This document shows, piece by piece, positions 1-64,000 of a stretch of 64,000 nt of DNA. The notes under the pieces were generated by a model, which made no database searches, was not told the DNA's origin, and worked only from the letters and a program-made list of their open reading frames with translations. The number at the start of each line of letters is the position of its first letter. The stretch's first letter is position 1. The stretch lies in assembly GCF_008014695.1 (NCBI RefSeq), contig NZ_VOXE01000004.1:1-64000 (forward strand), given 5' to 3'. Source of the stretch: Chryseobacterium sp. Lineage in GTDB: Bacteria > Bacteroidota > Bacteroidia > Flavobacteriales > Weeksellaceae. The translations under genes and the position numbers were made by a program.

Positions 1-1
1 A

Positions 2-373
2 ATCAGCACTTCAGACCTGAAGGGGAAAGTGGTATTCATCAATTTCTGGGCATCCTGGTGTCCGCCATGCCGTGCGGAATTTCCGTCGATCCAAAAATTT
101 TATGATCAATACCGGTTCAACCCCGATGTTGTATTTTTAACCGTGAATTTGGATGATGAGGTGGCTTTAGGCAAAGCCTATCTTCAAAAGGAAAATTATA
201 CACTGCCGCTTTTGGTTCCGGAAGGCAATATCCCGGAAGTATACTTCAGCGGCTCACTGCCCACTACAGTGGTGCTGGATAAGACCGGAGCGGTACGACT
301 GCATCATGCGGGAATGGCTGATTACAGCAAGGCTTCATTTTACGAAGAAATAAATGCACTTTTAAAAGAATAA
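2..373 (+). CDS. TlpA-like thioredoxin-family protein, 5' partial
   Basis: The reading frame is open from the left edge, so the true start and any signal peptide lie outside the window. The visible part opens with the TlpA/ResA-type stretch SDLKGKVVFINFWASWCPPC, carrying a WCPPC redox motif, and has the cis-proline region SLPTTVVLDKTG typical of the thioredoxin fold. Family members reduce or exchange disulfides on periplasmic proteins such as apocytochromes. The next gene starts 2 bases after the stop, so the two are almost certainly cotranscribed. The DsrE-like neighbour makes a role in periplasmic thiol or sulfur chemistry plausible, but the substrate cannot be told. Confidence 0.85.
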   Translation: MSTSDLKGKVVFINFWASWCPPCRAEFPSIQKFYDQYRFNPDVVFLTVNLDDEVALGKAYLQKENYTLPLLVPEGNIPEVYFSGSLPTTVVLDKTGAVRLHHAGMADYSKASFYEEINALLKE

Positions 374-375
374 TC

Positions 376-828
376 ATGTTGAATTTAATTAAAACACTCT
401 TCATCATTCTTACCTTAACCAGCCTGCCAATGACCGCTCAAAATAAAAAGCATCAATTTAAGCCTGTGAAAGCGCAGTTAGCGGAATACAGGGCTTTATA
501 CGTACTGAATGAGAGCGACGAAACCAAAATAAAAGGAGTCATCAGGAACATCAGTAATGCAATGGATGACCCGCGCCTGAAAGGGAAACTGTATGTGGAA
601 CTGCTGGCTTTCGGTCCCGGAGTTGAACTGTACAGAAAAAAGAACGGATACGACAAACTGCTGATTCCCCTGAAAGAAAGAGGCGTTATTTTTGTACAGT
701 GCGAGAATACTTTGAAGGAAAAAAACATCCCGAAAGCGGACCTGTATGATTTTGTACGTTACACCCCAAGTGGAAATGGGGAAATCATTTTGCGGCAGTA
801 TGAAGGATGGGCGGTCGTAAAGCCCTAA
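376..828 (+). CDS. DsrE/DsrF-like family protein with signal peptide
   Basis: 150 residues. An N-terminal hydrophobic stretch ending near TAQ (about residues 1-21) looks like a signal peptide, so the protein is probably periplasmic. The rest reads as a DsrE-type alpha/beta fold: a strand-helix segment LYVELLAFGPGVELYRK, then RGVIFVQCENTLKEKNI with one Cys where many DsrE proteins carry their sulfur-handling cysteine, and a C-terminal GEIILRQYEGWAVVKP. DsrE proteins move sulfane sulfur as persulfides in sulfur-oxidation or sulfur-relay pathways. It follows the TlpA-like gene by 2 bases. The role here is inferred from fold and neighbours only. Confidence 0.75.
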   Translation: MLNLIKTLFIILTLTSLPMTAQNKKHQFKPVKAQLAEYRALYVLNESDETKIKGVIRNISNAMDDPRLKGKLYVELLAFGPGVELYRKKNGYDKLLIPLKERGVIFVQCENTLKEKNIPKADLYDFVRYTPSGNGEIILRQYEGWAVVKP

Positions 829-918
829 CGATTCAAGGGACTGGCTGACAGAACTTTTCCTGATCACAGAAACAGCTATCATCAAAATAATAAACCCCAA
901 TATAAGGGGTTAAATCAG

Positions 919-967
919 AGCGGAAACATAACGGGTAGACCTGACGTGTTTCCGCTTTACTTTTTAT
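919..967 (+). terminator. Rho-independent terminator after the DsrE-like gene
   Basis: A perfect 10-bp stem, AGCGGAAACA (919-928) with TGTTTCCGCT (947-956), closes an 18-nt loop and is followed by a T-rich tail. A smaller stem AACCCC/GGGGTT lies just upstream at 893-911. It would end the TlpA-DsrE transcript. Between it and the convergent gene at 1134 (968-1133) no further gene or motif was recognised. Confidence 0.6.
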
Positions 968-1133
968 CATCACTACTGGACGAAGCGTAATGCAAACTCA
1001 CCACGCCGGAACCAAATGCGATCATGGCTACTGTTCTTCTTCCACGCCAGGAAATTTCATTCATTTGCCTGATGTTCAGTAATATGGCCTGTTTTTTTTA
1101 CAGGGTGAATCATCAAATGATCCTTTTTAGTGT

Positions 1134-2561
1134 TCAGACCAGGGAAAAAGTTTGAAGATCACCCGTTTTACCGATTTTATTTTCACTCAGATACATTTCC
1201 ATCGCTTCTACCGCTTTTAGCGGCAGGTTTAGCCTGTTTATTCCCAATCCTTCAGGAACACCCTGCACCGTAACAAATGCCGCTTTATACACCTGGTCTT
1301 TTGCCAATACTCCATCACCGACAAATATCTGCTGAATGCGGTGCCGTTTTGGATTTTCAATTCTCATCTTTACGGAAATTCCGAGGCATCTTTTTATATA
1401 GCCCCCCATCTGTTTCATGGGATCAGCAGAAAAGGTGCGTTCCAGATTTTCTTCCAGCATTCTTATTATTTCACCTCCAGTTAAATCGAGCGTAGAAACT
1501 TCGGGATTCATAGGAATGATGTTGAACAAATCCCATTTTGTTATTGGACCTTTGGGGATAGGAACGCCGTATCGCCAACCGTTTGAAAAAGCAACATCGG
1601 CCTTGCTTACTGATTTTATTGATGCCAGCAAAAGATCATCCATTGTGGATGATAAGGTGTTGTACCGGTGTAATACATTTCCGGTTGTGCCCAATATTTC
1701 CTGTTTCAGATGCTGAAATGGCTGCATAATTTGGGACACGGTATTTTCCATTTCAATGTCAGGATCAATATCTTCATTGACAGTAATCAGTTGATATCCG
1801 TAATCGACAATGGTTTGCTGTTCGACATTAAGATCCAGACGACCGACAAAAGAACCATGGCAGCCACACTGAATCACAACAGTATTATTAATTTTAACCG
1901 CTTCGTATAATCGGTTATGGGTGTGTGCACTTAAACAGACATCAATGCCTGAAACTTTTGAAAGCAACTCTGCATCCTGTGGAAACCCATTGTGTGAAAG
2001 AAGGATAATAAGTTGTGCGCCTTCGGCTTTCACCCGCTGAACCATTACCGGTAATTCTTCTGTTCCGTCTGTAATTTTCAGGCCTTCACTGAAGTGTTCG
2101 GGCATTGTTTTATCAATGATATTGGAGCAGATTCCGATAACGGCAATTTTCAGCCCTTCCACATCTGTGATGATATACGGTGGAAGGAATAATGAACCGT
2201 CATCTTTGTACACATTGATTCCCAGAATGGGATAATTTAATTGACCCGCAAGCTTTTTCAGCTGTTCCGGACCATAGGCAAAATCCCAGTGACCTACCAT
2301 CGCACTGAGTCCCATTTTGTTTAAAACAGGAATTACTGCTTCTCCTTTAGATTGAATCAAAGGTAAAGTACCGTGAAAAGTATCGCCGCCGTCAAAGACC
2401 AAGGTATTTGGGTTCTTTTTGCGTAAGTCCTTTAAAACGGTAGCAATCCGGGAATACCCACCTGAAGTGGTAATGATTTCTTTTCCTCCTTCATAAAACA
2501 ATTCAGGATGCGGTTCCAGATAGCCGTGAACATCATTGATGTAGGCGATTGATAATTTCAT
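1134..2561 (-). CDS. SoxB-like/5'-nucleotidase-family metallophosphoesterase, cytoplasmic
   Basis: 475 residues from the ATG at 2561; an in-frame upstream start would add 12 unlikely residues, and TAAAAAATATG precedes the chosen ATG. It has an N-terminal calcineurin-like phosphoesterase domain with metal ligands in NDVHG (D10, H12), FDGGDTFHG (D57-D60), LSHNG (about 188-192) and AHTHN (about 212-216), then a 5'-nucleotidase C-terminal domain. Where UshA-type enzymes have GNHEFD it has VGHWDFAYG, the variant seen in SoxB thiosulfohydrolases. SoxB is exported by Tat, but no signal peptide is present here, so it probably acts in the cytoplasm. Either a nucleotidase or a sulfur ester hydrolase is possible; the DsrE, rhodanese and thioredoxin genes nearby favour sulfur. 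Confidence 0.8.
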   Translation of the reverse strand: MKLSIAYINDVHGYLEPHPELFYEGGKEIITTSGGYSRIATVLKDLRKKNPNTLVFDGGDTFHGTLPLIQSKGEAVIPVLNKMGLSAMVGHWDFAYGPEQLKKLAGQLNYPILGINVYKDDGSLFLPPYIITDVEGLKIAVIGICSNIIDKTMPEHFSEGLKITDGTEELPVMVQRVKAEGAQLIILLSHNGFPQDAELLSKVSGIDVCLSAHTHNRLYEAVKINNTVVIQCGCHGSFVGRLDLNVEQQTIVDYGYQLITVNEDIDPDIEMENTVSQIMQPFQHLKQEILGTTGNVLHRYNTLSSTMDDLLLASIKSVSKADVAFSNGWRYGVPIPKGPITKWDLFNIIPMNPEVSTLDLTGGEIIRMLEENLERTFSADPMKQMGGYIKRCLGISVKMRIENPKRHRIQQIFVGDGVLAKDQVYKAAFVTVQGVPEGLGINRLNLPLKAVEAMEMYLSENKIGKTGDLQTFSLV

Positions 2562-2747
2562 ATTTTTTAACGTTATGTTACCTCTACCCAGTAACAATTA
2601 AATACATTTATTATACCTTTTGGTTAAGATTATAAAGCAACAAATCGCAAGTCTTATTTCTATATATTACTCACCGTAGCAATGATTATTTTCCGAAACT
2701 GACCGGTCTTCAGAGCTGTTGCAAAGCGTGAAGAGATTGTAATTTAT

Positions 2748-2987
2748 TTATTTTGAAAGCGGTTTCTTTACTTCCTCTTCAGGTACAAAACAAAGGTTGT
2801 CCCAAACTACTTCACTATGTCGGTACAGTTTTAAACCGGAAGCGTAGAACATTCATCGCTTTGCAAGCTCAGTATTTTTATCGGCGTTGATTCTTACAAT
2901 TTTAACTTTATCGGGCATTTCCGTTGCCATTTTTTTGCAAGTTGCTGTTCACACATCCACAATTTGTGCGCCTTCAGTTTTATCCAC
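2748..2987 (-). pseudogene. Decayed thioredoxin gene
   Basis: Read on the minus strand, this stretch gives broken thioredoxin-like pieces: GAQIVDV then a stop, QQLAKKMATEMPDKVKIVRI and NADKNTELAKR, then TGA where thioredoxins usually have Trp, then LYRHSEVVWDNL and FVPEEEVKKPLSK with a final TAA at 2748. The active-site WCxxC region is deleted and at least one frameshift is needed. It directly follows the rhodanese gene, so it was probably once the last gene of a rhodanese-thioredoxin operon. The wider gap 2598-2747 shows nothing else. Confidence 0.7.
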
Positions 2988-3305
2988 TTAATATGATAAT
3001 TTAGCGTTCAAACTGCTCCATCCTCCGCCATTGTGTACATTCCCGTAACCGTTATTCTGGAGAATGGTTTTTGCAGTGGCACTTCTCATTCCCGATGCGC
3101 AGCACGTAATGATCGGTTTGTCCTTATTTTTTAATTTTGAAAGGTTGCTGTGAAGCTGATCAACAGGAATATTGACGGAGTTTTTAATATGTCCGTCAGC
3201 ATATTCGTTTTTGCTTCTTACATCAAGAATAACAGCACCTTGCTTTACAAGATCTGCATAATCGGTTTTATCCATACCGAAAAGGTTTTTTATTGCATCT
3301 AACAT
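2988..3305 (-). CDS. Rhodanese-like sulfurtransferase, single domain
   Basis: 105 residues, one rhodanese domain with no signal peptide, like the cytoplasmic GlpE type. Visible signatures are ILDVRSKNEYADGHI near the N-terminus and the active loop CCASGMRSA (catalytic Cys about residue 69) followed by GYGNVHNGGGW. Such proteins accept sulfane sulfur on the loop cysteine and pass it to cyanide, thioredoxin or other thiols. A -7 box TACTTTTG on the minus strand at 3332-3339 gives it its own promoter, 66 bases downstream of the Crp/Fnr gene. A decayed thioredoxin gene follows immediately. Confidence 0.9.
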   Translation of the reverse strand: MLDAIKNLFGMDKTDYADLVKQGAVILDVRSKNEYADGHIKNSVNIPVDQLHSNLSKLKNKDKPIITCCASGMRSATAKTILQNNGYGNVHNGGGWSSLNAKLSY

Positions 3306-3331
3306 TGTTGTTTTATTTAAAATTAATGATG

Positions 3332-3339
3332 CAAAAGTA
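3332..3339 (-). promoter_or_regulatory. Bacteroidota -7 promoter element for the rhodanese gene
   Basis: TACTTTTG on the minus strand fits TAnnTTTG and lies 27 bases upstream of the rhodanese start. No clear -33 element was identified. Confidence 0.45.
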
Positions 3340-3371
3340 CAGTCTTTGTAACACCGTGTCAGTGATGTCAG

Positions 3372-3980
3372 TTACAGAAGGGTAATTTTATTTCGGGAAA
3401 GTTTTATTTTGCCCTCGGTTTCTATCTGTTTCAGCACGCGGCTTACCGCTTCTCTCGTAATGCCGAGCTCGTCTGCAAGCTGCTGATGCGTAACAGAAAG
3501 TTCTTTAGATTTATACAGCTGTGATTTCTGATCTAATAAATATAAAAGTCTGACATCTACTTTTTGGAAAGCAATGGAGTTTACCATGGTTACCAAATCC
3601 TCAAACCGCTTGTGATACAACTGGAAAACAAAAGTAGACCATTCCGGATATTTTGTCAGCCATTCCTTGCCTTTTGAAAGTGACAGCATCAGAATTTCAG
3701 CATCCTCTTCCACAATAGCCTTGACTTTGGATGTGTCCTGGGCAAGTCCTGAAAGTATGGATGAAATACAGCTTTCTCCGGGAGTTAGGTAATACAAAAG
3801 GATTTCTCTTCCATCTTCTTCAGTTCTTACCACCTTAACACTTCCCGACATTACCAGCGGAATGTAATTTACGTAGGAATTAATATCCAAAATAACCGAA
3901 CCTGCAGGAAAGTGTTTCAGATCGCGGCTCGCTGAAATCTCTTTTTTGAATTCCGGATCTGCTATATCATAAATATTCAT
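3372..3980 (-). CDS. Crp/Fnr-family transcriptional regulator
   Basis: About 202 residues from the ATG at 3980; a TTG two codons upstream is less likely. An N-terminal cyclic-nucleotide-binding-type beta barrel (FPAGSVILDINSYVNYIPLV, then REILLYYLTPGESC) is followed by a dimer helix and a C-terminal winged helix with the recognition segment VTHQQLADELGITREAVSRV. There is no FNR-type Cys cluster, so it is not an obvious iron-sulfur sensor. It lies upstream of rhodanese and the decayed thioredoxin on the same strand and may control them. TATATTTG at 3984-3991 ends 3 bases before the ATG, so a leaderless transcript is possible. The effector is unknown. Confidence 0.88.
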   Translation of the reverse strand: MNIYDIADPEFKKEISASRDLKHFPAGSVILDINSYVNYIPLVMSGSVKVVRTEEDGREILLYYLTPGESCISSILSGLAQDTSKVKAIVEEDAEILMLSLSKGKEWLTKYPEWSTFVFQLYHKRFEDLVTMVNSIAFQKVDVRLLYLLDQKSQLYKSKELSVTHQQLADELGITREAVSRVLKQIETEGKIKLSRNKITLL

Positions 3981-4095
3981 GTTCAAATATAAATATATTT
4001 GGTGGAAAGCGCAGCAAACGGTTCAGCACTTAAATGAAGCATTCTGGTTTCTTTTCTAAAAAATGTAATTTTATTCTGTTTTTCAAATAAATTTG

Positions 4096-4103
4096 TATTT
4101 TTG
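4096..4103 (+). promoter_or_regulatory. -7 promoter element upstream of the fluoride riboswitch
   Basis: TATTTTTG matches TAnnTTTG and ends 6 bases before the first base of the riboswitch stem, the right distance for a transcript that begins with the aptamer. A convincing -33 element was not found. Confidence 0.5.
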
Positions 4104-4109
4104 CTCCCG

Positions 4110-4163
4110 AAGGAAATGGTGTTCTTCCTTACCCAACCGCCGTAAAACGCTGATGACGCCTGA
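4110..4163 (+). promoter_or_regulatory. Fluoride riboswitch (crcB motif)
   Basis: The sequence fits the crcB-motif aptamer. A 6-bp stem AAGGAA (4110-4115) with TTCCTT (4125-4130) encloses ATGGTGTTC. GGTGT (4118-4122) pairs with ACGCC (4156-4160) as the second helix, and the conserved 3' block GCTGATGACGCCTG (4149-4162) is intact. These riboswitches bind fluoride with magnesium and switch on fluoride exporters. The downstream genes encode a CLC-F antiporter and DUF190, both known partners of this motif, which supports the call strongly. Confidence 0.92.
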
Positions 4164-4192
4164 TTAAGAGAATGTTTATACATGTAATCAGG
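4159..4192 (+). promoter_or_regulatory. Hairpin that can mask the ribosome binding site of the fluoride antiporter gene
   Basis: CCTGATTA (4159-4166) is a perfect inverted repeat of TAATCAGG (4185-4192). The 3' arm carries the AGG of the AGGA Shine-Dalgarno-like sequence just before the ATG at 4199, and the 5' arm shares CC 4159-4160 with the aptamer's second helix. Fluoride binding would therefore compete with this hairpin and free the ribosome binding site. There is no T-tract, so translation control fits better than termination. Confidence 0.6.
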
Positions 4193-4198
4193 ATAATT

Positions 4199-5521
4199 AT
4201 GACTAAAAATCAACAGTCAAAAATCAGCAGCAGAAAAGCGCGGCTCCAAACAAAAATGTTTTTTCGGAAATTTCCCGCGATCATCTATGTCGCAAAATGG
4301 CTCGTGATCAGTACCCTTATCGGGATATGTGTAGGTTCTGTTTCCGCGGGTTTTCTGCAGTCGCTGAACTGGGCGACCGATTTCAGGGAAGACCATTTAT
4401 GGCTAATTGTTTTTTTGCCGGTCGGAGGGCTTCTTATTGGGCTGCTCTACAATTATCTTGGTCAGGATATTGAAGCAGGAAATAATCTACTCATCGACAG
4501 TATTCATAACCCCCGGGAAATCCTCCCCTTCAGGATGGCTCCTTTTGTTTATCTCGGAACCATTGCGACCCATTTCTTCGGCGGTTCAGCCGGCCGGGAA
4601 GGGACAGCCTTACAGATGGCAGGTGCTATTGCAGACCAATTTACCAAACCATTTAAACTTTCGGCACCGGAGCGGAAAATTCTGATGATCGCCGCCATTG
4701 CCGCAGGTTTCGGCTCTGTATTCGGCACCCCACTGGCGGGTGCGCTCTTCGGTCTGGAAGTTTTTTTAATAGGAAAAATAAAGTATGATGCCATTTTTCC
4801 GGCTTTTGCCGCGGCCATACTTGCAGATCTCGTAACGGACCTCTGGCAGGTGCAACATACCCATTATCATATTGATTTTATTCCCAAATTAGAAGCCCTC
4901 CCGATCCTTTACAGCATCGCGGCAGGAATTGTCTTCGGACTTTGTGCCGCTTCATTCAGCAAAATCATCCATTGGGCCACTGCGCTATTCAAATCCAACA
5001 TCTCTTTTCCGCCACTGCGTCCTTTAATCGGAGGAATAATTGTGGCCGCTGCCGTGTTTATTGCAGGAACAACCAAATACATAGGGCTCGGAATTCCAGT
5101 GATCGTACACTCTTTTGAAGAACAACTGCCATTCTATGACTTTGTTCTCAAAATGGCATTTACAGTCGTTACCCTTGCAGCCGGATTTAAAGGTGGTGAA
5201 GTGACGCCCCTCTTTTTTATCGGGGCGACTTTAGGGAGTGCGCTGTCTGTCTTTATTCCTTTGCCTACAGGTCTTCTGGCAGGAATGGGATTTGTAGCCG
5301 TTTTTGCAGGAGCAACCAACACTCCTCTCGCATGTATGCTGATGGGGATAGAACTGTTCGGTGCCGAAAGCGGTATCTACATGGCAATTGCCTGTGTAGT
5401 CTCCTACCTGCTTTCAGGCCATAACAGTATTTACGGAAAACAGATCATAGGGCAGCCCAAACATATCAGATACCACCATTACGAAGGTAAAATCATTCAC
5501 GAAAAAAAAGATCATGAGTAA
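4199..5521 (+). CDS. CLC-F type fluoride/proton antiporter
   Basis: About 440 residues from ATG 4199, chosen because it has AGGA at a good distance and lies outside the riboswitch, unlike an ATG at 4172. It is a polytopic CLC-family protein. In place of the chloride-selective GSGIP loop it has GNNLLI (about residue 94), a hallmark of the fluoride-selective CLC-F clade, followed by GREGT (about 132) with the gating glutamate and a late helix AAGFKGGEVTPLFFIGATLG. It exports fluoride in exchange for protons across the inner membrane. The fluoride riboswitch upstream makes the substrate nearly certain. The DUF190 gene overlaps its end by 8 bases (ATGAGTAA). Confidence 0.93.
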   Translation: MTKNQQSKISSRKARLQTKMFFRKFPAIIYVAKWLVISTLIGICVGSVSAGFLQSLNWATDFREDHLWLIVFLPVGGLLIGLLYNYLGQDIEAGNNLLIDSIHNPREILPFRMAPFVYLGTIATHFFGGSAGREGTALQMAGAIADQFTKPFKLSAPERKILMIAAIAAGFGSVFGTPLAGALFGLEVFLIGKIKYDAIFPAFAAAILADLVTDLWQVQHTHYHIDFIPKLEALPILYSIAAGIVFGLCAASFSKIIHWATALFKSNISFPPLRPLIGGIIVAAAVFIAGTTKYIGLGIPVIVHSFEEQLPFYDFVLKMAFTVVTLAAGFKGGEVTPLFFIGATLGSALSVFIPLPTGLLAGMGFVAVFAGATNTPLACMLMGIELFGAESGIYMAIACVVSYLLSGHNSIYGKQIIGQPKHIRYHHYEGKIIHEKKDHE

Positions 5522-5864
5522 AAAATTCAGCGTTTTGAGAATTTATTTTGAATTCGGTAAGAAAGTGGAAACCCACGGATTTTGGAAAAAAATGTGGCAC
5601 AGCTCCCTGAAGGAATATTTACTGAAAAAAGCCAAAGAAAGCGACATTAAACAGGCTCTGTATTTTGAGGCAAAATCAGGCTATCTGAACTTTGAGGATA
5701 TCAAAAACCATCATTCGGAAGTTCCGCATATGCACCATCCTATTTGTCTGGAATTGATTGATACAGATGAGAAAATAAAAGAATTCCTGGAAACAAACCG
5801 CGAAACTCTAAATGGGGTTAAAGCGATCATCATCAATCGGGATTCCGAAATATTCTTTCATTAA
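5514..5864 (+). CDS. DUF190 family protein
   Basis: 116 residues, soluble, with no signal peptide or membrane segment. It keeps the DUF190 outline: a first strand VLRIYFEF, a helix KEYLLKKAKESDIKQALYFE where others bind the next subunit, then ICLELIDTDEKIKEFLETNRETLNGVKAIII. DUF190 is PII-like in fold and is often found beside crcB or CLC-F genes under fluoride riboswitches. Its start overlaps the antiporter stop, so it is translationally coupled and under the same riboswitch. The biochemical role is not known; an accessory or regulatory subunit for fluoride export is the natural guess. Confidence 0.8.
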   Translation: MSKKFSVLRIYFEFGKKVETHGFWKKMWHSSLKEYLLKKAKESDIKQALYFEAKSGYLNFEDIKNHHSEVPHMHHPICLELIDTDEKIKEFLETNRETLNGVKAIIINRDSEIFFH

Positions 5865-6117
5865 CCACTAAAAAATACTGATGAAAATTACAAAAATACA
5901 CGCCGGATAAATGCCGGAGCGATTGGTAACATTTTTGTATGCAGGTAAGCCCAACGTCAATATTGGATTATCTTACCCCTTCACTTTACTGCATCTGGTT
6001 TAAATCTCGGTGATTTATTTAGTGTGCTGTCAACGTACCGGTTTGTACAAAAGGTTTTCAGCAGCCAGTTTAACTCATCAGAAAAAAAGAATAAAAACAC
6101 AACTAAAATACGGAACT

Positions 6118-7221
6118 ATGCAATCAAACACCACTGAAAATTTATACAGATCTCTTGTAAAAGTGATCTTGCTGACTGCAGGTTTGGTCATCCTGATATG
6201 GTTTCTGTATCAGATTTTAAGTGTGCTGCTTTTGCTGCTGTTAGCCATAGTGCTGGCTCTTATCATCAATAATCCCGTAACCTGGCTGGAGAAAAAGAAG
6301 GTAAAACGGGCATGGGGTTCTTTAATGGTATTCGGAACGATATTGTTGACGCTCATCGTATTGGGCTGGTTCATCGGCCCGAAAATCAGTGAACAGACCT
6401 CCGGTCTGTTCAGGGATTTACCGGAGTACGGGAAAAGTTTATCCGGCACAGTGAGTTCCTGGTTCAGTGATTATCCGGATATACAGAAAAAAATAGAAAT
6501 CGATGCGGAAAGTATTTCCGAATCCTTGCCCTCTGTTCCGAAAGCGCTTGTGAAGATCGGGAATTTCTCCCTTTCCTTAGTGGGAGGATTGGTGGTACTG
6601 ATTGTTTTTATCAGTATGGTGATCTACGCGGTGGCCGACCCCCGCCCGCTCGTTGAGTTATACCTGTCGGTGTTTCCGCCGGCACAGCGGGGTAAAGCCG
6701 TGGCTGCACTTTCAAAAACATCTGTGATGTTGGGGGGTTGGATTAAGGCCAATTTAATCGGCGGAACTATTGAAGCCGTTTTGGTGACAACATTTTTAAG
6801 CATAATGGATGTGCCCGGAGCATTTGTGTGGGGAGCCCTCGCCCTGTTTGCGGAATTGATTCCGAAGATCGGCTTTTACATCATGTCCATCCCGCCCATA
6901 TTGGTGGCTCTGACCGTAGATCCGGTTACAGCTCTTTGGGTGACCGTTTTCTTTCTGGCCTTAAACGAAATAATGGGTGATATGGTCATGCCAAAGTTAC
7001 GTTCCTCCACGATGAACATTCATCCGGTATCGACCCTTTTTCTTCTGCTTGCCATGGGTTCAGCCTTCGGCTTCCTGGGAGCCCTGATGGCGACCCCTTT
7101 TGCCGCCATTATTAAATCGTATTACGAAGCGTTTTACCTCAGCAGATTTCCCAAAGACCACAAAATGGAGGAGCACATTGAAGACGTGATCCAGCAGAAA
7201 ATACAGCCGGAAAAAGAGTGA
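6118..7221 (+). CDS. AI-2E family transporter (PerM/YdiK-like permease)
   Basis: About 367 residues from the ATG at 6118 (MQSNTTENLYRS). An upstream in-frame ATG at 6010 would add 36 non-conserved residues. There are two N-terminal membrane helices including a Leu-rich LSVLLLLLLAIVLALIINNP, a polar middle segment, then several helices with GAFVWGALALFAELIPKIG and NEIMGDMVMPKLRSSTMNIHP, which are characteristic of the family. Members are trimeric or pentameric permeases; AI-2, ion or polyamine export has been proposed for different ones. The 253 bases between DUF190 and this gene hold nothing clear. Confidence 0.88.
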   Translation: MQSNTTENLYRSLVKVILLTAGLVILIWFLYQILSVLLLLLLAIVLALIINNPVTWLEKKKVKRAWGSLMVFGTILLTLIVLGWFIGPKISEQTSGLFRDLPEYGKSLSGTVSSWFSDYPDIQKKIEIDAESISESLPSVPKALVKIGNFSLSLVGGLVVLIVFISMVIYAVADPRPLVELYLSVFPPAQRGKAVAALSKTSVMLGGWIKANLIGGTIEAVLVTTFLSIMDVPGAFVWGALALFAELIPKIGFYIMSIPPILVALTVDPVTALWVTVFFLALNEIMGDMVMPKLRSSTMNIHPVSTLFLLLAMGSAFGFLGALMATPFAAIIKSYYEAFYLSRFPKDHKMEEHIEDVIQQKIQPEKE

Positions 7222-7398
7222 CAAAGATTGAAAAGTGCAGTAAGAAATCAACAAGCGCAGATTATTTGCCCCTAAAAAAGGGTGTCATTTACCGGTCAGC
7301 GCGGTTGAATTGCGACAGCTACCTTTAAGAAATCTGTTGGCAATGGCACTCACGGTCAGCCCGGATTCTTTAAACGCAGATGGTGCGAAGATTTGCAG

Positions 7399-8469
7399 CT
7401 AAGGCATATTTTGCTGCGGAAACTGAACCTTATCCGGAAATTTACCGAGTTCTTCCATGATAATCCCGAACAATTTGGTTTTCACCCTGCCCGAATTTTT
7501 AGGTTCTACCAGATACCGCACTGTTACTTCAACAAATGCATTGTCATGTGCCCGCAGAATGATGGACGGATATTCTTTAACCTCCAATTCGTCGACAGGT
7601 GTATCGGCAAGAATATTTTTAAACCGCTGCACACGGCGGATCATCGCTTCGCCGATTTCCTGCTGCACTATTTTTTTTACCGTGTCCCCCGTAAACTGCA
7701 GATCGCTTCCATAGCATACAAATAATTGGAGTTCGTTCCAGAGAAATGGAAACAAAGGCCAAGAATAATTATAAACATATTCACTGAATACTTTGGAGTT
7801 GGCAAATTTAATGATGCGGCCACTGGGATGGTCTCCCGATAAATAGTCTCCATGAAACTCCCAGAGAGTGGTATCGATATAGCTCACATTAATCACGTCA
7901 CCGAATACGTTGCCTATTCTTATACGGTCACCCACTTCGTACGGCTTGCGGATGAGAATGTATATCCATGCAAAAAAACTGGTGATAGGATTTTGCAGTG
8001 CAAAACCCAATATAAGCGATACAATACCGAATGAAACCAATGTGGCGTACCAGTTGGCAAAAAGCAGCGTAAGAACAATGGCAAAAATGATCATCACACT
8101 GAACAGATCAGCGATGCGTCTTAAATTGTAAGCAGTGGCGGCATTTTCAATTTTGCGGGTCAGCAGTTTTTTCAGAAGCGTGTTCGAAACCAAAACAAAT
8201 AAAATAAACATAACCACCAATACCACTTTTTGAATAAGTGGAATATAAGAGCTTTGGATCGGGAAATACTTCCACCCGAGCAGATAGTATAATCCGCCGC
8301 ATACTACAAATATAATGGCTGCGACCACAAAGGCAGATGCATTTTCTTTTGCGGTAACGCCTTTCTTATCCTTGTCTTTGGTCGGGAATTCGTTCAGTTC
8401 CCGTTGCACTTTGTGATCTTTATGAATGGCCTCGGTTTCTTGAGCTTCAGTTTTTGCTGTGGATTCCAT
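7399..8469 (-). CDS. MscS-family mechanosensitive ion channel
   Basis: 356 residues. A charged cytoplasmic N-tail (about 1-42) precedes membrane helices. The last helix is the pore-lining type, FGIVSLILGFALQNPITSFFAWIYILIRKPYEVGD, which leads into the beta domain RIGNVFGDVINVSYIDTTLWE. The C-terminal alpha/beta part (ILRAHDNAFVEVTVRYLVEP) matches the MscS vestibule. It should open under membrane tension to release solutes on osmotic downshock. It converges with the AI-2E permease; the 177 bases between them show no strong terminator. Confidence 0.9.
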   Translation of the reverse strand: MESTAKTEAQETEAIHKDHKVQRELNEFPTKDKDKKGVTAKENASAFVVAAIIFVVCGGLYYLLGWKYFPIQSSYIPLIQKVVLVVMFILFVLVSNTLLKKLLTRKIENAATAYNLRRIADLFSVMIIFAIVLTLLFANWYATLVSFGIVSLILGFALQNPITSFFAWIYILIRKPYEVGDRIRIGNVFGDVINVSYIDTTLWEFHGDYLSGDHPSGRIIKFANSKVFSEYVYNYSWPLFPFLWNELQLFVCYGSDLQFTGDTVKKIVQQEIGEAMIRRVQRFKNILADTPVDELEVKEYPSIILRAHDNAFVEVTVRYLVEPKNSGRVKTKLFGIIMEELGKFPDKVQFPQQNMP

Positions 8470-8903
8470 AAATTGAGATGTATTTGTTCTTTTTTGAAGT
8501 GATTATATAAAGTTCAGGCAGCGGATAATTTAGCGTTCAATACTTCATCCGTTAACACCGCTCTTAATTTTTTTCTGAGGAATACCAAACATGACGTTGC
8601 TGTATCAGTGAAGGAGCATTTGCCTACAGGGTTTTGCTCTTGACGTTTTGGGCAGGCCTCCCCTGCCCCCAAAGATACATAGAATTACAAATGTGCAGCC
8701 GCTTCGTCAGCTTCTTCAACGCTTGTACGTATTGCCGCTGGACCACTTTCAGAGTTGAATGGTTTTGCCGATTTTTGTCTGTGCTAAAAATGTTTCATCA
8801 TGAACTCAATATAGTTTTGATCATTGTCAGTTTCAGGAGGCTATGGATAATATATCAAAAAAAATTCTACTTTTGAGCGGTACTGAAAATGGGGAGCTTA
8901 CAG
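8470..8903. other. Gene-free stretch left of the IS remnant
   Basis: No coding region with a start, family motif or good composition was recognised on either strand. It separates the MscS gene from the IS3-family transposase tail and may include further degraded IS sequence. Confidence 0.4.
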
Positions 8904-9047
8904 TTCTTATCGCTGGAAGATGCACAGCAAAAGCTGGATGTCTGGAAAGAGGATTATAACAGTTACAGACCTCACGGCTCACTGGGAAATTTAACGCCAA
9001 AAGAGTTCATTGAAAACAGTCAAAAAAAGCAAATTTCTCTACATTAG
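8904..9047 (+). pseudogene. IS3-family transposase (OrfB) C-terminal remnant
   Basis: The plus-strand frame from 8904 to the TAG at 9045-9047 encodes WKEDYNSYRPHGSLGNLTPK followed by EFIEN, the classic end of the DDE integrase domain of IS3-family OrfB (consensus YN..RPHSSLGNLTP.EF). Only about 47 residues remain and there is no start. It marks an old insertion event at the left side of the mobile block. The IS inverted repeat was not identified. Confidence 0.75.
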
Positions 9048-9089
9048 ATTGTTCCATATATCGGCGGGAGGTCAACACATATTGATTTG

Positions 9090-9947
9090 TTAGTGTTGGT
9101 GAAATTTTATTTTATTTATGAGGTCCAAAAAGTATTGCTCTCCCCATAGATCCAGCACGGATGAGTCGGGAATGAACCGAATCACATCTTCCTTGACGCT
9201 GTCAAAATTCACCGATTTAATCTTATCTTCTAAAAGCTGAATAACCTGCGCTCCATTGATGGTTTCACCCTGCCAGTCACCAGTATCCTGAGCACGCAGC
9301 AAAAAGTGGTCGAGATCCAACGGAATTCCTTTTTTGATATACCACTCCAGGTCATACCAGTCCCTTCCCTTTACCCTTTTAATCCATTTCCGGAATAATA
9401 AAGCGTGCATCTTACCAGCAAACAGACTGGGCATTTTAAAGCATTTTACATAAAATGAAAAGGGTCGCAACAACAATTTCTCTTCAGTTTCAAAACCTAA
9501 AGGCGGCTTGCGGTCTACTTCGATCTTAATCTTTACATTGGGCAGATTCCCTACACCCATCTGAGATACAACGTCTTCCAAAACAAGCTCTTTCCACACC
9601 GTGCCTGATTTTAAAAATGCAGACTCTACATTGGATGCGGTAGATTTCTTTTTTTCCTGAATGCTGACCGTGATGCCCAAAGCCTCAAATTCTTTGACGA
9701 CCGCTTCAAAGTAAGGTTCAAGGGAAAACTGTTCGTCCGGCTCCAACAGTGAAAAATCAAGATCTTCAGAAAATCGATCCAAATGGTAGAAAATGCGCAG
9801 GGCAGTGCCGCCATAAAAAGCTGCTTTTTCAAAAAAACCAGCACGTTGAAGACCCGCCAATGCAATTTCCTGCATAATTTCCCGCAGTGCATCATACACA
9901 TCTTGCTTGGATTTGGGATCGTATTCTTGCAACCACTGTTTGATCAT
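9090..9947 (-). CDS. abiEii: AbiEii/AbiGii-type nucleotidyltransferase toxin
   Basis: 285 residues. It has the DNA polymerase beta-like nucleotidyltransferase motifs of AbiEii: GGT at residues 46-48 in FYGGTALRIFYHLDRF, SEDLDF at 60-65 with the catalytic acidic pair, and the downstream helix KGRDWYDLEWYIKKGIPLDL typical of the family. It is the toxin of a type IV toxin-antitoxin system; the studied relatives nucleotidylate RNA, including tRNA acceptor stems, and can abort phage infection. Its start overlaps the end of the antitoxin gene by 4 bases, so the pair is coupled. Length is normal and all motifs are intact. Confidence 0.9.
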   Translation of the reverse strand: MIKQWLQEYDPKSKQDVYDALREIMQEIALAGLQRAGFFEKAAFYGGTALRIFYHLDRFSEDLDFSLLEPDEQFSLEPYFEAVVKEFEALGITVSIQEKKKSTASNVESAFLKSGTVWKELVLEDVVSQMGVGNLPNVKIKIEVDRKPPLGFETEEKLLLRPFSFYVKCFKMPSLFAGKMHALLFRKWIKRVKGRDWYDLEWYIKKGIPLDLDHFLLRAQDTGDWQGETINGAQVIQLLEDKIKSVNFDSVKEDVIRFIPDSSVLDLWGEQYFLDLINKIKFHQH

Positions 9948-10585
9948 AGGGTTCTAAGTGTTTTTGTTAACATCTCTAAACTTGTTTTTTTGGGTGCATC
10001 CTGAATCCAGGATTCAATCGCATCTATATTGAGCTTAGTGAGCATATTTTCATCGATGCGCATGTCCTCCGTGAGAAATGTGATGACCTGATTAATACTG
10101 CGCAATAATATTCCCGAGGTCGTCACAATCTTATCACAGATGGCCTTTTCCGGAGACGCCATAAGAACAGCTTGTTTCTTTGTGAGATTCACACGTTCAA
10201 TGCCCATAGAATAATAAGGAAGAGGCAGATGATGGTAGCTAAAACGGGCTACCTCGGTATTGTAGGATTTGGTCGTTTTGGTCGTTGCCGAAGTAACCTC
10301 ATATACGCGTTCCGGAATAAATGCCCAATGTGAAAGTGCGGCTTCCAATGAAACATAGCTTGGTCCTCTAAGGTGATTGGCCACCAGAAATAATTCAGGG
10401 GACACGATATCAAGTTTTGATCCCGGCACATATAGTCCTTTCTTTACTGTTCTAAGATATCCAGCTTTTACCATCTCCGAGATCTTGTCGTTCGGACGTT
10501 TGTAATCTGACAGCAAGGAAAGCATAATCTGTCTTGTCAAAGGTTCCTCTGAAAAATTTTTGATAAGATTGGACAACGCTAACAT
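9944..10585 (-). CDS. abiEi: AbiEi-type antitoxin / transcriptional repressor
   Basis: 213 residues. An N-terminal winged helix (residues about 15-55, RPNDKISEMVKAGYLRTVKKGLY) is followed by the AbiEi body SPELFLVANHLRGPSYVSLE and EKAICDKIVTTSG, both recurrent in the family. AbiEi proteins bind inverted repeats in their own promoter and silence the partner toxin transcriptionally. A 9-bp inverted repeat lies 20 bases upstream (10605-10625) as a fitting operator. The upstream DNA is very AT-rich. Toxin and antitoxin are both complete, so the module is probably functional. Confidence 0.85.
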   Translation of the reverse strand: MLALSNLIKNFSEEPLTRQIMLSLLSDYKRPNDKISEMVKAGYLRTVKKGLYVPGSKLDIVSPELFLVANHLRGPSYVSLEAALSHWAFIPERVYEVTSATTKTTKSYNTEVARFSYHHLPLPYYSMGIERVNLTKKQAVLMASPEKAICDKIVTTSGILLRSINQVITFLTEDMRIDENMLTKLNIDAIESWIQDAPKKTSLEMLTKTLRTL

Positions 10586-10604
10586 TTGTAAATATTTAAT
10601 GCAA

Positions 10605-10625
10605 TAATCGGAATTTTTCCGATTA
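10605..10625 (-). promoter_or_regulatory. Probable AbiEi operator (perfect 9-bp inverted repeat)
   Basis: TAATCGGAA and TTCCGATTA are perfect inverted repeats separated by TTT, 20 bases upstream of the antitoxin start. The position matches AbiEi autorepression known in other systems. Confidence 0.6.
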
Positions 10626-11196
10626 AATGCAAATATTTTTACACTACTCGATTTATTTTTCTATTCCAATTCATATTTATGATACATCATTACTAGCTTT
10701 TTATGTTGCATTATTATTAGCTTTTTATGTTTTACAACAAGAAGCCTAGCTATAAACAGCTTTCAATGTTTAGCTTTGGATTGTGTAATATTAAAACTAC
10801 GATTAAATTGGATTCTTTCAACACCTCTCTGACTAGATCCCACTATCACAACGTTTATTCACTATATCTTTTAGCTATGTAACCTGACCTTATTATGCTT
10901 TAACATTTATTAACGGGAAATTAAAAAATAAATTCATTTTCTTTTTTTACCTATAAACACTCTATTGTTTTAGGGAGTAAGACACCTCTATTCACAAAGA
11001 AAAAGTATAAATTTTTTCCTATAATGAATGGAACAAAATATTCTGCTAATACAGAAATTATACCTGGATGGAAAAAATCAATGGAAGTGAAACATGATAA
11101 AGCTATTATTTTCAAATCTGATATCCAATTTAATTGGGCAAATAACAATATCCGGTATTATTTCTTAATGGATTTATAAATTTAATTCATAGATAT
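10626..11196. other. AT-rich stretch with a possible gene remnant
   Basis: Mostly non-coding and strongly AT-rich. A 14-bp direct repeat TAGCTTTTTATGTT starts at 10694 and 10718. On the plus strand a frame is open from 10925 to the TAA at 11177-11179. Its last 51 residues follow an ATG at 11024 and include EIIPGWKKSMEVKHDKAIIF, which looks protein-like. No family was recognised; it may be the tail of a lost gene. Confidence 0.3.
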
Positions 11197-11415
11197 TTAT
11201 TCCAACATGATTTCAATAAAATTCTTGTTTCTGTCTTTTGAAGGGAACCAAGATATATTTGCAATCGTAAAAAAATCTCTGTTATCACATAACTTTCTGT
11301 TTTGTTCCTCCGAAATTATTTCAGAGACAGATAAAGATTCTCCGACTCTTGGAAGGAAAGGAAGATTCCATTTGATCTTGACTGATGAATGCTGATAACA
11401 TAAGGCTACTTTCAT
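11197..11415 (-). CDS. Small hypothetical protein
   Basis: 72 residues, no signal peptide or membrane segment. The segment IKWNLPFLPRVGESLSVSE has a compact beta-rich look, and an LPFLPRVG-type stretch recurs in small uncharacterised Bacteroidota proteins as I recall them. A plus-strand frame overlaps much of it; the minus frame was preferred because it has this stretch and lies on the same strand as topB, 66 bases away. Function unknown. Confidence 0.45.
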   Translation of the reverse strand: MKVALCYQHSSVKIKWNLPFLPRVGESLSVSEIISEEQNRKLCDNRDFFTIANISWFPSKDRNKNFIEIMLE

Positions 11416-11481
11416 GATTTTTGTTTCTAAGATACAAAAAAAATGATTTTTGGGTTACTGTAAACTATAAGGGTTCAGCAG

Positions 11482-13593
11482 CTAAGGGAATTGGAATGAT
11501 GTATTCAGATCATCACCCAATATTATATAAGCATCAAATTTTTTACCGTTTCTGCTTCTCATATTTTTGACGAGCGGTGTTTTACCTTCCATTATTAAAG
11601 AAGAAATTTGATCGATATTCAGCTGTACACCGCATACGGTTCTGAACTGCCTCCAGTTGCATTGGTCATCTGGACATTTTACAATTTTGTCCTTGATAAT
11701 TAGATTGTGCTGTCGGCATTTCGGGCATTTTAGTTCCGGGATATTTTCCTGAGGGATTGACAAAGACAACAGTTCGCTGGTGATCTCTGTTGTGTAGACT
11801 TTGATATCGGTGATGAACTGTTTTGAAGTAAGCCCGCCTTTTTCGATCTTATCCAATGCCATCTCCCACTCTGCGGTCATTTGTACATTGCCTATCTTTT
11901 TGTCTTTGACAAGATCATAAACTTTCAGTCCTTTTTCGGTTGGTACTAGAGCCTTACTTTTTCGGATGATATAGTTTCTGCTGAGCAGTGTTTCAATGAT
12001 GGAGGCCCTGGTGGCAGGTGTACCGATACCGATATTTGACAGAATCTGTTGCTCTTCCTTATTTTCTATGGATCTTCCCGCATTTTCCATTGCTGACAAC
12101 AGATCAGCCTCGATATACAGTTTGGGAGGCTGGGTTACTTTTTCCAGCAGTTCCGTTTTTGAAATTTTAAGCTCATCCCCCATTTTCAATTCAGGAAGTT
12201 CCATTAACATCTCTTCCAAGGTATTGCCATTATTATCAATAATGCTATTTCTATGGCTCTTGCTATCTGAAAGGATTCCTTTAATGGCCCGCCAGCCTTT
12301 CGTCAGGATTTTTGAACCCCTGATGCTGAATTCATAATGGTGTACTTTAACTGTGACGTGACTTACCTGTTTAGAGCAATGCTCTGACAAGGCTTCCAGC
12401 AAACGGTAAGCAATCATATTATAAATGGCTTTTTCTGTTGCTGTCAATGCGGAGGGTATTTTTGTGGTGATCAGCAGTCCGTGATGGTCGGTCACCTTCT
12501 GATCATTCACCATCCGCTTGTTGAAGCTGCCGAATTTAAGTGTTGAAACAGCCGATCTGAATTGATCGACGGCATTCAGAATCCTCACCAATTCCGGGAT
12601 CTCTGCCCAAAGATCTTCGGGAATATATTTGCTGCCGGTTCTGGGATAGGTAATGAATCTCTTTTCATAAAGACCCTGTGCAGTCCGCAAGACTTCATCC
12701 GCTGATAATCCTAATTTCATGTTGCATTCCTTTTGAAGTGCTGCGAGGTCGAAAAGCACAGGAGATGATTCCTGAACTGTTTTGATGGAAACCTCTTCAA
12801 CAGTAGCCTTTCCCTCGCGTTCAATAAATCTTAGAATTTTTTCTGCCTGCTTTTTATCTTCCCACCGTTCTTTGGATTGGCTGGTGAAATCCAGATATTC
12901 CTTTCGGTGCTTCAACTGGATTTGCCAGTATTTTGCCCTGGTAAAGTTCTTATGGTCTATAAATCTCCTGCAGATCAAAGCCAGCGTCGGGGTCTGTACC
13001 CTTCCTAAAGAATATAGCTCTTCATGGGCAGCGATGCTTAATGCCTGTGTAGCATTAATGCCCACCAGCCAATCTGCTTCACTTCTTGCTTTTGCGGCTT
13101 CATACAAACCGTCGAAAACTGAACCGGACTGAAGCTTTTTAAAGCCTTCCTCTATGGCCTTTTCAGTAAGAGAACTGATCCATAGTCTTTCAAAGGGTTT
13201 GCTGCATTGGAGATAGTGATAGATATACCGGAAAATGAGCTCGCCTTCCCTCCCTGCATCGGTAGCAACAATGATACTGCTGCATCGGTTGATGACACTT
13301 TGTATTATTTTTAATTGTTTAATTGCGGACGGATCGGGTTGGTACCCTTGGTGATTTTGCTTTTTTATGGGTCTCGGCACCAATAAGAACGGATCAGGAA
13401 AGACAGGTAAAGAGGCTTTGTCGAAGCCTCTTATACCATAGTCTTCCGGCGTTCCCAATGACACCAGATGCCCCAATGCCCAGGTGACGCAGTAACCGTT
13501 GCCTTCGAGACAGCCTTCCTTTCTTTCATTGGCATTTAACAGATGTGCGATCTCATATGCGACACTGGGCTTTTCCGCGATAATGGCTTTCAT
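11482..13593 (-). CDS. topB: DNA topoisomerase III of a Bacteroidota conjugative element
   Basis: 703 residues. It contains the Toprim domain (IIAEKPSVAYEIAHLL at the N-terminus, TDAGREGELIF around 111-120) and the type IA topoisomerase core with catalytic Tyr316 in RFITYPRTGSKYI. A C-terminal zinc ribbon CPKCRQHN...CPDDQCNW is followed by a short basic tail. TopB enzymes relax and decatenate DNA; this subtype is regularly encoded with DUF3945 proteins in CTnDOT-like conjugative transposons and is not the housekeeping enzyme. It ends the minus-strand block HTH - DUF3945 - topB, starting 14 bases after the DUF3945 gene. Confidence 0.93.
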   Translation of the reverse strand: MKAIIAEKPSVAYEIAHLLNANERKEGCLEGNGYCVTWALGHLVSLGTPEDYGIRGFDKASLPVFPDPFLLVPRPIKKQNHQGYQPDPSAIKQLKIIQSVINRCSSIIVATDAGREGELIFRYIYHYLQCSKPFERLWISSLTEKAIEEGFKKLQSGSVFDGLYEAAKARSEADWLVGINATQALSIAAHEELYSLGRVQTPTLALICRRFIDHKNFTRAKYWQIQLKHRKEYLDFTSQSKERWEDKKQAEKILRFIEREGKATVEEVSIKTVQESSPVLFDLAALQKECNMKLGLSADEVLRTAQGLYEKRFITYPRTGSKYIPEDLWAEIPELVRILNAVDQFRSAVSTLKFGSFNKRMVNDQKVTDHHGLLITTKIPSALTATEKAIYNMIAYRLLEALSEHCSKQVSHVTVKVHHYEFSIRGSKILTKGWRAIKGILSDSKSHRNSIIDNNGNTLEEMLMELPELKMGDELKISKTELLEKVTQPPKLYIEADLLSAMENAGRSIENKEEQQILSNIGIGTPATRASIIETLLSRNYIIRKSKALVPTEKGLKVYDLVKDKKIGNVQMTAEWEMALDKIEKGGLTSKQFITDIKVYTTEITSELLSLSIPQENIPELKCPKCRQHNLIIKDKIVKCPDDQCNWRQFRTVCGVQLNIDQISSLIMEGKTPLVKNMRSRNGKKFDAYIILGDDLNTSFQFP

Positions 13594-13607
13594 ATGTGCT
13601 GGATTTT

Positions 13608-15050
13608 TTAGATTTTACGCCCTCTCGATTTAACAGGTTTCTTCTGCTGGGCTTCCTGCTGTTTATTGGCGGGTTGCTGCTGTTTGGGTTCAAGCGGTTC
13701 TTTGACATTTCTGGTCGCTTCATTGGTCCTGCCATCAGAATTGACCGCCTTCTGGGTTTTATGATCTTCAGAAGTCTGGGCTTTTTCTTTAAGCTTATTG
13801 GGATTGGTAAAGGAAAACTCTGTTTTGGAAGTCTCCTTGTTAAAAGTGATATAACCTTGGTAGGCTTTTCCTTTGCTGTCAGTCAATCCATCCACATATA
13901 CCGTTTCTCCTGCTTTGAACTTTTCATATTGTTTGTCATCGAGTTCCTGACCTCTGAACACTCGTGGGACTTCCCCATTGTTGTTTTGAAGTGGCTGATT
14001 GGATTGATCCTGCTGATGGGTTTGTTGCTGGCTCTGGTTGTTGTTAAAGATAAATTCAACATAGCGCTTATCCGCATTAAACTGTACAGTCGCATCGAAA
14101 GGCTCTCCTTTTTTGGAAGTCATCCCTTCGAGATAAAGCGGCTTCCCTTCAAATAATGTCTGCTTTTGTTGATCATCAAGCTTTATGCCCTTGATCTCAT
14201 CGGGGATTTTCATATACTCTGCTCTGTAGGCAACGAGTTCGTTGGTCAGACGGTCCCGGCTGATGACTGATGGAATGATCTCATCAGTCTTGGGATTGAT
14301 CAGGTCTACTACTCTTCCCATATTTCCGCTTTCTCTAAGGTTTTTTTTGTCTTCTTCGGTGAACTCGTGACCGAGAAATTTTAAATTGAGATTAGGTTCT
14401 TTGCGGATGCCATGCAGATGAACGGCCACATCACCCGTATCTCCGGTCTGGAGAGACAAGCGAACATCCATCCTACTGACTGCTGTTCCCAGATCGATGG
14501 TGATGGGAATTAAAGTATTGGTCTTAAACCCTCTCAGCAGCGAATCCATTGCATTCATCTTTTCAAGTTTTTCCTGATTAAGCCCGAATTTTTCCATCGT
14601 TTTCCAGTCGATCTGTTCCGGCTGGAAACGGTATTCCTGATTTTCTGTGTTGTTTTCCATTGTATTCTGATTTTTTAATTGGTTTGTATCTTTGGGTAGA
14701 AGTTCATATTCCTTCAGTTTCTTTTTTTGTTCAGGCGATGTCTGATCGACATGCTGCCCAAAGTCTTTGGCTGAATGGACAGCATCATTTTCCGACACTT
14801 TGAGGAAGCTGAAATACACAGGATTTTTAAGCTGCCGGTAAAAATTGGAAAAGATGTTGGAGAACAGGTCACCATGTTTATCACCACTGATCAATTGGTT
14901 ATTTTCCTTCTTCTCGTCCCGCGGTAACCTTCGCAGGTTTCCATCCTTATCAAAGTCTTTGACCATCTCTACACCGTTGATGCTGTTGTCCGGAACCATC
15001 AGTGTATCCGATACCGGTTTGATTTTTCTGTTCTGGTTGAGCTTTTCCAT
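13608..15050 (-). CDS. DUF4099/DUF3945 domain protein of a conjugative element
   Basis: 480 residues, cytoplasmic, low in hydrophobics. After a variable N-part, a DUF4099-like segment starts near IDWKTMEKFGLNQEKLEKM. A DUF3945-like segment follows (LTNELVAYRAEYMKIPDEIK, then LDDQQKQTLFEGKPLYLEGM), and the same unit is repeated after a Gln-rich linker (LDDKQYEKFKAGETVYVDGL). The tail is Gln/Lys-rich and ends in KSRGRKI, suggesting DNA contact. The family sits next to topB in Bacteroidota integrative elements; its molecular role is unknown. topB starts 14 bases after its stop, so the two form an operon. Confidence 0.85.
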   Translation of the reverse strand: MEKLNQNRKIKPVSDTLMVPDNSINGVEMVKDFDKDGNLRRLPRDEKKENNQLISGDKHGDLFSNIFSNFYRQLKNPVYFSFLKVSENDAVHSAKDFGQHVDQTSPEQKKKLKEYELLPKDTNQLKNQNTMENNTENQEYRFQPEQIDWKTMEKFGLNQEKLEKMNAMDSLLRGFKTNTLIPITIDLGTAVSRMDVRLSLQTGDTGDVAVHLHGIRKEPNLNLKFLGHEFTEEDKKNLRESGNMGRVVDLINPKTDEIIPSVISRDRLTNELVAYRAEYMKIPDEIKGIKLDDQQKQTLFEGKPLYLEGMTSKKGEPFDATVQFNADKRYVEFIFNNNQSQQQTHQQDQSNQPLQNNNGEVPRVFRGQELDDKQYEKFKAGETVYVDGLTDSKGKAYQGYITFNKETSKTEFSFTNPNKLKEKAQTSEDHKTQKAVNSDGRTNEATRNVKEPLEPKQQQPANKQQEAQQKKPVKSRGRKI

Positions 15051-15160
15051 CGCGTTATGTTTGCTTTAATGCCGTAAAAGTAGATGGAAGGTCTCGTCAA
15101 TGCGCCGTATTGGAATTTCAGATCATTCTTTGGCAGTTGATGTCCTTATACTTTAGTATA

Positions 15161-15442
15161 TCAGGAGTTCAGACTTTCCCTGATCAGCTGGTGGACGTCT
15201 GAAAGCTTATAATATAATTTTCCGCTGATGGTATAATAAGGCAGCTTTTTGTCGGTGCGGTACCGCTGCAGTGATCTTGAACTGATTTTTAAAAGCTGCA
15301 ATACATCCTGATTATCGAGCAGCTGCTCGCCATCAACTTCTATAAACTGGGAACGAGTTGCTGCCATTTGTTCTTTGAGGAGGTCAAACCTTTCTATGAT
15401 CTTTTCCATCCAGGCGATAAATTCCGGTCTTTCGATATTCAT
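15161..15442 (-). CDS. Excisionase-like helix-turn-helix protein
   Basis: 93 residues. An N-terminal helix (EFIAWMEKIIERFDLLKEQM) precedes a MerR/excisionase-type HTH: LLDNQDVLQLLKISSRSLQR then YRTDKKLPYYTISGKLYYK. Proteins of this size and pattern are common at the head of topB-DUF3945 blocks, where they act as regulators or excision factors. A 12-bp palindrome AGTTGATCAACT at 15477-15488 lies 35 bases upstream and could be its operator. Confidence 0.8.
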   Translation of the reverse strand: MNIERPEFIAWMEKIIERFDLLKEQMAATRSQFIEVDGEQLLDNQDVLQLLKISSRSLQRYRTDKKLPYYTISGKLYYKLSDVHQLIRESLNS

Positions 15443-15476
15443 AAGAGTGATTTTTTTGATGTTAAAATAGATGAAC

Positions 15477-15488
15477 AGTTGATCAACT
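15477..15488. promoter_or_regulatory. 12-bp palindrome upstream of the HTH gene
   Basis: AGTTGATCAACT is a perfect palindrome, and a further half-site AAGTTGA follows at about 15501. Its place in front of the excisionase-like gene suggests autoregulation. Confidence 0.35.
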
Positions 15489-15710
15489 TTTATTGAGGTA
15501 AAGTTGAAAAACTCGCATCACATAAAGTCACTACCTTTTCGTAGTACCGAAAACATATATAGTATTGGAAAGTATCATTTCAGATATAAAACATTGATTA
15601 TTAATTTATTAACTATCGGATAGATAAAAAAAGCATACCCATGAAATTAATAATCATTTACATTTTTAAACAAGGTGTTTAGTTATTTAAAGTAATGGAA
15701 GGAAGCGTAA

Positions 15711-15809
15711 TAGTCCCTATCGGGTATAATTTCATAATATTAAGCAATTTATATACCCGATAAGGTATATTTTAATAAAATTTGCTATTTTTATACCCGA
15801 AAAGGTATA
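15711..15809 (+). promoter_or_regulatory. Operator array of hipBST locus 1
   Basis: Two perfect inverted repeats of the form TATACC-N6-GGTATA lie at 15752-15769 (N6 CGATAA) and 15792-15809 (CGAAAA); the second ends 3 bases before the hipB ATG. A weaker third copy, inverted, is at 15711-15728. A related but poorer repeat, ACTAC-CTTTTC-GTAGT, is at 15530-15545. HipB proteins repress their own operons from such repeats. The remainder of 15443-15812 is AT-rich and shows no gene. Confidence 0.75.
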
Positions 15810-15812
15810 ACC

Positions 15813-16025
15813 ATGAGTACACTCAGTCAATTTGTCAAACAGAAAAGGAAATCTCAAAATCTTACACAGGAAGAACTTTCACTGAAAGCGGGTGTTGGTC
15901 TGCGTTTCATCAGGGATCTTGAACAGGGGAAGGAAACCATCCGAATGGATAAAGTAAATCTTGTGCTGTCTCTCTTCGGTCATGAATTAACTCCAACGAA
16001 AATAGTTCATCATGAAACAAGGTAA
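15813..16025 (+). CDS. hipB: HipB-like HTH antitoxin, locus 1
   Basis: 70 residues, a single XRE/Cro-type HTH: FVKQKRKSQNLTQEELSLKA then GVGLRFIRDLEQGKETIRMD. It lacks the extended C-tail of E. coli K-12 HipB. In hipBST systems HipB is the DNA-binding part that represses the operon, while HipS neutralises the kinase. Its stop overlaps the hipS start by 14 bases, and two perfect TATACC-N6-GGTATA repeats precede it. Confidence 0.88.
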   Translation: MSTLSQFVKQKRKSQNLTQEELSLKAGVGLRFIRDLEQGKETIRMDKVNLVLSLFGHELTPTKIVHHETR

Positions 16026-16341
16026 AGTCTTCATGTACGGCAACCTTGCAGGAATTCTTACGGAAGATTCCGAAGGTTATCACTTCAAGTACAACACCGA
16101 TTATTTAATCTCAAAAGGTGCAGAACCAATTAGTCTTACTTTGCCCTTAATAGAAGAGCGTTATAACGAGAAGATTCTGTTTCCATTTTTTGATGGGTTA
16201 ATACCTGAAGGCTGGCTGTTAGAAATTGCACAAAAGAATTGGAAACTCAATCCCCGAGACCGTATGGAAATACTCCTTAAAACATGTCACGACTGTATTG
16301 GGGCAGTATCAATCGAAGAAATAACTGAAGATGGAAAATAA
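16012..16341 (+). CDS. hipS: HipS-like antitoxin (detached HipA N-subdomain 1), locus 1
   Basis: 109 residues equal to the N-terminal subdomain of HipA: GKVFMYGNLAGILTED, then EPISLTLPLIEERYNEKILFPFFDGLIPEGW and a final CIGAVSIEE. In one-chain HipA this piece is fused to the kinase; as a separate gene it matches HipS, which serves as the antitoxin in the E. coli O127 tripartite system. It overlaps both hipB and hipT, so the three are cotranslated. Complete by comparison with the second locus in this window. Confidence 0.88.
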   Translation: MKQGKVFMYGNLAGILTEDSEGYHFKYNTDYLISKGAEPISLTLPLIEERYNEKILFPFFDGLIPEGWLLEIAQKNWKLNPRDRMEILLKTCHDCIGAVSIEEITEDGK

Positions 16342-17296
16342 GTGCTTATTCTGCTATAACCCGATTGAAGGAGATGATTTACAAAGTCCTGCAGGAACAG
16401 CAGGCTACCATCCCAAATGTTCGAAGAAATTCTTTGGGACAACCATTCCTCCTATATTAGATCTCACTCAGGAAACCATTCTTGAATACGCGACCAGTGT
16501 TATTAAAACCCAAAGGGCAGTAACGGGTGTACAACCTAAACTATCTCTGGAAATTAATGAGGAAGAAAACAGTATACGAAGATTCACCATCGTAGGATTA
16601 TGGGGAGATTTTATCTTAAAACCCCAAACTGAATATTACAAAAATCTTCCGGAAAACGAAGATATAACTATGCATCTTGCCCAAATCAGTAAGATAAAAA
16701 CTGTTGAGCATTCTCTCATCAGACTGAAGTCGGGTGAGCTCGCCTACATTACCAAAAGGACTGACCGAACCAAAACCGGAAAAATACACATGGAAGACAT
16801 GTGCCAACTAACAGAAAGACTTACAGAACACAAATACAAAGGTTCTTACGAACAGATTTCTAAAACAATTAAACGCTACACTGCAAACTCAGGACTTGAT
16901 GTGTTAAATTTTTATGAATTGGTATTGTTCAGTTTTCTTACGGGTAATAATGATATGCACCTGAAAAATTTTTCACTGATTAAGTACGGGAAAGAATATT
17001 CGTTTTGTCCTGCTTATGATTTGGTTTCATCAACCTTAGTAAATGAAGAAGATCATGAAGAAATGGCTTTAAACCTTAACGGAAAAAAGAACAAAATTAC
17101 ACGCAAAGATTTTGAAGTGTCGATGATGAAGGCGGGAATAGAAAAGAAGGCGGTAGATAATCTTTTCAAAAAATTCGAAAAGGTAGTACCAAAATGGAAA
17201 GAGGTAATTAGAAAGAGCTTCTTGCCTGAAACATTTCAGGAACAGTTTCTATTATTGATAGAAAAGAGAATAGAACATATTTCAAATAATATGTAA
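16331..17296 (+). CDS. hipT: HipT-like Ser/Thr kinase toxin, locus 1
   Basis: 321 residues, the kinase part of HipA as a separate protein. It begins with a four-ligand zinc-ribbon-like motif, C5xxC8 and H27xxC30 (GYHPKCSKKFFG). The Gly-rich loop is QRAVTGVQPKLSL, so the two phosphoserine positions of the known HipT (SIS) are Ala and Thr here. Catalytic elements are intact: NNDMHLKN (D208, N213) and AYD (D230). Relatives phosphorylate aminoacyl-tRNA synthetases and cause growth arrest; TrpS is the target of O127 HipT. The target here is unknown. A universal stress protein gene fragment starts just after its stop. Confidence 0.88.
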   Translation: MENKCLFCYNPIEGDDLQSPAGTAGYHPKCSKKFFGTTIPPILDLTQETILEYATSVIKTQRAVTGVQPKLSLEINEEENSIRRFTIVGLWGDFILKPQTEYYKNLPENEDITMHLAQISKIKTVEHSLIRLKSGELAYITKRTDRTKTGKIHMEDMCQLTERLTEHKYKGSYEQISKTIKRYTANSGLDVLNFYELVLFSFLTGNNDMHLKNFSLIKYGKEYSFCPAYDLVSSTLVNEEDHEEMALNLNGKKNKITRKDFEVSMMKAGIEKKAVDNLFKKFEKVVPKWKEVIRKSFLPETFQEQFLLLIEKRIEHISNNM

Positions 17297-17312
17297 AATT
17301 GGGTTTGGCCTT

Positions 17313-17624
17313 GTGATTGAGCATAACATGAAAACAATGAAAGGGGAGCCCATTTTCGATGCCAACAACAGCGAGTTGCTTTATATTGACAAGTTTATCA
17401 AAATGTATAATGATCTCGATGAAGTATTTCACTTTGTGCATCAAGGCCTTCCAAAAAATGAGATCATCAGAGCAGGTATTGACTGGCAAGCCGATCTTAT
17501 CGTTATCGGAACACATGGAAACAGAGACCTGGAGCATTTGCTGATGGGAAGTGTGGCCAAAGGTATTATAGGCCGGTCGCCTATCCCTGTAATGGTGGTA
17601 CCCATGGATAAAAACAGAATCTGA
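17313..17624 (+). CDS. Universal stress protein, 5'-truncated
   Basis: About 103 residues from GTG 17313, or 98 from ATG 17328. Only the C-terminal part of a UspA domain remains. It keeps the ATP-binding signature IVIGTHGNRDLEHLLMGSVAKGIIGRS and PIPVMVVP, but the N-terminal beta strand with the first ATP contact is missing. The remaining piece starts 16 bases after the hipT stop, as if the toxin locus had replaced the front of the gene. It may still be translated, yet is probably non-functional. It shares the plus strand with EamA and PAP2 genes. Confidence 0.75.
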   Translation: MIEHNMKTMKGEPIFDANNSELLYIDKFIKMYNDLDEVFHFVHQGLPKNEIIRAGIDWQADLIVIGTHGNRDLEHLLMGSVAKGIIGRSPIPVMVVPMDKNRI

Positions 17625-17650
17625 AAATACAATAAATAACCCAAAAAATT

Positions 17651-18064
17651 ATGTGGTGGATTTACGCATTATTATCAGCCTTATTCGCATCGCTTACTGC
17701 AATATTTGCCAAAATAGGCATAAAAGGTGTTGATTCGGATTTAGCAACAGCGATCCGGACTGTTATTATTTTGGTGATCGCCTGGACAATCGTATTTTTT
17801 AAAGGGAGCGCTCAGTCGGTCAGTTCGCTTACAAAGTACAACCTTCTGTTTATTTGTCTCTCCGGAGTAGCCACCGGTCTTTCCTGGATCTTTTATTTTA
17901 AAGCTTTGCAGATAGGAAAAGTATCGCAGGTAGCCCCGGTAGATAAGCTGAGTGTGGCGCTGACCATTATTCTTTCTTTAGTGATCCTTAAGGAAGTTTT
18001 AACATTAAAAATGGCAGTTGGTGCCGCACTGATCATTACAGGCACCCTGGTACTTATCCTTTAA
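17651..18064 (+). CDS. EamA-family (drug/metabolite) half-transporter
   Basis: 137 residues with four or five membrane helices and one EamA domain. It has the family hallmark WWIYALLSALFASLTAIFAK at the N-terminus and the end helix PVDKLSVALTIILSLVILKE. Single-domain EamA proteins of this length occur widely and are thought to dimerise to make the ten-helix transporter. Substrate unknown. The ATG of the PAP2 gene follows its stop without a gap. Confidence 0.85.
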   Translation: MWWIYALLSALFASLTAIFAKIGIKGVDSDLATAIRTVIILVIAWTIVFFKGSAQSVSSLTKYNLLFICLSGVATGLSWIFYFKALQIGKVSQVAPVDKLSVALTIILSLVILKEVLTLKMAVGAALIITGTLVLIL

Positions 18065-18643
18065 ATGTTTACAATGCTTGAACAAATACAACAAATCGAC
18101 CTCCAATTATTTCTGTACCTCAACGCAAAACACAGCGCATTTTTTGATCCCGTGATGTACTGGGCAAGTGATAAATTATTCTGGATACCCTTCTATGCCT
18201 TTATACTTTTTATACTCATTAGAGAATATAAAAAAAGAAGTGTTTCTGTGTTAATCAGCATTGGTATCCTCATTGCGCTTTGCGACCAAATAGCATCGCA
18301 TCTGATCAAGAACAATGTAAAAAGATTAAGACCTTCGCACGAACCCACCCTGCAAAACCTGATTCACCTAAGCAAAGCCGGACCTGGCGGCGATTACGGG
18401 TTTATATCCTCCCATTCCGCCAATGCTTTCGGACTGGCTGCCTTCCTTATACTGCTTCTTCCCAAAAAATACGATCCTTTAAAATGGTTTTTAGGGTTTT
18501 GGGCAGTTTTGGTGGCTTACAGCCGTATTTACAACGGGGTTCACTATCCCTCAGATGTTATTGTAGCGATGCTGATAGGGATATTATTGGGCTATTTGGT
18601 TTTTAAAATCTATTGGAAAGTAAAATCCAAATACGAATTATAA
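18065..18643 (+). CDS. PAP2-family membrane phosphatase
   Basis: 192 residues, about six membrane helices. The PAP2 triad motifs are present: KNNVKRLRPSHEP (motif 1), FISSHSANAFG (motif 2, in the SSH form instead of PSGH) and SRIYNGVHYPSDV (motif 3). Such enzymes remove phosphate from lipid pyrophosphates or phosphatidic acid at the outer face of the inner membrane; undecaprenyl pyrophosphate is a common substrate. The ATG at 18074 (MLEQIQQID) is an alternative start. It follows EamA directly. Two further PAP2 genes and one PAP2 remnant occur between 27 and 32 kb. Confidence 0.9.
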   Translation: MFTMLEQIQQIDLQLFLYLNAKHSAFFDPVMYWASDKLFWIPFYAFILFILIREYKKRSVSVLISIGILIALCDQIASHLIKNNVKRLRPSHEPTLQNLIHLSKAGPGGDYGFISSHSANAFGLAAFLILLLPKKYDPLKWFLGFWAVLVAYSRIYNGVHYPSDVIVAMLIGILLGYLVFKIYWKVKSKYEL

Positions 18644-18993
18644 ATAATGTATAATATACTGCATCTTATCACATCACCTAAAGAAGCGAGCGCTACAGCA
18701 GTGAAACGCTCAGCAAAATAAATATGGCTCTGAATCAGCAGGAACACCAGATGTCTGCATCTATATCAGGCCTCCTTATGATAGCTTGAGGGAGATGATT
18801 TCGAATTGAGGCGATGATGCGGGGTGGCGGATGGCGCTTGCGATGTACGGGATTCGAGCAAAGAAAATAGAACAAAGAGCAAAGCTGTTAGTGGTGGGGT
18901 GTTGGGTTTAGTAACAAAACCCTGGATCCATGACTATTGGCGCTGACGAAATGACCACATCAGAATTGATTTCATCTTTATTGTGGAAGGGCA
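18644..18993. other. Gene-free stretch of unclear content
   Basis: About 350 bases without a plausible gene. The part around 18780-18960 is richer in G and C than a typical intergenic spacer here. It could be a degraded gene or an RNA, but no family was recognised. Confidence 0.35.
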
Positions 18994-19019
18994 AAAATCC
19001 CGCTTTACAGCGGGATTTT
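18994..19019 (-). terminator. Terminator of copper module 1
   Basis: A perfect 11-bp stem, AAAATCCCGCT with AGCGGGATTTT, and a TTAC loop. On the minus strand it is followed by a run of T and sits 6 bases beyond the multicopper oxidase stop. Confidence 0.8.
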
Positions 19020-19025
19020 AGAGAA

Positions 19026-21806
19026 TCAGTATGATACTGTTAAGCCAGCGCCCCATCCCATGTCACTGTCGTAATGGGTAGAGATGCCGAAATTTTTCGA
19101 GACGAGGTATTTGAGTCCTGCCATATACTCTTTGTCGGTATTCACCATAAAAGCCCCGCGCAAGCGCGGTGTTAACGGAATGTCTTCGCGCATGAGCTGG
19201 AACCTAACGATACCGTCTGTAAATAATTCTGCCTGCAGGTTTACCAGCATTGGAAGTTTGTACATGATCCCGGCGCTAAAAGTTTTTCTTTCATCTTTAG
19301 TGCTTGCCTGTCCAAAAAGGTTTTTTTCGATATTCTCCCTGTCAATTTTTCTGTAATGATAATTGAACCCGATAAATGGTTTCAGCCACTGCATACGATC
19401 TACATATCTTCCGAGTTGCGTTTCAACTTCGTAGCCGTGATGGTCATTGTAACCCAATCGCCATTCTGTCCCCAGTTCCCACCGGGTATTTGAGAGCATC
19501 GCCATTCCATCATTTCCATTGGTCGCAAAATCGTTTTCGGCCATCAGATGCCACATATTGCTTTCGCGCTGGAGCTTTCTGTAAGCGGCAGCTTTATCCG
19601 GCAGCAAAGGGTTCTGAGTATCCCCCACTGCGAAAACGCGGTTCATTCCTGCCATCATGTGATAGAGAATGTGACAATGAAAGAACCAATCTCCATCGGT
19701 GTTTGCCGCAAATTCTATGACATCGGTCTCCATGGGCATAACGTCCAGTACATTTTTGAGCGGGGCCTGCACCCGATTTTTATTGAGAACCCGGAAATCA
19801 AAACCATGCAGGTGCATTGGGTGCCGCATCATGGAATTATTGAAGAGCGTAATGCGCAGGACCTCTCCTTTTTTTACCAGTATCTTGTCGGATTCCGCAA
19901 GCACTTTATCGTCCATACTCCACACATACCGGTTCATATTTCCGGTAAGGGTGAACTTGAGGTCGCGTACCGGCAGGTCTTTCGGGAGGGAGGTGTCATA
20001 AGGCGATTTCATCATTCCGTAATTCAATGTGGTGATGCCGGAAGCCGCCCTAGCGTGCCCGGAATGATCCATTTGACCATCGCCGGTATCCATGTCATTC
20101 ATCTTCATTGCTGCATTGTTCTCCGCAATCATTTCAGGATACATCACCTGATTCATATCCATGGTCTGGTAACTCATCTTCATTCCCATATCCTTCATAT
20201 CACCATTCATTTTCATCATGTCATTCATCATCTTCATCCCTTCAAAATATTTGAGTTTCGGAAGCGGTGCCTTCAGCTGCTTAATCCCTTCGCCAATATA
20301 AACGGAAGCAGATTTTGTGCGGTCTTCGGGTGTAACGAGGAGTTCGTAGGAGGTGTCCTTTTCCGGTATCTCCACTACGATGTCTACCGTTTCGGAAACC
20401 GCCAGGATAAGGCGGTCGACCTCAACCGGCTCAATATCCACCCCGTCACTTGCCACGACTGTAATTTTACCCCCTGCGTAATTGAGCCAAAAGTAGGAAG
20501 ATGCCCCGCCGTTGGCGATTTGAAGCCTCACTTTGTCGCCGGCTTTATACTGGGACAGCTGGCTTTCAGTTTTTCCGTTAATAAGAAATGCATCATAATA
20601 AATATCGCTCACATCCATAGCCAGCATCCGCTTCCATTCATTGGTGAGTTTGGTTTTAAAATGCCCTTCCTTTATGGCTTCGGCATAGCTTTGAGTGCTC
20701 CCTTTCTTAATGGCGAACCAGTCATTGGCATTATGCAGCATCCGCTGGACGTTGTGAGGATTGAGGTTGGTCCATTCGCTCAAAATCAGGTGTTCTGTGG
20801 GCAAATCATCGATTCCTCTACGGAAGGCAGGATCTTCGGCCCGTTTTTTCAACACGAGCATTCCATACATCCCGATCTGTTCCTGCAAACCGCTATGCGA
20901 GTGGTACCAGTGTGTTCCGTTCTGGATGACCGGAAACGAATACGTATAGGTGGAATGTGGCGGAACAGGTTTTTGGGTAAGCCAGGGCACCCCATCTTCT
21001 TTATTAGGAAGATGAAGACCGTGCCAGTGCAATGAAGTTTCTTCATCCATAAGATTATGAACAACGACCTCCGCAGTATCTCCTTCGTAAAATACGAGTT
21101 TTGGCATTGGGATCTGTCCGTTTACAGCAATGGCCCGTTTCTGTTTGCCCGCAAAATTCACCAGAGTGTCTTTCACATAAAGGTGATAGGTAACTTTGCG
21201 ACCACCTTTAAGATTTTTCGCGGGTACTGGCATGATCATTTTGTGTGCACCCTCCTTCTGCGCATTTTCGTGTACGGAATGGTCTTCCTCACTATCCTTT
21301 TTCGGAACGAGATTCATGCCGCACTTGGGACACTTGCCAGGTTGGTCTGAAATGACTTCGGGGTGCATTGGGCACGTGAACTGCTCAGCTATATTTTGTT
21401 TTTTATAGAGATCCGCAGCAGCGGGTTCCGGTGTTTTGACGGTGACAGGCTCCGGCTCTTTTGATACCGCTTTAGGCCGTGGAGGCGCTGGCTTTTTAAC
21501 AACAGGCTTGGGTTTTGCCACAGCTTTAGGCACAGCCTTCGGTTTCTGCACCACATTTTTTTTAACCGGTAATGCCTTTTTGGGTGCAGCTGCAGGTTGC
21601 GGTTTCTTAGCCGGTGCAGGTTTTGCTGCAGGTTTTTTTACGGTAACGGTTTTCTTCACCAGGGTCATGCCACAAATGGGACAGTCGCCGGGAGCTGACT
21701 TCACTACCTGTGGATGCATGGGGCAGGTGTAAAAAGTCCTGGGACTTTGTGCAAAACTGTTTGCGGATACCGCAATAAACAGCAGGAGCGAAAGGAGATA
21801 TTTCAT
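19026..21806 (-). CDS. CopA-type multicopper oxidase with two heavy-metal-binding zinc-ribbon motifs and a C-terminal CopB-like barrel
   Basis: 926 residues. A signal peptide is followed by two CPMHP...CPxCGM motifs (about 27-46 and 145-163) joined by a long Lys/Pro/Ala linker. Three cupredoxin domains then carry the copper sites: HWHG (260-263), HWYHSH (299-304), HPMHLHG (662-668) and HCHILYHMMAGM (710-721). A Met-rich segment at about 523-580 fits extra Cu(I) binding. The last ~175 residues resemble CopB outer-membrane barrels (EDIPLTPRLRGAFMVNTDKEY, THYDSDMGWGAGLTVSY). It should oxidise Cu(I) in the periplasm. It is the last gene of the module, 8 bases after the copper ATPase. Confidence 0.92.
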   Translation of the reverse strand: MKYLLSLLLFIAVSANSFAQSPRTFYTCPMHPQVVKSAPGDCPICGMTLVKKTVTVKKPAAKPAPAKKPQPAAAPKKALPVKKNVVQKPKAVPKAVAKPKPVVKKPAPPRPKAVSKEPEPVTVKTPEPAAADLYKKQNIAEQFTCPMHPEVISDQPGKCPKCGMNLVPKKDSEEDHSVHENAQKEGAHKMIMPVPAKNLKGGRKVTYHLYVKDTLVNFAGKQKRAIAVNGQIPMPKLVFYEGDTAEVVVHNLMDEETSLHWHGLHLPNKEDGVPWLTQKPVPPHSTYTYSFPVIQNGTHWYHSHSGLQEQIGMYGMLVLKKRAEDPAFRRGIDDLPTEHLILSEWTNLNPHNVQRMLHNANDWFAIKKGSTQSYAEAIKEGHFKTKLTNEWKRMLAMDVSDIYYDAFLINGKTESQLSQYKAGDKVRLQIANGGASSYFWLNYAGGKITVVASDGVDIEPVEVDRLILAVSETVDIVVEIPEKDTSYELLVTPEDRTKSASVYIGEGIKQLKAPLPKLKYFEGMKMMNDMMKMNGDMKDMGMKMSYQTMDMNQVMYPEMIAENNAAMKMNDMDTGDGQMDHSGHARAASGITTLNYGMMKSPYDTSLPKDLPVRDLKFTLTGNMNRYVWSMDDKVLAESDKILVKKGEVLRITLFNNSMMRHPMHLHGFDFRVLNKNRVQAPLKNVLDVMPMETDVIEFAANTDGDWFFHCHILYHMMAGMNRVFAVGDTQNPLLPDKAAAYRKLQRESNMWHLMAENDFATNGNDGMAMLSNTRWELGTEWRLGYNDHHGYEVETQLGRYVDRMQWLKPFIGFNYHYRKIDRENIEKNLFGQASTKDERKTFSAGIMYKLPMLVNLQAELFTDGIVRFQLMREDIPLTPRLRGAFMVNTDKEYMAGLKYLVSKNFGISTHYDSDMGWGAGLTVSY

Positions 21807-21814
21807 TTTATTTA

Positions 21815-23941
21815 TTATTTAATTTTTAATAAACTGGCGTTCAGTGCTACCACTATTGTACTGATACTCATCAGTACGGCGCCCATTGCTGGACTCAAAA
21901 CAAATGCGGGATACAGGACACCTGCAGCGAGTGGAATTGCCACGACGTTGTAACCTACTGCCCACATGAGGTTCTGGATCATTTTATTATAGGTTTTCTT
22001 TCCGAAGACAATCATTTTGACCACATCTCGGGGATCACTGTTAACCAGAATAATATCTGCAGTTTCAGCAGCGACATCGGTTCCGGAACCTACCGCAATA
22101 CCGACATCAGCCTGAGCCAAAGCCGGCGCGTCGTTTACGCCGTCTCCTGTCATTGCAACAATTTCCCCTTTGTCCTGAAATTCTTTTACTTTTTCCAATT
22201 TGTGATGCGGAAGAACATTGGCAAGATATCCATCCATGCCCAACTGCTGTGCTACCGCTGACGCTACCTTTTCGTTATCACCTGTAAGCAGAAACGATTT
22301 TATATTCATACTCCGTAATTGGTCAATGGCTTCTTTTGCGCCATCCCGAATGGTATCGGCCAAAGAAACAATACCCACAGTCTCGTCATCAATAAGAATA
22401 AAGTTTACGGTTTCTGCATCCTGGTTAATTTTTTCGGGAATAGCAGGTATCTGTTTATTGTTTTGAGCAAAATAATTGGGCCCGGCTGCGACCACCAATT
22501 TACCATTTACGGTTCCTGTAACTCCAATTCCCTGCATGTAGCGGAAACTGTCTGACTTCCATAAGTCCAGTTTTTTTTCGGCAAGGGTTTGCATGATTCC
22601 CTTTGCTATATGGTGTTCGGAGTTCTGCTGCACTGCGGCTGCATACTGGAGTAAATCATTTTCCGAGTAGCGCCCCGTTAAAGGAATGATATTCTGTACG
22701 GTATGTGATCCTTTGGTAAGGGTTCCGGTCTTATCAAAAATAATGGTAGATAACTTCCTGGTTGTTTCAAAAGCCGTACGGTTTCTTATGAGTAAACCAT
22801 TGGTGGCTGAAAGTGTAGTGGAAATAGCAACCACCAAAGGAATTGCCACTCCCAAAGCATGAGGGCATGCTGTCACCATTACCGTTACCATGCGTTCCAA
22901 TGCAAAAGTCAAATCTCCTAAGCTTATATACCAGTAAGCAAAAGTCCCTACTCCCACTAAAATTGCGATAAGGGTAAGCCATTTGGCGACTTTGTCTGCT
23001 AAGTTCTGGGTATTGGATTTGGCTGCCTGTGCATCCTGAACCAAATTAATGACCTTGTTGAGATAGGAATCTTTTCCAACCCCTGTTGCTTTTATCTTCA
23101 AGGCACCGTCGCCATTGATAGACCCTGCAATCACCTTTCCGCCAGACTCCTTTTTCACGGGAACACTTTCGCCGGTCAGCATACTTTCATTTAAATAAGA
23201 ACTGCCTTCCGTAATAAGCCCATCAGCGGCTACTTTTTGTCCCGGTCTTATTATTACGGTATCTCCGTTCTTGAGCTGTTCCAGTTTTATTTTGATGGGG
23301 TGTCCGTTCTGCTCCACGGTAACGTCATTAGGAAGCAACGCCACTAAAGACTGTAACGCTTTGGAAGCTGCCATCTGTGAACGCATCTCGAGCCAGTGAC
23401 CCAGCAGCATGATGACGATTAACGTAGCGAGTTCCCAAAAGAAATCCATTCCCTTAAGACCGAATACCACAGCTACTGAATACACATAAGCAACGGTAAT
23501 GGCCAAAGCGACGAGCGTCATCATTCCAATGGAGCCTGCTTTTACTTCGCCCAGAAGTCCTTTAAAGAATGGCATCCCGCCGTAGAAGTAAATAATACTT
23601 CCCAGCACCAGCAGCAAATATTTGTCACCGGTGAATGCTATGGTGAAACCCAGCCATTGCTGAATCATGTGTGAAAGCAGGAGAACCGGAACAGAAAGTG
23701 CCAGCGTGATCCAGAATCTCTTCAGGAAATCTGAAGTATGGTGCCCCTCGTGTTTATTATAGCCATCAGCGCTTATGCCCCCATCAGGAGAATGCCGGGC
23801 ATGATGAAACTGGTTATGATGTTCGTGGGACGGATGTTTTGAAGCACCGCCCAGCAGGAGAAGTTTCATTCCGCAAAGGGGACAATTACCCGGTTCGTCC
23901 TGCAATATTTGAGGGTGCATTGGACAGGTATATTTTTTCAT
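21815..23941 (-). CDS. copB: CopB-type (CPH) copper-exporting P1B-ATPase
   Basis: 708 residues. It has an N-terminal CPMHP...CPLCGM metal motif and a His-rich tail (SHEHHNQFHHARH) in place of HMA domains, then eight expected membrane helices. The transport motif is CPH (359-361, TACPHALGVAIPL), the mark of the CopB (P1B-3) group, which exports Cu(II)/Cu(I). The catalytic parts are TGES (256-259), DKTGT (403-407, phosphorylated Asp), the HP-equivalent loop SEHH and GDGVNDAPAL. It lies 8 bases upstream of the multicopper oxidase. Base composition of these two genes is clearly richer in G+C than the rest of the module upstream. Confidence 0.93.
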   Translation of the reverse strand: MKKYTCPMHPQILQDEPGNCPLCGMKLLLLGGASKHPSHEHHNQFHHARHSPDGGISADGYNKHEGHHTSDFLKRFWITLALSVPVLLLSHMIQQWLGFTIAFTGDKYLLLVLGSIIYFYGGMPFFKGLLGEVKAGSIGMMTLVALAITVAYVYSVAVVFGLKGMDFFWELATLIVIMLLGHWLEMRSQMAASKALQSLVALLPNDVTVEQNGHPIKIKLEQLKNGDTVIIRPGQKVAADGLITEGSSYLNESMLTGESVPVKKESGGKVIAGSINGDGALKIKATGVGKDSYLNKVINLVQDAQAAKSNTQNLADKVAKWLTLIAILVGVGTFAYWYISLGDLTFALERMVTVMVTACPHALGVAIPLVVAISTTLSATNGLLIRNRTAFETTRKLSTIIFDKTGTLTKGSHTVQNIIPLTGRYSENDLLQYAAAVQQNSEHHIAKGIMQTLAEKKLDLWKSDSFRYMQGIGVTGTVNGKLVVAAGPNYFAQNNKQIPAIPEKINQDAETVNFILIDDETVGIVSLADTIRDGAKEAIDQLRSMNIKSFLLTGDNEKVASAVAQQLGMDGYLANVLPHHKLEKVKEFQDKGEIVAMTGDGVNDAPALAQADVGIAVGSGTDVAAETADIILVNSDPRDVVKMIVFGKKTYNKMIQNLMWAVGYNVVAIPLAAGVLYPAFVLSPAMGAVLMSISTIVVALNASLLKIK

Positions 23942-24069
23942 TGTGATTATTATTTACAGCATGAACGGCTTCAGTGGAAGTATCACGTATTTAATGAAAT
24001 TATAGCGTGAAACCATTGCTAAATCGGCTGTTAGGTTTTAAAATTGTATTTTGTTATTTTTAATGAAAG

Positions 24070-24519
24070 TCATGTCTGGTCTTTTAACCAATTTGTTAAA
24101 AGCTTTATTTGTTCATCACTGAGTTTTCCATTTTTATGCATCAATATGTATGACGGCAAAGGCATTTTTTTAGTTTCAATTTGTTTTTTTATTGAGTTTA
24201 ATAATCTTTCCTGCTTCCGATTTGCGTATGAAGTCCATTCGTTAAAGTTCAAATCATCCTTTGCGTTTTTGATGTGATTTTCCACCAATGCTCTCACAGG
24301 CTGCGCATAGTCGTACCAAGCGTAGTTGGTATTGTCGCTGTGACAATCGTAGCAAGATTTGTGAAGCATCTTTTTTACTTCGGCAGGCATTTTATAGGCT
24401 TTTGCAAAATCAGTTGCGTAAACCCGCCCTTTATTTACATTAAGGGCAGGTTGATAGAACTGCATAGCAATAAAAATAAACAGCACACTTGCCAAAATTA
24501 TCTTTAATACTTTTTTCAT
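24070..24519 (-). CDS. Haem-binding domain protein, membrane-anchored
   Basis: 149 residues from the ATG at 24519, preferred over an upstream in-frame start because it follows the previous stop by 2 bases. One N-terminal membrane anchor or signal (VLKIILASVLFIFIAMQFY) is followed by a periplasmic domain with a c-type haem motif CYDCH in HKSCYDCHSDNTNYAWYDY, and KKMPLPSYILMHKNGKLSD near the end. This is the Bacteroidota haem_bd family, often found with copper or respiratory genes. A redox role in the copper module is inferred. Confidence 0.8.
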   Translation of the reverse strand: MKKVLKIILASVLFIFIAMQFYQPALNVNKGRVYATDFAKAYKMPAEVKKMLHKSCYDCHSDNTNYAWYDYAQPVRALVENHIKNAKDDLNFNEWTSYANRKQERLLNSIKKQIETKKMPLPSYILMHKNGKLSDEQIKLLTNWLKDQT

Positions 24520-24521
24520 TT

Positions 24522-25184
24522 TTAGAACTTCTTTTTCACCGAACCACAATTAAGCATCTGGCTTCCGTAGTAAGGATTTTTGATTGACTTGGCTTCGCTA
24601 ATCCAAATAGCCCCTTTACCATCGTTGTACATTGGGCAGAAGTCCTGATACAATTTCTGAGTAGTTCCAAACAATACGATAAGGTCGGAAATATCATTAC
24701 TCAATGACACCAAGTGCTCCCTTTGGTGGCCTATCTTTCCTGCGTTATCGCCAATATGTTCTGCATTTTCTTTGGCATCTTCAGCTATGTCCATATATTT
24801 TTTATGCTTGTTGGCTGGGATGGCTTTCATATCTACTTTTTGCAATGTTGACAATAATTGCTTACCTGCATTGGCTGCTGCTTTATCATTATCTGCTACA
24901 AGTGCATTTTTTAACGCCAAATAATCTTTTACAATGGGTGTGGTAGAGAAGTTTTGAACCTGGTCTTTTACTTCATGTTTTTCAACTTTTTTCGCCGTGG
25001 TGTCCATTGTTGCTAAAGAACTTGCTGTATCGCTTTGCATTGGGCTTGCTACTGGTAGGTTTTCAGAATTTATAGTTGTATCAGTTGCTTTTGTTTCCGT
25101 ATTTTTATTTGATGACTTATTGCAGGAAATTGTGGATGCTGCAATTGTAGCCACTGTTATGATGGAGAAAATTATATTTTTCAT
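24522..25184 (-). CDS. DUF3347 lipoprotein, copper module
   Basis: 220 residues. The N-terminus ends in TISC, a lipobox, so it should be a lipoprotein. A Thr/Ser-rich linker leads to a helical DUF3347 domain (YLALKNALVADNDKAAANAG) and ends in the conserved metal-type motif CPMYNDGKGAIWISE followed by NPYYGSQMLNCGSV. In many Bacteroidota this domain is the tail of CusB adaptors, where Met, Cys and His residues are thought to bind Cu(I). Here it is a stand-alone protein and shares the final motif with the product ending at 25756. Probably a periplasmic copper chaperone. Confidence 0.8.
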   Translation of the reverse strand: MKNIIFSIITVATIAASTISCNKSSNKNTETKATDTTINSENLPVASPMQSDTASSLATMDTTAKKVEKHEVKDQVQNFSTTPIVKDYLALKNALVADNDKAAANAGKQLLSTLQKVDMKAIPANKHKKYMDIAEDAKENAEHIGDNAGKIGHQREHLVSLSNDISDLIVLFGTTQKLYQDFCPMYNDGKGAIWISEAKSIKNPYYGSQMLNCGSVKKKF

Positions 25185-25227
25185 TTTAATGATTTTAAAT
25201 AATAATAATAATGAGTATTTTTTTTGT

Positions 25228-25749
25228 TTACTTATTTTCCAATTCTTTCAGCTTTCGCTTCATAAACTCTATTTCTTCTGATTGTGTTTTGAGTATGTTT
25301 TTTTGCAGTTGTATCAGTTCGGGGTCGGTAAGTTTTGCTTTTTCCGACATCAAGACTGCGGCAGCGTGATGGGGTATCATACCTTTCACAAATTGTTTGT
25401 CGCCAACATTTATTTGCTCCCGAATACCAAACCACGAAAAGATACCTGTTGCAGCAGAAATTATTATAATACCCCAATTGATTTTCTGGTTTTCGTACAT
25501 ACTCTTCATTATCCATATTTCAATAATCAACATTGCAGAAACCATCAGCAAGGTCATATACAAATTATTAACGTTGGGGATAAGATTACTCAAACCGTCA
25601 ATCATAGCATACATTATAAAATACATAGCTGCAAACATTACCACCGCCATAATTGCAAAGCGTTTGTACATTGCTAAAGAATGTTTACCGATATGTCCTT
25701 CATTTTTAGGGCTATGTTGCATGTCGTGCTTGTTTTCCATGTTTTCCAT
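25228..25749 (-). CDS. DUF305 membrane protein, copper module 1
   Basis: 173 residues; ATG 25740 is an alternative start. A His-containing cytoplasmic start, three membrane helices, then the DUF305 motif FVKGMIPHHAAAVLMSEKAK and a helical tail. DUF305 proteins have a ferritin-like helical fold with a conserved HH pair and are frequent in copper-resistance clusters; a metal-binding role is assumed but not shown. A paralog with the same layout is in copper module 2 (61092-61574), which supports the link to copper. Confidence 0.82.
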   Translation of the reverse strand: MENMENKHDMQHSPKNEGHIGKHSLAMYKRFAIMAVVMFAAMYFIMYAMIDGLSNLIPNVNNLYMTLLMVSAMLIIEIWIMKSMYENQKINWGIIIISAATGIFSWFGIREQINVGDKQFVKGMIPHHAAAVLMSEKAKLTDPELIQLQKNILKTQSEEIEFMKRKLKELENK

Positions 25750-25755
25750 AGGGAA

Positions 25756-26652
25756 TTATTTGTTGTTAATTGTTTCCTGTACGCTGCCGCAAGTAAGCAT
25801 TTGAGAACCGTAATAAGGGTTTTTAATCGCTTCTTCTTTGCTTAACCAATTGGCACCTTTGCCATTGTTGTACATCGGACAATGCTGATAATAGACAGGT
25901 GTTTCCTGTTTTGACACATTGGTTAATTCGTACATATTTTTTGAAAGCAAGGCAAAGGCTTCTCTTTGTTTTGAAACCTCTTTAGCTGTAGCAATTTTTT
26001 CTGCATTTGCTGTTAAATCCTTCATTACTTTCATCCAAACGGTATGTTCTTCGGTAGAGAGTTTTGTTATTTCTACGGCTTTTATTGCCTTTACCAATTC
26101 AGCGGCTTTTGCAGATGAGGAAGTTGCATCGGTTTTTACCAGAGCATCTTTTACTGAAAAATAGTTATTAAAAACAATTTTCAATTGTGGTGCATTTTGG
26201 GTCGTTGCCGTAATTGTAGTTTCCATTTCTTTAGGATTGTGATTGGCATGTTCGGCTTTTATATCCATACCATTATCTTTGGCTTTTGCAACTGGTTTTT
26301 GTTCCCTGTTATACTGGCAACAGTCTGATAATTTTGCATAAATATCATCTGGCGCTAAAAATTTCTCGCTGTCATAGCCTGCAAGAGCAATGCGTTTCAA
26401 TATTTCGTCCTGATTTGTTTTTTTACGATCATAGTTGAGTGTAGCCATCTTGGTATCTTGATTCCAATTTACTGTGGCTACATTTTTTAAATTCCCAGCT
26501 TTTTCGATCGTTGTTTTACACCTATCACAGTTGCCATATATTTTTACGGTTTCTGATTTTGCATTTTTAATTTGGGCATAAGTGCTTATGGCTGATAATA
26601 ATACGGTGATTACCATCAATATTTTTGACATTGATTTGTTCATAACATTCAT
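25756..26652 (-). CDS. HMA-DUF3347 periplasmic copper-binding protein
   Basis: 298 residues. Signal peptide to about TYAQ, then an HMA-type fold with the metal loop GNCDRCKTTIEKA (CxxC) and a middle part with CC, then a DUF3347 domain ending in HCPMYNNGKGANWLSKEEA and NPYYGSQMLTCGSV. The domain pair suggests a secreted copper carrier that could hand Cu(I) to the neighbouring oxidase. It is the second gene of the minus-strand copper module, 6 bases before DUF305. Two later ATGs (26643, 26631) are possible starts. Confidence 0.83.
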   Translation of the reverse strand: MNVMNKSMSKILMVITVLLSAISTYAQIKNAKSETVKIYGNCDRCKTTIEKAGNLKNVATVNWNQDTKMATLNYDRKKTNQDEILKRIALAGYDSEKFLAPDDIYAKLSDCCQYNREQKPVAKAKDNGMDIKAEHANHNPKEMETTITATTQNAPQLKIVFNNYFSVKDALVKTDATSSSAKAAELVKAIKAVEITKLSTEEHTVWMKVMKDLTANAEKIATAKEVSKQREAFALLSKNMYELTNVSKQETPVYYQHCPMYNNGKGANWLSKEEAIKNPYYGSQMLTCGSVQETINNK

Positions 26653-26775
26653 TTTTAGAAATGGAATTCACGAACTCCGCTTCAGTTTGAATTTTTAAAT
26701 TAATTAGGAATACAAAGGAGATGAAAACTAAAGTTAGCTTTCGACAAAACATAACTATGGCTACAAGCCCTAGTT

Positions 26776-27192
26776 TTATCTTATTTTAGGCGGTTGCCAA
26801 ATGGTATGGATTCCACAGGAATAGGTTGGATTCTGATAATAGAAAGTAGAGTTATCGCCATGGTTACTGAAGCCTGCATTTTTAGAATCCTCTAAAAATT
26901 TACTTTCAGTTAAAACAGTATACTGAAATGAATTGCAAAGGTTTCCACTACAGTTTCCTGAGCACCCGTCGGTTGGGCACTTGTGCGATGTGGGATGACA
27001 GCATTCGTCTTCGCAATCGCCGCTGTTGCAAGTCGGATGAATCTTTGCGAATGACTGTTTTATGAAAGTTTCAACATGTCCCTGAGTTTTCAAAACCTGC
27101 TTATCCTTTTTACTGCAAGCCAAAGAAATACCTGGCACAAAAAATAGCGCAAGTGTTAGGGACAGCATTAGTATTTTTAAATTTCCGAACAT
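26776..27192 (-). CDS. Secreted Cys-rich small protein ending in WQPP
   Basis: 138 residues. Signal peptide to about SLAC, where the Cys could be lipidated. The core is unusually rich in Cys and His: CNSGDCEDECCHPTSHKC, followed by CSGNCSGNLC. It ends in IWQPPKIR. A similar WQPP ending closes the DUF6660 protein at 54309, so both may belong to one loose family of metal-island proteins. It is the first gene of copper module 1, with a -7 box at 27211-27218. Metal binding or sensing is likely from composition; the function is not known. Confidence 0.7.
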   Translation of the reverse strand: MFGNLKILMLSLTLALFFVPGISLACSKKDKQVLKTQGHVETFIKQSFAKIHPTCNSGDCEDECCHPTSHKCPTDGCSGNCSGNLCNSFQYTVLTESKFLEDSKNAGFSNHGDNSTFYYQNPTYSCGIHTIWQPPKIR

Positions 27193-27210
27193 TATTTAGT
27201 AAAAACATTA

Positions 27211-27218
27211 CAAATTTA
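27211..27218 (-). promoter_or_regulatory. -7 promoter element of copper module 1
   Basis: TAAATTTG on the minus strand fits TAnnTTTG and lies 19 bases upstream of the Cys-rich protein start. A -33 element is not clear. Confidence 0.5.
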
Positions 27219-27281
27219 GGATTTTTTTTGTAATTAATCTTTTTTTTTGACGATAATTGGATCGGAGCAATCGACTATCTG

Positions 27282-27480
27282 GGGTGGGTTTCGAAACTCC
27301 CAAAATATTTACGGACTGTAATAATGATTTTTTTTAATTTCATTGTCAATTGCTATTAGAATTGGTAGAATTTATTTACAAGTGAACTTACCAAGTGATG
27401 TAGTCGCAGGATTTGCTTTTGGTTATCCTTGGCTCTTTCTGGTAGTATTTGTGGTTAGAAAGTGGTTTCCTTTAAAATAA
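27282..27480 (+). pseudogene. PAP2 phosphatase C-terminal remnant
   Basis: Two plus-strand pieces, GWVSKLPKYLRTVIM and IGRIYLQVNLPSDVVAGFAF followed by GYPWLFLVVFVVRKWFPLK, match the C-terminus of the intact PAP2 protein at 30945-31616 (VWVSDIPKYLKF, ISRIYLRVHFPSDVIASFAL). One frameshift or stop separates them, and the catalytic His of motif 3 is Asn. No front part remains. It points to an old duplication or rearrangement of that gene. Confidence 0.75.
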
Positions 27481-27502
27481 AAATCAGTGAAAGAAATTTA
27501 GA

Positions 27503-27539
27503 AAATTCAGATTGTCCACAGATTGGCTCCGCAGATTTG
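27503..27539 (+). promoter_or_regulatory. Shared 20-bp regulatory element plus -7 box upstream of the PepSY-like gene
   Basis: AAATTCAGATTGTCCACAGA (27503-27522) is identical to the minus-strand sequence at 36995-37014 in front of the TolC-MFP-RND operon. In both places 9 bases separate it from a near-consensus -7 box: CAGATTTG at 27532-27539 here, CAATTTTG there. The TTG inside the element may serve as -33. Most likely a response-regulator site. Confidence 0.7.
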
Positions 27540-27587
27540 TATTAGAGATTGAAACAAATTCAATCCAAAACACTAAAATATTTCAAA

Positions 27588-28028
27588 ATGAAAAAACCAG
27601 CAGTAGCATTATCAATCGTTTTCGCACTGGTTGCCGGAACAATTACAGCACAGTCAATGACCACAGGCGGTGAAACTCCGGTTGCCGTTAAAAATGCCTT
27701 TAAGAAAGAATATCCGCAGGTGAAAAAAGTGAAGTTTGACGATGAGAACGGAACGTACGAAGCAGAATTCAAATTAAACGGCAAAGACATGTCGGTGACT
27801 TATACCGCAAATGGGACAAAACAGGAAACTGAAACTTCTATGAAAGTTAGTGAACTTCCTAAAAATGTCGTTTCCTACATCGCAAGCAAAAAATATGGCA
27901 AAATAAAAGAAGCCGCAAGAATTGTAAAAGCAGACGGTTCGGTAGTGTATGAAGCGGAGGTGAGCAAAGGCGACCTTTTATTTAGTGAAAATGGAAGTTT
28001 TCAGAAATTAAATGTGGAAGCAGATTAA
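27588..28028 (+). CDS. PepSY-like secreted protein
   Basis: 146 residues from ATG 27588; an earlier in-frame start would add a non-signal stretch. Signal peptide to about TITAQ. Two PepSY-like repeats can be seen: VKNAFKKEYPQVKKVKFDDE then YEAEFKLNGKDMSVTYTANG, and VSYIASKKYGKIKEAARIVK then YEAEVSKGDLLFSENG. Such proteins are small periplasmic factors, some acting as peptidase inhibitors or stress-response targets. The promoter has the same 20-bp element as the RND efflux operon, so it is probably a target of the two-component system at 37.0-39.0 kb. Confidence 0.82.
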   Translation: MKKPAVALSIVFALVAGTITAQSMTTGGETPVAVKNAFKKEYPQVKKVKFDDENGTYEAEFKLNGKDMSVTYTANGTKQETETSMKVSELPKNVVSYIASKKYGKIKEAARIVKADGSVVYEAEVSKGDLLFSENGSFQKLNVEAD

Positions 28029-28088
28029 TATTTTTTCTCAGGGCAATTCAGAAATGGATTGCCTTTTATTTTCTTAAAAATTAGTCTG

Positions 28089-28829
28089 ATGAAAAAACTT
28101 ACACCTCCAATTAAATTTAGTTTTCTGTTTTTAATTTTAATGTTTCAGACTTCTTTTGCACAACATGATTCTTTAAAAGACAGTGTGCGAATTTCCGAAG
28201 TTAAACTGAATGTAAAACAATTTATCATTCCGGCGGCATTGATAACTTATGGATTTATTTCTTTAGGAAATCCAAAACTAAATAATTCGACTGCGGCTGA
28301 AATTCAGGAAGACCATCCCAATTTCCAGTACAAAATCGACAACTACTCCCAGCTTGCGCCGGGCGTTGCAGTTTTTGCCCTAAATGCTTTTGGCATAAAA
28401 GGAAAGCACAACTGGAAAGATGCTGCATTAATTTATGGTACTTCAGTTGCGATTACAACGGCTTTTGTTTTGCCACTAAAAAAAATTACCAACGAAACAC
28501 GGCCGGATTTTTCGGCAAATAATTCCTTTCCGTCCGGACATACCGCGATTGCTTTTGCGTCGGCAGAATTTCTTCGACAGGAATACAAGAATAATCCGTG
28601 GATTGGTTACGCAGGCTATGCGGTTGCCACAGCGACCGGAATTTTGCGGATGTATAATAACAAGCATTATTTGGGCGACGTAATTGCAGGCGCAGGTTTC
28701 GGTATCGCTTCTGCAAAACTTTCCTACGTTTTATACGATAAAGTTTTGCTGAAAAAAGGCTGGCATTTTACCTTAACGCCAGTTTACATAAATAAAACCG
28801 CGGGTTTCGCGTACAATTATAATTTCTAA
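28089..28829 (+). CDS. PAP2-family phosphatase with signal peptide
   Basis: 246 residues from ATG 28089. A signal peptide or first helix (FSFLFLILMFQTSFAQ), then motifs KKITNETRPDF, SFPSGHTAIAF and ILRMYNNKHYLGDV, the complete PAP2 triad. The C-terminal end (LTPVYINKTAGFAYNYNF) looks beta-stranded, as in envelope-located members. It probably dephosphorylates a lipid A or isoprenoid phosphate in the periplasm. It follows the PepSY-like gene by 60 bases and leads into DUF2147 and a sterol-desaturase-like gene, so the whole set may be one envelope-remodelling operon. Confidence 0.87.
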   Translation: MKKLTPPIKFSFLFLILMFQTSFAQHDSLKDSVRISEVKLNVKQFIIPAALITYGFISLGNPKLNNSTAAEIQEDHPNFQYKIDNYSQLAPGVAVFALNAFGIKGKHNWKDAALIYGTSVAITTAFVLPLKKITNETRPDFSANNSFPSGHTAIAFASAEFLRQEYKNNPWIGYAGYAVATATGILRMYNNKHYLGDVIAGAGFGIASAKLSYVLYDKVLLKKGWHFTLTPVYINKTAGFAYNYNF

Positions 28830-28837
28830 AAATCTCA

Positions 28838-29278
28838 ATGCATAAAACAGTTTCAGTTCTGCTTTTGTTTCTTGCTATCCAAATTTCAGCACAAACTTCA
28901 AAAAACGATGTTTTGGGACGCTGGATTTCTTCGGATAAAAGTGTGGCAGTAAATGTTTATAAAGAGGGAAATAATTTTAAGGCAAAAGTGATTTGGTTTG
29001 ATGAACGTTTGGGAAGCGGGACACCGATGAATACCAGAAAAGACACGCACAATCCTGAAGAGGATTTACGAAATAGAAAAATTATCGGCATGGATGTTTT
29101 GGAAAATCTTAATTACAACTCAGAAAACCAACGCTGGGAAAACGGAAAAATTTACGATGCTTCAAGTGGGAGAACCTGGGACACTTTTGCAGAGATTCAA
29201 AAAAACGGGAAATTATATGTCCGTGGTTTCTGGAAATTTAGTTGGATTGGTAAAACGCTTTATTTTAGTAGATTTTAA
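28838..29278 (+). CDS. DUF2147 secreted protein
   Basis: 146 residues. Signal peptide to about ISAQ, then the DUF2147 beta-barrel pattern: VLGRWISSDKSVAVNVYKEG, KVIWFDERLGSGTPMNTRKD, NRKIIGMDVLENLNY, WENGKIYDASSGRTW and LYVRGFWKFSWIGKTLYFSR. The family is periplasmic and uncharacterised in function. It starts 8 bases after the PAP2 stop, so it is in the same transcript. Confidence 0.88.
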   Translation: MHKTVSVLLLFLAIQISAQTSKNDVLGRWISSDKSVAVNVYKEGNNFKAKVIWFDERLGSGTPMNTRKDTHNPEEDLRNRKIIGMDVLENLNYNSENQRWENGKIYDASSGRTWDTFAEIQKNGKLYVRGFWKFSWIGKTLYFSRF

Positions 29279-29361
29279 TTAAATACTTATGGTTTAAAAT
29301 TTTATTTTTTAAGGCTTAACACTTTGGCGTTTAATTATAAAAACTGTAAAAATTTACCACT

Positions 29362-30357
29362 ATGACTGCTTTTGTTGAAAATCACACCTTCGGAATTCAA
29401 ATCGCGTTATTTCTATTTATCCTTTGTTTTTTCTGGATTTTAGAGAGTATTTCCCTGTCGCAATCCTTGAAAGACAAATACCTCCACACATTGGTAAATG
29501 CCAAATTTTTAATATTTGTAATTCCCATCCAGATTATTCTCGCGGTTATTTTATTGTCTGTTTCTGCAAAAACCGTCACCTATTCTTTCGGACTTTTATA
29601 CCATCTTCCGATAGAGAAAAATGGTGTAACTTATTATCTGATTGCTTTTTTACTAATCGATTTTTTCAATTTTATTTATCATTATCTAATGCACAAAATT
29701 CCTCTCGGATGGAGGTTCCATCAAGTACATCACAGCGATATGGATGTAGATATCAGTACGACTTTTAGAGAACATCCTGGTGAAACTTTTTTCCGCGTAA
29801 CTTTCTTTATTATCACCGTTTTTGTACTAGGAATTTCACCGTGGATCATTATATTATTCCAATTAATGGAAAGCACGTCCAATCTAATTTCGCATTCGAA
29901 AATAAAATTGCCGGAAAATATTGACCGATTTGTTTCTTTAATTTTTGTAACGCCAAATTCCCACAGCATTCATCACCACTACAAACTTCCGCATACAGAT
30001 GCCAATTATGGCGACATACTTTCCATTTGGGATCATATTTTCAAAACGGCTTCAAGATTAAACCAGAAAAAAATTGTTTATGGAATTGATACGCATATGA
30101 ATCCTGTTTACAATGCCAATTTTAAACTTCTAATTAAAAGACCATTTCGCTCCAAAAAGAAATCTCCACTTGTGAATGGTGCTGTCAAAAATACATTAAT
30201 TCTAATTTTCATTTTCAGCATTCAAGGTTTTTATGCACAGAAAACTTTAGGAAATACCATAAAAGATTCGACTGTTATTGAAACAGACCTCAATGTGAAC
30301 GATTTCTCTGTTATAATCATCAATCACATTAAAGCTGCGGAACTTTCTTCCGTTTGA
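29362..30357 (+). CDS. Sterol desaturase / fatty acid hydroxylase family membrane protein
   Basis: 331 residues with several membrane helices. The di-iron histidine clusters of the family are visible: HYLMH, HQVHHSD and HSIHHHY. These enzymes hydroxylate or desaturate lipids. After the catalytic part there is an extra membrane helix ([14 protein letters not shown]) that resembles a signal peptide and a short polar tail, which is not usual. It is 83 bases after DUF2147 on the same strand. The substrate is unknown; a membrane lipid change is the likely outcome. Confidence 0.85.
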
Positions 30358-30460
30358 GAGCACAACGCTCATAAAGTCTATGCTTCAGGTATGGGTGAGG
30401 GTTCCTTTTCCAAGGGCGAAAATTACTGACAGGACACTAAAATATCAGACATGTTTTTCA

Positions 30461-30835
30461 TCAAATAAATTTTGAAATAGTAAAACAGAGAATTACACAC
30501 CATATCAATACGATGATAAAACCTGCTTTCAGATTTTTATCATTATTCCAGTTGTATGTTATCGCTTTAATTCTGCTTTCCGTGATAATGTTTTTGGGTA
30601 TTAATTGTATGGTCCAATAAATTCCCAGGGGCAATAAAATCAGATCATCAAGCAAACCGATTATAGGTATAAAATCCGGGATTAAATCTATCGGACTCAA
30701 AGCGTAACCGATTATTAAAACAATCAGTGCTTTGGGGATCCAAGGGGTTTCCGGATGTTGATAGGCCAAATGCAGAACAACGAGTTCGGTCTTGAGTTTT
30801 TTGGCTTTTTCTTTTATTTTTTTTAAAAGCTGCAT
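30461..30835 (-). CDS. DUF1232 (YkvA-like) membrane protein
   Basis: 124 residues. Hallmark segment WIPKALIVLIIGYALSPIDL then IPDFIPIIGLLDDLILLPLG, the DUF1232 core with two helices, and a C-terminal membrane helix. The family is widespread and of unknown function. It is convergent with the sterol-desaturase-like gene and 110 bases downstream of the PAP2 gene on the minus strand. Confidence 0.88.
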   Translation of the reverse strand: MQLLKKIKEKAKKLKTELVVLHLAYQHPETPWIPKALIVLIIGYALSPIDLIPDFIPIIGLLDDLILLPLGIYWTIQLIPKNIITESRIKAITYNWNNDKNLKAGFIIVLIWCVILCFTISKFI

Positions 30836-30944
30836 CTGTTTTTAAATTTAAGCAAGCTGGATCGTGAGATCTTTCATTTTAATGTAGAATCAAATTACAT
30901 GGTTCCTTGTACTATCTTCGTGCCTTTTTAGTTATTTCACTTCT

Positions 30945-31616
30945 TTAATTATTTATTGGAAACCACTTTTTGAAAAGAAATATTATTAGAAAAAGCCAAC
31001 TGTAGCCTAATGCAAAGCTGGCAATTACATCACTTGGAAAGTGAACTCTCAAATAAATTCTGCTAATACCAATGACGAATGAGAGTAAAAGTAAAAATAA
31101 TATCATTGCAAATTTTAAATACTTTGGAATGTCTGAAACCCACACCAAATAAGCGATCGCCCCATAAAATATAAAACTGAATGTAGTGTGCCCGCTGGGG
31201 AAACTAAAACCTGTTTCAGCATATAATAGTGGATATGGCGGTCTTGTCCTTTCAAACATTTTTTTAAATGCTGATAATAGCAACAAACCTCCACCTCCTG
31301 ACATGAAAAGAAATACGGACTCTCTTTTTTTCTTAAATATAAAAAGTGCACCCACGACAATGGGAAATACGTAAATCATTAATTCTGGCGCAGAAAGATT
31401 TGTGATGGACAGCATCAATTGATTTAATCTCTGATGAACGATGAAATTTTTGAAAAATAAAAAAATTATTTCATCAAATGTACCTTCTTTTTCTAAAACA
31501 ATTTCATCTGTAATGGCAAAAAACAACACTAATGAAATTATAAAAAAAGCAATCGAGATCAGTAAATATTTGGAAGAATCTTTGAGATAATTTTTCAGGA
31601 CCTGCGTATATTTCAT
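30945..31616 (-). CDS. PAP2-family membrane phosphatase
   Basis: 223 residues with five or six helices. Motif 1 is KKMFERTRPPYP, motif 2 SFPSGHTTFSF, motif 3 SRIYLRVHFPSDV, all intact. The N-terminal extension YLLISIAFFIISLVLFFAIT and the size match the YodM/PgpB-like group that acts on undecaprenyl pyrophosphate or phosphatidylglycerol phosphate. A decayed copy of its C-terminus lies at 27282-27480. It ends the minus-strand set below the RND operon. Confidence 0.9.
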   Translation of the reverse strand: MKYTQVLKNYLKDSSKYLLISIAFFIISLVLFFAITDEIVLEKEGTFDEIIFLFFKNFIVHQRLNQLMLSITNLSAPELMIYVFPIVVGALFIFKKKRESVFLFMSGGGGLLLLSAFKKMFERTRPPYPLLYAETGFSFPSGHTTFSFIFYGAIAYLVWVSDIPKYLKFAMILFLLLLSFVIGISRIYLRVHFPSDVIASFALGYSWLFLIIFLFKKWFPINN

Positions 31617-31701
31617 TTTAATTTTCGTAATTTTTTTAAATAAAAAATAGAATGTTCCGAAGTAAAAACGCTAAAATTTAAAGCAGTTCTTGTTAACTCC
31701 A

Positions 31702-34700
31702 TCAGTTCGTTCTTTTGTATGTTTCTTTAAAATTTATATTATTCAGTAACGATGGTAAAACAATTAACAGTAAAGGCAAAGCAACTAGAAATCCACCAAT
31801 CACCGCAATCGCTAAAGGCTGATGCATTTGCGCCCCTGTTCCAATCCCCAAAGCCAAGGGCATCAAAGCGATAATTGCTCCTAAAGCCGTCATTAGTTTC
31901 GGGCGTAATCTCGTACTGACCGCAAAAATTAGTGCTTTCTCTTTTGATTTTTCCTCCAGACTTTCCTCAAACTGAAGATATGTGAAAATGGCATTTTCCC
32001 CGATAATTCCAACCATCATGATTAAACCGGTGTAACTTCCAACATTTAAAGGCGTACCTGTGATAAAGAGCAAAATGAAACTACCGGAAATTCCTAAGAT
32101 GGAAACCAACAAAATTAAAAAAGCAACTTTTAGATTTCTAAATAGAAATAAAATGGTCGTAAAGACGAGTAAACTTGAGACACATAAGATCAAAAGTAAT
32201 TCACTGAAAGATTTCTGCTGTTCCGCATATGCGCCGCCATAGATAATGGTGTAACCTGTTGGAAGTTTAATTTTTTTACCAATTTCTGATTGTATATTTT
32301 TAATAGTTCCGCCCAAATCTCCATTATCCAAACGCGCACTCACAATGCCAATATTCTGCAGATCTTCGCGTTCCACTTCTGCCGAACCTTTTAAAATCGA
32401 CACTTTCGCAAATTCTTTCAAAGGTTTCAGCTGGCCATTCGGCAAAGAAATCATACTGTTTTGAATTTCCTGAACGGAAGCATTTGATTTATTATTGTAT
32501 AAAATCCTGATGGGTGTGAATTGGTTTTGATCAAATAAATCTCCGACTGTATTTCCGCTTAAAATAGTTTGCGTTTGGTATTGAAAATTCTGTGGCGAAA
32601 TTTGATATTGTGCTAAAACCGAAAAATTGGGTGAAATTTCTATCGATGGACCTGCAATCAAAATCCCATCAAAAACATCGGCTGTTCCCGGAACTTTTTC
32701 TACAATTTTAGAAATTTGCCGGGAATAATCCTGAATTTTATTAATATCAGTTCCAAAAACCTTGATCTCAATGGGTTGCGCGCTGCTCATTAAATCGCCG
32801 AGCATATCGGTAATAACCTGTCCAAAATCTACGGTTAAAGGTAAACCGGTTTTTTCAATTTTTGAGCGAAGATCGTCCGTAACTTCTGCCGTTGTTTGGG
32901 TTCTGTCTTTTTTTAAATTAATTAAATAATCACCACGGTTGGGTTCGGTAATGAAAAATCCCATCTGCGTTCCCGTTCTTCGGCTGTAGGCTTGCACTTG
33001 AGGATTGGCTTTAATAATTTTTTCGACTTCACGAAGTTCGCGATCGGTTTCCTCCAAAGACGTTCCCGGTGGGGAATTGTAATCGAGAATGATGCTCCCT
33101 TCATCCATATCAGGCAAAAATCCGGTGGAAATATTCGGTATAATTAAAGCAGTCAGCAAAACCAAAAGGCCCATAAAAACGTAAGAAAATATCGGTTTTC
33201 TTATAAAAAATCCTACCCATTTCCTTTCTTTCACATCTTGGTGTTCGGTCTTTCTTACTTTCTTTTTATCTTTTGATAACAACAAATAAATGACAGGTAA
33301 TAAAAGCCAAGTGACAAAAAATGAACTGACTAAAGTGATAATCATCGTATCGGTCATCACTTTGAAATAGGAACCTGCAACGCCGCTCATCAGCATAAAT
33401 GGAAGAAAAATAACAATCGTACTAAAAGAGGAACCGACCATTGCTTTTAGCAAATAATTAACTGCTCGCTGTACCAAAGTTTTACTGTTTGCCTCAGGAA
33501 ATTCTTCGTGCGTCCGGTGGATTTGTTCGACAATTACAATTGCATCATCAATGATCAAACCAATTGCCGCAGCAATTGCGCCCAAAGTCATAATATTAAA
33601 AGTTGCGCCAGTTGCATACAAAACGACCATCGTTAAACAAATCGTAACCGGAATTGTAATTAAAATAGTCGCACTCGCTTTCCAGGATTTTAAAAATAAA
33701 ATGGCGACCACAATTGCTAATAAAAGTCCAATCCACAGTGCATCTGTAACACTTTTAATAGAACTATTCACAAAATCTGCCTGAACGTAATAGGGTTTTA
33801 TCAAGATATCTTTTGGCAATGTTTTTTGTAAATCTGCAATTTTCGCTTCCATCGCTGCGGAAACATCAACCACATTTGCGTTGGGTTGCTGCACGACGGC
33901 AATTAGAATACTCTCTGTACCGTTTGCATTTACTTTGATATATTGTTTAGCGTTATGAACCTCAATTTTGGCAATATCTTTAAAATAAACAATCCTGTTG
34001 CCATCGTTTTTTAGGACTGTATTACTCAAAGCATCCAGATTTCTTATCTGTGAATTGGTAAGTGTTAAATAAAGAAAATTGTAATCAGAAGAATAGCCGT
34101 TTGATTTTATGAAATTGGTTTCATTCAGCGCGGTCTCAATATCTTTAGGGCTTAAACCCAATCTCGTCATCTTCACTTGGTCTAAAATTGCCCAAAATTC
34201 TTTGTCTTCGCCACCAATTATTCTAATATCACTTACGCCGAGAACCTGCGACAGAAAAGGTTTTATGGTATAAAGAGCAAGTTGTTTCAGCGCAATTGGC
34301 GACAGTGAAGTGGACGTTAACGTATAACCCATCACAGGCAAAATCGAAGGATTCATCTTTTCTACCGTGATGTTGATGTTTGCAGGAAGTTGGTTTTTTA
34401 TTTCATTTATTTTTGCTTCAATCTGCTGTTGGCTTAAATCAATATTTGCATTCCAATCCATAAAGGCGGAAATCTCACAGCTTCCCCGGCTTGTTGTGCT
34501 TTTCAATAACTGCAGATTGGGCACTAATTTCACGGCATTTTCTAAAGGCCGGGTAACGGCTACTGTCATTTGGTCGACAGGTTGTTCTCCTGCTTCAGCA
34601 ATGATTTTTATTTTTGGGAAAGTGATTTCGGGGAAAAGTGAAGATTTAATTTTGGTATAGGAAAAAATACCGCCTAGAAGAATAAGCAGTACCATGACCA

Positions 34701-34737
34701 AAAGTGGATTTTTATATTTTACAAAAAATGATTCCAT
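31702..34737 (-). CDS. RND-superfamily efflux permease
   Basis: About 1011 residues from ATG 34737; a GTG nine codons upstream is possible. Typical RND architecture: one membrane helix, a large periplasmic loop, six helices, then the same again. Helix 4 has AIGLIIDDAIVIVEQIHR with the paired Asp of the proton relay, the HAE/AcrB-like form and not the heavy-metal DFGLIVDGAV form. The end is helix-rich (LRPKLMTALGAIIALMPLAL). It pumps a drug, lipid or similar compound using the proton gradient together with the MFP and TolC genes just upstream. Confidence 0.92.
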   Translation of the reverse strand: MESFFVKYKNPLLVMVLLILLGGIFSYTKIKSSLFPEITFPKIKIIAEAGEQPVDQMTVAVTRPLENAVKLVPNLQLLKSTTSRGSCEISAFMDWNANIDLSQQQIEAKINEIKNQLPANINITVEKMNPSILPVMGYTLTSTSLSPIALKQLALYTIKPFLSQVLGVSDIRIIGGEDKEFWAILDQVKMTRLGLSPKDIETALNETNFIKSNGYSSDYNFLYLTLTNSQIRNLDALSNTVLKNDGNRIVYFKDIAKIEVHNAKQYIKVNANGTESILIAVVQQPNANVVDVSAAMEAKIADLQKTLPKDILIKPYYVQADFVNSSIKSVTDALWIGLLLAIVVAILFLKSWKASATILITIPVTICLTMVVLYATGATFNIMTLGAIAAAIGLIIDDAIVIVEQIHRTHEEFPEANSKTLVQRAVNYLLKAMVGSSFSTIVIFLPFMLMSGVAGSYFKVMTDTMIITLVSSFFVTWLLLPVIYLLLSKDKKKVRKTEHQDVKERKWVGFFIRKPIFSYVFMGLLVLLTALIIPNISTGFLPDMDEGSIILDYNSPPGTSLEETDRELREVEKIIKANPQVQAYSRRTGTQMGFFITEPNRGDYLINLKKDRTQTTAEVTDDLRSKIEKTGLPLTVDFGQVITDMLGDLMSSAQPIEIKVFGTDINKIQDYSRQISKIVEKVPGTADVFDGILIAGPSIEISPNFSVLAQYQISPQNFQYQTQTILSGNTVGDLFDQNQFTPIRILYNNKSNASVQEIQNSMISLPNGQLKPLKEFAKVSILKGSAEVEREDLQNIGIVSARLDNGDLGGTIKNIQSEIGKKIKLPTGYTIIYGGAYAEQQKSFSELLLILCVSSLLVFTTILFLFRNLKVAFLILLVSILGISGSFILLFITGTPLNVGSYTGLIMMVGIIGENAIFTYLQFEESLEEKSKEKALIFAVSTRLRPKLMTALGAIIALMPLALGIGTGAQMHQPLAIAVIGGFLVALPLLLIVLPSLLNNINFKETYKRTN

Positions 34738-34766
34738 TATTATATTTTTGTCTGAGATGTTCACAA

Positions 34767-35693
34767 TTAGTCGACGATATGAACTTTTGAATTATTTACC
34801 AAGCCGTAATTTCCGGAAGTAATTATCCGATCTTTCAAATTAATATTTCCTGAAATGATCTGCACGTACTTTTCATTTTCCGTACCTTTTACGATCTCCA
34901 CTTTTACTGCGGTACTATTGTCTTTTAATTTCATGATCCAAAATTTAGTTTGCATTTCATCAGTTAAAACTGCACTTTTTTGGACAAACAATCCTGTAGA
35001 GTTGTCTTGTTGTTTCAGGTGGATGTTCACAATTAAATTTTCAGGAACAGAAACATTTTCATTCGGTTTTACCAAGACTTTTTCGGTCTGAGAAATCGGG
35101 TCAACTGCTGGTAAAAGCTTTGCAATATGCCCATGAATGGTTTTGCCGTCTGGAAGAGTAATTTCTAAATTTTTATTGTTAATGAGCATTTCGTGGTATT
35201 CATACGGCACATTCATTACAAGTCCAAAACTTGAGGCATCTGTAATTCCTGCTAAAATTTCACCTTCCTGCACATAATCACCAATCTGATGATTTAAAGA
35301 ATTAACGAATCCGGTTGCAGGACAGGAGACCGAGGTAACTCCTGAAAAACGAAAGGAAGGATCCAGGTTATTAATTGTGCTACCCAATGCGCGCGATTCC
35401 TTGGTTTGCACCGAAAATAAAAATTGTCCTCTTCGGACGTTGTCACCCAATTTAATTCTAACATTGGTGATGTAACCAGTAGCATTCGATTTCACATCAG
35501 ATTTCAATAAGTATGTTGCCGTCGCATTAATGGAAATATCATTATTAATAGACAATGTGTCCGTGGGAAAAGCCACAGAAACAGGGGTTGCGGATGTTAA
35601 TGTCGGGTTATCCGTCATGATTTCCGGCTTTTTCTTACACGAAACCATTAAAATCGAAAACAGAGAAAAGGTAATTATTTTAAGGCATTTCAT
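34767..35693 (-). CDS. RND periplasmic adaptor (membrane fusion protein), lipoprotein
   Basis: 308 residues. Lipobox MVSC at the end of the signal region. The lipoyl-like halves are present (LLKSDVKSNATGYITNVRIK and the HQIGDYVQEGEILAGITD hairpin); the coiled-coil hairpin is very short, so this is one of the small MFP forms. The C-terminal barrel contains VQKSAVLTDEMQTKFWIMKL. It bridges the permease and the TolC-like channel. It shares a base with the TolC stop, so all three genes are translationally linked. Confidence 0.9.
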   Translation of the reverse strand: MKCLKIITFSLFSILMVSCKKKPEIMTDNPTLTSATPVSVAFPTDTLSINNDISINATATYLLKSDVKSNATGYITNVRIKLGDNVRRGQFLFSVQTKESRALGSTINNLDPSFRFSGVTSVSCPATGFVNSLNHQIGDYVQEGEILAGITDASSFGLVMNVPYEYHEMLINNKNLEITLPDGKTIHGHIAKLLPAVDPISQTEKVLVKPNENVSVPENLIVNIHLKQQDNSTGLFVQKSAVLTDEMQTKFWIMKLKDNSTAVKVEIVKGTENEKYVQIISGNINLKDRIITSGNYGLVNNSKVHIVD

Positions 35694-36952
35694 TATTGTA
35701 TAATTATATTTTCATATTGATTTTCAAGTCTTAATACCTGCATTTTGTACTGTAAAAGGCCACTCTTCAAAGCCGTATAATTGGTAATCGCCAGAATGAA
35801 ATCGACCATTTTGATGTCGCCAGTAGGCAATTGTTTCAGATTAGCTTCAATTAAAGTTTTCGCATATTTCATTTGCGTTGTGGCCAGTCTGACCATCTCT
35901 TTATATCGCAAAATTTGATCTTTAATTTGAGATTTTCGCTGCTCATATTGTTTTTGATAAAATACATTGTAATTTTTCCGGGTATCGAGTTCTATTTTTT
36001 TCTGTTCCAAAGACAATTCCCGTTTATGACCGTCGTAGATTGGAACCGTTAAAGAAAGTCCTGCGCTAATTCCGAAATTTTTGTACGGAGTTTGGATCAA
36101 CGCTGAAGAATAACCGCCATCAGCGAAAACCGAAATCTTTGGCTGGTAATCATAGTTGATCAACTGAATATCATTGACCAGTTTCAGACTGTCTGTGCGA
36201 AAGGTTTGTGCGTACACACTTTCTTTAAAATCGGATTCAATATTATAATTAAAATCTGGCGATTCTAAGTCGGTAACTACTTTTTCATTATTTCCGGAAA
36301 GGTATTGAAGCACTCCAAAATTATTTTGAAAATCTGCAAGATGTTGTTTTTGGAGCAATTCATTTTGCTGTTGCGTTACTTTAAAAGTCAAGTAATCGGT
36401 CTGCCGAAAAACGGATTTCTGAGTTAGGGTTTTTAAAACTAAATCTTCCTGCTGAAAAATATGGATGATTTCCTGATCAATTTTCGTTTGCTCCTGGTTT
36501 TCATACGCCAGAAGATATTGTTCGGTAATCGCCTTTTTCAGTGTAAGTGCAGAGAGATTTTTCTGATTTAATAATTGTTGAACCGTAAGTGAAAAAGAAT
36601 AGAGTTTTGCCTGATAGTTTTTTTTGCTGACGAAATCCCGGGAAACCCGGCCTAAAAGTGCGAGATTATTTCCGTTGACAGTGGAATTTCCGTCATAGCC
36701 CCAATTTTTTATTTGTGGAGAATAGGAAGCATCCGCGATGCCATTCACCTTGAAACCATAATCACGACGCATTTTCACACTGTCTATTGCTGTAATGCTG
36801 ATCTTATTTTGTAAATCCTGTAAATCCGGATTGGTTTGCTGGGCGGTTTCCAAATAATATGTAAGCGTATTACTGTTCTGTGCATTGAAGCGTGAACTGA
36901 CCATTAACAAAAGCGGCAATAGCAAGATTTTTAGTTTTTTCTGGAAAGCCAT
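35693..36952 (-). CDS. TolC-family outer membrane efflux protein
   Basis: 419 residues with signal peptide to about RFNAQ. Two repeats of the outer membrane efflux protein domain with long helices, e.g. NLALLGRVSRDFVSKKNYQA, LKKAITEQYLLAYENQEQTK, and a late NFGISAGLSLTVPIYDGHKR followed by KKIELDTRKNYNVFYQK. It forms the outer membrane duct. It is the first gene of the operon TolC-MFP-RND and carries the promoter with the 20-bp element shared with the PepSY-like gene. Confidence 0.92.
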   Translation of the reverse strand: MAFQKKLKILLLPLLLMVSSRFNAQNSNTLTYYLETAQQTNPDLQDLQNKISITAIDSVKMRRDYGFKVNGIADASYSPQIKNWGYDGNSTVNGNNLALLGRVSRDFVSKKNYQAKLYSFSLTVQQLLNQKNLSALTLKKAITEQYLLAYENQEQTKIDQEIIHIFQQEDLVLKTLTQKSVFRQTDYLTFKVTQQQNELLQKQHLADFQNNFGVLQYLSGNNEKVVTDLESPDFNYNIESDFKESVYAQTFRTDSLKLVNDIQLINYDYQPKISVFADGGYSSALIQTPYKNFGISAGLSLTVPIYDGHKRELSLEQKKIELDTRKNYNVFYQKQYEQRKSQIKDQILRYKEMVRLATTQMKYAKTLIEANLKQLPTGDIKMVDFILAITNYTALKSGLLQYKMQVLRLENQYENIIIQ

Positions 36953-36961
36953 ACGTTATTG

Positions 36962-36978
36962 GAATCAAAATTTGATTC
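36962..36978. promoter_or_regulatory. 17-bp palindrome in the TolC leader
   Basis: GAATCAAA and TTTGATTC flank a central A, making a perfect palindrome 10 bases before the TolC ATG. It overlaps the expected transcription start and could be a second operator. Confidence 0.4.
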
Positions 36979-37014
36979 AAAATTGCTCAGAAATTCTGTG
37001 GACAATCTGAATTT
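36978..37014 (-). promoter_or_regulatory. Shared 20-bp regulatory element plus -7 box of the RND operon
   Basis: The minus strand at 36995-37014 equals the 27503-27522 element base for base, and a near-consensus -7 box CAATTTTG (36978-36985) follows after 9 bases, the same spacing as upstream of the PepSY-like gene. The plus strand shows 11-bp-spaced half-sites ATTCTG and AATCTG, in line with an OmpR-family dimer site. Confidence 0.7.
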
Positions 37015-37041
37015 ATCAGGTTTAGGATAGGATTGTATGGA

Positions 37042-38295
37042 TTATTTCCGCTTTAAAATAAACTGATGTCTGTTTTCTGCGAAACTGTAATTTAAAATTA
37101 AGTGAAATGAATTTGCAATCTCCTTAGCGATTTCCAAACCTAAACCAGTTCCTTTTTCCTGCGTACTTTGGCGTTGAAATCTTTTAAATAATTTATCAGG
37201 ATCCAATGCAATCCCTTCAGCTTTGTTGGATATTTTCATTTCATCTTTGCTAAATATGATTTCCACTTCACTATTTTCCGGCGCGTATTTTAAGGCATTA
37301 AAAAGTAAATTTCCGACCAGCACTTCCACTAAACTAAAATCGATTTCCACAACCAGGACTTTCGAAAAATCTTTTTTTAGGGTCAGGTTTTTAAATTTAA
37401 TCTGTTCGCTATAGTTTTTAATAAAAGAATCTACAAGAAGATTCAGGTTAACAGGCTGAATATTTGTGAACTGTCTGTTTTCAATTTTAGATAGAAGTAA
37501 CAGTGCCTGATTCAATTTGCTCATTCTTGTATTGGCATTCGAAATATCGTTTAGGATTTCAGCCTGTTGTTCTGAAATAAAATCCGTTTGCCAAAGGAGT
37601 TCAATATTATTCTGTACAATTGCGAGGGGTGTTTGCAACTCATGCGAGGCGTTTTCGGTAAACTCTTTTTGTGATTGATAGACTTTTTTGTTTGTTGCAG
37701 ACAGTTTGCTCAAAGAATTATTCAAATCATTCAGTTCATTGATTTTACTGGGTACCAAATTTAAATCATCGGCATGATCAACACGGAATTTCTGTAACTC
37801 CTCTAAAGTATGGTAAAAGGGTTTCCATACTTTTTTTTTAACCTGTGTATTGATCAGCAAAAGAGTAACGGTCAACACGGACAAAACAGAAATAAGGAGA
37901 TACAGAATGCTTTTCATCAGGTCTTCATTTTCTACCAAAGACTGGCGGACCGTCACATTGAAAGTGCCGTTTTCGGTTTTCATTGGAAATTCCAGAATCC
38001 GGTAGGATTCCATTTCGTCATCGTCTTTATTATAAATATCCTTTGTAAAAATTCGCTCCTCTAAAAGTTGTCCGGGATTTTTTTCAATACTGATTCGGTC
38101 ATCAAGAGTTATAAAGTTTTCTGCCGGTAAATTTTGAAGCTTCCTGATAACACTAGTTTTCTGGGCTTCTAAATTTTCATCAATATTTTGAGTCAAAACC
38201 TTTTGAATGGCGATATAAAAAAGCGGAATGGAAATCAGCATAACCAAAATCGTCACTCCGATGTAGCGCAATGAAATAAAGTGCGTGAGCTTCAT
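37042..38295 (-). CDS. Sensor histidine kinase
   Basis: 417 residues. Membrane helix near residues 12-30, a periplasmic domain (about 31-125), a second helix (about 128-148), then a linker and the kinase core. The H-box is ENASHELQTPLAIVQNN (His218), with the N-box near FNALKYAPENSEVEI and a G-box GTGLGLEIAKEIANSFHL. It phosphorylates the response regulator whose gene overlaps its start by 4 bases (ATGA). The sensed signal is unknown. It lies directly upstream of the TolC-MFP-RND operon and on the same strand. Confidence 0.92.
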   Translation of the reverse strand: MKLTHFISLRYIGVTILVMLISIPLFYIAIQKVLTQNIDENLEAQKTSVIRKLQNLPAENFITLDDRISIEKNPGQLLEERIFTKDIYNKDDDEMESYRILEFPMKTENGTFNVTVRQSLVENEDLMKSILYLLISVLSVLTVTLLLINTQVKKKVWKPFYHTLEELQKFRVDHADDLNLVPSKINELNDLNNSLSKLSATNKKVYQSQKEFTENASHELQTPLAIVQNNIELLWQTDFISEQQAEILNDISNANTRMSKLNQALLLLSKIENRQFTNIQPVNLNLLVDSFIKNYSEQIKFKNLTLKKDFSKVLVVEIDFSLVEVLVGNLLFNALKYAPENSEVEIIFSKDEMKISNKAEGIALDPDKLFKRFQRQSTQEKGTGLGLEIAKEIANSFHLILNYSFAENRHQFILKRK

Positions 38296-38969
38296 GATGC
38301 TTCTAATTTATAACCCATTCCATATACTGATTTTATGCAATCCTTAGCTCCTGCCAATGCCAGTTTTTTCTTTAAATTTTTGATATGTGCATATAGAAAA
38401 TCAAAATTGTCAAAAAACTGAATATTGTCTTCTGCAATATGTTCTGCTATGGCAGTTTTAGAGATTATGCGGTTTTTATTGACTGAAAGATATAATAGAA
38501 TGTCAAATTCTTTCCTTGTTAAATCGATCGGCCTTCCGTGGTGAGAAATCAGTTTCGTTTCTGCATTAATCTCAAGATCGTTTATCAAGATCGATGAATT
38601 TCCCTTAAACTGTCTCCTTCTAATCACCGCTGAAATACGCGCACCTAATTCAGAAAGATGAAAAGGTTTAGCCAGATAATCATCAGCACCCCACTGTAAA
38701 CCATTGATTTTATCATCTAAAGAATTTTTTGCAGAAATAATGATAACACCATCCGTCTTTTTTTCATCTTTCAACTGTTTCAGAAGATGTAATCCATTGC
38801 CATTGGGTAAGGTAATGTCCAGTAAAATACAGTCGTAATCATAGCATTCCAGCTTTTCTTTTGCTTCTTCAAAATCTTCTGCTAACTCACAAACGTACTT
38901 TTCGCTTTTCATGTAAACCAAAATGCTTTTACTTAGCTGTTCTTCGTCTTCGATTAGTAAAATTTTCAT
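38292..38969 (-). CDS. OmpR-family response regulator
   Basis: 225 residues. Receiver domain with the phosphoacceptor D51 (CILLDITLPNGNGLHLL), acidic pocket E7-D8, and K at VIISAKNS. A C-terminal winged helix follows (IDLTRKEFDILLYLSVNKNR, VYGMGYKLEAS). It is cotranscribed with the kinase. Tandem 11-bp repeats AATCTGAATT(A/T) lie at 38997-39018 in its own promoter, and the same core occurs in the RND and PepSY promoters, so these are its probable targets. Confidence 0.92.
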   Translation of the reverse strand: MKILLIEDEEQLSKSILVYMKSEKYVCELAEDFEEAKEKLECYDYDCILLDITLPNGNGLHLLKQLKDEKKTDGVIIISAKNSLDDKINGLQWGADDYLAKPFHLSELGARISAVIRRRQFKGNSSILINDLEINAETKLISHHGRPIDLTRKEFDILLYLSVNKNRIISKTAIAEHIAEDNIQFFDNFDFLYAHIKNLKKKLALAGAKDCIKSVYGMGYKLEAS

Positions 38970-38996
38970 ACAAATTTTTTAACAAGTTAACTTATA

Positions 38997-39043
38997 AATC
39001 TGAATTAAATCTGAATTTAAGGTACAGACGCATTTCTGAATTT
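38997..39043 (-). promoter_or_regulatory. Tandem 11-bp repeats upstream of the response regulator
   Basis: On the plus strand AATCTGAATTA (38997-39007) is followed directly by AATCTGAATTT (39008-39018), and TTTCTGAATTT is at 39033-39043. Contiguous 11-bp repeats are the usual layout of OmpR-family sites. The core is the same as in the shared 20-bp element, implying autoregulation. Confidence 0.6.
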
Positions 39044-39230
39044 ATAATAGAAAAAAGGGAATAGAAAATACAGTTTTCGCACAGAATTGAGACCAAGTTT
39101 TTGAATAAGCAATAATATATCATTAAATATAAGATTTAAATAAATGTTAAATCTATTTTAAACACTAGTATATAAGACTATTGCTTTATAGTAATTTTAA
39201 GAAGAGGAGCGAAGTATGGGAACATATTAA

Positions 39231-39572
39231 GGCGCAAGACAACATGTTAAATTTGCAAGAAATATTCTGACGCCGGTAGAAAGGATTTCCTGTCTTTATC
39301 ATACTGCAGAATTTAAGAAATCCACGCCAGCATCATATAACACCCACTCATCCGCAAACTCAGCTAAACATCTAACGCTACCATATAACGATAAAAAAGT
39401 TGTAAAACTGCATTCTTACTACAGTCCTTACGAATTAGAAAAGGCTGTGGATGATTTTGTAAATCGCTCCAATAATGAGCGTGATCACGATCTCTGTAAA
39501 ATCTTTATAGCCGGTTATCAGAGTTGCATTTTAGTTCTGACGCAAGAACATCAAAGTCAAATAAAGAACTAA
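39231..39572 (+). pseudogene. Transposase remnant with integrase-core-like end
   Basis: The frame is open for 113 codons but has no start. Near its end HSYYSPYELEKAVDDFVNRS followed by NNERDH resembles the end of IS3/IS150-type integrase cores (YYSPEELE.A...F..YYN..RYH). After that the match is lost, so the piece is frameshifted or recombined. Nothing else is clear between 38970 and 39230. Confidence 0.4.
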
Positions 39573-39743
39573 TGTGCCAATTATTCTTCTTGCTGATTTT
39601 TGAAAGTATATTGCGACTGGCATAAACCCTTAATAAAATATTCACTGGAATAATGACTTTTGAACTCCTGTTTTATCTGACTCAATCGAACCAAGTCTTC
39701 TATAAAAGTGTTTGAAGATAATCCAGTCTGGGTCACTAAAGCC

Positions 39744-39781
39744 AAATGGCGCCACTATAAGACAAGTGGCGCCATTTTTTT
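39744..39781 (+). terminator. Strong terminator-like hairpin
   Basis: A perfect 13-bp stem, AAATGGCGCCACT with AGTGGCGCCATTT, 8-nt loop and a run of T. No intact plus-strand gene precedes it, so it is probably a leftover of the eroded element upstream. On the minus strand a frame between about 39583 and 39735 reads protein-like but matched no family. Confidence 0.65.
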
Positions 39782-39961
39782 GCATCACATTAATAACATT
39801 ATCGAAAAATCGCTAATTTTAGATGTTACGGCTTTGTGGGAGAAGGTCATAACCTCAAGAAAAAACAATGAAAAAACGCACAGTACGAGCGCAAAAACAT
39901 GAAATTTCACATCCAGCATGTCCCGAAACGGTACAGGAAATACCTTACGGAAAAGTGGTAA

Positions 39962-39993
39962 AAAAAATCCCAGCTCTTCCGAACCGGGATTTT
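39962..39993 (-). terminator. Terminator of the T9SS cargo gene
   Basis: AAAAATCCC pairs with GGGATTTTT around a 14-nt loop; on the minus strand a run of T follows. It lies 60 bases beyond the stop of the T9SS gene. Nothing else was recognised between 39573 and 40052. Confidence 0.65.
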
Positions 39994-40052
39994 TGGGACT
40001 GAAATATCATTTAGGCATTTACTCCATTGTTTTTCCGATCACCTATCAAATT

Positions 40053-41915
40053 CTATTTCTGCACCATCATTTTAAATACTTTTAGTGTATTGCCGTCTTT
40101 GCCTTTGATTTCTATCAGATAACTTCCTGAAGATAAATAGCGCTGGATATTAAATTCCTGCGTTTTGTTTTTGGTAAGTTTCTGCTGATATATAGCTCTT
40201 GCCGTGGCATCATATATCAATATATTGCAACTCTCTTTCTGAAAAATACTTCCGGTGATGCGGAAATCTCCGTTGTTTGGATTGTCGTAAAGTTGCATAT
40301 CCGCAGCCGCATCCGTTTCTATAGTCGCCATACTTCCTTTGTAAATAAAGCGGGTAATAAAACCGAATATGGAATTGTAAACGGGATTGGTCATGGTTTG
40401 ATATTGCCCTCCTTCAGCTGTGATCCCTGTGGGAGCATTACTTGATCCCCATAATACCAATGAACCATCACTTAAGAATGCAGGATTTATCCTTTCTGTA
40501 ACATAACCAACGTTGGATGCAGGACCTGCAAAATACGATGTCCAAATTCTGTTTCCCGCACTGTTGAACTCAGCAAAAAACATAGTGGCATTGCTATTAA
40601 CCCCGGCATTAGCAGGTGTGGTGCGAAATGCACCGGGTGTGGCAATATTCGATGCTGCCCCATGCTGACTACCTGTGAATACGATGCGGTCTCCCAATAT
40701 AGTTAAGTTTCCACTACTTGAAATAACGTCTTCTCCTGCGCTACCGAAATAAGTGCTCCAAACCCGGTTTCCGGTAGTATCGAATTTGCTTAAAAACAAA
40801 TCACTGCTTCCGGAAAGCTGTGGTTGGAATGCAGCCGGTGTACCGTAATATGTTGGATTTGCCGTATCGCTGATATCTCCGCTTACATAGATGCCTGTGG
40901 TATTGGCTTCAATATCATAAGCCATTAATCCTACAAAATCCGTAAGGGTATTTGCAGTCCCGTAATAGGTTCCCCAATCTCGTTGTCCGGTCATAGCATT
41001 AAAACTCTGCAATACTTGTTTTGCAGGCGTATTAGGTTGGAACGTTCCAGCAGTGGTTTGGTTTCCCGGCATACTATTATTGTAACCGCCAATAGTGTAA
41101 AGGTGGCCGTTAGAATAATCAAAATCTACAAAACCGGCTACATTGTAAGTAGCCCATAATTTTTGCCCATCGGAGCTAAGTTTAACTAAATAATCATTAC
41201 TCATTTCAGTAGTTCCTATATTGTACGGAATGAAATTTTCCTGAAACACCCCTTGTGTTCCAAGCCCTGCAATATTTTCTCTCGTAAGTCCATTGATATA
41301 AATATTCTGGTTCTCATCAAACTGCAATGAAAATGCTTGATTGGTGGTATTACTACCATTGCCATTAGGTACGTTTGGCAAATATGTTGTCCAGATAAGT
41401 GTACCTGCCGCATTGCGTTTTGTTAACGTAAGGGTATTGGTACTGTTGGTGTTCGTGTACTGGGTGAGCCAAACGCCAAGAGTGGCAAGACCGGATACCA
41501 AACCGGGTTGGCTTTTGAAATAATATTTGTTATCCTGTCCGTCAATGCCAATTAAACGCTCTACTGTTGTAAATACAGCATTACCGCCATTAGAAATATA
41601 ACTGCCATACAGCATTTGTCCTGTGGAAGCAAATGTGGCCCCATAATAATTATTTCCCGGTAAAGTTGCCAATGCACCTCCTCCCATTACAAACTGGTTG
41701 TAATAGGAAGCAGTATAGTTGGTGGAAAAATCGGTATTTCCATTTACATATAAATTATTTTGAGAATCGGCAAAAAAACCAGTATTTTCTTTATAATAAT
41801 CGTCTAATACGGTACTACTACCTCCTACATAACTTCCCCATTGTTGGGTGTAGGGGAAATTTTGGGCTTTTATTAAAAAAGTAAATAATGAGAGAATTAT
41901 TAATAATTTTTTCAT
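40053..41915 (-). CDS. Secreted beta-propeller-like protein with type IX secretion sorting domain
   Basis: 620 residues. Signal peptide to about LIKAQ. The body has repeated units of the form LVKLSSDGQKLWATY, LSKFDTTGNRVWSTYFGSAG and FAEFNSAGNRIWTSYFAGPA, which is the SBBP-like propeller repeat. The last ~75 residues (LYDNPNNGDFRI...SSGSYLIEIKG...KVFKMMVQK) form a type A Por sorting domain, so it is exported by T9SS and anchored or released at the surface. Ligand unknown. It stands alone between the transposase remnant and the second hip locus. Confidence 0.88.
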   Translation of the reverse strand: MKKLLIILSLFTFLIKAQNFPYTQQWGSYVGGSSTVLDDYYKENTGFFADSQNNLYVNGNTDFSTNYTASYYNQFVMGGGALATLPGNNYYGATFASTGQMLYGSYISNGGNAVFTTVERLIGIDGQDNKYYFKSQPGLVSGLATLGVWLTQYTNTNSTNTLTLTKRNAAGTLIWTTYLPNVPNGNGSNTTNQAFSLQFDENQNIYINGLTRENIAGLGTQGVFQENFIPYNIGTTEMSNDYLVKLSSDGQKLWATYNVAGFVDFDYSNGHLYTIGGYNNSMPGNQTTAGTFQPNTPAKQVLQSFNAMTGQRDWGTYYGTANTLTDFVGLMAYDIEANTTGIYVSGDISDTANPTYYGTPAAFQPQLSGSSDLFLSKFDTTGNRVWSTYFGSAGEDVISSSGNLTILGDRIVFTGSQHGAASNIATPGAFRTTPANAGVNSNATMFFAEFNSAGNRIWTSYFAGPASNVGYVTERINPAFLSDGSLVLWGSSNAPTGITAEGGQYQTMTNPVYNSIFGFITRFIYKGSMATIETDAAADMQLYDNPNNGDFRITGSIFQKESCNILIYDATARAIYQQKLTKNKTQEFNIQRYLSSGSYLIEIKGKDGNTLKVFKMMVQK

Positions 41916-41918
41916 TTT

Positions 41919-41984
41919 TTAATTTAAAAAATTAATATACATCACTGCGAACAGCAAACATGCTGCAATAGAAATTTGTTTCAT
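41919..41984 (-). CDS. Possible 21-residue hydrophobic peptide
   Basis: The frame MKQISIAACLLFAV... ends 3 bases before the start of the T9SS cargo gene. It reads like a short signal-type or membrane peptide. It could be a leader peptide or a chance frame; no family can be named. Between it and the hip operators (41985-42177) nothing else is clear. Confidence 0.3.
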   Translation of the reverse strand: MKQISIAACLLFAVMYINFLN

Positions 41985-42177
41985 AGTACATATTTTAAAT
42001 TTGTTGGTGTGCTAAAGCTATGAAAAAATTATAATATTGTTATTTTAAGCATAGAATTATGTTTATATCGTAAGAATGAAATGAAGAATAATTAGGCGTT
42101 TACGCCATTGTTTTTCGATCAATTATGCAAAAGGGCGACCTTAATACGAAATGAAGGAGGATTAATAAAAAGATATA

Positions 42178-42320
42178 AAAGTGCAATAAATAGCTCTTTA
42201 ATGTCCAAATTGTAAAAACTTCAAAACTAAACTTAAAGAAGTGCATTAAATAACACTTCTGATTTAATTATTAAAATAATGATGTATATTTGTACTTAAA
42301 AGTGTAATATATGACACTAA
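42178..42320 (+). promoter_or_regulatory. Promoter and operator array of hipBST locus 2
   Basis: Three inverted repeats of a GTG...CAC type with an 8-base centre: AAAGTGC/GCTCTTT at 42178-42199, GAAGTGC/ACACTTC at 42238-42259 and AAAGTGT/ACACTAA at 42299-42320. The last covers the hipB ATG. A -7 box TATATTTG is at 42285-42292, so a repressor bound to the last two repeats would block transcription. The motif is unrelated to that of locus 1. Confidence 0.7.
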
Positions 42321-42523
42321 ATGATTTAATAGTACAAATCAAAGAACGGAGAAAAATTTTAGATGTAACGCAGGAAACACTTGCGGAAATTTCTAGTGTA
42401 GGACTTCGTACCTTGAAACAGTTGGAAAGCGGAAAAGGAAATCCAACGCTAGAAACATTGCAAAAAATTTGCGATGCTTTAGGTTTGGAAATTAAATTGG
42501 AAATTAAAAACATTAACCAATGA
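42311..42523 (+). CDS. hipB: HipB-like HTH antitoxin, locus 2
   Basis: 70 residues, XRE-type HTH: IKERRKILDVTQETLAEISS then VGLRTLKQLESGKGNPTLET and LQKICDALGLEIKLEIKN. Length and order are as in locus 1, but sequence similarity is limited to the HTH pattern. It overlaps hipS by 4 bases. Its own start codon lies inside the third operator repeat. Confidence 0.88.
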   Translation: MTLNDLIVQIKERRKILDVTQETLAEISSVGLRTLKQLESGKGNPTLETLQKICDALGLEIKLEIKNINQ

Positions 42524-42855
42524 GATCCGCAAAAGTCTTATACAAAGGTCAACCAGCCGGAGTGCTGAAGCAAAATGATGATGGCAGCTTCATTTTTCAA
42601 TATGATCAGGATTGGCTGTTGGACACCAATAAACCTCCCATAAGCCTGACGCTACCTAAGACACAGAAAGAATTCGTCTCTAAAGAATTATTCCCATTTT
42701 TCTACCATCTTTTGCCAGAAGGAATTAATAAAAGAATGGTTTGCCAAACTTACAAAATTGATGAATCCGATGCTTTCGGAATTCTTTTAACTACTGCAAA
42801 CACAGATACAGTGGGAGCTATAACTATTGAAAGAATTAAAAATGGATCAGCATAA
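42520..42855 (+). CDS. hipS: HipS-like antitoxin (detached HipA N-subdomain 1), locus 2
   Basis: 111 residues: AKVLYKGQPAGVLKQNDDGS, PPISLTLPKTQKEFVSKELF then PFFYHLLPEGINKRM, ending TDTVGAITIERIKNGSA. The same fold piece as in locus 1. It overlaps the hipT start by 14 bases. Known HipS inhibits HipT by occupying the kinase; the same is inferred here. Confidence 0.88.
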   Translation: MRSAKVLYKGQPAGVLKQNDDGSFIFQYDQDWLLDTNKPPISLTLPKTQKEFVSKELFPFFYHLLPEGINKRMVCQTYKIDESDAFGILLTTANTDTVGAITIERIKNGSA

Positions 42856-43819
42856 AATAAAATATTGTCCAGGAAAACTCACAAAAGGTTTTGATACTTA
42901 CAGTCCGATTGTTTTAAAGAAAATGTTTGACGGTAAAAAAATCAGTCCTGTTCTACCCTACACATCCCCATCAGATTCCAAAGAGCGGTCGGTATTTAAT
43001 GAAAATCAACTGCATATTTCTATTTCAGGTTTTCAGGAAAAATACTCATTGCTCATCGAAAATTCGAAATTACGGTTAACGACTGAAAATGAGCGCGGAC
43101 AATACATTTTGAAGCCGATTTCAGACCTTCCAAAAAACAGTGAGTTTGCACCAGCAAACGAACATCTCACGATGCAAATCGCACAGCAAATTTTTAAAAT
43201 AGAAACTGCGGAAAATGCTTTGATATTCTTTGAAAATGGAAAACCCGCATATCTTACGAAAAGATTTGATGTCAAAAAAAACGGGGAAAAATTAGCTGTT
43301 GAGGATTTTGCTTCTCTATTGCAAAAATCACCTGCAACGCACGGTGAACAGTACAAATATCAAGGAAATTACTTGGAACTTTTTGAAGCATTGAAAAAAT
43401 TTGCACCTGCCTCAAAAGTAGAAGCACCAAAACTTTTCACATTAATTCTTTTCAATTATTTATTTTCAAATGGAGATGCTCATCTAAAAAACTTTTCTGT
43501 AATAGAAACAGAGCAAGGTGATTTTAAATTAAGTCCGGCTTATGATCTACTCAATACCAAAATTCATATTGAAGATGCCGATTTTGCTTTAAGCGATGGT
43601 CTTTTACCAAAATCCGTTGCAAAAGGAAAAATAAAAGAGCGGTTTATTTTGTTAAGTCAAAAAGCTGAAATACCAGAAAAAACAATATCCAAAATTTTCA
43701 AAAATTTAACTTCTCAAGAGAATGAAGTAATTCAATTGACTAACCGTTCCTTTCTCAGTGAACAACTTAAAAGAAATTTTATACAGCGTTATCAGACGAG
43801 ATTGAAGAAAATCTCTTGA
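42842..43819 (+). CDS. hipT: HipT-like Ser/Thr kinase toxin, locus 2
   Basis: 325 residues from ATG 42842; an upstream start would add MKELK. The Gly-rich loop holds S60-I-S62-G (HISISGFQEKYSLL), the same SIS motif that is autophosphorylated in E. coli O127 HipT. The catalytic loop GDAHLKN (D212, N217) and AYD (D235) are intact. The zinc-type Cys pattern seen at the start of locus 1 HipT is lost (only C9 remains). A terminator overlaps its stop. The cellular target is not known. Confidence 0.88.
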   Translation: MDQHKIKYCPGKLTKGFDTYSPIVLKKMFDGKKISPVLPYTSPSDSKERSVFNENQLHISISGFQEKYSLLIENSKLRLTTENERGQYILKPISDLPKNSEFAPANEHLTMQIAQQIFKIETAENALIFFENGKPAYLTKRFDVKKNGEKLAVEDFASLLQKSPATHGEQYKYQGNYLELFEALKKFAPASKVEAPKLFTLILFNYLFSNGDAHLKNFSVIETEQGDFKLSPAYDLLNTKIHIEDADFALSDGLLPKSVAKGKIKERFILLSQKAEIPEKTISKIFKNLTSQENEVIQLTNRSFLSEQLKRNFIQRYQTRLKKIS

Positions 43820-43838
43820 AAGAGAATCGTGAGATTTT
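43808..43838 (+). terminator. Terminator at the end of hipBST locus 2
   Basis: AAAATCTC (43808-43815) pairs with GAGATTTT (43831-43838) and a run of T follows. The stem includes part of the hipT stop region. An alternative inner hairpin TCTCTT/AAGAGA is possible. Confidence 0.6.
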
Positions 43839-43860
43839 TTTTAAATAGTTATTCTTTACC

Positions 43861-44050
43861 TTACCGCAATTTCTTAAAAACAATAACATCCACCTTTATT
43901 GTAAGCTGTTGCAAATATCAATTGAACTTTTTGAAAGTATCATGTTCTGAGAACATCACCTTCTGGACTGTCTTTTCTAAATCATCCTATTCTTTGCTTT
44001 CACTATCAACTTCCAAAAGTTTTATCAATTTATTTGCATATCCAGAGACG
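43861..44050 (-). pseudogene. Unidentified gene remnant
   Basis: On the minus strand a frame with two internal stops reads GYANKLIKLLEVDSESKE, DDLEKTVQKVMFSEHDTFKK, then LQQLTIKVDVIVFKKLR. The composition is protein-like but no family was recognised. A plus-strand frame over the same bases looks less natural. Confidence 0.3.
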
Positions 44051-44129
44051 TTTTTATGTTTCGATGTTTACCGGCTTGAGATACTCAGATATAGAAATTT
44101 AAAGCGCAGTGATATATAGCAGCGAAATA

Positions 44130-44310
44130 ATAATTGTTTTATAGAATTTTCCAAATGATTGGGCTTGTAGCGTCATCACATAGCCATACAAAGCTAAAAT
44201 AATTCCCAAAAAACGCCATACCAAACAAGCTTACCTTCCTTTAACCAAAACCAATAACCACCGCCAATTTCACAAAATCCTGCAAGTATAAAAATGAGTA
44301 AGGATTTTTA
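44130..44310 (-). pseudogene. YnfA-like (UPF0060) small membrane protein remnant
   Basis: The minus strand reads LLIFILAGFCEIGGGYWFWL then KEGKLVWYGVFWELF and a stop, and in another frame ALYGYVMTLQAQSFGKF. These pieces match the UPF0060/YnfA pattern ([21 protein letters not shown] ... ALYG...TLQ). Frameshift and loss of the C-terminal helix make it non-functional. YnfA genes often travel with metal-resistance genes. Confidence 0.65.
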
Positions 44311-44332
44311 AATGAAATATCATCTATTACTA

Positions 44333-44947
44333 TTATTTTTTTTTAAATCCGCAAAACTGAAAATTCTGCGTGGTATTAAATGGTGTTGTATGATTTTCCG
44401 TAAAGCATTTTACAGCTTCGAAATTTCTGGAAAAAGTTTCTCTCATCAGACTTTCAGAGTATTGCTTTATTTCTAATCCGCTGCATTTTAGAGGTCCATT
44501 TTCTGAAAATGTGCCTAATAAAAAATGACCGTTTTCATTGATGGATTGACTTACTAAATGTGCATATTTTTGAATACGTTCATCATCTGTAAGAAAATGA
44601 AAAACTGCTCGATCTTGCCAGAAATCAAATTTAACATCAGTTTCAAATTCTGTAATATCCGAAACAATCCAATGTACTTGGTCAGCTTTATCGCCTAATC
44701 GCTTTTTAGCTTTTTCTAATGCAGTAGCAGAAATATCTAGTACCCAAATGTTCTCATATCCTTTTTCTAGTAAAGCATCTACTAAATTACTATCGCCACC
44801 GCCAACATCAATGATATTGGCGGTTTTAGGCAAATTAAAATTTCCTAAATAATCCATTGAAGTTTTGGGATATTCTTGGGTCCAGCTCACTTCATTTGGG
44901 CTTTTGGTTGAAAATACCTTTTCCCAGTGTTGTTTATTCTGATTCAT
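44333..44947 (-). CDS. Class I SAM-dependent methyltransferase
   Basis: 204 residues. Motif I is ANIIDVGGGDSNLVDALLEK and the next acidic strand IWVLDISATALEKAKKRLGD; then VHWIVSDITEF and FDFWQDRAVFHFLTDDERIQ. It lacks a signal peptide. Relatives in Bacteroidota are annotated as thiopurine or trans-aconitate-type methyltransferases; some handle metalloids. It lies between the YnfA remnant and the decayed CDF gene, which suggests that it was acquired together with metal cargo. Substrate unknown. Confidence 0.8.
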   Translation of the reverse strand: MNQNKQHWEKVFSTKSPNEVSWTQEYPKTSMDYLGNFNLPKTANIIDVGGGDSNLVDALLEKGYENIWVLDISATALEKAKKRLGDKADQVHWIVSDITEFETDVKFDFWQDRAVFHFLTDDERIQKYAHLVSQSINENGHFLLGTFSENGPLKCSGLEIKQYSESLMRETFSRNFEAVKCFTENHTTPFNTTQNFQFCGFKKK

Positions 44948-45180
44948 TTTTTTAACTTTTAACTAAAAACAGGGTTATAGATGTTTTTCATCAATAACCC
45001 TGTTCATTTTTTGAGTGGCAAATTTACGCCGAAAAACCCGTAGCCAATCCTAACAGACAAGATAGCATTACTACACATTTCCAACAGTTTAACTGGTTAT
45101 TCATTTTTAAAGTTATTTATGTTAATATTGTCATACATATAAGCAATTTTTACGCCACTGTTAAGGGTAATTATTAGTAT

Positions 45181-45572
45181 TTACAATGAGATATTATTTG
45201 GAGTATAATCTTCTTTATCAATAGGAACTTCTAATGTGGTATGATTAATTTTATAGGTTGCATTTAGTTCTTTCTTAATAGCAAATAATATATCGTTCAT
45301 TTCTGAAATAGTGGTGTCTGGTTTCATAATAATATGACCATTTAAAGCATTTACACCAGAAGTTAATGACCAACCGTGCAAATCGTGAACGGCTCCAACT
45401 TCTGTTTTTTCTACAAGGTATTTTTCAAGGGTTTAAAAATCTACATCTTTCGGAACCCCTTCTAATAAAATATCTACCGATTCTGTCAATAAACTAAAAG
45501 TCCTTGGTAAAATAAACAAACCAATAAATGCACTCAGTATTATCCATCCTGTAAAAGTAGTTAATTTGTTTA
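45181..45572 (-). pseudogene. CDF (CzcD-like) cation exporter, truncated and broken
   Basis: The minus strand encodes the last membrane helix GWIILSAFIGLFILPRTF, SLLTESVDILLEGVPKDVDF, an in-frame TAA, then TLEKYLVEKTEVGAVHDLHG and WSLTSGVNALNGHIIMKPD. These match the final helix and the cytoplasmic domain of CzcD-type zinc/cadmium exporters. The first ~170 residues are gone. A short palindrome TTTAGCAAATGCTAAA is at 45573-45588. It probably decayed because the P-ATPase and CzcCBA-like pump next to it cover its job. 44948-45180 shows nothing else. Confidence 0.8.
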
Positions 45573-45634
45573 TTTAGCAAATGCTAAAATAAGGATTTAT
45601 AATAAAGTGATCAATTTTTTACTCGATGCTTTCG

Positions 45635-47593
45635 TCAAAATTTTATCCGCTGTATCCTTACAGCGTTTAAAATTGCCAATAATGCCACACCAACATCCGC
45701 GAAAACCGCTTCCCACATTGTTGCCAAACCTCCTGCTCCTAAAACTAAAACAACGGCTTTCACGGCAAATGCCAGAATGATATTTTGCCAAACGATTTTT
45801 TTTGTCTGCTTTCCAATATTTATGGCCATTGCAATTTTACTCGGCTTATCATCCTGAATTACAACGTCCGCGGTTTCAATAGTAGCATCGCTTCCCAATC
45901 CACCCATTGCAATTCCTACGTCTGAAAGTGCGACGACCGGAGCGTCATTTACGCCATCGCCCACAAATGCTACACTCTCGCTTTTGCTTTTAATCGCTTT
46001 CAATTTTTCTACCTTATCTTCGGGCAGTAGATCTCCGAAAGCCGTATCAATCCCTAATTCTTTTGCAACAAGTTCTACGACGTTGGTTTTGTCACCGCTT
46101 AACATCGTTACTTTCACATTAAGATTATGCAGTTTAGTAACCGCATCTTGCGCATCTTCTTTTATCGAATCTGCGATGGTCAAATAGCCAGCAAATTTAT
46201 TATCATACGCAATTGCGATGGTAGTATAAACAATTGAACTTGGGTCTAAATCATATTTAACAGAAAATTTGTCTAATAATTTGAAATTACCGACTAATAA
46301 TTCTTTTCCGTTTACGTTTGCCTTTAAACCGTGACCTGAAATTTCTTCTACATTCTCCAATGCTATTTTTGAATCCAATTCTCCAACAAAATTATGAATC
46401 GCAGTTGCTACCGGATGTGTACTTTGACTTTCCAATTTATTGACCATCGCCAAAATTGTTTTTTCATCAAAATCTGGCTGAATAATAACTTCCTGAACTT
46501 TGAAAACACCTTCCGTCATTGTGCCTGTTTTATCTATCACAACATTCTTTATAGTAGCAATAACGTCTAAAAAGTTGCTGCCTTTAAACAAAATACCGTT
46601 TTTACTTGCAGCGCCAATTCCTCCGAAATATCCTAGTGGAATACTAATTACCAATGCACAAGGACAACTTATTACCAAGAAAACCAGAGCCCTGTAAAGC
46701 CATTTGCTGAAAGTATAATCCTGTACGAAAAACATTGGAATTATGGTAATGAGAACAGCCAATATTACCACGATTGGTGTGTAGATTTTTGCAAATTTTC
46801 TTATAAATAATTCTGTGGGTGCTTTCTGTGAAGTTGCATTTTGTACCAATTCTAATATTTTAGAAAGTTTACTATCCTTATATGCGGTAGTTACTTTCAC
46901 TTGCACCACTGTATTTAGGTTTATCATTCCTGCTAAAACGGTTTCACCTTTAGATTTGGAATCTGGTTTGCTTTCTCCCGTGAGTGCCGCAGTATTAAAT
47001 GAACCTTTTTCTGAAATCAATTCTCCATCTAAACCTAATTTTTCGCCAGATTTTAGTTGGATAATATCTCCGATTTCTACAGATTCTGCCTTCACAGTTG
47101 TTGCTTGGTTATCTTTTAAAACGGTAACTTCATCTGGTCTTTGGTCTAATAATGTTTTGATATCGGATTTTGCTCTCTGTACTGCAAGGGTTTGAAAAAC
47201 TTCACCAACAGCGTAGAAAAGCATTACCGCTACACCTTCCGGATATTCTCCAATTGCGAATGCACCAATTGTAGCGATGCTCATTAAAAGAAATTCTGAA
47301 AAGAAATCACTTTTTCGCATACTATCAAGTGCCTCTTTCAAAACTGGTAATCCCACGGGAATATACGCGACAATGTAACAGACAATTCTTACCCAACCTG
47401 TGAACCAATTTTGTGTAATCCAATTATCCAGTGCAATGGCAACTATCAATAAAGTGAAGGAGATAATGGCCGGCAAAAACATTTTTAGCGTTGTTTTGTC
47501 AGAATTATCGTGATTATGTCCATCATCGTGGGAGTGCTCCCCGGAATGCTTTTCCGTACCTAAATCCCGTAAGTTTAATTTCTTTTTTGCCAT
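45635..47593 (-). CDS. Zn/Cd/Pb-exporting P1B-ATPase (CPC type)
   Basis: 652 residues. A His-rich N-tail (HSGEHSHDDGHNHDN) replaces HMA domains. TGES is at 205-208 and the transport motif CPC at 310-312 in VISCPCALVISIPLGYFGGI, whose context IGAASKNGILFKGSNFLD is typical of ZntA/CadA. The phosphorylation site is DKTGT (354-358) and the hinge GDGVNDAPV. It exports Zn(II), Cd(II) or Pb(II) to the periplasm. Neighbours are a decayed CDF exporter, a ZIP transporter and a CzcCBA-like pump, all consistent with zinc-group metals. Confidence 0.92.
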   Translation of the reverse strand: MAKKKLNLRDLGTEKHSGEHSHDDGHNHDNSDKTTLKMFLPAIISFTLLIVAIALDNWITQNWFTGWVRIVCYIVAYIPVGLPVLKEALDSMRKSDFFSEFLLMSIATIGAFAIGEYPEGVAVMLFYAVGEVFQTLAVQRAKSDIKTLLDQRPDEVTVLKDNQATTVKAESVEIGDIIQLKSGEKLGLDGELISEKGSFNTAALTGESKPDSKSKGETVLAGMINLNTVVQVKVTTAYKDSKLSKILELVQNATSQKAPTELFIRKFAKIYTPIVVILAVLITIIPMFFVQDYTFSKWLYRALVFLVISCPCALVISIPLGYFGGIGAASKNGILFKGSNFLDVIATIKNVVIDKTGTMTEGVFKVQEVIIQPDFDEKTILAMVNKLESQSTHPVATAIHNFVGELDSKIALENVEEISGHGLKANVNGKELLVGNFKLLDKFSVKYDLDPSSIVYTTIAIAYDNKFAGYLTIADSIKEDAQDAVTKLHNLNVKVTMLSGDKTNVVELVAKELGIDTAFGDLLPEDKVEKLKAIKSKSESVAFVGDGVNDAPVVALSDVGIAMGGLGSDATIETADVVIQDDKPSKIAMAINIGKQTKKIVWQNIILAFAVKAVVLVLGAGGLATMWEAVFADVGVALLAILNAVRIQRIKF

Positions 47594-47601
47594 TTTTTAT
47601 G

Positions 47602-47830
47602 TTATTTATTTACCCAAGCCATTGCCTGTTCTTTATCTTTAATTTTAAAATATTTCACTTAGGACTTTGTGAATAAATCCATCACGTTCGCTGTCCATTC
47701 CTGCCATTTATTTTCTCGCCTGATAGCAATTTTACATAATCTGAAAGGTGTATCTCATCAACTTTTACATCTTCATACAACCCTTTTCTATTTCCTCCAT
47801 TTAATTCTTTAAATAAAAACTATTCTCATT
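47602..47830 (-). pseudogene. SpoIIAA/STAS-like protein remnant
   Basis: The minus strand reads FKELNGGNRKGLYEDVKVDE, then in other frames WQEWTANVMDLFTKS, stop, VKYFKIKDKEQAMAWVNK and a TAA at 47602-47604. This matches the SpoIIAA-like STAS family (YEDxK..., W..WM..VMDLFTKAEVKYF, EEAMAWV). At least one frameshift and one stop are needed. It sits between the ATPase and the ZIP gene. Confidence 0.6.
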
Positions 47831-47844
47831 CAATAGTTCAACAT

Positions 47845-48567
47845 CTATGCGTACATCCCTAAAATCATAAATAATAAAAATCCGCCAAAAAACGCGGCAG
47901 TATGCCAAACAGTTTCCTTTTCTTCATGTGCTTCTTTCAGTAATTCTTCGGTAACCAAAAATAGCAATGCGGCAAGACCAAAAGACAAGACTATTTCCAT
48001 CGCACTGTGGCTTAAATTATTAAGCAGCGTCGCACCCAGAAGTGCACTTATGAAGAATAATGAGGCCAAAATGCTAATCCAAAGTATTTTTTTCCCAGTA
48101 GAAAACTTTTTGGTTCCCAATTCTGTCGCAGTGGCGATACCGAGGGATAACAGTTCTAAACTTAATGCAATTGCGAGTAAAATCCCTTCTGTATTTCCTG
48201 CATGAAAGGCAATTCCTAAAAGCAGACCATCGATAAAAATGTCCACCCCTATGGCAATTAACAAACCCCAAGGAATACTACCTGTGGAATTTTCCACAGT
48301 TTCACTTTTTGATGTTAATTTTTTAACTAAAATCATGAGCAAAAACCCCAATGCAAAACCTATGATTGTTTGGACTGCTTTATGGATTTTGACTACATCT
48401 GGTAAAATTTCTACAGCCACCACAGAAAAAACTACCCCTGCAGCAAAATGCAGTATCAAACTCCGCACATTTCCGGAAGGCTGTTTGAAGATAGCGATGC
48501 TACCTCCTATAAGCATTGTAGCAACAGGAATAAGTGCAAATAATAAAATATTTGAAAGACTGATCAT
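47845..48567 (-). CDS. ZIP-family metal transporter
   Basis: 240 residues with eight expected membrane helices. The ZIP signature in helices IV and V is visible: IGVDIFIDGLLLGIAFHAG and LAIALSLELLSLGIATATEL, with acidic residues in the position of the binuclear metal site. A short His-poor loop lies between helices III and IV. ZIP proteins move Zn(II) and related ions down their gradient, usually inward; within an efflux cluster it might feed or balance the export pumps. It is 27 bases downstream of the CzcB-like gene, so it belongs to the same minus-strand operon. Confidence 0.88.
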   Translation of the reverse strand: MISLSNILLFALIPVATMLIGGSIAIFKQPSGNVRSLILHFAAGVVFSVVAVEILPDVVKIHKAVQTIIGFALGFLLMILVKKLTSKSETVENSTGSIPWGLLIAIGVDIFIDGLLLGIAFHAGNTEGILLAIALSLELLSLGIATATELGTKKFSTGKKILWISILASLFFISALLGATLLNNLSHSAMEIVLSFGLAALLFLVTEELLKEAHEEKETVWHTAAFFGGFLLFMILGMYA

Positions 48568-48594
48568 TTATTTAAAAAATTAAATTTATAAAAA

Positions 48595-49791
48595 TTATTC
48601 TTCCTCTTCCATATTATTCATTTTAGAAAGCAAATCATACGCGCCTTTTAAAACCACTTTGCCAGAATCGTTAAATTTTGCAGGCAAAGTAACCGCGGTA
48701 AAACCATTTTCGCTTACACCGGTTTGCACTTCTACCTTCCTAAAGATATATTGTTTTTCTTTTTCATTCCCATCTTTATCTTTGGTTTTTTCTAAAGTTT
48801 TTTCTAAAATAAAAATAAAATTCTTACCTCCGGAACCTACAATTGCCGCATCTGGCAATGCTGGTGTTTCCACAGATCCAAGTTCTATGATAGCATTTAC
48901 AAACATCCCCGGCAACAGATTTTGAGATACATTCTGAATTCTTGCCAAAACATCTACAGTTCTGTCTCCGTGTATATCTTTCCCTATCAGATAAACTTTA
49001 GCAGTTTTTTCCTCGGCGTCACCAGTAGCCTGAAATCGAATAATTTGACCAACGTTTATTTTTGCAACATCTTTTTCAAAAACCTGCACTTTTACCATCA
49101 TATTACCTGTATTTGCAATATCTGCGACAACCTCATTAGTTCCAACATATTTACCGATGTTGGTGTATACTTTGGTAACGTATCCGCTTTGTGGTGCATA
49201 AATATTGGCGCGTGCAGATATATTTCCTCTTGCAACAGAAGCCGGATTGATGTTCGCGACTTGCAATCTTGCCCGTAATCCTGCAACTCTTGCAGACATA
49301 CTATTATACTCACTTTGAGCGCGCTGCAAAGATTTTCTGGCTGCAATATTTTCTTTCACCAATTCTTTTTGGCGTGCAAGATCTTGTCTTAAATAGGACA
49401 TCTGACTACTGCTTTCCATGTAATCCTGCTGTATCTGTAGAAATTCAGGATTTTCTATCGTCGCTACCACAGTACCTTTACCGATATATTTTCCTTCGAT
49501 TACGTTCATGGATTTTACATGACCTCCAAAAGAAGAGGTGATACTGGTCAGATTTTGCGGTGGAACTTCAATAGCTCCAGAGGCTTTGATATAATTGGAA
49601 AGATTAGTATTGGTTATATTTCCCAATTCCATTCCCACACTTTTGTACTGCGCTTCACTAAATTCTACGCTGTTTGCATCGTGCGGAACTTCTACATTTG
49701 CCGTGACTGCTGTTTCTTCCTTTTTATCGGAATTACAGGCTGACAACATAAAACTTAAGACGATGATATATAAATATTTTGATTTACTCAT
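48595..49791 (-). CDS. czcB: CzcB/CusB-like periplasmic adaptor lipoprotein
   Basis: 398 residues. Lipobox MLSAC at the end of the signal region. Beta-barrel and lipoyl halves (ASGAIEVPPQNLTSITSSFG then GHVKSMNVIEGKYIGKGTVV) flank a helical hairpin (MSYLRQDLARQKELVKENIA) and the second half ARANIYAPQSGYVTKVYTNI. No N-terminal His/Met metal motif of the CusF type is present. It links the CzcA permease to its outer membrane part and starts 23 bases downstream of the permease gene. Confidence 0.92.
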   Translation of the reverse strand: MSKSKYLYIIVLSFMLSACNSDKKEETAVTANVEVPHDANSVEFSEAQYKSVGMELGNITNTNLSNYIKASGAIEVPPQNLTSITSSFGGHVKSMNVIEGKYIGKGTVVATIENPEFLQIQQDYMESSSQMSYLRQDLARQKELVKENIAARKSLQRAQSEYNSMSARVAGLRARLQVANINPASVARGNISARANIYAPQSGYVTKVYTNIGKYVGTNEVVADIANTGNMMVKVQVFEKDVAKINVGQIIRFQATGDAEEKTAKVYLIGKDIHGDRTVDVLARIQNVSQNLLPGMFVNAIIELGSVETPALPDAAIVGSGGKNFIFILEKTLEKTKDKDGNEKEKQYIFRKVEVQTGVSENGFTAVTLPAKFNDSGKVVLKGAYDLLSKMNNMEEEE

Positions 49792-49814
49792 GATTTTGGA
49801 ACTTTAATTATTTA

Positions 49815-52800
49815 TTATAAACCAGAAATTAATTCCAGTTCGATGGCTGTTTGATTATATTGATTTAAACTTTCGATGTATTGTTTTTGGACTTCCACGG
49901 CGTTGTTTATGGATTGACTAACCTGGTAATAATCCATTTCTCCAACCTCAAAGGCACGCTGTGATTTTGTAATAAGCAACTTTGCCTGTGGCAATGCTGT
50001 TTCCCTATAAAAATTGATCTGGATTTGCAACCGTTTTAGGTCCGAAAGCAGTGTAGAACCCCGTTGAGAAAGACTGAAAGAAAATGCATCTACTTTTGCT
50101 TCCTGTATTTGCTGGTTAATTTCTGCGGCTTTGATTTTTGCTTTTTGCGCCTTTGCAAAAATGGGTATGCTTATTCCCAATTCTACACCCTGAAATCTTT
50201 TATCTACTCCATAAAACTTCGAAACTCCATTTTTTTCAAAATTCCCAACTAATGATTGATTAAAATAACCGACGCTAAAATCGGGAAGTAACCTGCTTTT
50301 TTCAACTCTGATTTCTTCTTTAGCGACTTCTATCTGGCTTTTCAAAGCAAGCAAGTCTGGATTATTATTAAAAATTGCGCTCTGTGGTGATACATCTAGA
50401 AATTTTTCAGTAAGCGTTTTGTCTGTGATATCTTCGATCGTTTGATTTCCAGTATATCTTTTCAGTTGCTCCAGATGAATTTTTATATATTCTTCAGTCT
50501 GTAATTTTTGCGAAATCGCTTCCTGCAATCTGGTATTAGCATTGTATCTTTCTAAAATATTGGTTTCACCAGTTCGGAATCTTATGTCTGCGGCACGAAG
50601 TATTTTCTCGTAAAGCGTAATCAAATCCTCATTTAATTTTCTCTGTTCTTTTCTGTAGAGTAAACTATAATAAATACTTTTTACCTGATAGGTTATCTGA
50701 TTTTTATAAATCCCTGCCTGCATTTTGGACGCGTTTATATTTGCATCTGCCAGTTCTGTCAGTCTTTTCAAATAAACCGGATTAGGAATATTTTGGCTTA
50801 TGGTAATATTGTTATCATAAGCAATAAGACTGTTGTACTGTCCGAAAGTAAGATTGATGTTTGTTTTTCCGTAATCTTTTACAGAACCTTTTAATGCAGA
50901 CTGGTATTCCTCTCCTAATTTTGCAACCCTTGTGTTTGGATTGGACTCCAGGGAAGCAGAAATTGCTGAATTCAAATCTATCGTTCCTAAAGATGAAGAT
51001 GAATATGAATTTGTCGTAATTTGACCTTTAACTCCATTATTAAAACCTGAGAGTAAAAACAAAAGAATAATTGTTGCTGATCCTGCAATTTTTGTATTTT
51101 TCAACTTACGTCGGGAAGGTTTTATATTCTCCACATAAGAGTAAAGTACCGGCAAAAGTACAAGTGTAAGAAATGTTGCGGTGAACAAACCACCTATAAC
51201 AACTGTTGCTAATGGTTTTTGTACTTCTCCTCCTGCTCCGGTTGCCAATGCCATAGGTAAAAATCCTAATGATGCAACGGTAGCAGTCATTAAAACCGGT
51301 CTTAATCTTATAGCAGTACCTGCGAGAATTCTTTGTTTAATATCTTTCATTCCTTGTTTTTTAAGTTGATTAAACTCTGTTATTAATACGATTCCATTTA
51401 AAACCGCCACACCAAACAAAGCAATAAAGCCTACACCAGCCGAAATACTAAAAGGTAAACCTCTTAACCAAAGGGCAAATATTCCACCTATGGCTGACAT
51501 CGGGATTGCAGTAAAAATTAATAATGAATATTTTAAAGAGCCAAACGCAAAATAAAGCAGCAAAAGAATTAATCCCAATGCAACGGGCACTGCAATAGAT
51601 AATCTCTTATTAGCTTCTTCCAGATTTTTAAATTGGCCTCCATACGTTATGAAATAACCAGTAGGCATTTTAATTTTTTCGTCAATTTTTGCCTGAACGT
51701 CTTTTACTACAGAGGCAATATCTCTACCCCGAACATTAAAGCCAACAATAATTCTCCTTTTGGCATCTTCTCGCTGTATTTGATTGGGTGCCAATTGGTA
51801 ACTTACATCTGCAACCTGCTCCAAAGGAATCTGATTTCCATTACTAGCAGTAACAAAGAGCCTTTTTACATCTTCAATACTTTGGCGTTCTCCTTGTTCT
51901 AACCTAACTACTAAATCAAAACGTTTTTCTCCTTCGAATACCGTTCCGGCAACACCACCAGCAAATGCAGTGTTAATTGCATTATTTATTTCTTCAACAT
52001 TTAACCCATATCGGGCGATATTGTCTCGGTTCAATTTGATGGAAATTTGCGGTAAACCACTCACTTGTTCTACATACAAATCTTCCGCACCATCTATTGA
52101 GGGAATTAACGCCCCTATTTTTTTTGCTAAATCTGAAAGCGTTTCTAAATCATCGCCGAAAATTTTGATACCGACATCCTGTCTTACACCTGAAATCAAT
52201 TCGTTGGTCCGTAATTGTATAGGTTGAGAAAAACCGAAAGTAACACCTGGAACCTGTTCTAAAGTTTTCTGCATTTTCTCCGCTAATTCTTCCCGGGTAT
52301 CTGCACTTGTCCACTCTTTTTTAGGTTTCAATAATATCGTAATATCTGTAGCCTCTATAGGCATTGGATCTGTAGGAATCTCGGATGCGCCAATCTTACC
52401 CACAACTTCCTTCACTTCCGGATAAGTTTTCATTAATAAACTTGATGCCTGCTCTATTTTTTCAACGGTCTGCTCCAGCGAACTTCCTACCAATAATCTT
52501 GTTTCTACAGCAAAATCTCCTTCCTCCAGCGTTGGTAGAAACTCACCACCAAGAGAATTGAAAATAACTGCTGACAATCCGAGAAGCGTAATTGCAACAA
52601 TCAAAACAGTTTTTTTAAATCGCAGTGCACCATTAATCAACGGATCATAAATACGCTGAAATTTTTCCATCATTTTATCAGAAAAATTCTTTTTATGCGT
52701 AATATTCTTACTCAATAAAAGCGAACTGATCATCGGTACATAAGTAAGCGAAAGAATTAATGCTCCAAATATTGCAAAAGAAACCGTTTGTGCCATCGGG

Positions 52801-54218
52801 CGAAACATTTTGCCTTCAATTCCTACCAAAGCCAATATTGGTAAATAGACAATTAAAATAATAAGTTGGCCAAAGGCTGCCGAGTTCATCATTTTTTTTG
52901 CAGAACCGGAAACCTGAATATCCATTTCTCCCTGCGAAATTTTTCCTGTTTTCAACTTCCTCATGTGATGCATGGTTGCCTCCACGATAATTACAGCACC
53001 ATCTACAATTAATCCAAAATCGATCGCCCCAAGACTCATTAAGTTTCCAGATACTCCAAAAACTTTCATCAATGCTACGGCAAATAGCATTGCTAAAGGT
53101 ATTACAGAAGCCACAATTAAGCCTGAACGAATATTCCCAAGAAAAAGAACTAAAACTAATACTACAATTAATGCCCCTTCTATTAAGTTTTTTTGCACAG
53201 TACTCATGGCTCTATCTACAAATTCACTTCTGTCTAGAAAGGGTTCTATCTCTACACCGTCAGGTAAAGTTTTCCGTATTTGGTCTATTTTATCCTTTAC
53301 TCGCCCAACTACTTCAGAAGCATTATTATCTTTCAATAGCATTACAATTCCACCAACTGCTTCTTTATCATTTCGGGTAAGTGCACCGTAGCGAGTAGCA
53401 GTCCCAAACTGAACTTTTGCAACATCTCTGATGGTTATAGGCAGACCACTCTCCGAATTTTTGACTACAATCCTTTCAATATCTGCAAGACTTGTGATCA
53501 ATCCCTGGCTTCTGATAAAATAGGCATTGGGTTTTTTATCAATATATGAACCACCAGTATTCTGATTGTTTTTTTCCAGTGCTGTGAAAATATCAGAAAT
53601 AGATAAATTGTAACTCCGTAATTGATTTATATTTAGTGCAATTTCATACTGTTTCAAAAAACCTCCAAAACTATTTACTTCTGCAATTCCCGGCGTACCT
53701 AGTAATTGTTTTCTAATAATCCAGTCTTGTATTGTTCGCAGTTTGGTAGCATCATATTTATCCTCAAAGCCAGGTTTAGCATGTACCGTATATTGGTAAA
53801 TTTCACCTAAACCAGTAGAAACTGGCGCCATTTCCGGATTTCCAAGACCGGCTGGAATGGAACTTTTGGCTTCAGGAAGCCGTTCAGAGACTTGCTGGCG
53901 TGCCCAGTAAATATCTATGTCGTCATGAAAAATAATAGTAACTACAGATAAACCAAAGCGAGAAATAGACCGCACTTCCTGAATTTCGGGAATAGTAGAC
54001 ATTGTCTGTTCGATAGGGTAAGAAATAAACTGTTCTATTTCCTGCGTTGCCAGTGATGGACTTAATGTTATTACCTGCACCTGATTATTTGTAATATCGG
54101 GTACTGCATCTATGGGAAGAGTTCGAAGGGACATAACGCCCCATATAATTAAAGCAAGTGTGAAAATCCCGATCACCAATTTATTATTGATGGAGAATTC
54201 AATGATTTTATTTAGCAT
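49815..54218 (-). CDS. czcA: CzcA-type heavy-metal RND permease fused to a TolC-like protein
   Basis: 1467 residues. Residues about 1-1035 are a full RND permease. Helix 4 reads LGAIDFGLIVDGAVIIVEAT, the HME form linked to Zn/Co/Cd/Ni and not to Cu(I). A basic linker (SRRKLKNTKIAG) and a hydrophobic stretch (SATIILLFLLSGF), likely an uncleaved or internal signal, lead to a C-terminal TolC-like domain (about 1075-1467; LNSAISASLESNPNTRVAKL, NNPDLLALKSQIEVAKEEIR, VELGISIPIFAKAQKAKIKA). It should take divalent cations from periplasm to outside with the CzcB protein. The fusion of inner and outer membrane parts in one chain occurs in Bacteroidota. Confidence 0.92.
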   Translation of the reverse strand: MLNKIIEFSINNKLVIGIFTLALIIWGVMSLRTLPIDAVPDITNNQVQVITLSPSLATQEIEQFISYPIEQTMSTIPEIQEVRSISRFGLSVVTIIFHDDIDIYWARQQVSERLPEAKSSIPAGLGNPEMAPVSTGLGEIYQYTVHAKPGFEDKYDATKLRTIQDWIIRKQLLGTPGIAEVNSFGGFLKQYEIALNINQLRSYNLSISDIFTALEKNNQNTGGSYIDKKPNAYFIRSQGLITSLADIERIVVKNSESGLPITIRDVAKVQFGTATRYGALTRNDKEAVGGIVMLLKDNNASEVVGRVKDKIDQIRKTLPDGVEIEPFLDRSEFVDRAMSTVQKNLIEGALIVVLVLVLFLGNIRSGLIVASVIPLAMLFAVALMKVFGVSGNLMSLGAIDFGLIVDGAVIIVEATMHHMRKLKTGKISQGEMDIQVSGSAKKMMNSAAFGQLIILIVYLPILALVGIEGKMFRPMAQTVSFAIFGALILSLTYVPMISSLLLSKNITHKKNFSDKMMEKFQRIYDPLINGALRFKKTVLIVAITLLGLSAVIFNSLGGEFLPTLEEGDFAVETRLLVGSSLEQTVEKIEQASSLLMKTYPEVKEVVGKIGASEIPTDPMPIEATDITILLKPKKEWTSADTREELAEKMQKTLEQVPGVTFGFSQPIQLRTNELISGVRQDVGIKIFGDDLETLSDLAKKIGALIPSIDGAEDLYVEQVSGLPQISIKLNRDNIARYGLNVEEINNAINTAFAGGVAGTVFEGEKRFDLVVRLEQGERQSIEDVKRLFVTASNGNQIPLEQVADVSYQLAPNQIQREDAKRRIIVGFNVRGRDIASVVKDVQAKIDEKIKMPTGYFITYGGQFKNLEEANKRLSIAVPVALGLILLLLYFAFGSLKYSLLIFTAIPMSAIGGIFALWLRGLPFSISAGVGFIALFGVAVLNGIVLITEFNQLKKQGMKDIKQRILAGTAIRLRPVLMTATVASLGFLPMALATGAGGEVQKPLATVVIGGLFTATFLTLVLLPVLYSYVENIKPSRRKLKNTKIAGSATIILLFLLSGFNNGVKGQITTNSYSSSSLGTIDLNSAISASLESNPNTRVAKLGEEYQSALKGSVKDYGKTNINLTFGQYNSLIAYDNNITISQNIPNPVYLKRLTELADANINASKMQAGIYKNQITYQVKSIYYSLLYRKEQRKLNEDLITLYEKILRAADIRFRTGETNILERYNANTRLQEAISQKLQTEEYIKIHLEQLKRYTGNQTIEDITDKTLTEKFLDVSPQSAIFNNNPDLLALKSQIEVAKEEIRVEKSRLLPDFSVGYFNQSLVGNFEKNGVSKFYGVDKRFQGVELGISIPIFAKAQKAKIKAAEINQQIQEAKVDAFSFSLSQRGSTLLSDLKRLQIQINFYRETALPQAKLLITKSQRAFEVGEMDYYQVSQSINNAVEVQKQYIESLNQYNQTAIELELISGL

Positions 54219-54308
54219 TGATAAAGAAAATTAGATTAAAGTAAAATTTAGATAACAAAAATTACCAGTTCGCAAAAGAGTACAAACCGTTATTTTTATT
54301 TAATGATA

Positions 54309-54635
54309 CTAACCTAATTGAGGCGGTTGCCAGACACTGCCAAAGTAGTTGGAGTATGGATTTGGAATATGAAAAAATTCTGATGAATAGAATTCGTTTG
54401 AAAAATGATAAATAAAGTTGGCAGGAATTTGTTGATATACTACCACATTTCTACCACAACAACTGCAGGAGCAAAATGATGAACAAGAATCGTCTTTATG
54501 TTTTTGTGAATGGTTTTCCTTCGCATTTTCAATTTTAGTAGTAGCCACCTCAAAAGTGCTTTGTTCATTATCAGAACAAGGCATACTAAACAAGACTGCT
54601 AAATAAACTGTTAATATGTAGTTGAAAATCTTCAC
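54309..54635 (-). CDS. DUF6660-type small Cys-rich protein ending in WQPP
   Basis: 108 residues from GTG 54635. Signal region ending in FSMPC (possible lipidation), a Lys/His linker KENHSQKHKDDS, a Cys cluster CSSFCSCSCCGR and an end GSVWQPPQLG. It sits upstream of the czcA fusion on the same strand. The WQPP end and Cys cluster resemble the first product of copper module 1. A -7 box TAACTTTG at 54641-54648 lies only 5 bases before the GTG, so the transcript may be nearly leaderless, or the start may be wrong. Function unknown; metal binding is likely. Confidence 0.7.
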   Translation of the reverse strand: MKIFNYILTVYLAVLFSMPCSDNEQSTFEVATTKIENAKENHSQKHKDDSCSSFCSCSCCGRNVVVYQQIPANFIYHFSNEFYSSEFFHIPNPYSNYFGSVWQPPQLG

Positions 54636-54783
54636 CTTTGCAAAGTTAAATAAAAAATTGCTACCGGAAATTATATTATTCTTGATTTTTCGACAATCCG
54701 AAAAAGAGTAAATCCTTCAATAAATTCTAAAAAATCACCTGATATTATTTCATCTTCTATCATAAATCTGTTCTTTTACAATC

Positions 54784-54996
54784 TTGAAGAAAATAATTTC
54801 GATATCATTTCTACTTATTTTTCTGTGTGCCAATACAGAATTGGGTGAAATGTTGAAATTTCCAAACTTGATACAGCATTTTGTAAAGCATAGTACGAAT
54901 AAGAAAGAACACTCTCTTTCATTTTTAGGTTTTGTGAAAAATCATTATGATAGTGAGAAATCGCATTCGGATTCTGACCAACACATTTTCCGGTAA
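54784..54996 (+). CDS. Small hypothetical protein, possibly truncated
   Basis: 70 residues starting with TTG; no in-frame ATG exists upstream before a stop. Signal peptide-like start (IISISFLLIFLCANTELGEM) and the segment LKFPNLIQHFVKHSTNKKEH then SLSFLGFVKNHYD, which recurs, as I recall it, in ~130-residue uncharacterised Bacteroidota proteins near metal genes. The usual acidic C-terminus appears cut short, so the gene may be broken. It is divergent from the Zn/Cd operon. Confidence 0.45.
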   Translation: MKKIISISFLLIFLCANTELGEMLKFPNLIQHFVKHSTNKKEHSLSFLGFVKNHYDSEKSHSDSDQHIFR

Positions 54997-55019
54997 GTGG
55001 AATCACAGCAAGTTCAAAT

Positions 55020-55366
55020 ATTAAAATTGACGGTAATTACTACTCGGTAAGTCCTTTGGCTCTGCGTGAAAAAGCAGAAATCTTCTGGCTGAATAAGCGC
55101 GAGTACTGCGTTATAAAAAGTCCGGTTTTTGGCAATGTTGTCATGATCGAAGTTGGGGCAACAATGGTTGGAAGTATGATTCAAACTTATCAAGGTACGA
55201 ATTTAAAAAAAGGGAAGAAAAAGGTTATTTTAAATTTGGCGGTTCGACAGTTGTCCTTTTATTTGAGAAAAACAAAATTAAAATCGATCATGATTTATTG
55301 GTTAATACCTCGAAAGGTCTTGAAACTACAATAAAAATGGGTGAAAGAATTGGAGAAAAATTTTAA
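55020..55366 (+). pseudogene. Phosphatidylserine decarboxylase, frameshifted C-terminal half
   Basis: The plus strand reads [60 protein letters not shown], then a one-base deletion near 55215 and, in the next frame, [20 protein letters not shown] and [20 protein letters not shown] to the TAA at 55364-55366. This is the second half of a PSD proenzyme, including the GGST cleavage site where the pyruvoyl group forms. The N-terminal half is missing. It is a dead copy in an odd place for a phospholipid gene. Confidence 0.8.
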
Positions 55367-55428
55367 AAAACTCCATTTATTTGAAGTATAAAAAATATTC
55401 CTCTAAATTTTATTTTGCTCTTATTTAC

Positions 55429-55452
55429 ATTAATCGTAATATTGCAATTAAT
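55429..55452. promoter_or_regulatory. Probable ArsR operator
   Basis: An imperfect 24-bp palindrome centred on AATATT (ATTAATCGTAAT-ATTGCAATTAAT) ends 8 bases before the arsR ATG. ArsR/SmtB dimers bind such 12-2-12-like repeats over the promoter and leave on metalloid binding. Confidence 0.6.
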
Positions 55453-55460
55453 AAAACATA

Positions 55461-55793
55461 ATGGGAAGTTCAAAAACAGAAAAGTTTACGGAAGAGCAAA
55501 ATAAAATTGCATTATTTGCGAAAGTATTCGGACATCCTGCAAGAGTAGCGATTTTACAACATTTGTTTAAAATTAATGCTTGCATTTGCGGAGATCTGGT
55601 AAACGAAATTGGATTGGCCCAACCAACAATTTCGCAACATTTAAAAGAACTAAAAATTTTAGGTTTGATCAAAGGAACCGTGGAAGGAACAAGTGTTTGC
55701 TACTGTATTAATAATGAAAATTGGTTAGCAATGAAAACTGTAATGACTGAATTTCTAGACCAAGACTTAACCGAAAGCCAAGATTGCTGTTAA
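55461..55793 (+). CDS. arsR: ArsR/SmtB-family arsenic-responsive repressor
   Basis: 110 residues. Winged helix with FGHPARVAILQHLFKINACI then CGDLVNEIGLAQPTISQHLK. C41 and C43 (ACICGDL) lie in the helix used for As(III) binding in ArsR proteins, and the chain ends in DCC, which may give further thiols. It heads the operon ArsR-DUF6428-ArsC-Acr3, with a 24-bp palindrome just upstream. It should dissociate from DNA upon arsenite binding. Confidence 0.92.
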   Translation: MGSSKTEKFTEEQNKIALFAKVFGHPARVAILQHLFKINACICGDLVNEIGLAQPTISQHLKELKILGLIKGTVEGTSVCYCINNENWLAMKTVMTEFLDQDLTESQDCC

Positions 55794-55841
55794 AAAAATT
55801 TGAATGTATTGATCATATAATCGCAATAAACGAATAAAGTT

Positions 55842-56309
55842 ATGAAATTATCACAAGTAAAATCAGTATTAAAAGAACTGGAAACTATAGGTTTTCAATT
55901 ACCAAACGGAGAATTAGTACCAAATCACTTTCACGTTACAGAAGTCGGTAAAATCACAAAACATTTTATCGATTGTGGTGGAACTGAAAGAAAAGAAGAA
56001 GTCGTAAATTTCCAACTATGGAATGCAAATGATTACGACCACAGATTGCATCCAGAAAAGTTGTTGAACATCATTGAACTTTCGGAAAAAGTTTTAAAAA
56101 TAGCAGATTTAGAAATCGAAGTAGAATACCAAGCGGATACAATTGGAAAATTCGGACTTGATTTTGACGGGCAACATTTCTTATTGACATCTAAACAAAC
56201 TGATTGTTTGGCTAAAGACCAATGTGGCATTCACGCTGAAAAACCTAAAAAGATTTTATCTGAAATTCAAACTGCAACTTCTTGTGCACCCGGAAGTGGT
56301 TGTTGCTAA
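55842..56309 (+). CDS. DUF6428 protein of the arsenic operon
   Basis: 155 residues, no signal peptide. Sequence blocks are GELVPNHFHVTEVGKITKHF, IDCGGTERKEEVVNFQLWNA and HRLHPEKLLNIIELSEKVLK. The end is TSCAPGSGCC, with C-G-C-C type thiols. The family is regularly found between arsR and arsC in Bacteroidota, and the Cys tail suggests arsenite handling or transfer, but this has not been shown as far as I know. Start is 48 bases after arsR. Confidence 0.8.
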   Translation: MKLSQVKSVLKELETIGFQLPNGELVPNHFHVTEVGKITKHFIDCGGTERKEEVVNFQLWNANDYDHRLHPEKLLNIIELSEKVLKIADLEIEVEYQADTIGKFGLDFDGQHFLLTSKQTDCLAKDQCGIHAEKPKKILSEIQTATSCAPGSGCC

Positions 56310-56323
56310 AAAAAATCAAAAAA

Positions 56324-56956
56324 ATGAAGACAACAAAGCGAACTCTATTTTTAGAAATACAAAATTTAATCAAAGAATTAAAACCTCATACCATTTCAAG
56401 CGAACGTAAAGCAGTTTTACAACCGCTAACTGATTTTATTTGGGCAGAGGTTTCAAAAAATCAAGAAATCCGTATCAACTTTATCTGCACTCACAATTCA
56501 CGAAGAAGTCATTTATCACAAGTTTGGGCGCAAACAATGGCAAACTACTTCAATATCAGAAACGTATTTTGTTATTCGGGCGGAACAGAAGCAACCGCAC
56601 TTTTTCCAATGGTTGCAGAAACTTTGCAAAATTCAGGTTTTCAGATAAACACAATTTCTAAAAATGATAATCCTGTTTATTCCATTAAATATGCAGATAA
56701 CGAGCATCCAATAATTGGATTTTCAAAGAAATTGAATGATGATTTTAACCCAAAATCTGGTTTTTGTGCAGTTCTTACTTGTGATTCTGCAAATGAAGCC
56801 TGCCCAATTGTGTTTGGCGCAGAAAAACGAATTCCTATCACTTTTGAAGACCCAAAAGTATTTGACGATACACCACAACAAGCAGAAAAGTACAATGAAA
56901 GAAGTCTGCAAATAGCAACTGAAATGTTTTACGTTTTCTCTCAAATAAATTCATAA
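56324..56956 (+). CDS. arsC: Arsenate reductase, LMW protein tyrosine phosphatase-like
   Basis: About 210 residues from ATG 56324, chosen for AAAA-ATG context and because an earlier start would run into the DUF6428 tail. The nucleophile loop is FICTHNSRRSH (C55xxxxxR) and the two resolving cysteines are C153 and C160 (TCDSANEACP). That triad spacing equals the thioredoxin-coupled ArsC class. It is longer than the usual 130 residues because of a ~50-residue N-terminal helical part and inserts. It reduces arsenate to arsenite, which Acr3 then exports. Confidence 0.88.
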   Translation: MKTTKRTLFLEIQNLIKELKPHTISSERKAVLQPLTDFIWAEVSKNQEIRINFICTHNSRRSHLSQVWAQTMANYFNIRNVFCYSGGTEATALFPMVAETLQNSGFQINTISKNDNPVYSIKYADNEHPIIGFSKKLNDDFNPKSGFCAVLTCDSANEACPIVFGAEKRIPITFEDPKVFDDTPQQAEKYNERSLQIATEMFYVFSQINS

Positions 56957-56959
56957 AAA

Positions 56960-58006
56960 ATGGCTTCAAAAAAATTAAGTTTTCTAAATAGAAATCTAAC
57001 GCTTTGGATATTTGTCGCAATGGCAATAGGAGTTGGACTTGGGTATTTTATTCCAACATTTCCAAACATCATCAATTCATTTAGTAGCGGAACTACAAAT
57101 ATTCCGATTGCAATCGGTTTGATTTTGATGATGTATCCACCATTGGCAAAAGTCAATTATTCATTATTGCCAAAGGTTTTCAGAAACACAAAAATCCTTT
57201 CTATTTCGCTCATTCTTAATTGGATAATTGGTCCCGTTTTAATGTTTGTTTTAGCAATTACATTTTTGCGAGATTATCCCGAATATATGGTTGGTCTTAT
57301 TTTAATTGGTTTGGCTCGTTGCATAGCAATGGTCTTGGTTTGGAACGACCTTGCAGAAGGAAGTAGCGAATATGGATCAGGTTTAGTCGCTTTAAATACT
57401 ATTTTTCAAGTTTTTGCCTATAGTTTTTATGCCTGGATTTTTATCACAGTTCTACCTCCGTATTTCGGTTTTGATGGTGCAATTGTGGATATTTCAATCG
57501 GAACTATTGCAGAAAGTGTCGCCATTTATTTAGGTATTCCGTTTGTAATGGGAATTTTAAGCAGACTTATTTTAGTAAAAATAAAAGGCGAAGAATGGTA
57601 TACCAACAAATTCATTCCGACAATTTCGCCCATAACTTTAATTGCGCTTTTATTTACCATTGTAGTAATGTTCTCGCTAAAAGGAGAATTGATTGTGAAA
57701 ATACCAATGGACGTTGTGATTATAGCTGTTCCTTTGCTTACTTACTTTACGGTAATGTTTATCATTGGATTTTTCGTTACCAAAGCATCAGGAGCAGAAT
57801 ATGATAAAACGACAGCGGTAGCATTTACAGCAGCAGGGAATAATTTTGAGTTAGCGATTGCAGTAGCGATTGCAGTTTTCGGATTGAATTCTGGGCAAGC
57901 GTTTGCAGGAGTGATTGGTCCTTTAGTCGAAGTTCCAGCACTGATTTTATTGGTTCGGGTTTCCTTTTGGTTACGGCAAAAATATTTCATAAAAAATAAT
58001 ATTTAG
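56960..58006 (+). CDS. acr3: Acr3-family arsenite efflux permease
   Basis: 348 residues, ten membrane helices. Essential residues are seen in [18 protein letters not shown] (C121 in helix 4) and [20 protein letters not shown] in helix 9. It exports arsenite using the proton gradient. It starts 3 bases after arsC, closing the operon. In many Bacteroidota the order arsR-DUF6428-arsC-acr3 is kept. Confidence 0.93.
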
Positions 58007-58232
58007 GTCTGCAGAGTTTAAAGAATTGCATCATCATCAGTAAATAAATTTTCTATTTCAGAAAAAGAATAAACCGCTATTAAAGGCCAATCTATAATGA
58101 ATTAATTATACAACTGGAGTCCACAAGCTCAAAGCATTACCATTCACAGACGACAATTGTTCAGCATCACCTTCAGGAATTGAGATCTTCATACGGTAAA
58201 TTAAGTCTCTTGGAAAAAAAGATGTGAAAATT

Positions 58233-58481
58233 TTATTTATTTAAAATATTCCTTTTGATGATTGTTCCCAAATCTTTCTCCGAAAACCATATATCTTCGG
58301 GATGAAGATGAAGAACGGGAGCTTGTTGGCATCTATTATTACAATCCATTTTTTCAATTTCGATTATATTTTTCAGATTATATTTCTTTACATAGAAATC
58401 TAAAAGTTTCCCCTTTTTCTTCCTACAATTTACGCCATTACACCAATAAATAATGGGCTTGCTGTTGTTAGAATCTTCCAT
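58233..58481 (-). CDS. Small (2Fe-2S) ferredoxin-like thioredoxin-fold protein
   Basis: 82 residues. The four Cys pattern (WCNGVNCRKKKGK, then MDCNNRCQQAPVLHLHPEDI) and the final DIWFSEKDLGTIIKRNIL match thioredoxin-like [2Fe-2S] ferredoxins related to the NuoE fold. It could carry an iron-sulfur cluster and transfer electrons. It converges with acr3 and lies upstream of copper module 2 on the other side, so no operon partner is evident. Confidence 0.7.
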   Translation of the reverse strand: MEDSNNSKPIIYWCNGVNCRKKKGKLLDFYVKKYNLKNIIEIEKMDCNNRCQQAPVLHLHPEDIWFSEKDLGTIIKRNILNK

Positions 58482-58701
58482 AGTGTTATTGTTTATTGTA
58501 ATTGATTTTTAGTCATTTAGATTAATTTGTCGGTTGTAATGTATAAGCGCTCTGTTTGCAATTTTTTTTAAGTTTATAATATAATTAATGCCCTCAAAAG
58601 TGTTCATAGCGTCTTAATAACAATTTTGCACCCAATTTTTACTTCACCGCAAGGCTTCATATTTTTATAATTGTTTAAGTAATAGAAAAACATTAAAAAT
58701 A

Positions 58702-58734
58702 AAATCCGTCCCACTTTAAAAAGGAGACGGATTT
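58702..58734 (-). terminator. Terminator of copper module 2
   Basis: AAATCCGTC (58702-58710) pairs with GACGGATTT (58726-58734); on the minus strand a T-rich tail follows. It is 26 bases beyond the oxidase stop. Between 58482 and 58701 no gene was seen. Confidence 0.7.
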
Positions 58735-58759
58735 AAAAATTTTATTGGATATTTTTTAT

Positions 58760-61102
58760 CTAATACATGAAGGTTAAACCCGCTCCAAATCCATATTCAC
58801 TGTCGTAATTTGTGGAAACTGAAACCCATTTTTGAAGGATATATTTTAAGCCAAAATCAAATTCTTTGTCTGAATTAACGGCAAAATTTCCACGAATTCT
58901 GGGTGAAATTGGAATTCCTTCTCGGCCTAATTCCAAACGTACTTTTCCATTATGGTCTATGTTTGCATCGGCCATCACCAAGAATGGAAGAAGGTAGCGA
59001 ACTCCGGCAATGGCTACATTTTGATTCTGCGGCATTACATTTTGCCCGAACCAGGTTTTTGCCATATCATGATTTTTGTTACTTCTAAAACCGACATAAG
59101 GCATCGCCCATTGGTATTTTCCTAAAAACCGACCCACTTTTACACTTCCTTCGTAATGTGTAAAATCATAATTACTGTGTAATTCATTCACATTCAACCA
59201 TCTTGCTCCTAACATCGTCATGTTTTCAAAATGAAATTTATTAGATGCTACATCCAACATTGCTGTGGTATTGATCATTCGGTTTTTGCTTAGGAACTTT
59301 TGGTATGAAGCTTCTTTATCCGGTAATTGTGGATTGGGTGCTGAATTTTCATAATTGAAAACTCTTCCCATTCCACTCATCATGTGATATAAAATATGAC
59401 AGTGGAAAAACCAGTCTCCGTCCTGATTTGCGGCAAATTCTATCGTCACAGTTTCCATCGGTGCAATGTCAATTACATTTTTTAAAGGTGCATATTCCCC
59501 TTTAGCGTTCACTACGCGGAAATCATGACCGTGAAGATGCATTGGATGTCGCATCATGGAATTATTGTACATGGTAATTCTCACGACCTGACCTTTTTTA
59601 ATTAAAATTTTATCACTTTCAGCGACCGTTTTATTATCTAATGTCCAGAGATAATTACGCATGTTGCCTTCCAAAGTAAACATTAAATCCTTTACATTAT
59701 CATTGGGCAAAATAGTTTTGAAGGGAGATTTTAACATATTATAGTTAAGACGCTTGATTGGTTTTTCATCTGAAGTTCCCATGTCATGGTCGCTGTGATC
59801 CATGTTCATTTTACCATCATCCATTTTAATGTCAGATTTCGTTCCCATCATTTCCATCATGTGATGCATGGTTTTCATGCGCTGGCTTTCTGACAATTCC
59901 GGATACATTACTTCATTCATATCCATCACCTGGTTACCCATCGTCATGCTCATCGGCTTCATGTCGCCGCTCATTAACATCATATCGTTCATCATCTTCA
60001 TGCCTTCAAACAGCATCAGTTTCGGTAAGTTTGGCGCATCCACTTTTGCGCCGTCTCCTAAATAAAGTGAGGCATAACCTTGCCGGTCTTCCGAAGTTGC
60101 ACGAAATTCAAAACTTTTATTTTCCGGAACAGTAACTTCAATATCATAAGATTCGGAAACGCCCACAATTAAACGGTCAACATCCACAGGTTCTACCTCA
60201 TTACCATCAGTTCCAATAACGGTGATTTTTCCACCGCCATAATTTAACCAAAAATAAGAGGAAGAGGCGCCATTTGCTACTCGAAGCCTCACTTTATCTC
60301 CGGCTTTTAAGTTTTTGTAGTTAGAAGAAATTTGTCCATTAATTAGGAAATTATTGTAGTAAACGTCACTCACGTCCATGGCTTCCATTCTTTTCCACTC
60401 ATTAAGCAATTTGGTTCCGAAATGTCCTTTTCCGATGGCTTCAGAATAACTCTGAACAGTACCTTTTTTTATGGCCCAATAATCTCCACGATCCATGTGC
60501 AATCTTCGCATGATCTGTTTTGGGTTTTCATCGGTCCACTCTCCCAAAATCACCGGAATGTCTGCCGCGAACTTTTTACTTGGCTGACTATCTCTTTTAT
60601 TAAAAACCAAAACACCATTCATCCCGATCTGTTCCTGAGTTCCCTCATGAGAATGATACCAATAAGTACCATTTTGAGAAATACGGAATTTGTAAAGATG
60701 CGTTTCACCAGGTTTCACTTCTTTCGTAGTTAAATAAGGAACACCGTCCATTTCATTGGGTAGAATAACACCGTGCCAGTGAAGTCCAGTATTTTCCTTT
60801 AACTGATTATGCAGATAAATTTCAGCCGTGTCGCCTTCTGTAAAATATAAAGTTGGCGCCATTAATTTGCCATTGATGGCAATTGCTCTGGCTGGTTTTC
60901 CGGTGAAATTTACGAGCGAGTCTTTTACAAAGAGATCATAACGAACTGTTTTACCTCCAAAAGAAATTTTGCCACTGCCATCTTCTTTTGCAGTCTCTTT
61001 TTTCTCCATGTGCATGTTGTGGTCCTGAGAAAATCCCTGAACCGACACGACCAGAAAAAGAAACGTGCATAATTTTAAAAAGCTGGGTATTTTATTTTTC
61101 AT
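58760..61102 (-). CDS. CopA-type multicopper oxidase with C-terminal CopB-like barrel, copper module 2
   Basis: 780 residues. Signal peptide to about GFSQ, then three cupredoxin domains with HWHG (108-111), WYHSH (148-152), HPMHLHG and HCHILYHMMSGM. A Met/His-rich insert (MKPMSMTMGNQVMDMNEVMY) is present. The last ~180 residues match the barrel part of the first oxidase (LGREGIPISPRIRGNFAVNS, VSTNYDSEYGFGAGLTFMY). It lacks the two N-terminal zinc-ribbon motifs of that protein. It should oxidise Cu(I) in the periplasm. Its start overlaps the DUF305 gene by 11 bases. Confidence 0.92.
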   Translation of the reverse strand: MKNKIPSFLKLCTFLFLVVSVQGFSQDHNMHMEKKETAKEDGSGKISFGGKTVRYDLFVKDSLVNFTGKPARAIAINGKLMAPTLYFTEGDTAEIYLHNQLKENTGLHWHGVILPNEMDGVPYLTTKEVKPGETHLYKFRISQNGTYWYHSHEGTQEQIGMNGVLVFNKRDSQPSKKFAADIPVILGEWTDENPKQIMRRLHMDRGDYWAIKKGTVQSYSEAIGKGHFGTKLLNEWKRMEAMDVSDVYYNNFLINGQISSNYKNLKAGDKVRLRVANGASSSYFWLNYGGGKITVIGTDGNEVEPVDVDRLIVGVSESYDIEVTVPENKSFEFRATSEDRQGYASLYLGDGAKVDAPNLPKLMLFEGMKMMNDMMLMSGDMKPMSMTMGNQVMDMNEVMYPELSESQRMKTMHHMMEMMGTKSDIKMDDGKMNMDHSDHDMGTSDEKPIKRLNYNMLKSPFKTILPNDNVKDLMFTLEGNMRNYLWTLDNKTVAESDKILIKKGQVVRITMYNNSMMRHPMHLHGHDFRVVNAKGEYAPLKNVIDIAPMETVTIEFAANQDGDWFFHCHILYHMMSGMGRVFNYENSAPNPQLPDKEASYQKFLSKNRMINTTAMLDVASNKFHFENMTMLGARWLNVNELHSNYDFTHYEGSVKVGRFLGKYQWAMPYVGFRSNKNHDMAKTWFGQNVMPQNQNVAIAGVRYLLPFLVMADANIDHNGKVRLELGREGIPISPRIRGNFAVNSDKEFDFGLKYILQKWVSVSTNYDSEYGFGAGLTFMY

Positions 61103-61574
61103 TCTCTAATCTTTTAATCATTGTTTTCATTTCTTCTATTTCTTTTCTCTGCGCAGAAATGATGCTTTGTGCTAATTTTTTTACTTCAGGATCTTTAATA
61201 TCCGCTCTTTCACTTGTTAAAATAGCAATCGAATGGTGAGGAATCATTCCTTTCATCCAAAGAACATCACCTATGACAGGACTTTGCGCGCGAACCAAAC
61301 CTAGCGCCGCAAAAAACAAACCGACACTCCCCACTATTATCCCAAGGTTTTTCTGCTTATTTTGATACATTTTTCGCATAAAAAAGAACATGATCAAAGC
61401 CATAGCAGAGATTCCAAGACATACCATATAAAATCTGGTCATGCTGAAATAAACATGATCCAGTTCATAGGTATTGAGATACATGGTAATGTACATCGCT
61501 ACAAATGAGGCAGCAAGCATTAAAACAAATTTGGTGTACACGTTACTTTTTGAGTGGTCCATTGAATTTTCCAT
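61092..61574 (-). CDS. DUF305 membrane protein, copper module 2
   Basis: 160 residues. Three membrane helices, then LWMKGMIPHHSIAILTSERA and a long terminal helix; same layout as the protein at 25228-25749. It overlaps the oxidase start and starts 10 bases after the copper ATPase stop, so it is in one operon with both. The HH pair probably binds metal; the role in copper handling is inferred from the double occurrence. Confidence 0.85.
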   Translation of the reverse strand: MENSMDHSKSNVYTKFVLMLAASFVAMYITMYLNTYELDHVYFSMTRFYMVCLGISAMALIMFFFMRKMYQNKQKNLGIIVGSVGLFFAALGLVRAQSPVIGDVLWMKGMIPHHSIAILTSERADIKDPEVKKLAQSIISAQRKEIEEMKTMIKRLENEK

Positions 61575-61584
61575 TATTTTATTT

Positions 61585-64000
61585 TTAAATTTTAATGTTT
61601 TTTAAACGTAATGAATTGCCGATTACTGATACGGAGCTAAAACTCATTGCCAAGGCTGCAATCATAGGGGATAAAAGGATTCCGAAGACAGGGAACAAAA
61701 CGCCCGCTGCAATTGGAATTCCTAAAATGTTATAACCCAAAGCGAAAAATAAATTTTGCTTGATATTTTTCATCACGGCATCACTTAAGTTTCTTGCTTT
61801 TACAATTCCGTGAAGATCGCCTTGTACCAATGTAATCATTGCGCTTTCGATCGCGACATCGGTTCCGGTTCCCATCGCAATACCGACATCGCTTTTAGCC
61901 AAAGCAGGTGCATCATTAATTCCGTCTCCCGCCATCGCCACTATTTTTCCACTTTTCTGAAGTTTTTCTACTTCAAGCAGTTTATTTTCAGGTAACATTC
62001 CGGCTTTAAAATGGACAAGATTAAGTTCTTTCGCAACCGCTTGAGCAGTATCATGATTGTCACCGGTGAGCATAATCACATCAATCCCTTTTTCCATTAA
62101 TGCCTTAATTGCTTTTGCACTGGTTGGTTTTATTTTGTCACCAATCACTACATATCCGGCAACTTTTCCATCTACAGATAAATAGGAAACAGTTTTTCCC
62201 TGTTTCTGAAAATTCTGGGCTTCAGTTTCCATTTCAGAGGTAATTTCAGCCTGGGCATATTCCATCATCTTGGCATTTCCTAAATCTACTTTTTTGCCGT
62301 TGACTTTCCCTTCAACACCTTTGCCGGTAACTGCACTAAAATTTTCAGCATTAATAATTTCTATATTTTGTTCTTTTCCATACTTTACAGTAGCATCTGC
62401 TAATGGATGTTCACTCATTTTATTTAAAGAAACAATGAATTGTAAAACCTCTTTTTCTGTAAATTGATCTCCGAAAACTCCTATTTTTTCAACGGTTGGT
62501 TTTCCTTCGGTAATAGTTCCTGTTTTATCAATGATCAAAGTATCTACCTTATCCATTTTTTCTAAAGCTTCCGCGTTTTTAATTAGCACCCCATTTTGGG
62601 CACCTTTTCCAACACCGACCATTACAGACATTGGTGTTGCTAATCCTAAAGCACATGGACATGCTATAATAAGAACTGCAATCGCATTTACAAAAGCATA
62701 AACATAAACCGGTTGTGGACCAAATATTGCCCATACGATGAAAGTAATAACAGAAATTAGTACAACAATTGGCACAAAATAACCCGAAACGGTATCTGCT
62801 AATTTTTGAATTGGGGCACGACTGCGACTGGCATTATTCACCATTTCCACAATTTGAGAAAGTAACGTATCTGAGCCCACTTTCTCTGCTTTCATTAAAA
62901 AGGATTGATTACCGTTGATGGTTCCGCTGCTTACTTGGTCGTCTATTGTTTTGGTTACGGGAATTGGTTCACCTGTGATCATGGATTCATCTACAGAAGT
63001 TTCACCCTCTGTAATTGCACCATCCACGGGAATTTTTTCGCCTGGTTTTACACGAAGAATGTCACCGATCACTATTTGTTCAATGGTTACTTCTTCTTCA
63101 ACTCCGTCTTTAACTCTGATAGCTCGGTTTGGTGCCAGTTTTAATAATTCTTTAACCGCGGAATTTGTTTTACTGTGCGCTCTGGCTTCCAATACTTGTC
63201 CTAATAAGACTAAAGTTAAAATCACCGTGGCGGCTTCAAAATAAACATGAACTGCTCCGGTATGGGTTTTAAATTGTTTTGGGAAAATATCTGGAAAAAA
63301 CATTCCAAAAACACTGAAAAGAAAAGCGGCTCCAGCGCCTATTCCTATCAACGTAAACATGTTAAGATTCCAGGTTTTAATACTTTTATAGGCACGTTCA
63401 AAAAACATCCACGTTGCATAAAAAACAACTGGAATCGATAGTGCAAACTGAACCCAGTTCCAGTATTTTTGCTCCATCAAATTATATAATGGATTGTTAG
63501 GAATCATTTCACTCATCGCCATTAAAAAAATGGGTAAAGTGAATCCAGCGGCAATCCATAATTTTCTTAATAATTTTTTATAGGTCTTTTCTTCCGCAGA
63601 AATATCATGTTCCATCGGCACCAGATCCATTCCACAAATCGGACATGCTCCGGGTTCATCTCTAATAATTTGAGGATGCATAGGACATGTCCATTGTTCC
63701 GAATTCGAGCTGCTTAATTTTTGTTCTTCTACCAGATCCATTCCGCAGACCGGACAATCGCCCGCTTTATCGTAGGTTTTCTCCCCTTCGCAGTGCATTG
63801 GGCAGTAGAAAGTTCCGTTGCCTTTTTCTTTTTTAATTTCTTTTTTCCTGGTTTCTGCCTCTGCTTTTGGCAGATCACCTACATTATGAATGCTGTATGT
63901 TCCACCATCTTGTTTTAAGGCTTCCTGATATTTTTCGATTTGTAAATGGCCGTTTGTTTCGATAACTGCTTCTTGTTTTGCTAGATCAACCGATACTTTT
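61585..64000 (-). CDS. copA: Cu+-exporting P1B-ATPase (CopA), 5' partial
   Basis: The frame runs off the right edge; about 804 residues are visible. The first residues ([20 protein letters not shown]) are the end of an HMA domain. Two metal motifs follow, [19 protein letters not shown] then PVCGM, and [20 protein letters not shown] then GM. The ATPase body has TGEP, CPC in [25 protein letters not shown] and [10 protein letters not shown]. The CPC form with ALGLATP context is the Cu(I) exporter group (P1B-1). It is the first visible gene of module 2, followed by DUF305 and the oxidase. Confidence 0.93.

Follow-up and report, generated by a model that had tools for sequence, protein, structure and literature searches.

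In a Chryseobacterium sp. contig, the response regulator (RR) of a two-component system is highly likely to bind a shared operator and to act as class-II activator of its own operon, of an efflux pump operon and of a PepSY_like gene, whose product would feed back on the sensor kinase (HK). All coordinates refer to the window, a 64,000-nt stretch of NZ_VOXE01000004.1 (GCF_008014695.1; forward strand, positions 1 to 64,000), and genome-wide counts were taken in the 2.77-Mb Kaistella genome containing it.

An operator and a -7 box recur at three promoters

The following elements were located in the window:
38999..39015, minus strand: operator 1 (TTCAGATTTAATTCAGA), upstream of the RR gene and putatively autoregulatory
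38982..38989, minus strand: putative -7 box TAACTTGT, 9 nt after operator 1, 4/6 letters of yAnnTTTG
36995..37011, minus strand: operator 2 (TTCAGATTGTCCACAGA), before the efflux operon
36978..36985, minus strand: -7 box CAATTTTG, 9 nt after operator 2
27506..27522, plus strand: operator 3 (TTCAGATTGTCCACAGA), before the PepSY operon
27532..27539, plus strand: -7 box CAGATTTG, 9 nt after operator 3

A sequence-only reading had reported one 20-mer, AAATTCAGATTGTCCACAGA, at 27503-27522 (plus) and 36995-37014 (minus), each copy followed after 9 bases by a CAnnTTTG-type box, and a core AATCTGAATT repeated in tandem before the RR gene. We found the two copies to be exactly identical (shuffles gave a mean of 0.00), with boxes CAGATTTG and CAATTTTG at 9 bases, and the core at 38997-39006 and 39008-39017 in an 11-bp tandem. 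That reading had missed that the 20-mer is itself an 11-bp direct repeat, TTCAG-N6-CACAG, like the RR element. Because the 20-mer is a direct repeat of the RR type, and the weaker RR box TAACTTGT lies at equal distance from its operator, we treat the three sites as one element, whose general form is an 11-bp direct repeat TTCAG-N6-WWCAG, about 9 nt and then the Bacteroidota -7 box yAnnTTTG. The box TAACTTGT fits the F. psychrophilum promoter variant TAnnTTGY (SM5) given in the available text of PMC9723704. The bare 10-mer core was rejected as evidence, since its one-mismatch matches occur at chance frequency (16 found, 15.3 expected), so only the dimeric form is informative.

The whole-genome search returned exactly two copies of the 20-mer, before the OEP-MFP-RND operon and before the PepSY_like operon, and a single exact 11-bp tandem. 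With up to 3 mismatches the 20-mer was found at 4 places (reversed control, 0); judged by eye, the 2-mismatch copy at C4:69103-69122 is a decayed duplicate of the PepSY promoter, and the 3-mismatch copy lies within a RecQ-like open frame of 634 aa. A dispersed repeat unrelated to promoters, named beforehand as the result that would overturn the proposal, was thus rejected: the 20-mer has two exact copies only, and the exact operator sites track the RR gene and concentrate at RR, OEP and PepSY promoters. It could also be argued that the identity is a relic of copying, left by a dispersed repeat or by duplication of a promoter fragment and without regulatory role, since the area carries a segmental duplication with that third, decayed copy. 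The flanks of the two window copies agree at only 15/60 upstream and 28/60 downstream bases, and in other species the operator is kept separately at both promoters with differing spacer letters, which together with the exact copy number makes a relic scarcely credible. Two sites drawn from the motif would be identical over all 20 positions with a probability of 5.5e-4, so the perfect identity exceeds what the motif alone predicts, and we have no explanation for it beyond selection or luck.

Searches with the promoter module, TTCAGWWTNNNNWCAGW and ATTCAGWWTNNNNWCAGWWT found no larger regulon in this genome. When as many as 2 mismatches were allowed, the promoter module matched 99 places and its reversed control 39. 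The 20-mers account for both exact matches, the decayed duplicate is one of the six matches with one mismatch, and the RR promoter has two mismatches; the remaining places were judged by eye on their letters, not on gene context. The eight exact TTCAGWWTNNNNWCAGW sites include the three promoters of RR, OEP and PepSY, and five that fall within or between coding frames and face no visible gene start. With one mismatch allowed, ATTCAGWWTNNNNWCAGWWT matched 14 places, 3 of them exactly, and the control matched none; among the 11 one-mismatch places, those located are the decayed duplicate, one within the RR gene and 39068-39087.

Genes of the two-component system and its candidate targets

The genes concerned are:
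38292..38969, minus strand: OmpR-family response regulator, PmrA-like (Response_reg + Trans_reg_C)
37042..38295, minus strand: PorY-family sensor histidine kinase, 4-bp overlap with the RR gene
35693..36952, minus strand: OEP-family outer membrane efflux protein
34767..35693, minus strand: periplasmic adaptor (HlyD_D23)
31702..34764, minus strand: RND permease (ACR_tran)
30945..31616, minus strand: PAP2 protein, co-oriented with and 3' of the RND gene, with possible read-through
27588..28028, plus strand: PepSY_like protein (PF11396, DUF2874, BLIP-like fold), presumed periplasmic from its N-terminus
28089..28829, plus strand: PAP2 protein, variable passenger
28838..29278, plus strand: DUF2147 protein, variable passenger
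29362..30357, plus strand: membrane protein of the fatty acid hydroxylase family, found at 1/8 Kaistella loci (the window)

The RR domains score above cut-off (PF00072, 89.9 bits; PF00486, 58.8 bits), placing the protein in the OmpR/PhoB family. Its best named model is PmrA and its best PDB sequences are BasR and DrrD; at 170.6 bits it falls far under the cut-off of 330 for the PmrA equivalog NF007928. The kinase belongs to the PorY family NF052314 (420.5 bits, cut-off 350), and its structure model has a pTM of 0.50. The permease lies below cut-off for all 19 NCBIfam models listed, multidrug ones included, and scores 451.7 bits against a cut-off of 701.45 for CusA/CzcA heavy-metal RND (TIGR00914). 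The PepSY_like protein passes PF11396 (29.6 bits, cut-off 28.3), and its model (mean pLDDT 85.0) matches the DUF2874/BLIP-like structures 4hbr, 4ipb, 4k61 and 4fr9 with E from 1e-7 to 3e-6.

The gene at 29362-30357, earlier called a desaturase, matches the fatty acid hydroxylase family PF04116 instead. PAP2 and DUF2147 homologues follow PepSY in 2/8 Kaistella loci (the window and G013), and among 79 loci outside Kaistella, drawn from the best 80 of a kinase search, DUF2147 and the hydroxylase occur in none and PAP2 in 16. The proposal that the RR controls efflux together with an envelope-lipid set thus holds in part: the pump and PepSY promoters carry the operator, but PAP2, DUF2147 and the hydroxylase are not conserved. 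Judging from these loci, PepSY is the conserved candidate target and the other three are variable passengers. We do not claim a lipid A role for PAP2 through LpxE (22 bits, cut-off 177) or an ornithine-lipid role for the hydroxylase through OlsE (56.5 bits, cut-off 475).

The operator accompanies the response regulator in Kaistella

Eight Kaistella genomes provided 22 RR, OEP and PepSY promoters; three per genome would make 24, but the G013 and G015 stretches yielded no OEP homologue. The operator was present in 22/22 of them, a count that only describes the motif because sites were chosen by motif score within 300 bp with a 9-nt distance to the box assumed. It has TTCAG in 20 promoters and ATCAG in 2, with CAG at the same offset in all. 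The box 9 nt on has 6/6 letters in 11 promoters, 5 in 8 and 4 in 3 (at least 5 in 19/22); all three 4-letter boxes belong to RR promoters, and in the PepSY promoter of G030 alone the box reads better at 10 nt. The actual tests were whether exact sites co-occur with the RR gene within Kaistella, and the application of operator-only and full PWMs outside it.

To this end 36 Kaistella genomes were scanned for exact ATTCAGWWTNNNNWCAGWWT. In the eight with an RR of at least 65% identity there were 22 sites, 20 at RR, OEP or PepSY promoters and 2 within open frames. Of the 10 sites in the other 28 genomes, 8 fell within open frames; the remaining 2 immediately preceded an open frame but had no box. 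PepSY was present in 9/36 genomes, all nine with the RR (eight at 65% or above, one at 60%).

The element recurs beside homologues outside Kaistella

The profile was built from 19 of the 22 Kaistella sites, three near-duplicate G026 sites being dropped. The kinase search kept the best 80 loci of a longer list; L104, itself from Kaistella, was omitted, and the remaining 79 are titled Bacteroidota except L119 (Williamsia). Upstream regions of 120 bp or more with a usable start numbered 75 for RR, 28 for PepSY, 8 for OEP, 13 for PAP2, 66 for HK, 9 for MFP and 8 for RND.

Among these loci the operator-only PWM, which is blind to spacing, matched 42/111 target regions (RR 26/75, PepSY 12/28, OEP 4/8) and 0/83 upstream controls of HK, MFP and RND. 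A box of at least 5 letters followed these 42 matches at +9 in 18 cases and at +10 in 7, with 0-2 cases at every other offset from 0 to 29. Scored against dinucleotide shuffles at p<=0.01, the full PWM matched PepSY in 21/28 regions, RR in 33/75, OEP in 4/8 and PAP2 in 4/13, and the controls in none (HK 0/66, MFP 0/9, RND 0/8); the HK control climbs to 8/66 at p<=0.05. At p<=0.01 the Kaistella profile thus found no match in 42/75 distant RR promoters and 4/8 OEP promoters of the best-80 loci, some of which have other half-sites and some none that we found. Nine other exact full modules turned up in 395 genomes of the phylum, two before PepSY_like genes and others before unrelated genes too.

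Half-site base 4 was compared with recognition-helix residue 195 in the 42/78 RRs for which a strong site had been found, by a score weighted towards C at base 3 and towards A or C at base 4: the split (not C / C) was 27/4 for H and 0/11 for Q. We rejected this as independent proof of co-evolution; the RR tree shows a single change (one independent pair), so the co-variation has no statistical weight of its own.

The suggestion that a single regulator, the OmpR-type RR at 38292-38969, lies behind the shared element thus gives the best explanation at the level of sequence, given the 22/22 promoters, the co-occurrence in the genus and the recurrence in Bacteroidota, and this RR is very probably the protein that binds the operator. 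A different transcription factor, encoded elsewhere and in joint control of the pump, PepSY and the two-component genes, is very unlikely: within the genus the operator tracks the RR gene, outside it the operator recurs beside RR homologues, the RR has an operator in its own promoter, and the recognition helices of the other three of the four Trans_reg_C proteins in the genome differ from that of the RR. An 11-bp direct repeat across the -33/-35 region is typical of OmpR/PhoB regulators, for which BqsR provides an example (available text of PMC4682146).

Proposed mechanism

The repeat lies at a fixed distance from a -10/-7 element, which is the class-II direct-repeat layout. The phosphorylated OmpR/PmrA-type RR would bind TTCAG-N6-WWCAG as a head-to-tail dimer with an 11-bp pitch, and the operator would substitute for the absent -33 element, covering about -38 to -22 if the -7 box occupies -12 to -5. 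Bound RR would recruit RNA polymerase to the box about 9 nt downstream. Positive autoregulation of the RR-HK operon would follow, together with activation of the OEP-MFP-RND operon and of the PepSY_like operon, including whichever genes come after PepSY_like. We infer activation rather than mere binding because the spacing to the box is fixed.

The RR might instead repress through these operators, or activate at some and repress at others; the site overlaps the -33 region needed by RNA polymerase and could block it, and HaeR of P. gingivalis is described as both activator and repressor in the available text of PMC3764172. Blocking would not require the near-fixed 9 (sometimes 10) nt to the -7 box. 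Moreover, C replaces T at the first box position in 9/19 profile sites and no conserved G stands where TTG would sit near -33, both as in activator-dependent promoters, and BqsR, whose repeats are laid out alike, activates transcription (PMC4682146, available text). Repression is therefore unlikely, and activation by the RR is preferred. Most likely, by analogy, PepSY_like feeds back on the periplasmic domain of the kinase as DbfQ does on DbfS. As to the signal, envelope, metal or haem stress are guesses.

Comparison with known systems

Few classical Bacteroidota two-component systems have, to our knowledge, a defined operator. A direct repeat in place of the -35 element is the layout of the PhoB and PmrA boxes, and the window RR, with PmrA as its best named model, resembles the class-II regulators PmrA/BasR and PhoB in this. 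Searches of open-licence PMC papers brought up no description of the present operator or regulon. The closest studied systems are HaeRS, BqsRS and DbfQRS.

HaeRS of Porphyromonas gingivalis (PG0719-PG0720 / PGN_0752-0753), likened here by description, is likewise a Bacteroidota RR-HK pair, with the DUF2874 (PepSY_like) gene PG0717 close by. HaeR bound its own promoter, the kinase was needed for normal RR production, and restoring it restored RR protein. The reported regulon differs, comprising haem uptake, gingipains and transporters, and the available text gives no operator consensus (all PMC3764172).

BqsR/CarR of Pseudomonas aeruginosa is an RR activator with a pentamer repeated at 6-bp separation, TTAAG-N6-TTAAG, one pentamer overlapping -35 (PMC4682146), and PepSY proteins are encoded beside its kinase (PMC12714742; available text of both). 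The window has the same spacing, but its pentamer is TTCAG/WWCAG and not TTAAG, so its operator is not of the BqsR type; it also differs in its Bacteroidota -7 box, its PorY-family kinase and PF11396 in place of Pfam PepSY.

DbfQRS of Vibrio cholerae is a module of a small periplasmic PepSY protein, a kinase and an RR, a set with candidate counterparts in the window; it is activated by outer-membrane stress, DbfQ drives DbfS to phosphatase, and Proteobacteria, Terrabacteria and Fusobacteria are named for its distribution (PMC12714742, available text). In the window, unlike DbfQRS, PepSY_like is of another Pfam family and lies about 9 kb from the kinase gene, whereas a DbfQRS-like module would have its PepSY-domain gene no more than four genes from HK/RR. 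PepSY_like follows HK by 168 bp in G013 and by 145 bp in G015, and lies within 400 bp in loci such as L109, L110, L113 and L120. The window system offers a chance to examine periplasmic PepSY feedback beyond Proteobacteria. Its operator can be read from sequence as site, spacing, target genes and the helix expected to read the site, and predicts jointly responding efflux and envelope genes in environmental and clinical Bacteroidota.

PorXY of P. gingivalis shares the NCBI PorY kinase family. There porY and porX lie apart as 'orphan' genes, and the PorX protein carries a PglZ domain (PMC4800418, available text), whereas the window kinase gene overlaps that of an OmpR-type RR without PglZ. Tentatively, and as something short of probable, the ancestral place of PorY-family kinases may be in an envelope-stress system, Bacteroidota-wide and positively autoregulated, that pairs them with an RR of OmpR/PmrA type and also comprises a periplasmic feedback protein of BLIP fold and RND pump/PAP2 output. 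Its wiring would follow a single operator-promoter code of an 11-bp direct repeat, then 9 nt and yAnnTTTG, in which the letters of the half-sites drift along with the recognition helix of the RR, and the orphan PorY-PorX type IX secretion pathway of P. gingivalis would be a derived rewiring of this kinase family. All 35 kinases compared (the window, 5 from Kaistella and 29 of the 79 other loci) match NF052314 at E<=1e-60, the comparison with the family cut-off being for the window kinase only.

The 20-mer and the response regulator repeat form one putative operator

The window belongs to a genome of Kaistella (Weeksellaceae, Flavobacteriales), and the genes concerned are arranged in it as follows.

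38292-38969, minus strand: OmpR-family response regulator (RR)
37042-38295, minus strand: kinase (HK), overlapping the RR gene by 4 bp
35693-36952, minus strand: OEP gene of the efflux operon, 89 bp from HK, with MFP and then RND next
From 27588, plus strand: PepSY_like (PF11396/DUF2874), PAP2, DUF2147 and a fatty-acid-hydroxylase-family gene

As the sequence-only reading had stated, the 20-mer lies between HK and OEP and again before PepSY_like, and 9 bases separate it from CAATTTTG / CAGATTTG at these two sites. Allowing up to three mismatches, only two further copies were found in the same genome, a relic with two mismatches and a copy with three in a coding frame; weaker regulon members may be present elsewhere in it. 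Comparison with the orthologous promoters shows the 20-mer to be a direct repeat, and at the level of sequence it is one element with AATTCAGATTTAATTCAGATTT before the RR gene, namely the repeat TTCAG-N6-WWCAG with an 11-bp pitch.

In eight Kaistella genomes we took the best match within 300 bp upstream of RR, OEP and PepSY. This gave 22 promoters, the stretches of genomes G013 and G015 yielding no OEP homologue. The results showed that the first half-site was TTCAG in 20 promoters and ATCAG in 2, that CAG occurred at the same offset in all 22, and that the second-best match was clearly below the best in every region. The box yAnnTTTG, 9 nt after the operator, had six of six letters in 11 promoters, five in 8 and four in 3, the three weakest all being RR promoters (TAACTTGT, TAATTTAC, and TAATTTGC), while the PepSY promoter of G030 had a better box reading at 10 nt. 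For the OEP genes of G023 and G006, the likely start was placed 63 nt before the tblastn match, and for that of G030 at the start of the match; open frames place the operator sites just upstream of all three. The motif by itself does not fully account for the 20/20 identity of the two window copies, the chance of which is 5.5e-4 per pair, with 20 within-genome pairs listed.

In the window, the boxes before the pump and PepSY genes are of the yAnnTTTG form. The RR promoter box (38982-38989, TAACTTGT) agrees instead with TAnnTTGY (SM5), a shortened box of F. psychrophilum for which the authors suspected an alternative sigma factor (PMC9723704). Before the RR gene but on the other strand, an operator-like site with one mismatch (39068-39087, plus), probably a chance occurrence, lies to the left of a stretch that by eye resembles a transposase remnant.

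The operator is recovered by tests independent of motif discovery

The way in which the motif was obtained has no bearing on four tests: genus-wide sites, shuffled profile, spacing-blind profile and phylum-wide module. Exact ATTCAGWWTNNNNWCAGWWT was counted in 36 Kaistella genomes. The eight whose RR is at least 65% identical held 22 sites, 20 of them in RR, OEP or PepSY promoters and 2 inside open frames. The other 28 genomes, five of which carry an RR of 50-60% identity, held 10 sites, 8 inside open frames and 2 just before an open frame with no box.

Outside Kaistella, we used 79 named loci located through the kinase, from the best 80 of a longer list, and a profile built from Kaistella only. 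Compared with dinucleotide shuffles at p<=0.01, the full profile was found in 21/28 PepSY, 33/75 RR, 4/8 OEP and 4/13 PAP2 upstream regions, against 0/66 HK, 0/9 MFP and 0/8 RND control regions; 42/75 RR and 4/8 OEP promoters thus had no full-profile match at this threshold, and at p<=0.05 the HK control rose to 8/66. With the operator-only, spacing-blind profile, 42 of 111 RR, PepSY and OEP regions and none of 83 controls were over the threshold. After these 42 matches, a box of at least 5/6 letters followed at 9 nt in 18 and at 10 nt in 7, no other offset between 0 and 29 accounting for more than 2 cases.

Across 395 Bacteroidota genomes, the exact full module, a pattern that misses lineages with other half-sites, occurred at nine places in eight genomes besides the two in the window, and the reversed pattern at 2. 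At loci L284 and L283 it lay 18 and 24 nt, respectively, before PepSY_like genes, L284 being also beside OEP and PAP2 homologues; at five places (L285-L288 and L291) it preceded other open frames, at L289 it was inside a coding frame, and at L290 no open frame was found. By eye, some Kaistella loci with RR homologues of 50-60% identity (L222-L226) had repeats of other half-sites (e.g. TTCCAA/TTCAAA) with boxes at similar distance, which suggests parallel regulons with diverged operator letters in the same genus.

The response regulator is the candidate binder

Among named models, PmrA scored highest for the OmpR-family RR, yet far below the cut-off, and the best PDB sequences were BasR and DrrD. 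RR is one of four Trans_reg_C proteins identified in the genome; its helix is FDNFDFLYAHIKNLKKKL, and each of the others has a different one (DTAVIDVFINGLRKKL, TIDVHIRRLREKL, and ARSMDVYIAKLRKLL). PepSY was present in 9 of 36 Kaistella genomes, and RR in all nine of these. Among the named loci, the half-sites of H195 RRs were mostly TTCAGA or TTCAAA, whereas Q195 went with TTCC(C/T/A)A. Strong sites accompanied 42 of 78 RRs, divided 27/4 for H195 against 0/11 for Q195 (base 4 other than C / C; Fisher 3e-7), a co-variation that counts as one observation because the tree places a single H-to-Q change. We infer strongly that RR is the binder of the operator.

Relation to known systems and proposed mechanism

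The window kinase and 34 scanned relatives (5 from Kaistella and 29 of the 79 others) match the NCBI 'PorY family'. In P. gingivalis, PorY is described as an orphan whose partner PorX carries a PglZ domain (PMC4800418), whereas an RR homologue was present in 78 of the 79 kinase loci outside Kaistella (from the best 80 of a longer list). These loci, unequal in length, contained PepSY_like in 30, PAP2 in 16, an RND with 60% identity or more in 9, and DUF2147 and the hydroxylase in none. An 'envelope-lipid' regulon, as had been proposed, is not a conserved feature, because only some genomes have PAP2, DUF2147 and the hydroxylase downstream of PepSY. By context, the nearest experimentally studied relative is HaeRS, for which a nearby DUF2874 protein gene, binding to its own promoter and loss of the RR protein when the kinase is broken are described (PMC3764172). 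By kind, the window system would belong to the OmpR/PhoB class-II regulons, combining a Bacteroidota promoter with a PepSY arm.

If the box takes the position of the F. psychrophilum sigma-A box TAnnTTTG, at -12 to -5 (PMC9723704), the operator would extend from about -38 to -22 and overlie the -33 element. No conserved TTG was seen in the -33 region, operator position 9 being G in 4/19 sites. Class-II activation would leave a near-fixed distance to the -7 box and a missing -33 element; BqsR, an activator, shares the pentamer-N6-pentamer layout, with one pentamer over -35 (PMC4682146). From the near-fixed distance, the missing element and the analogy with BqsR, we read the system as one of positive autoregulation in which RR would also activate the pump and PepSY. 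PepSY_like is predicted by structure modelling to have a BLIP-like fold. In V. cholerae, the PepSY protein DbfQ is reported to bind the kinase DbfS and turn it to phosphatase, and outer-membrane damage activates the system (PMC12714742); by analogy, PepSY_like would exert a similar negative feedback.

Rearrangements and neighbouring genes

Immediately before the PepSY promoter stands a truncated remnant of PAP2 C-terminal coding sequence (27264-27495), which shares 71% DNA identity with the PAP2 gene end at 30932-31163; this trace of rearrangement may be the reason why PepSY lies at a distance from the kinase. A 1.4-kb duplication with 93% identity links 30438-31835 (DUF1232, PAP2 and the RND gene end) to 5185-6577 of stretch L005 of the same genome (C4:69185-70577), about 38 kb away. 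Beside this second copy, a decayed PepSY promoter (C4:69103-69122) has two mismatches and the box CATATTTG, its gene being broken after the start by eye, and short segments from the RND gene (32685-32807) and from 39518-39738 are also repeated there. A cluster of heavy-metal P-type ATPase, haem-binding domain, DUF305 and DUF3347 occupies 21815-26652 and L005 896-3337, a metal-handling neighbourhood adjoining the regulon, with more DUF3347-related copies about 40 kb away. At 42520-43819, a HipA-type protein is encoded in two overlapping frames, carrying the HipA N-terminal and C-terminal domains.
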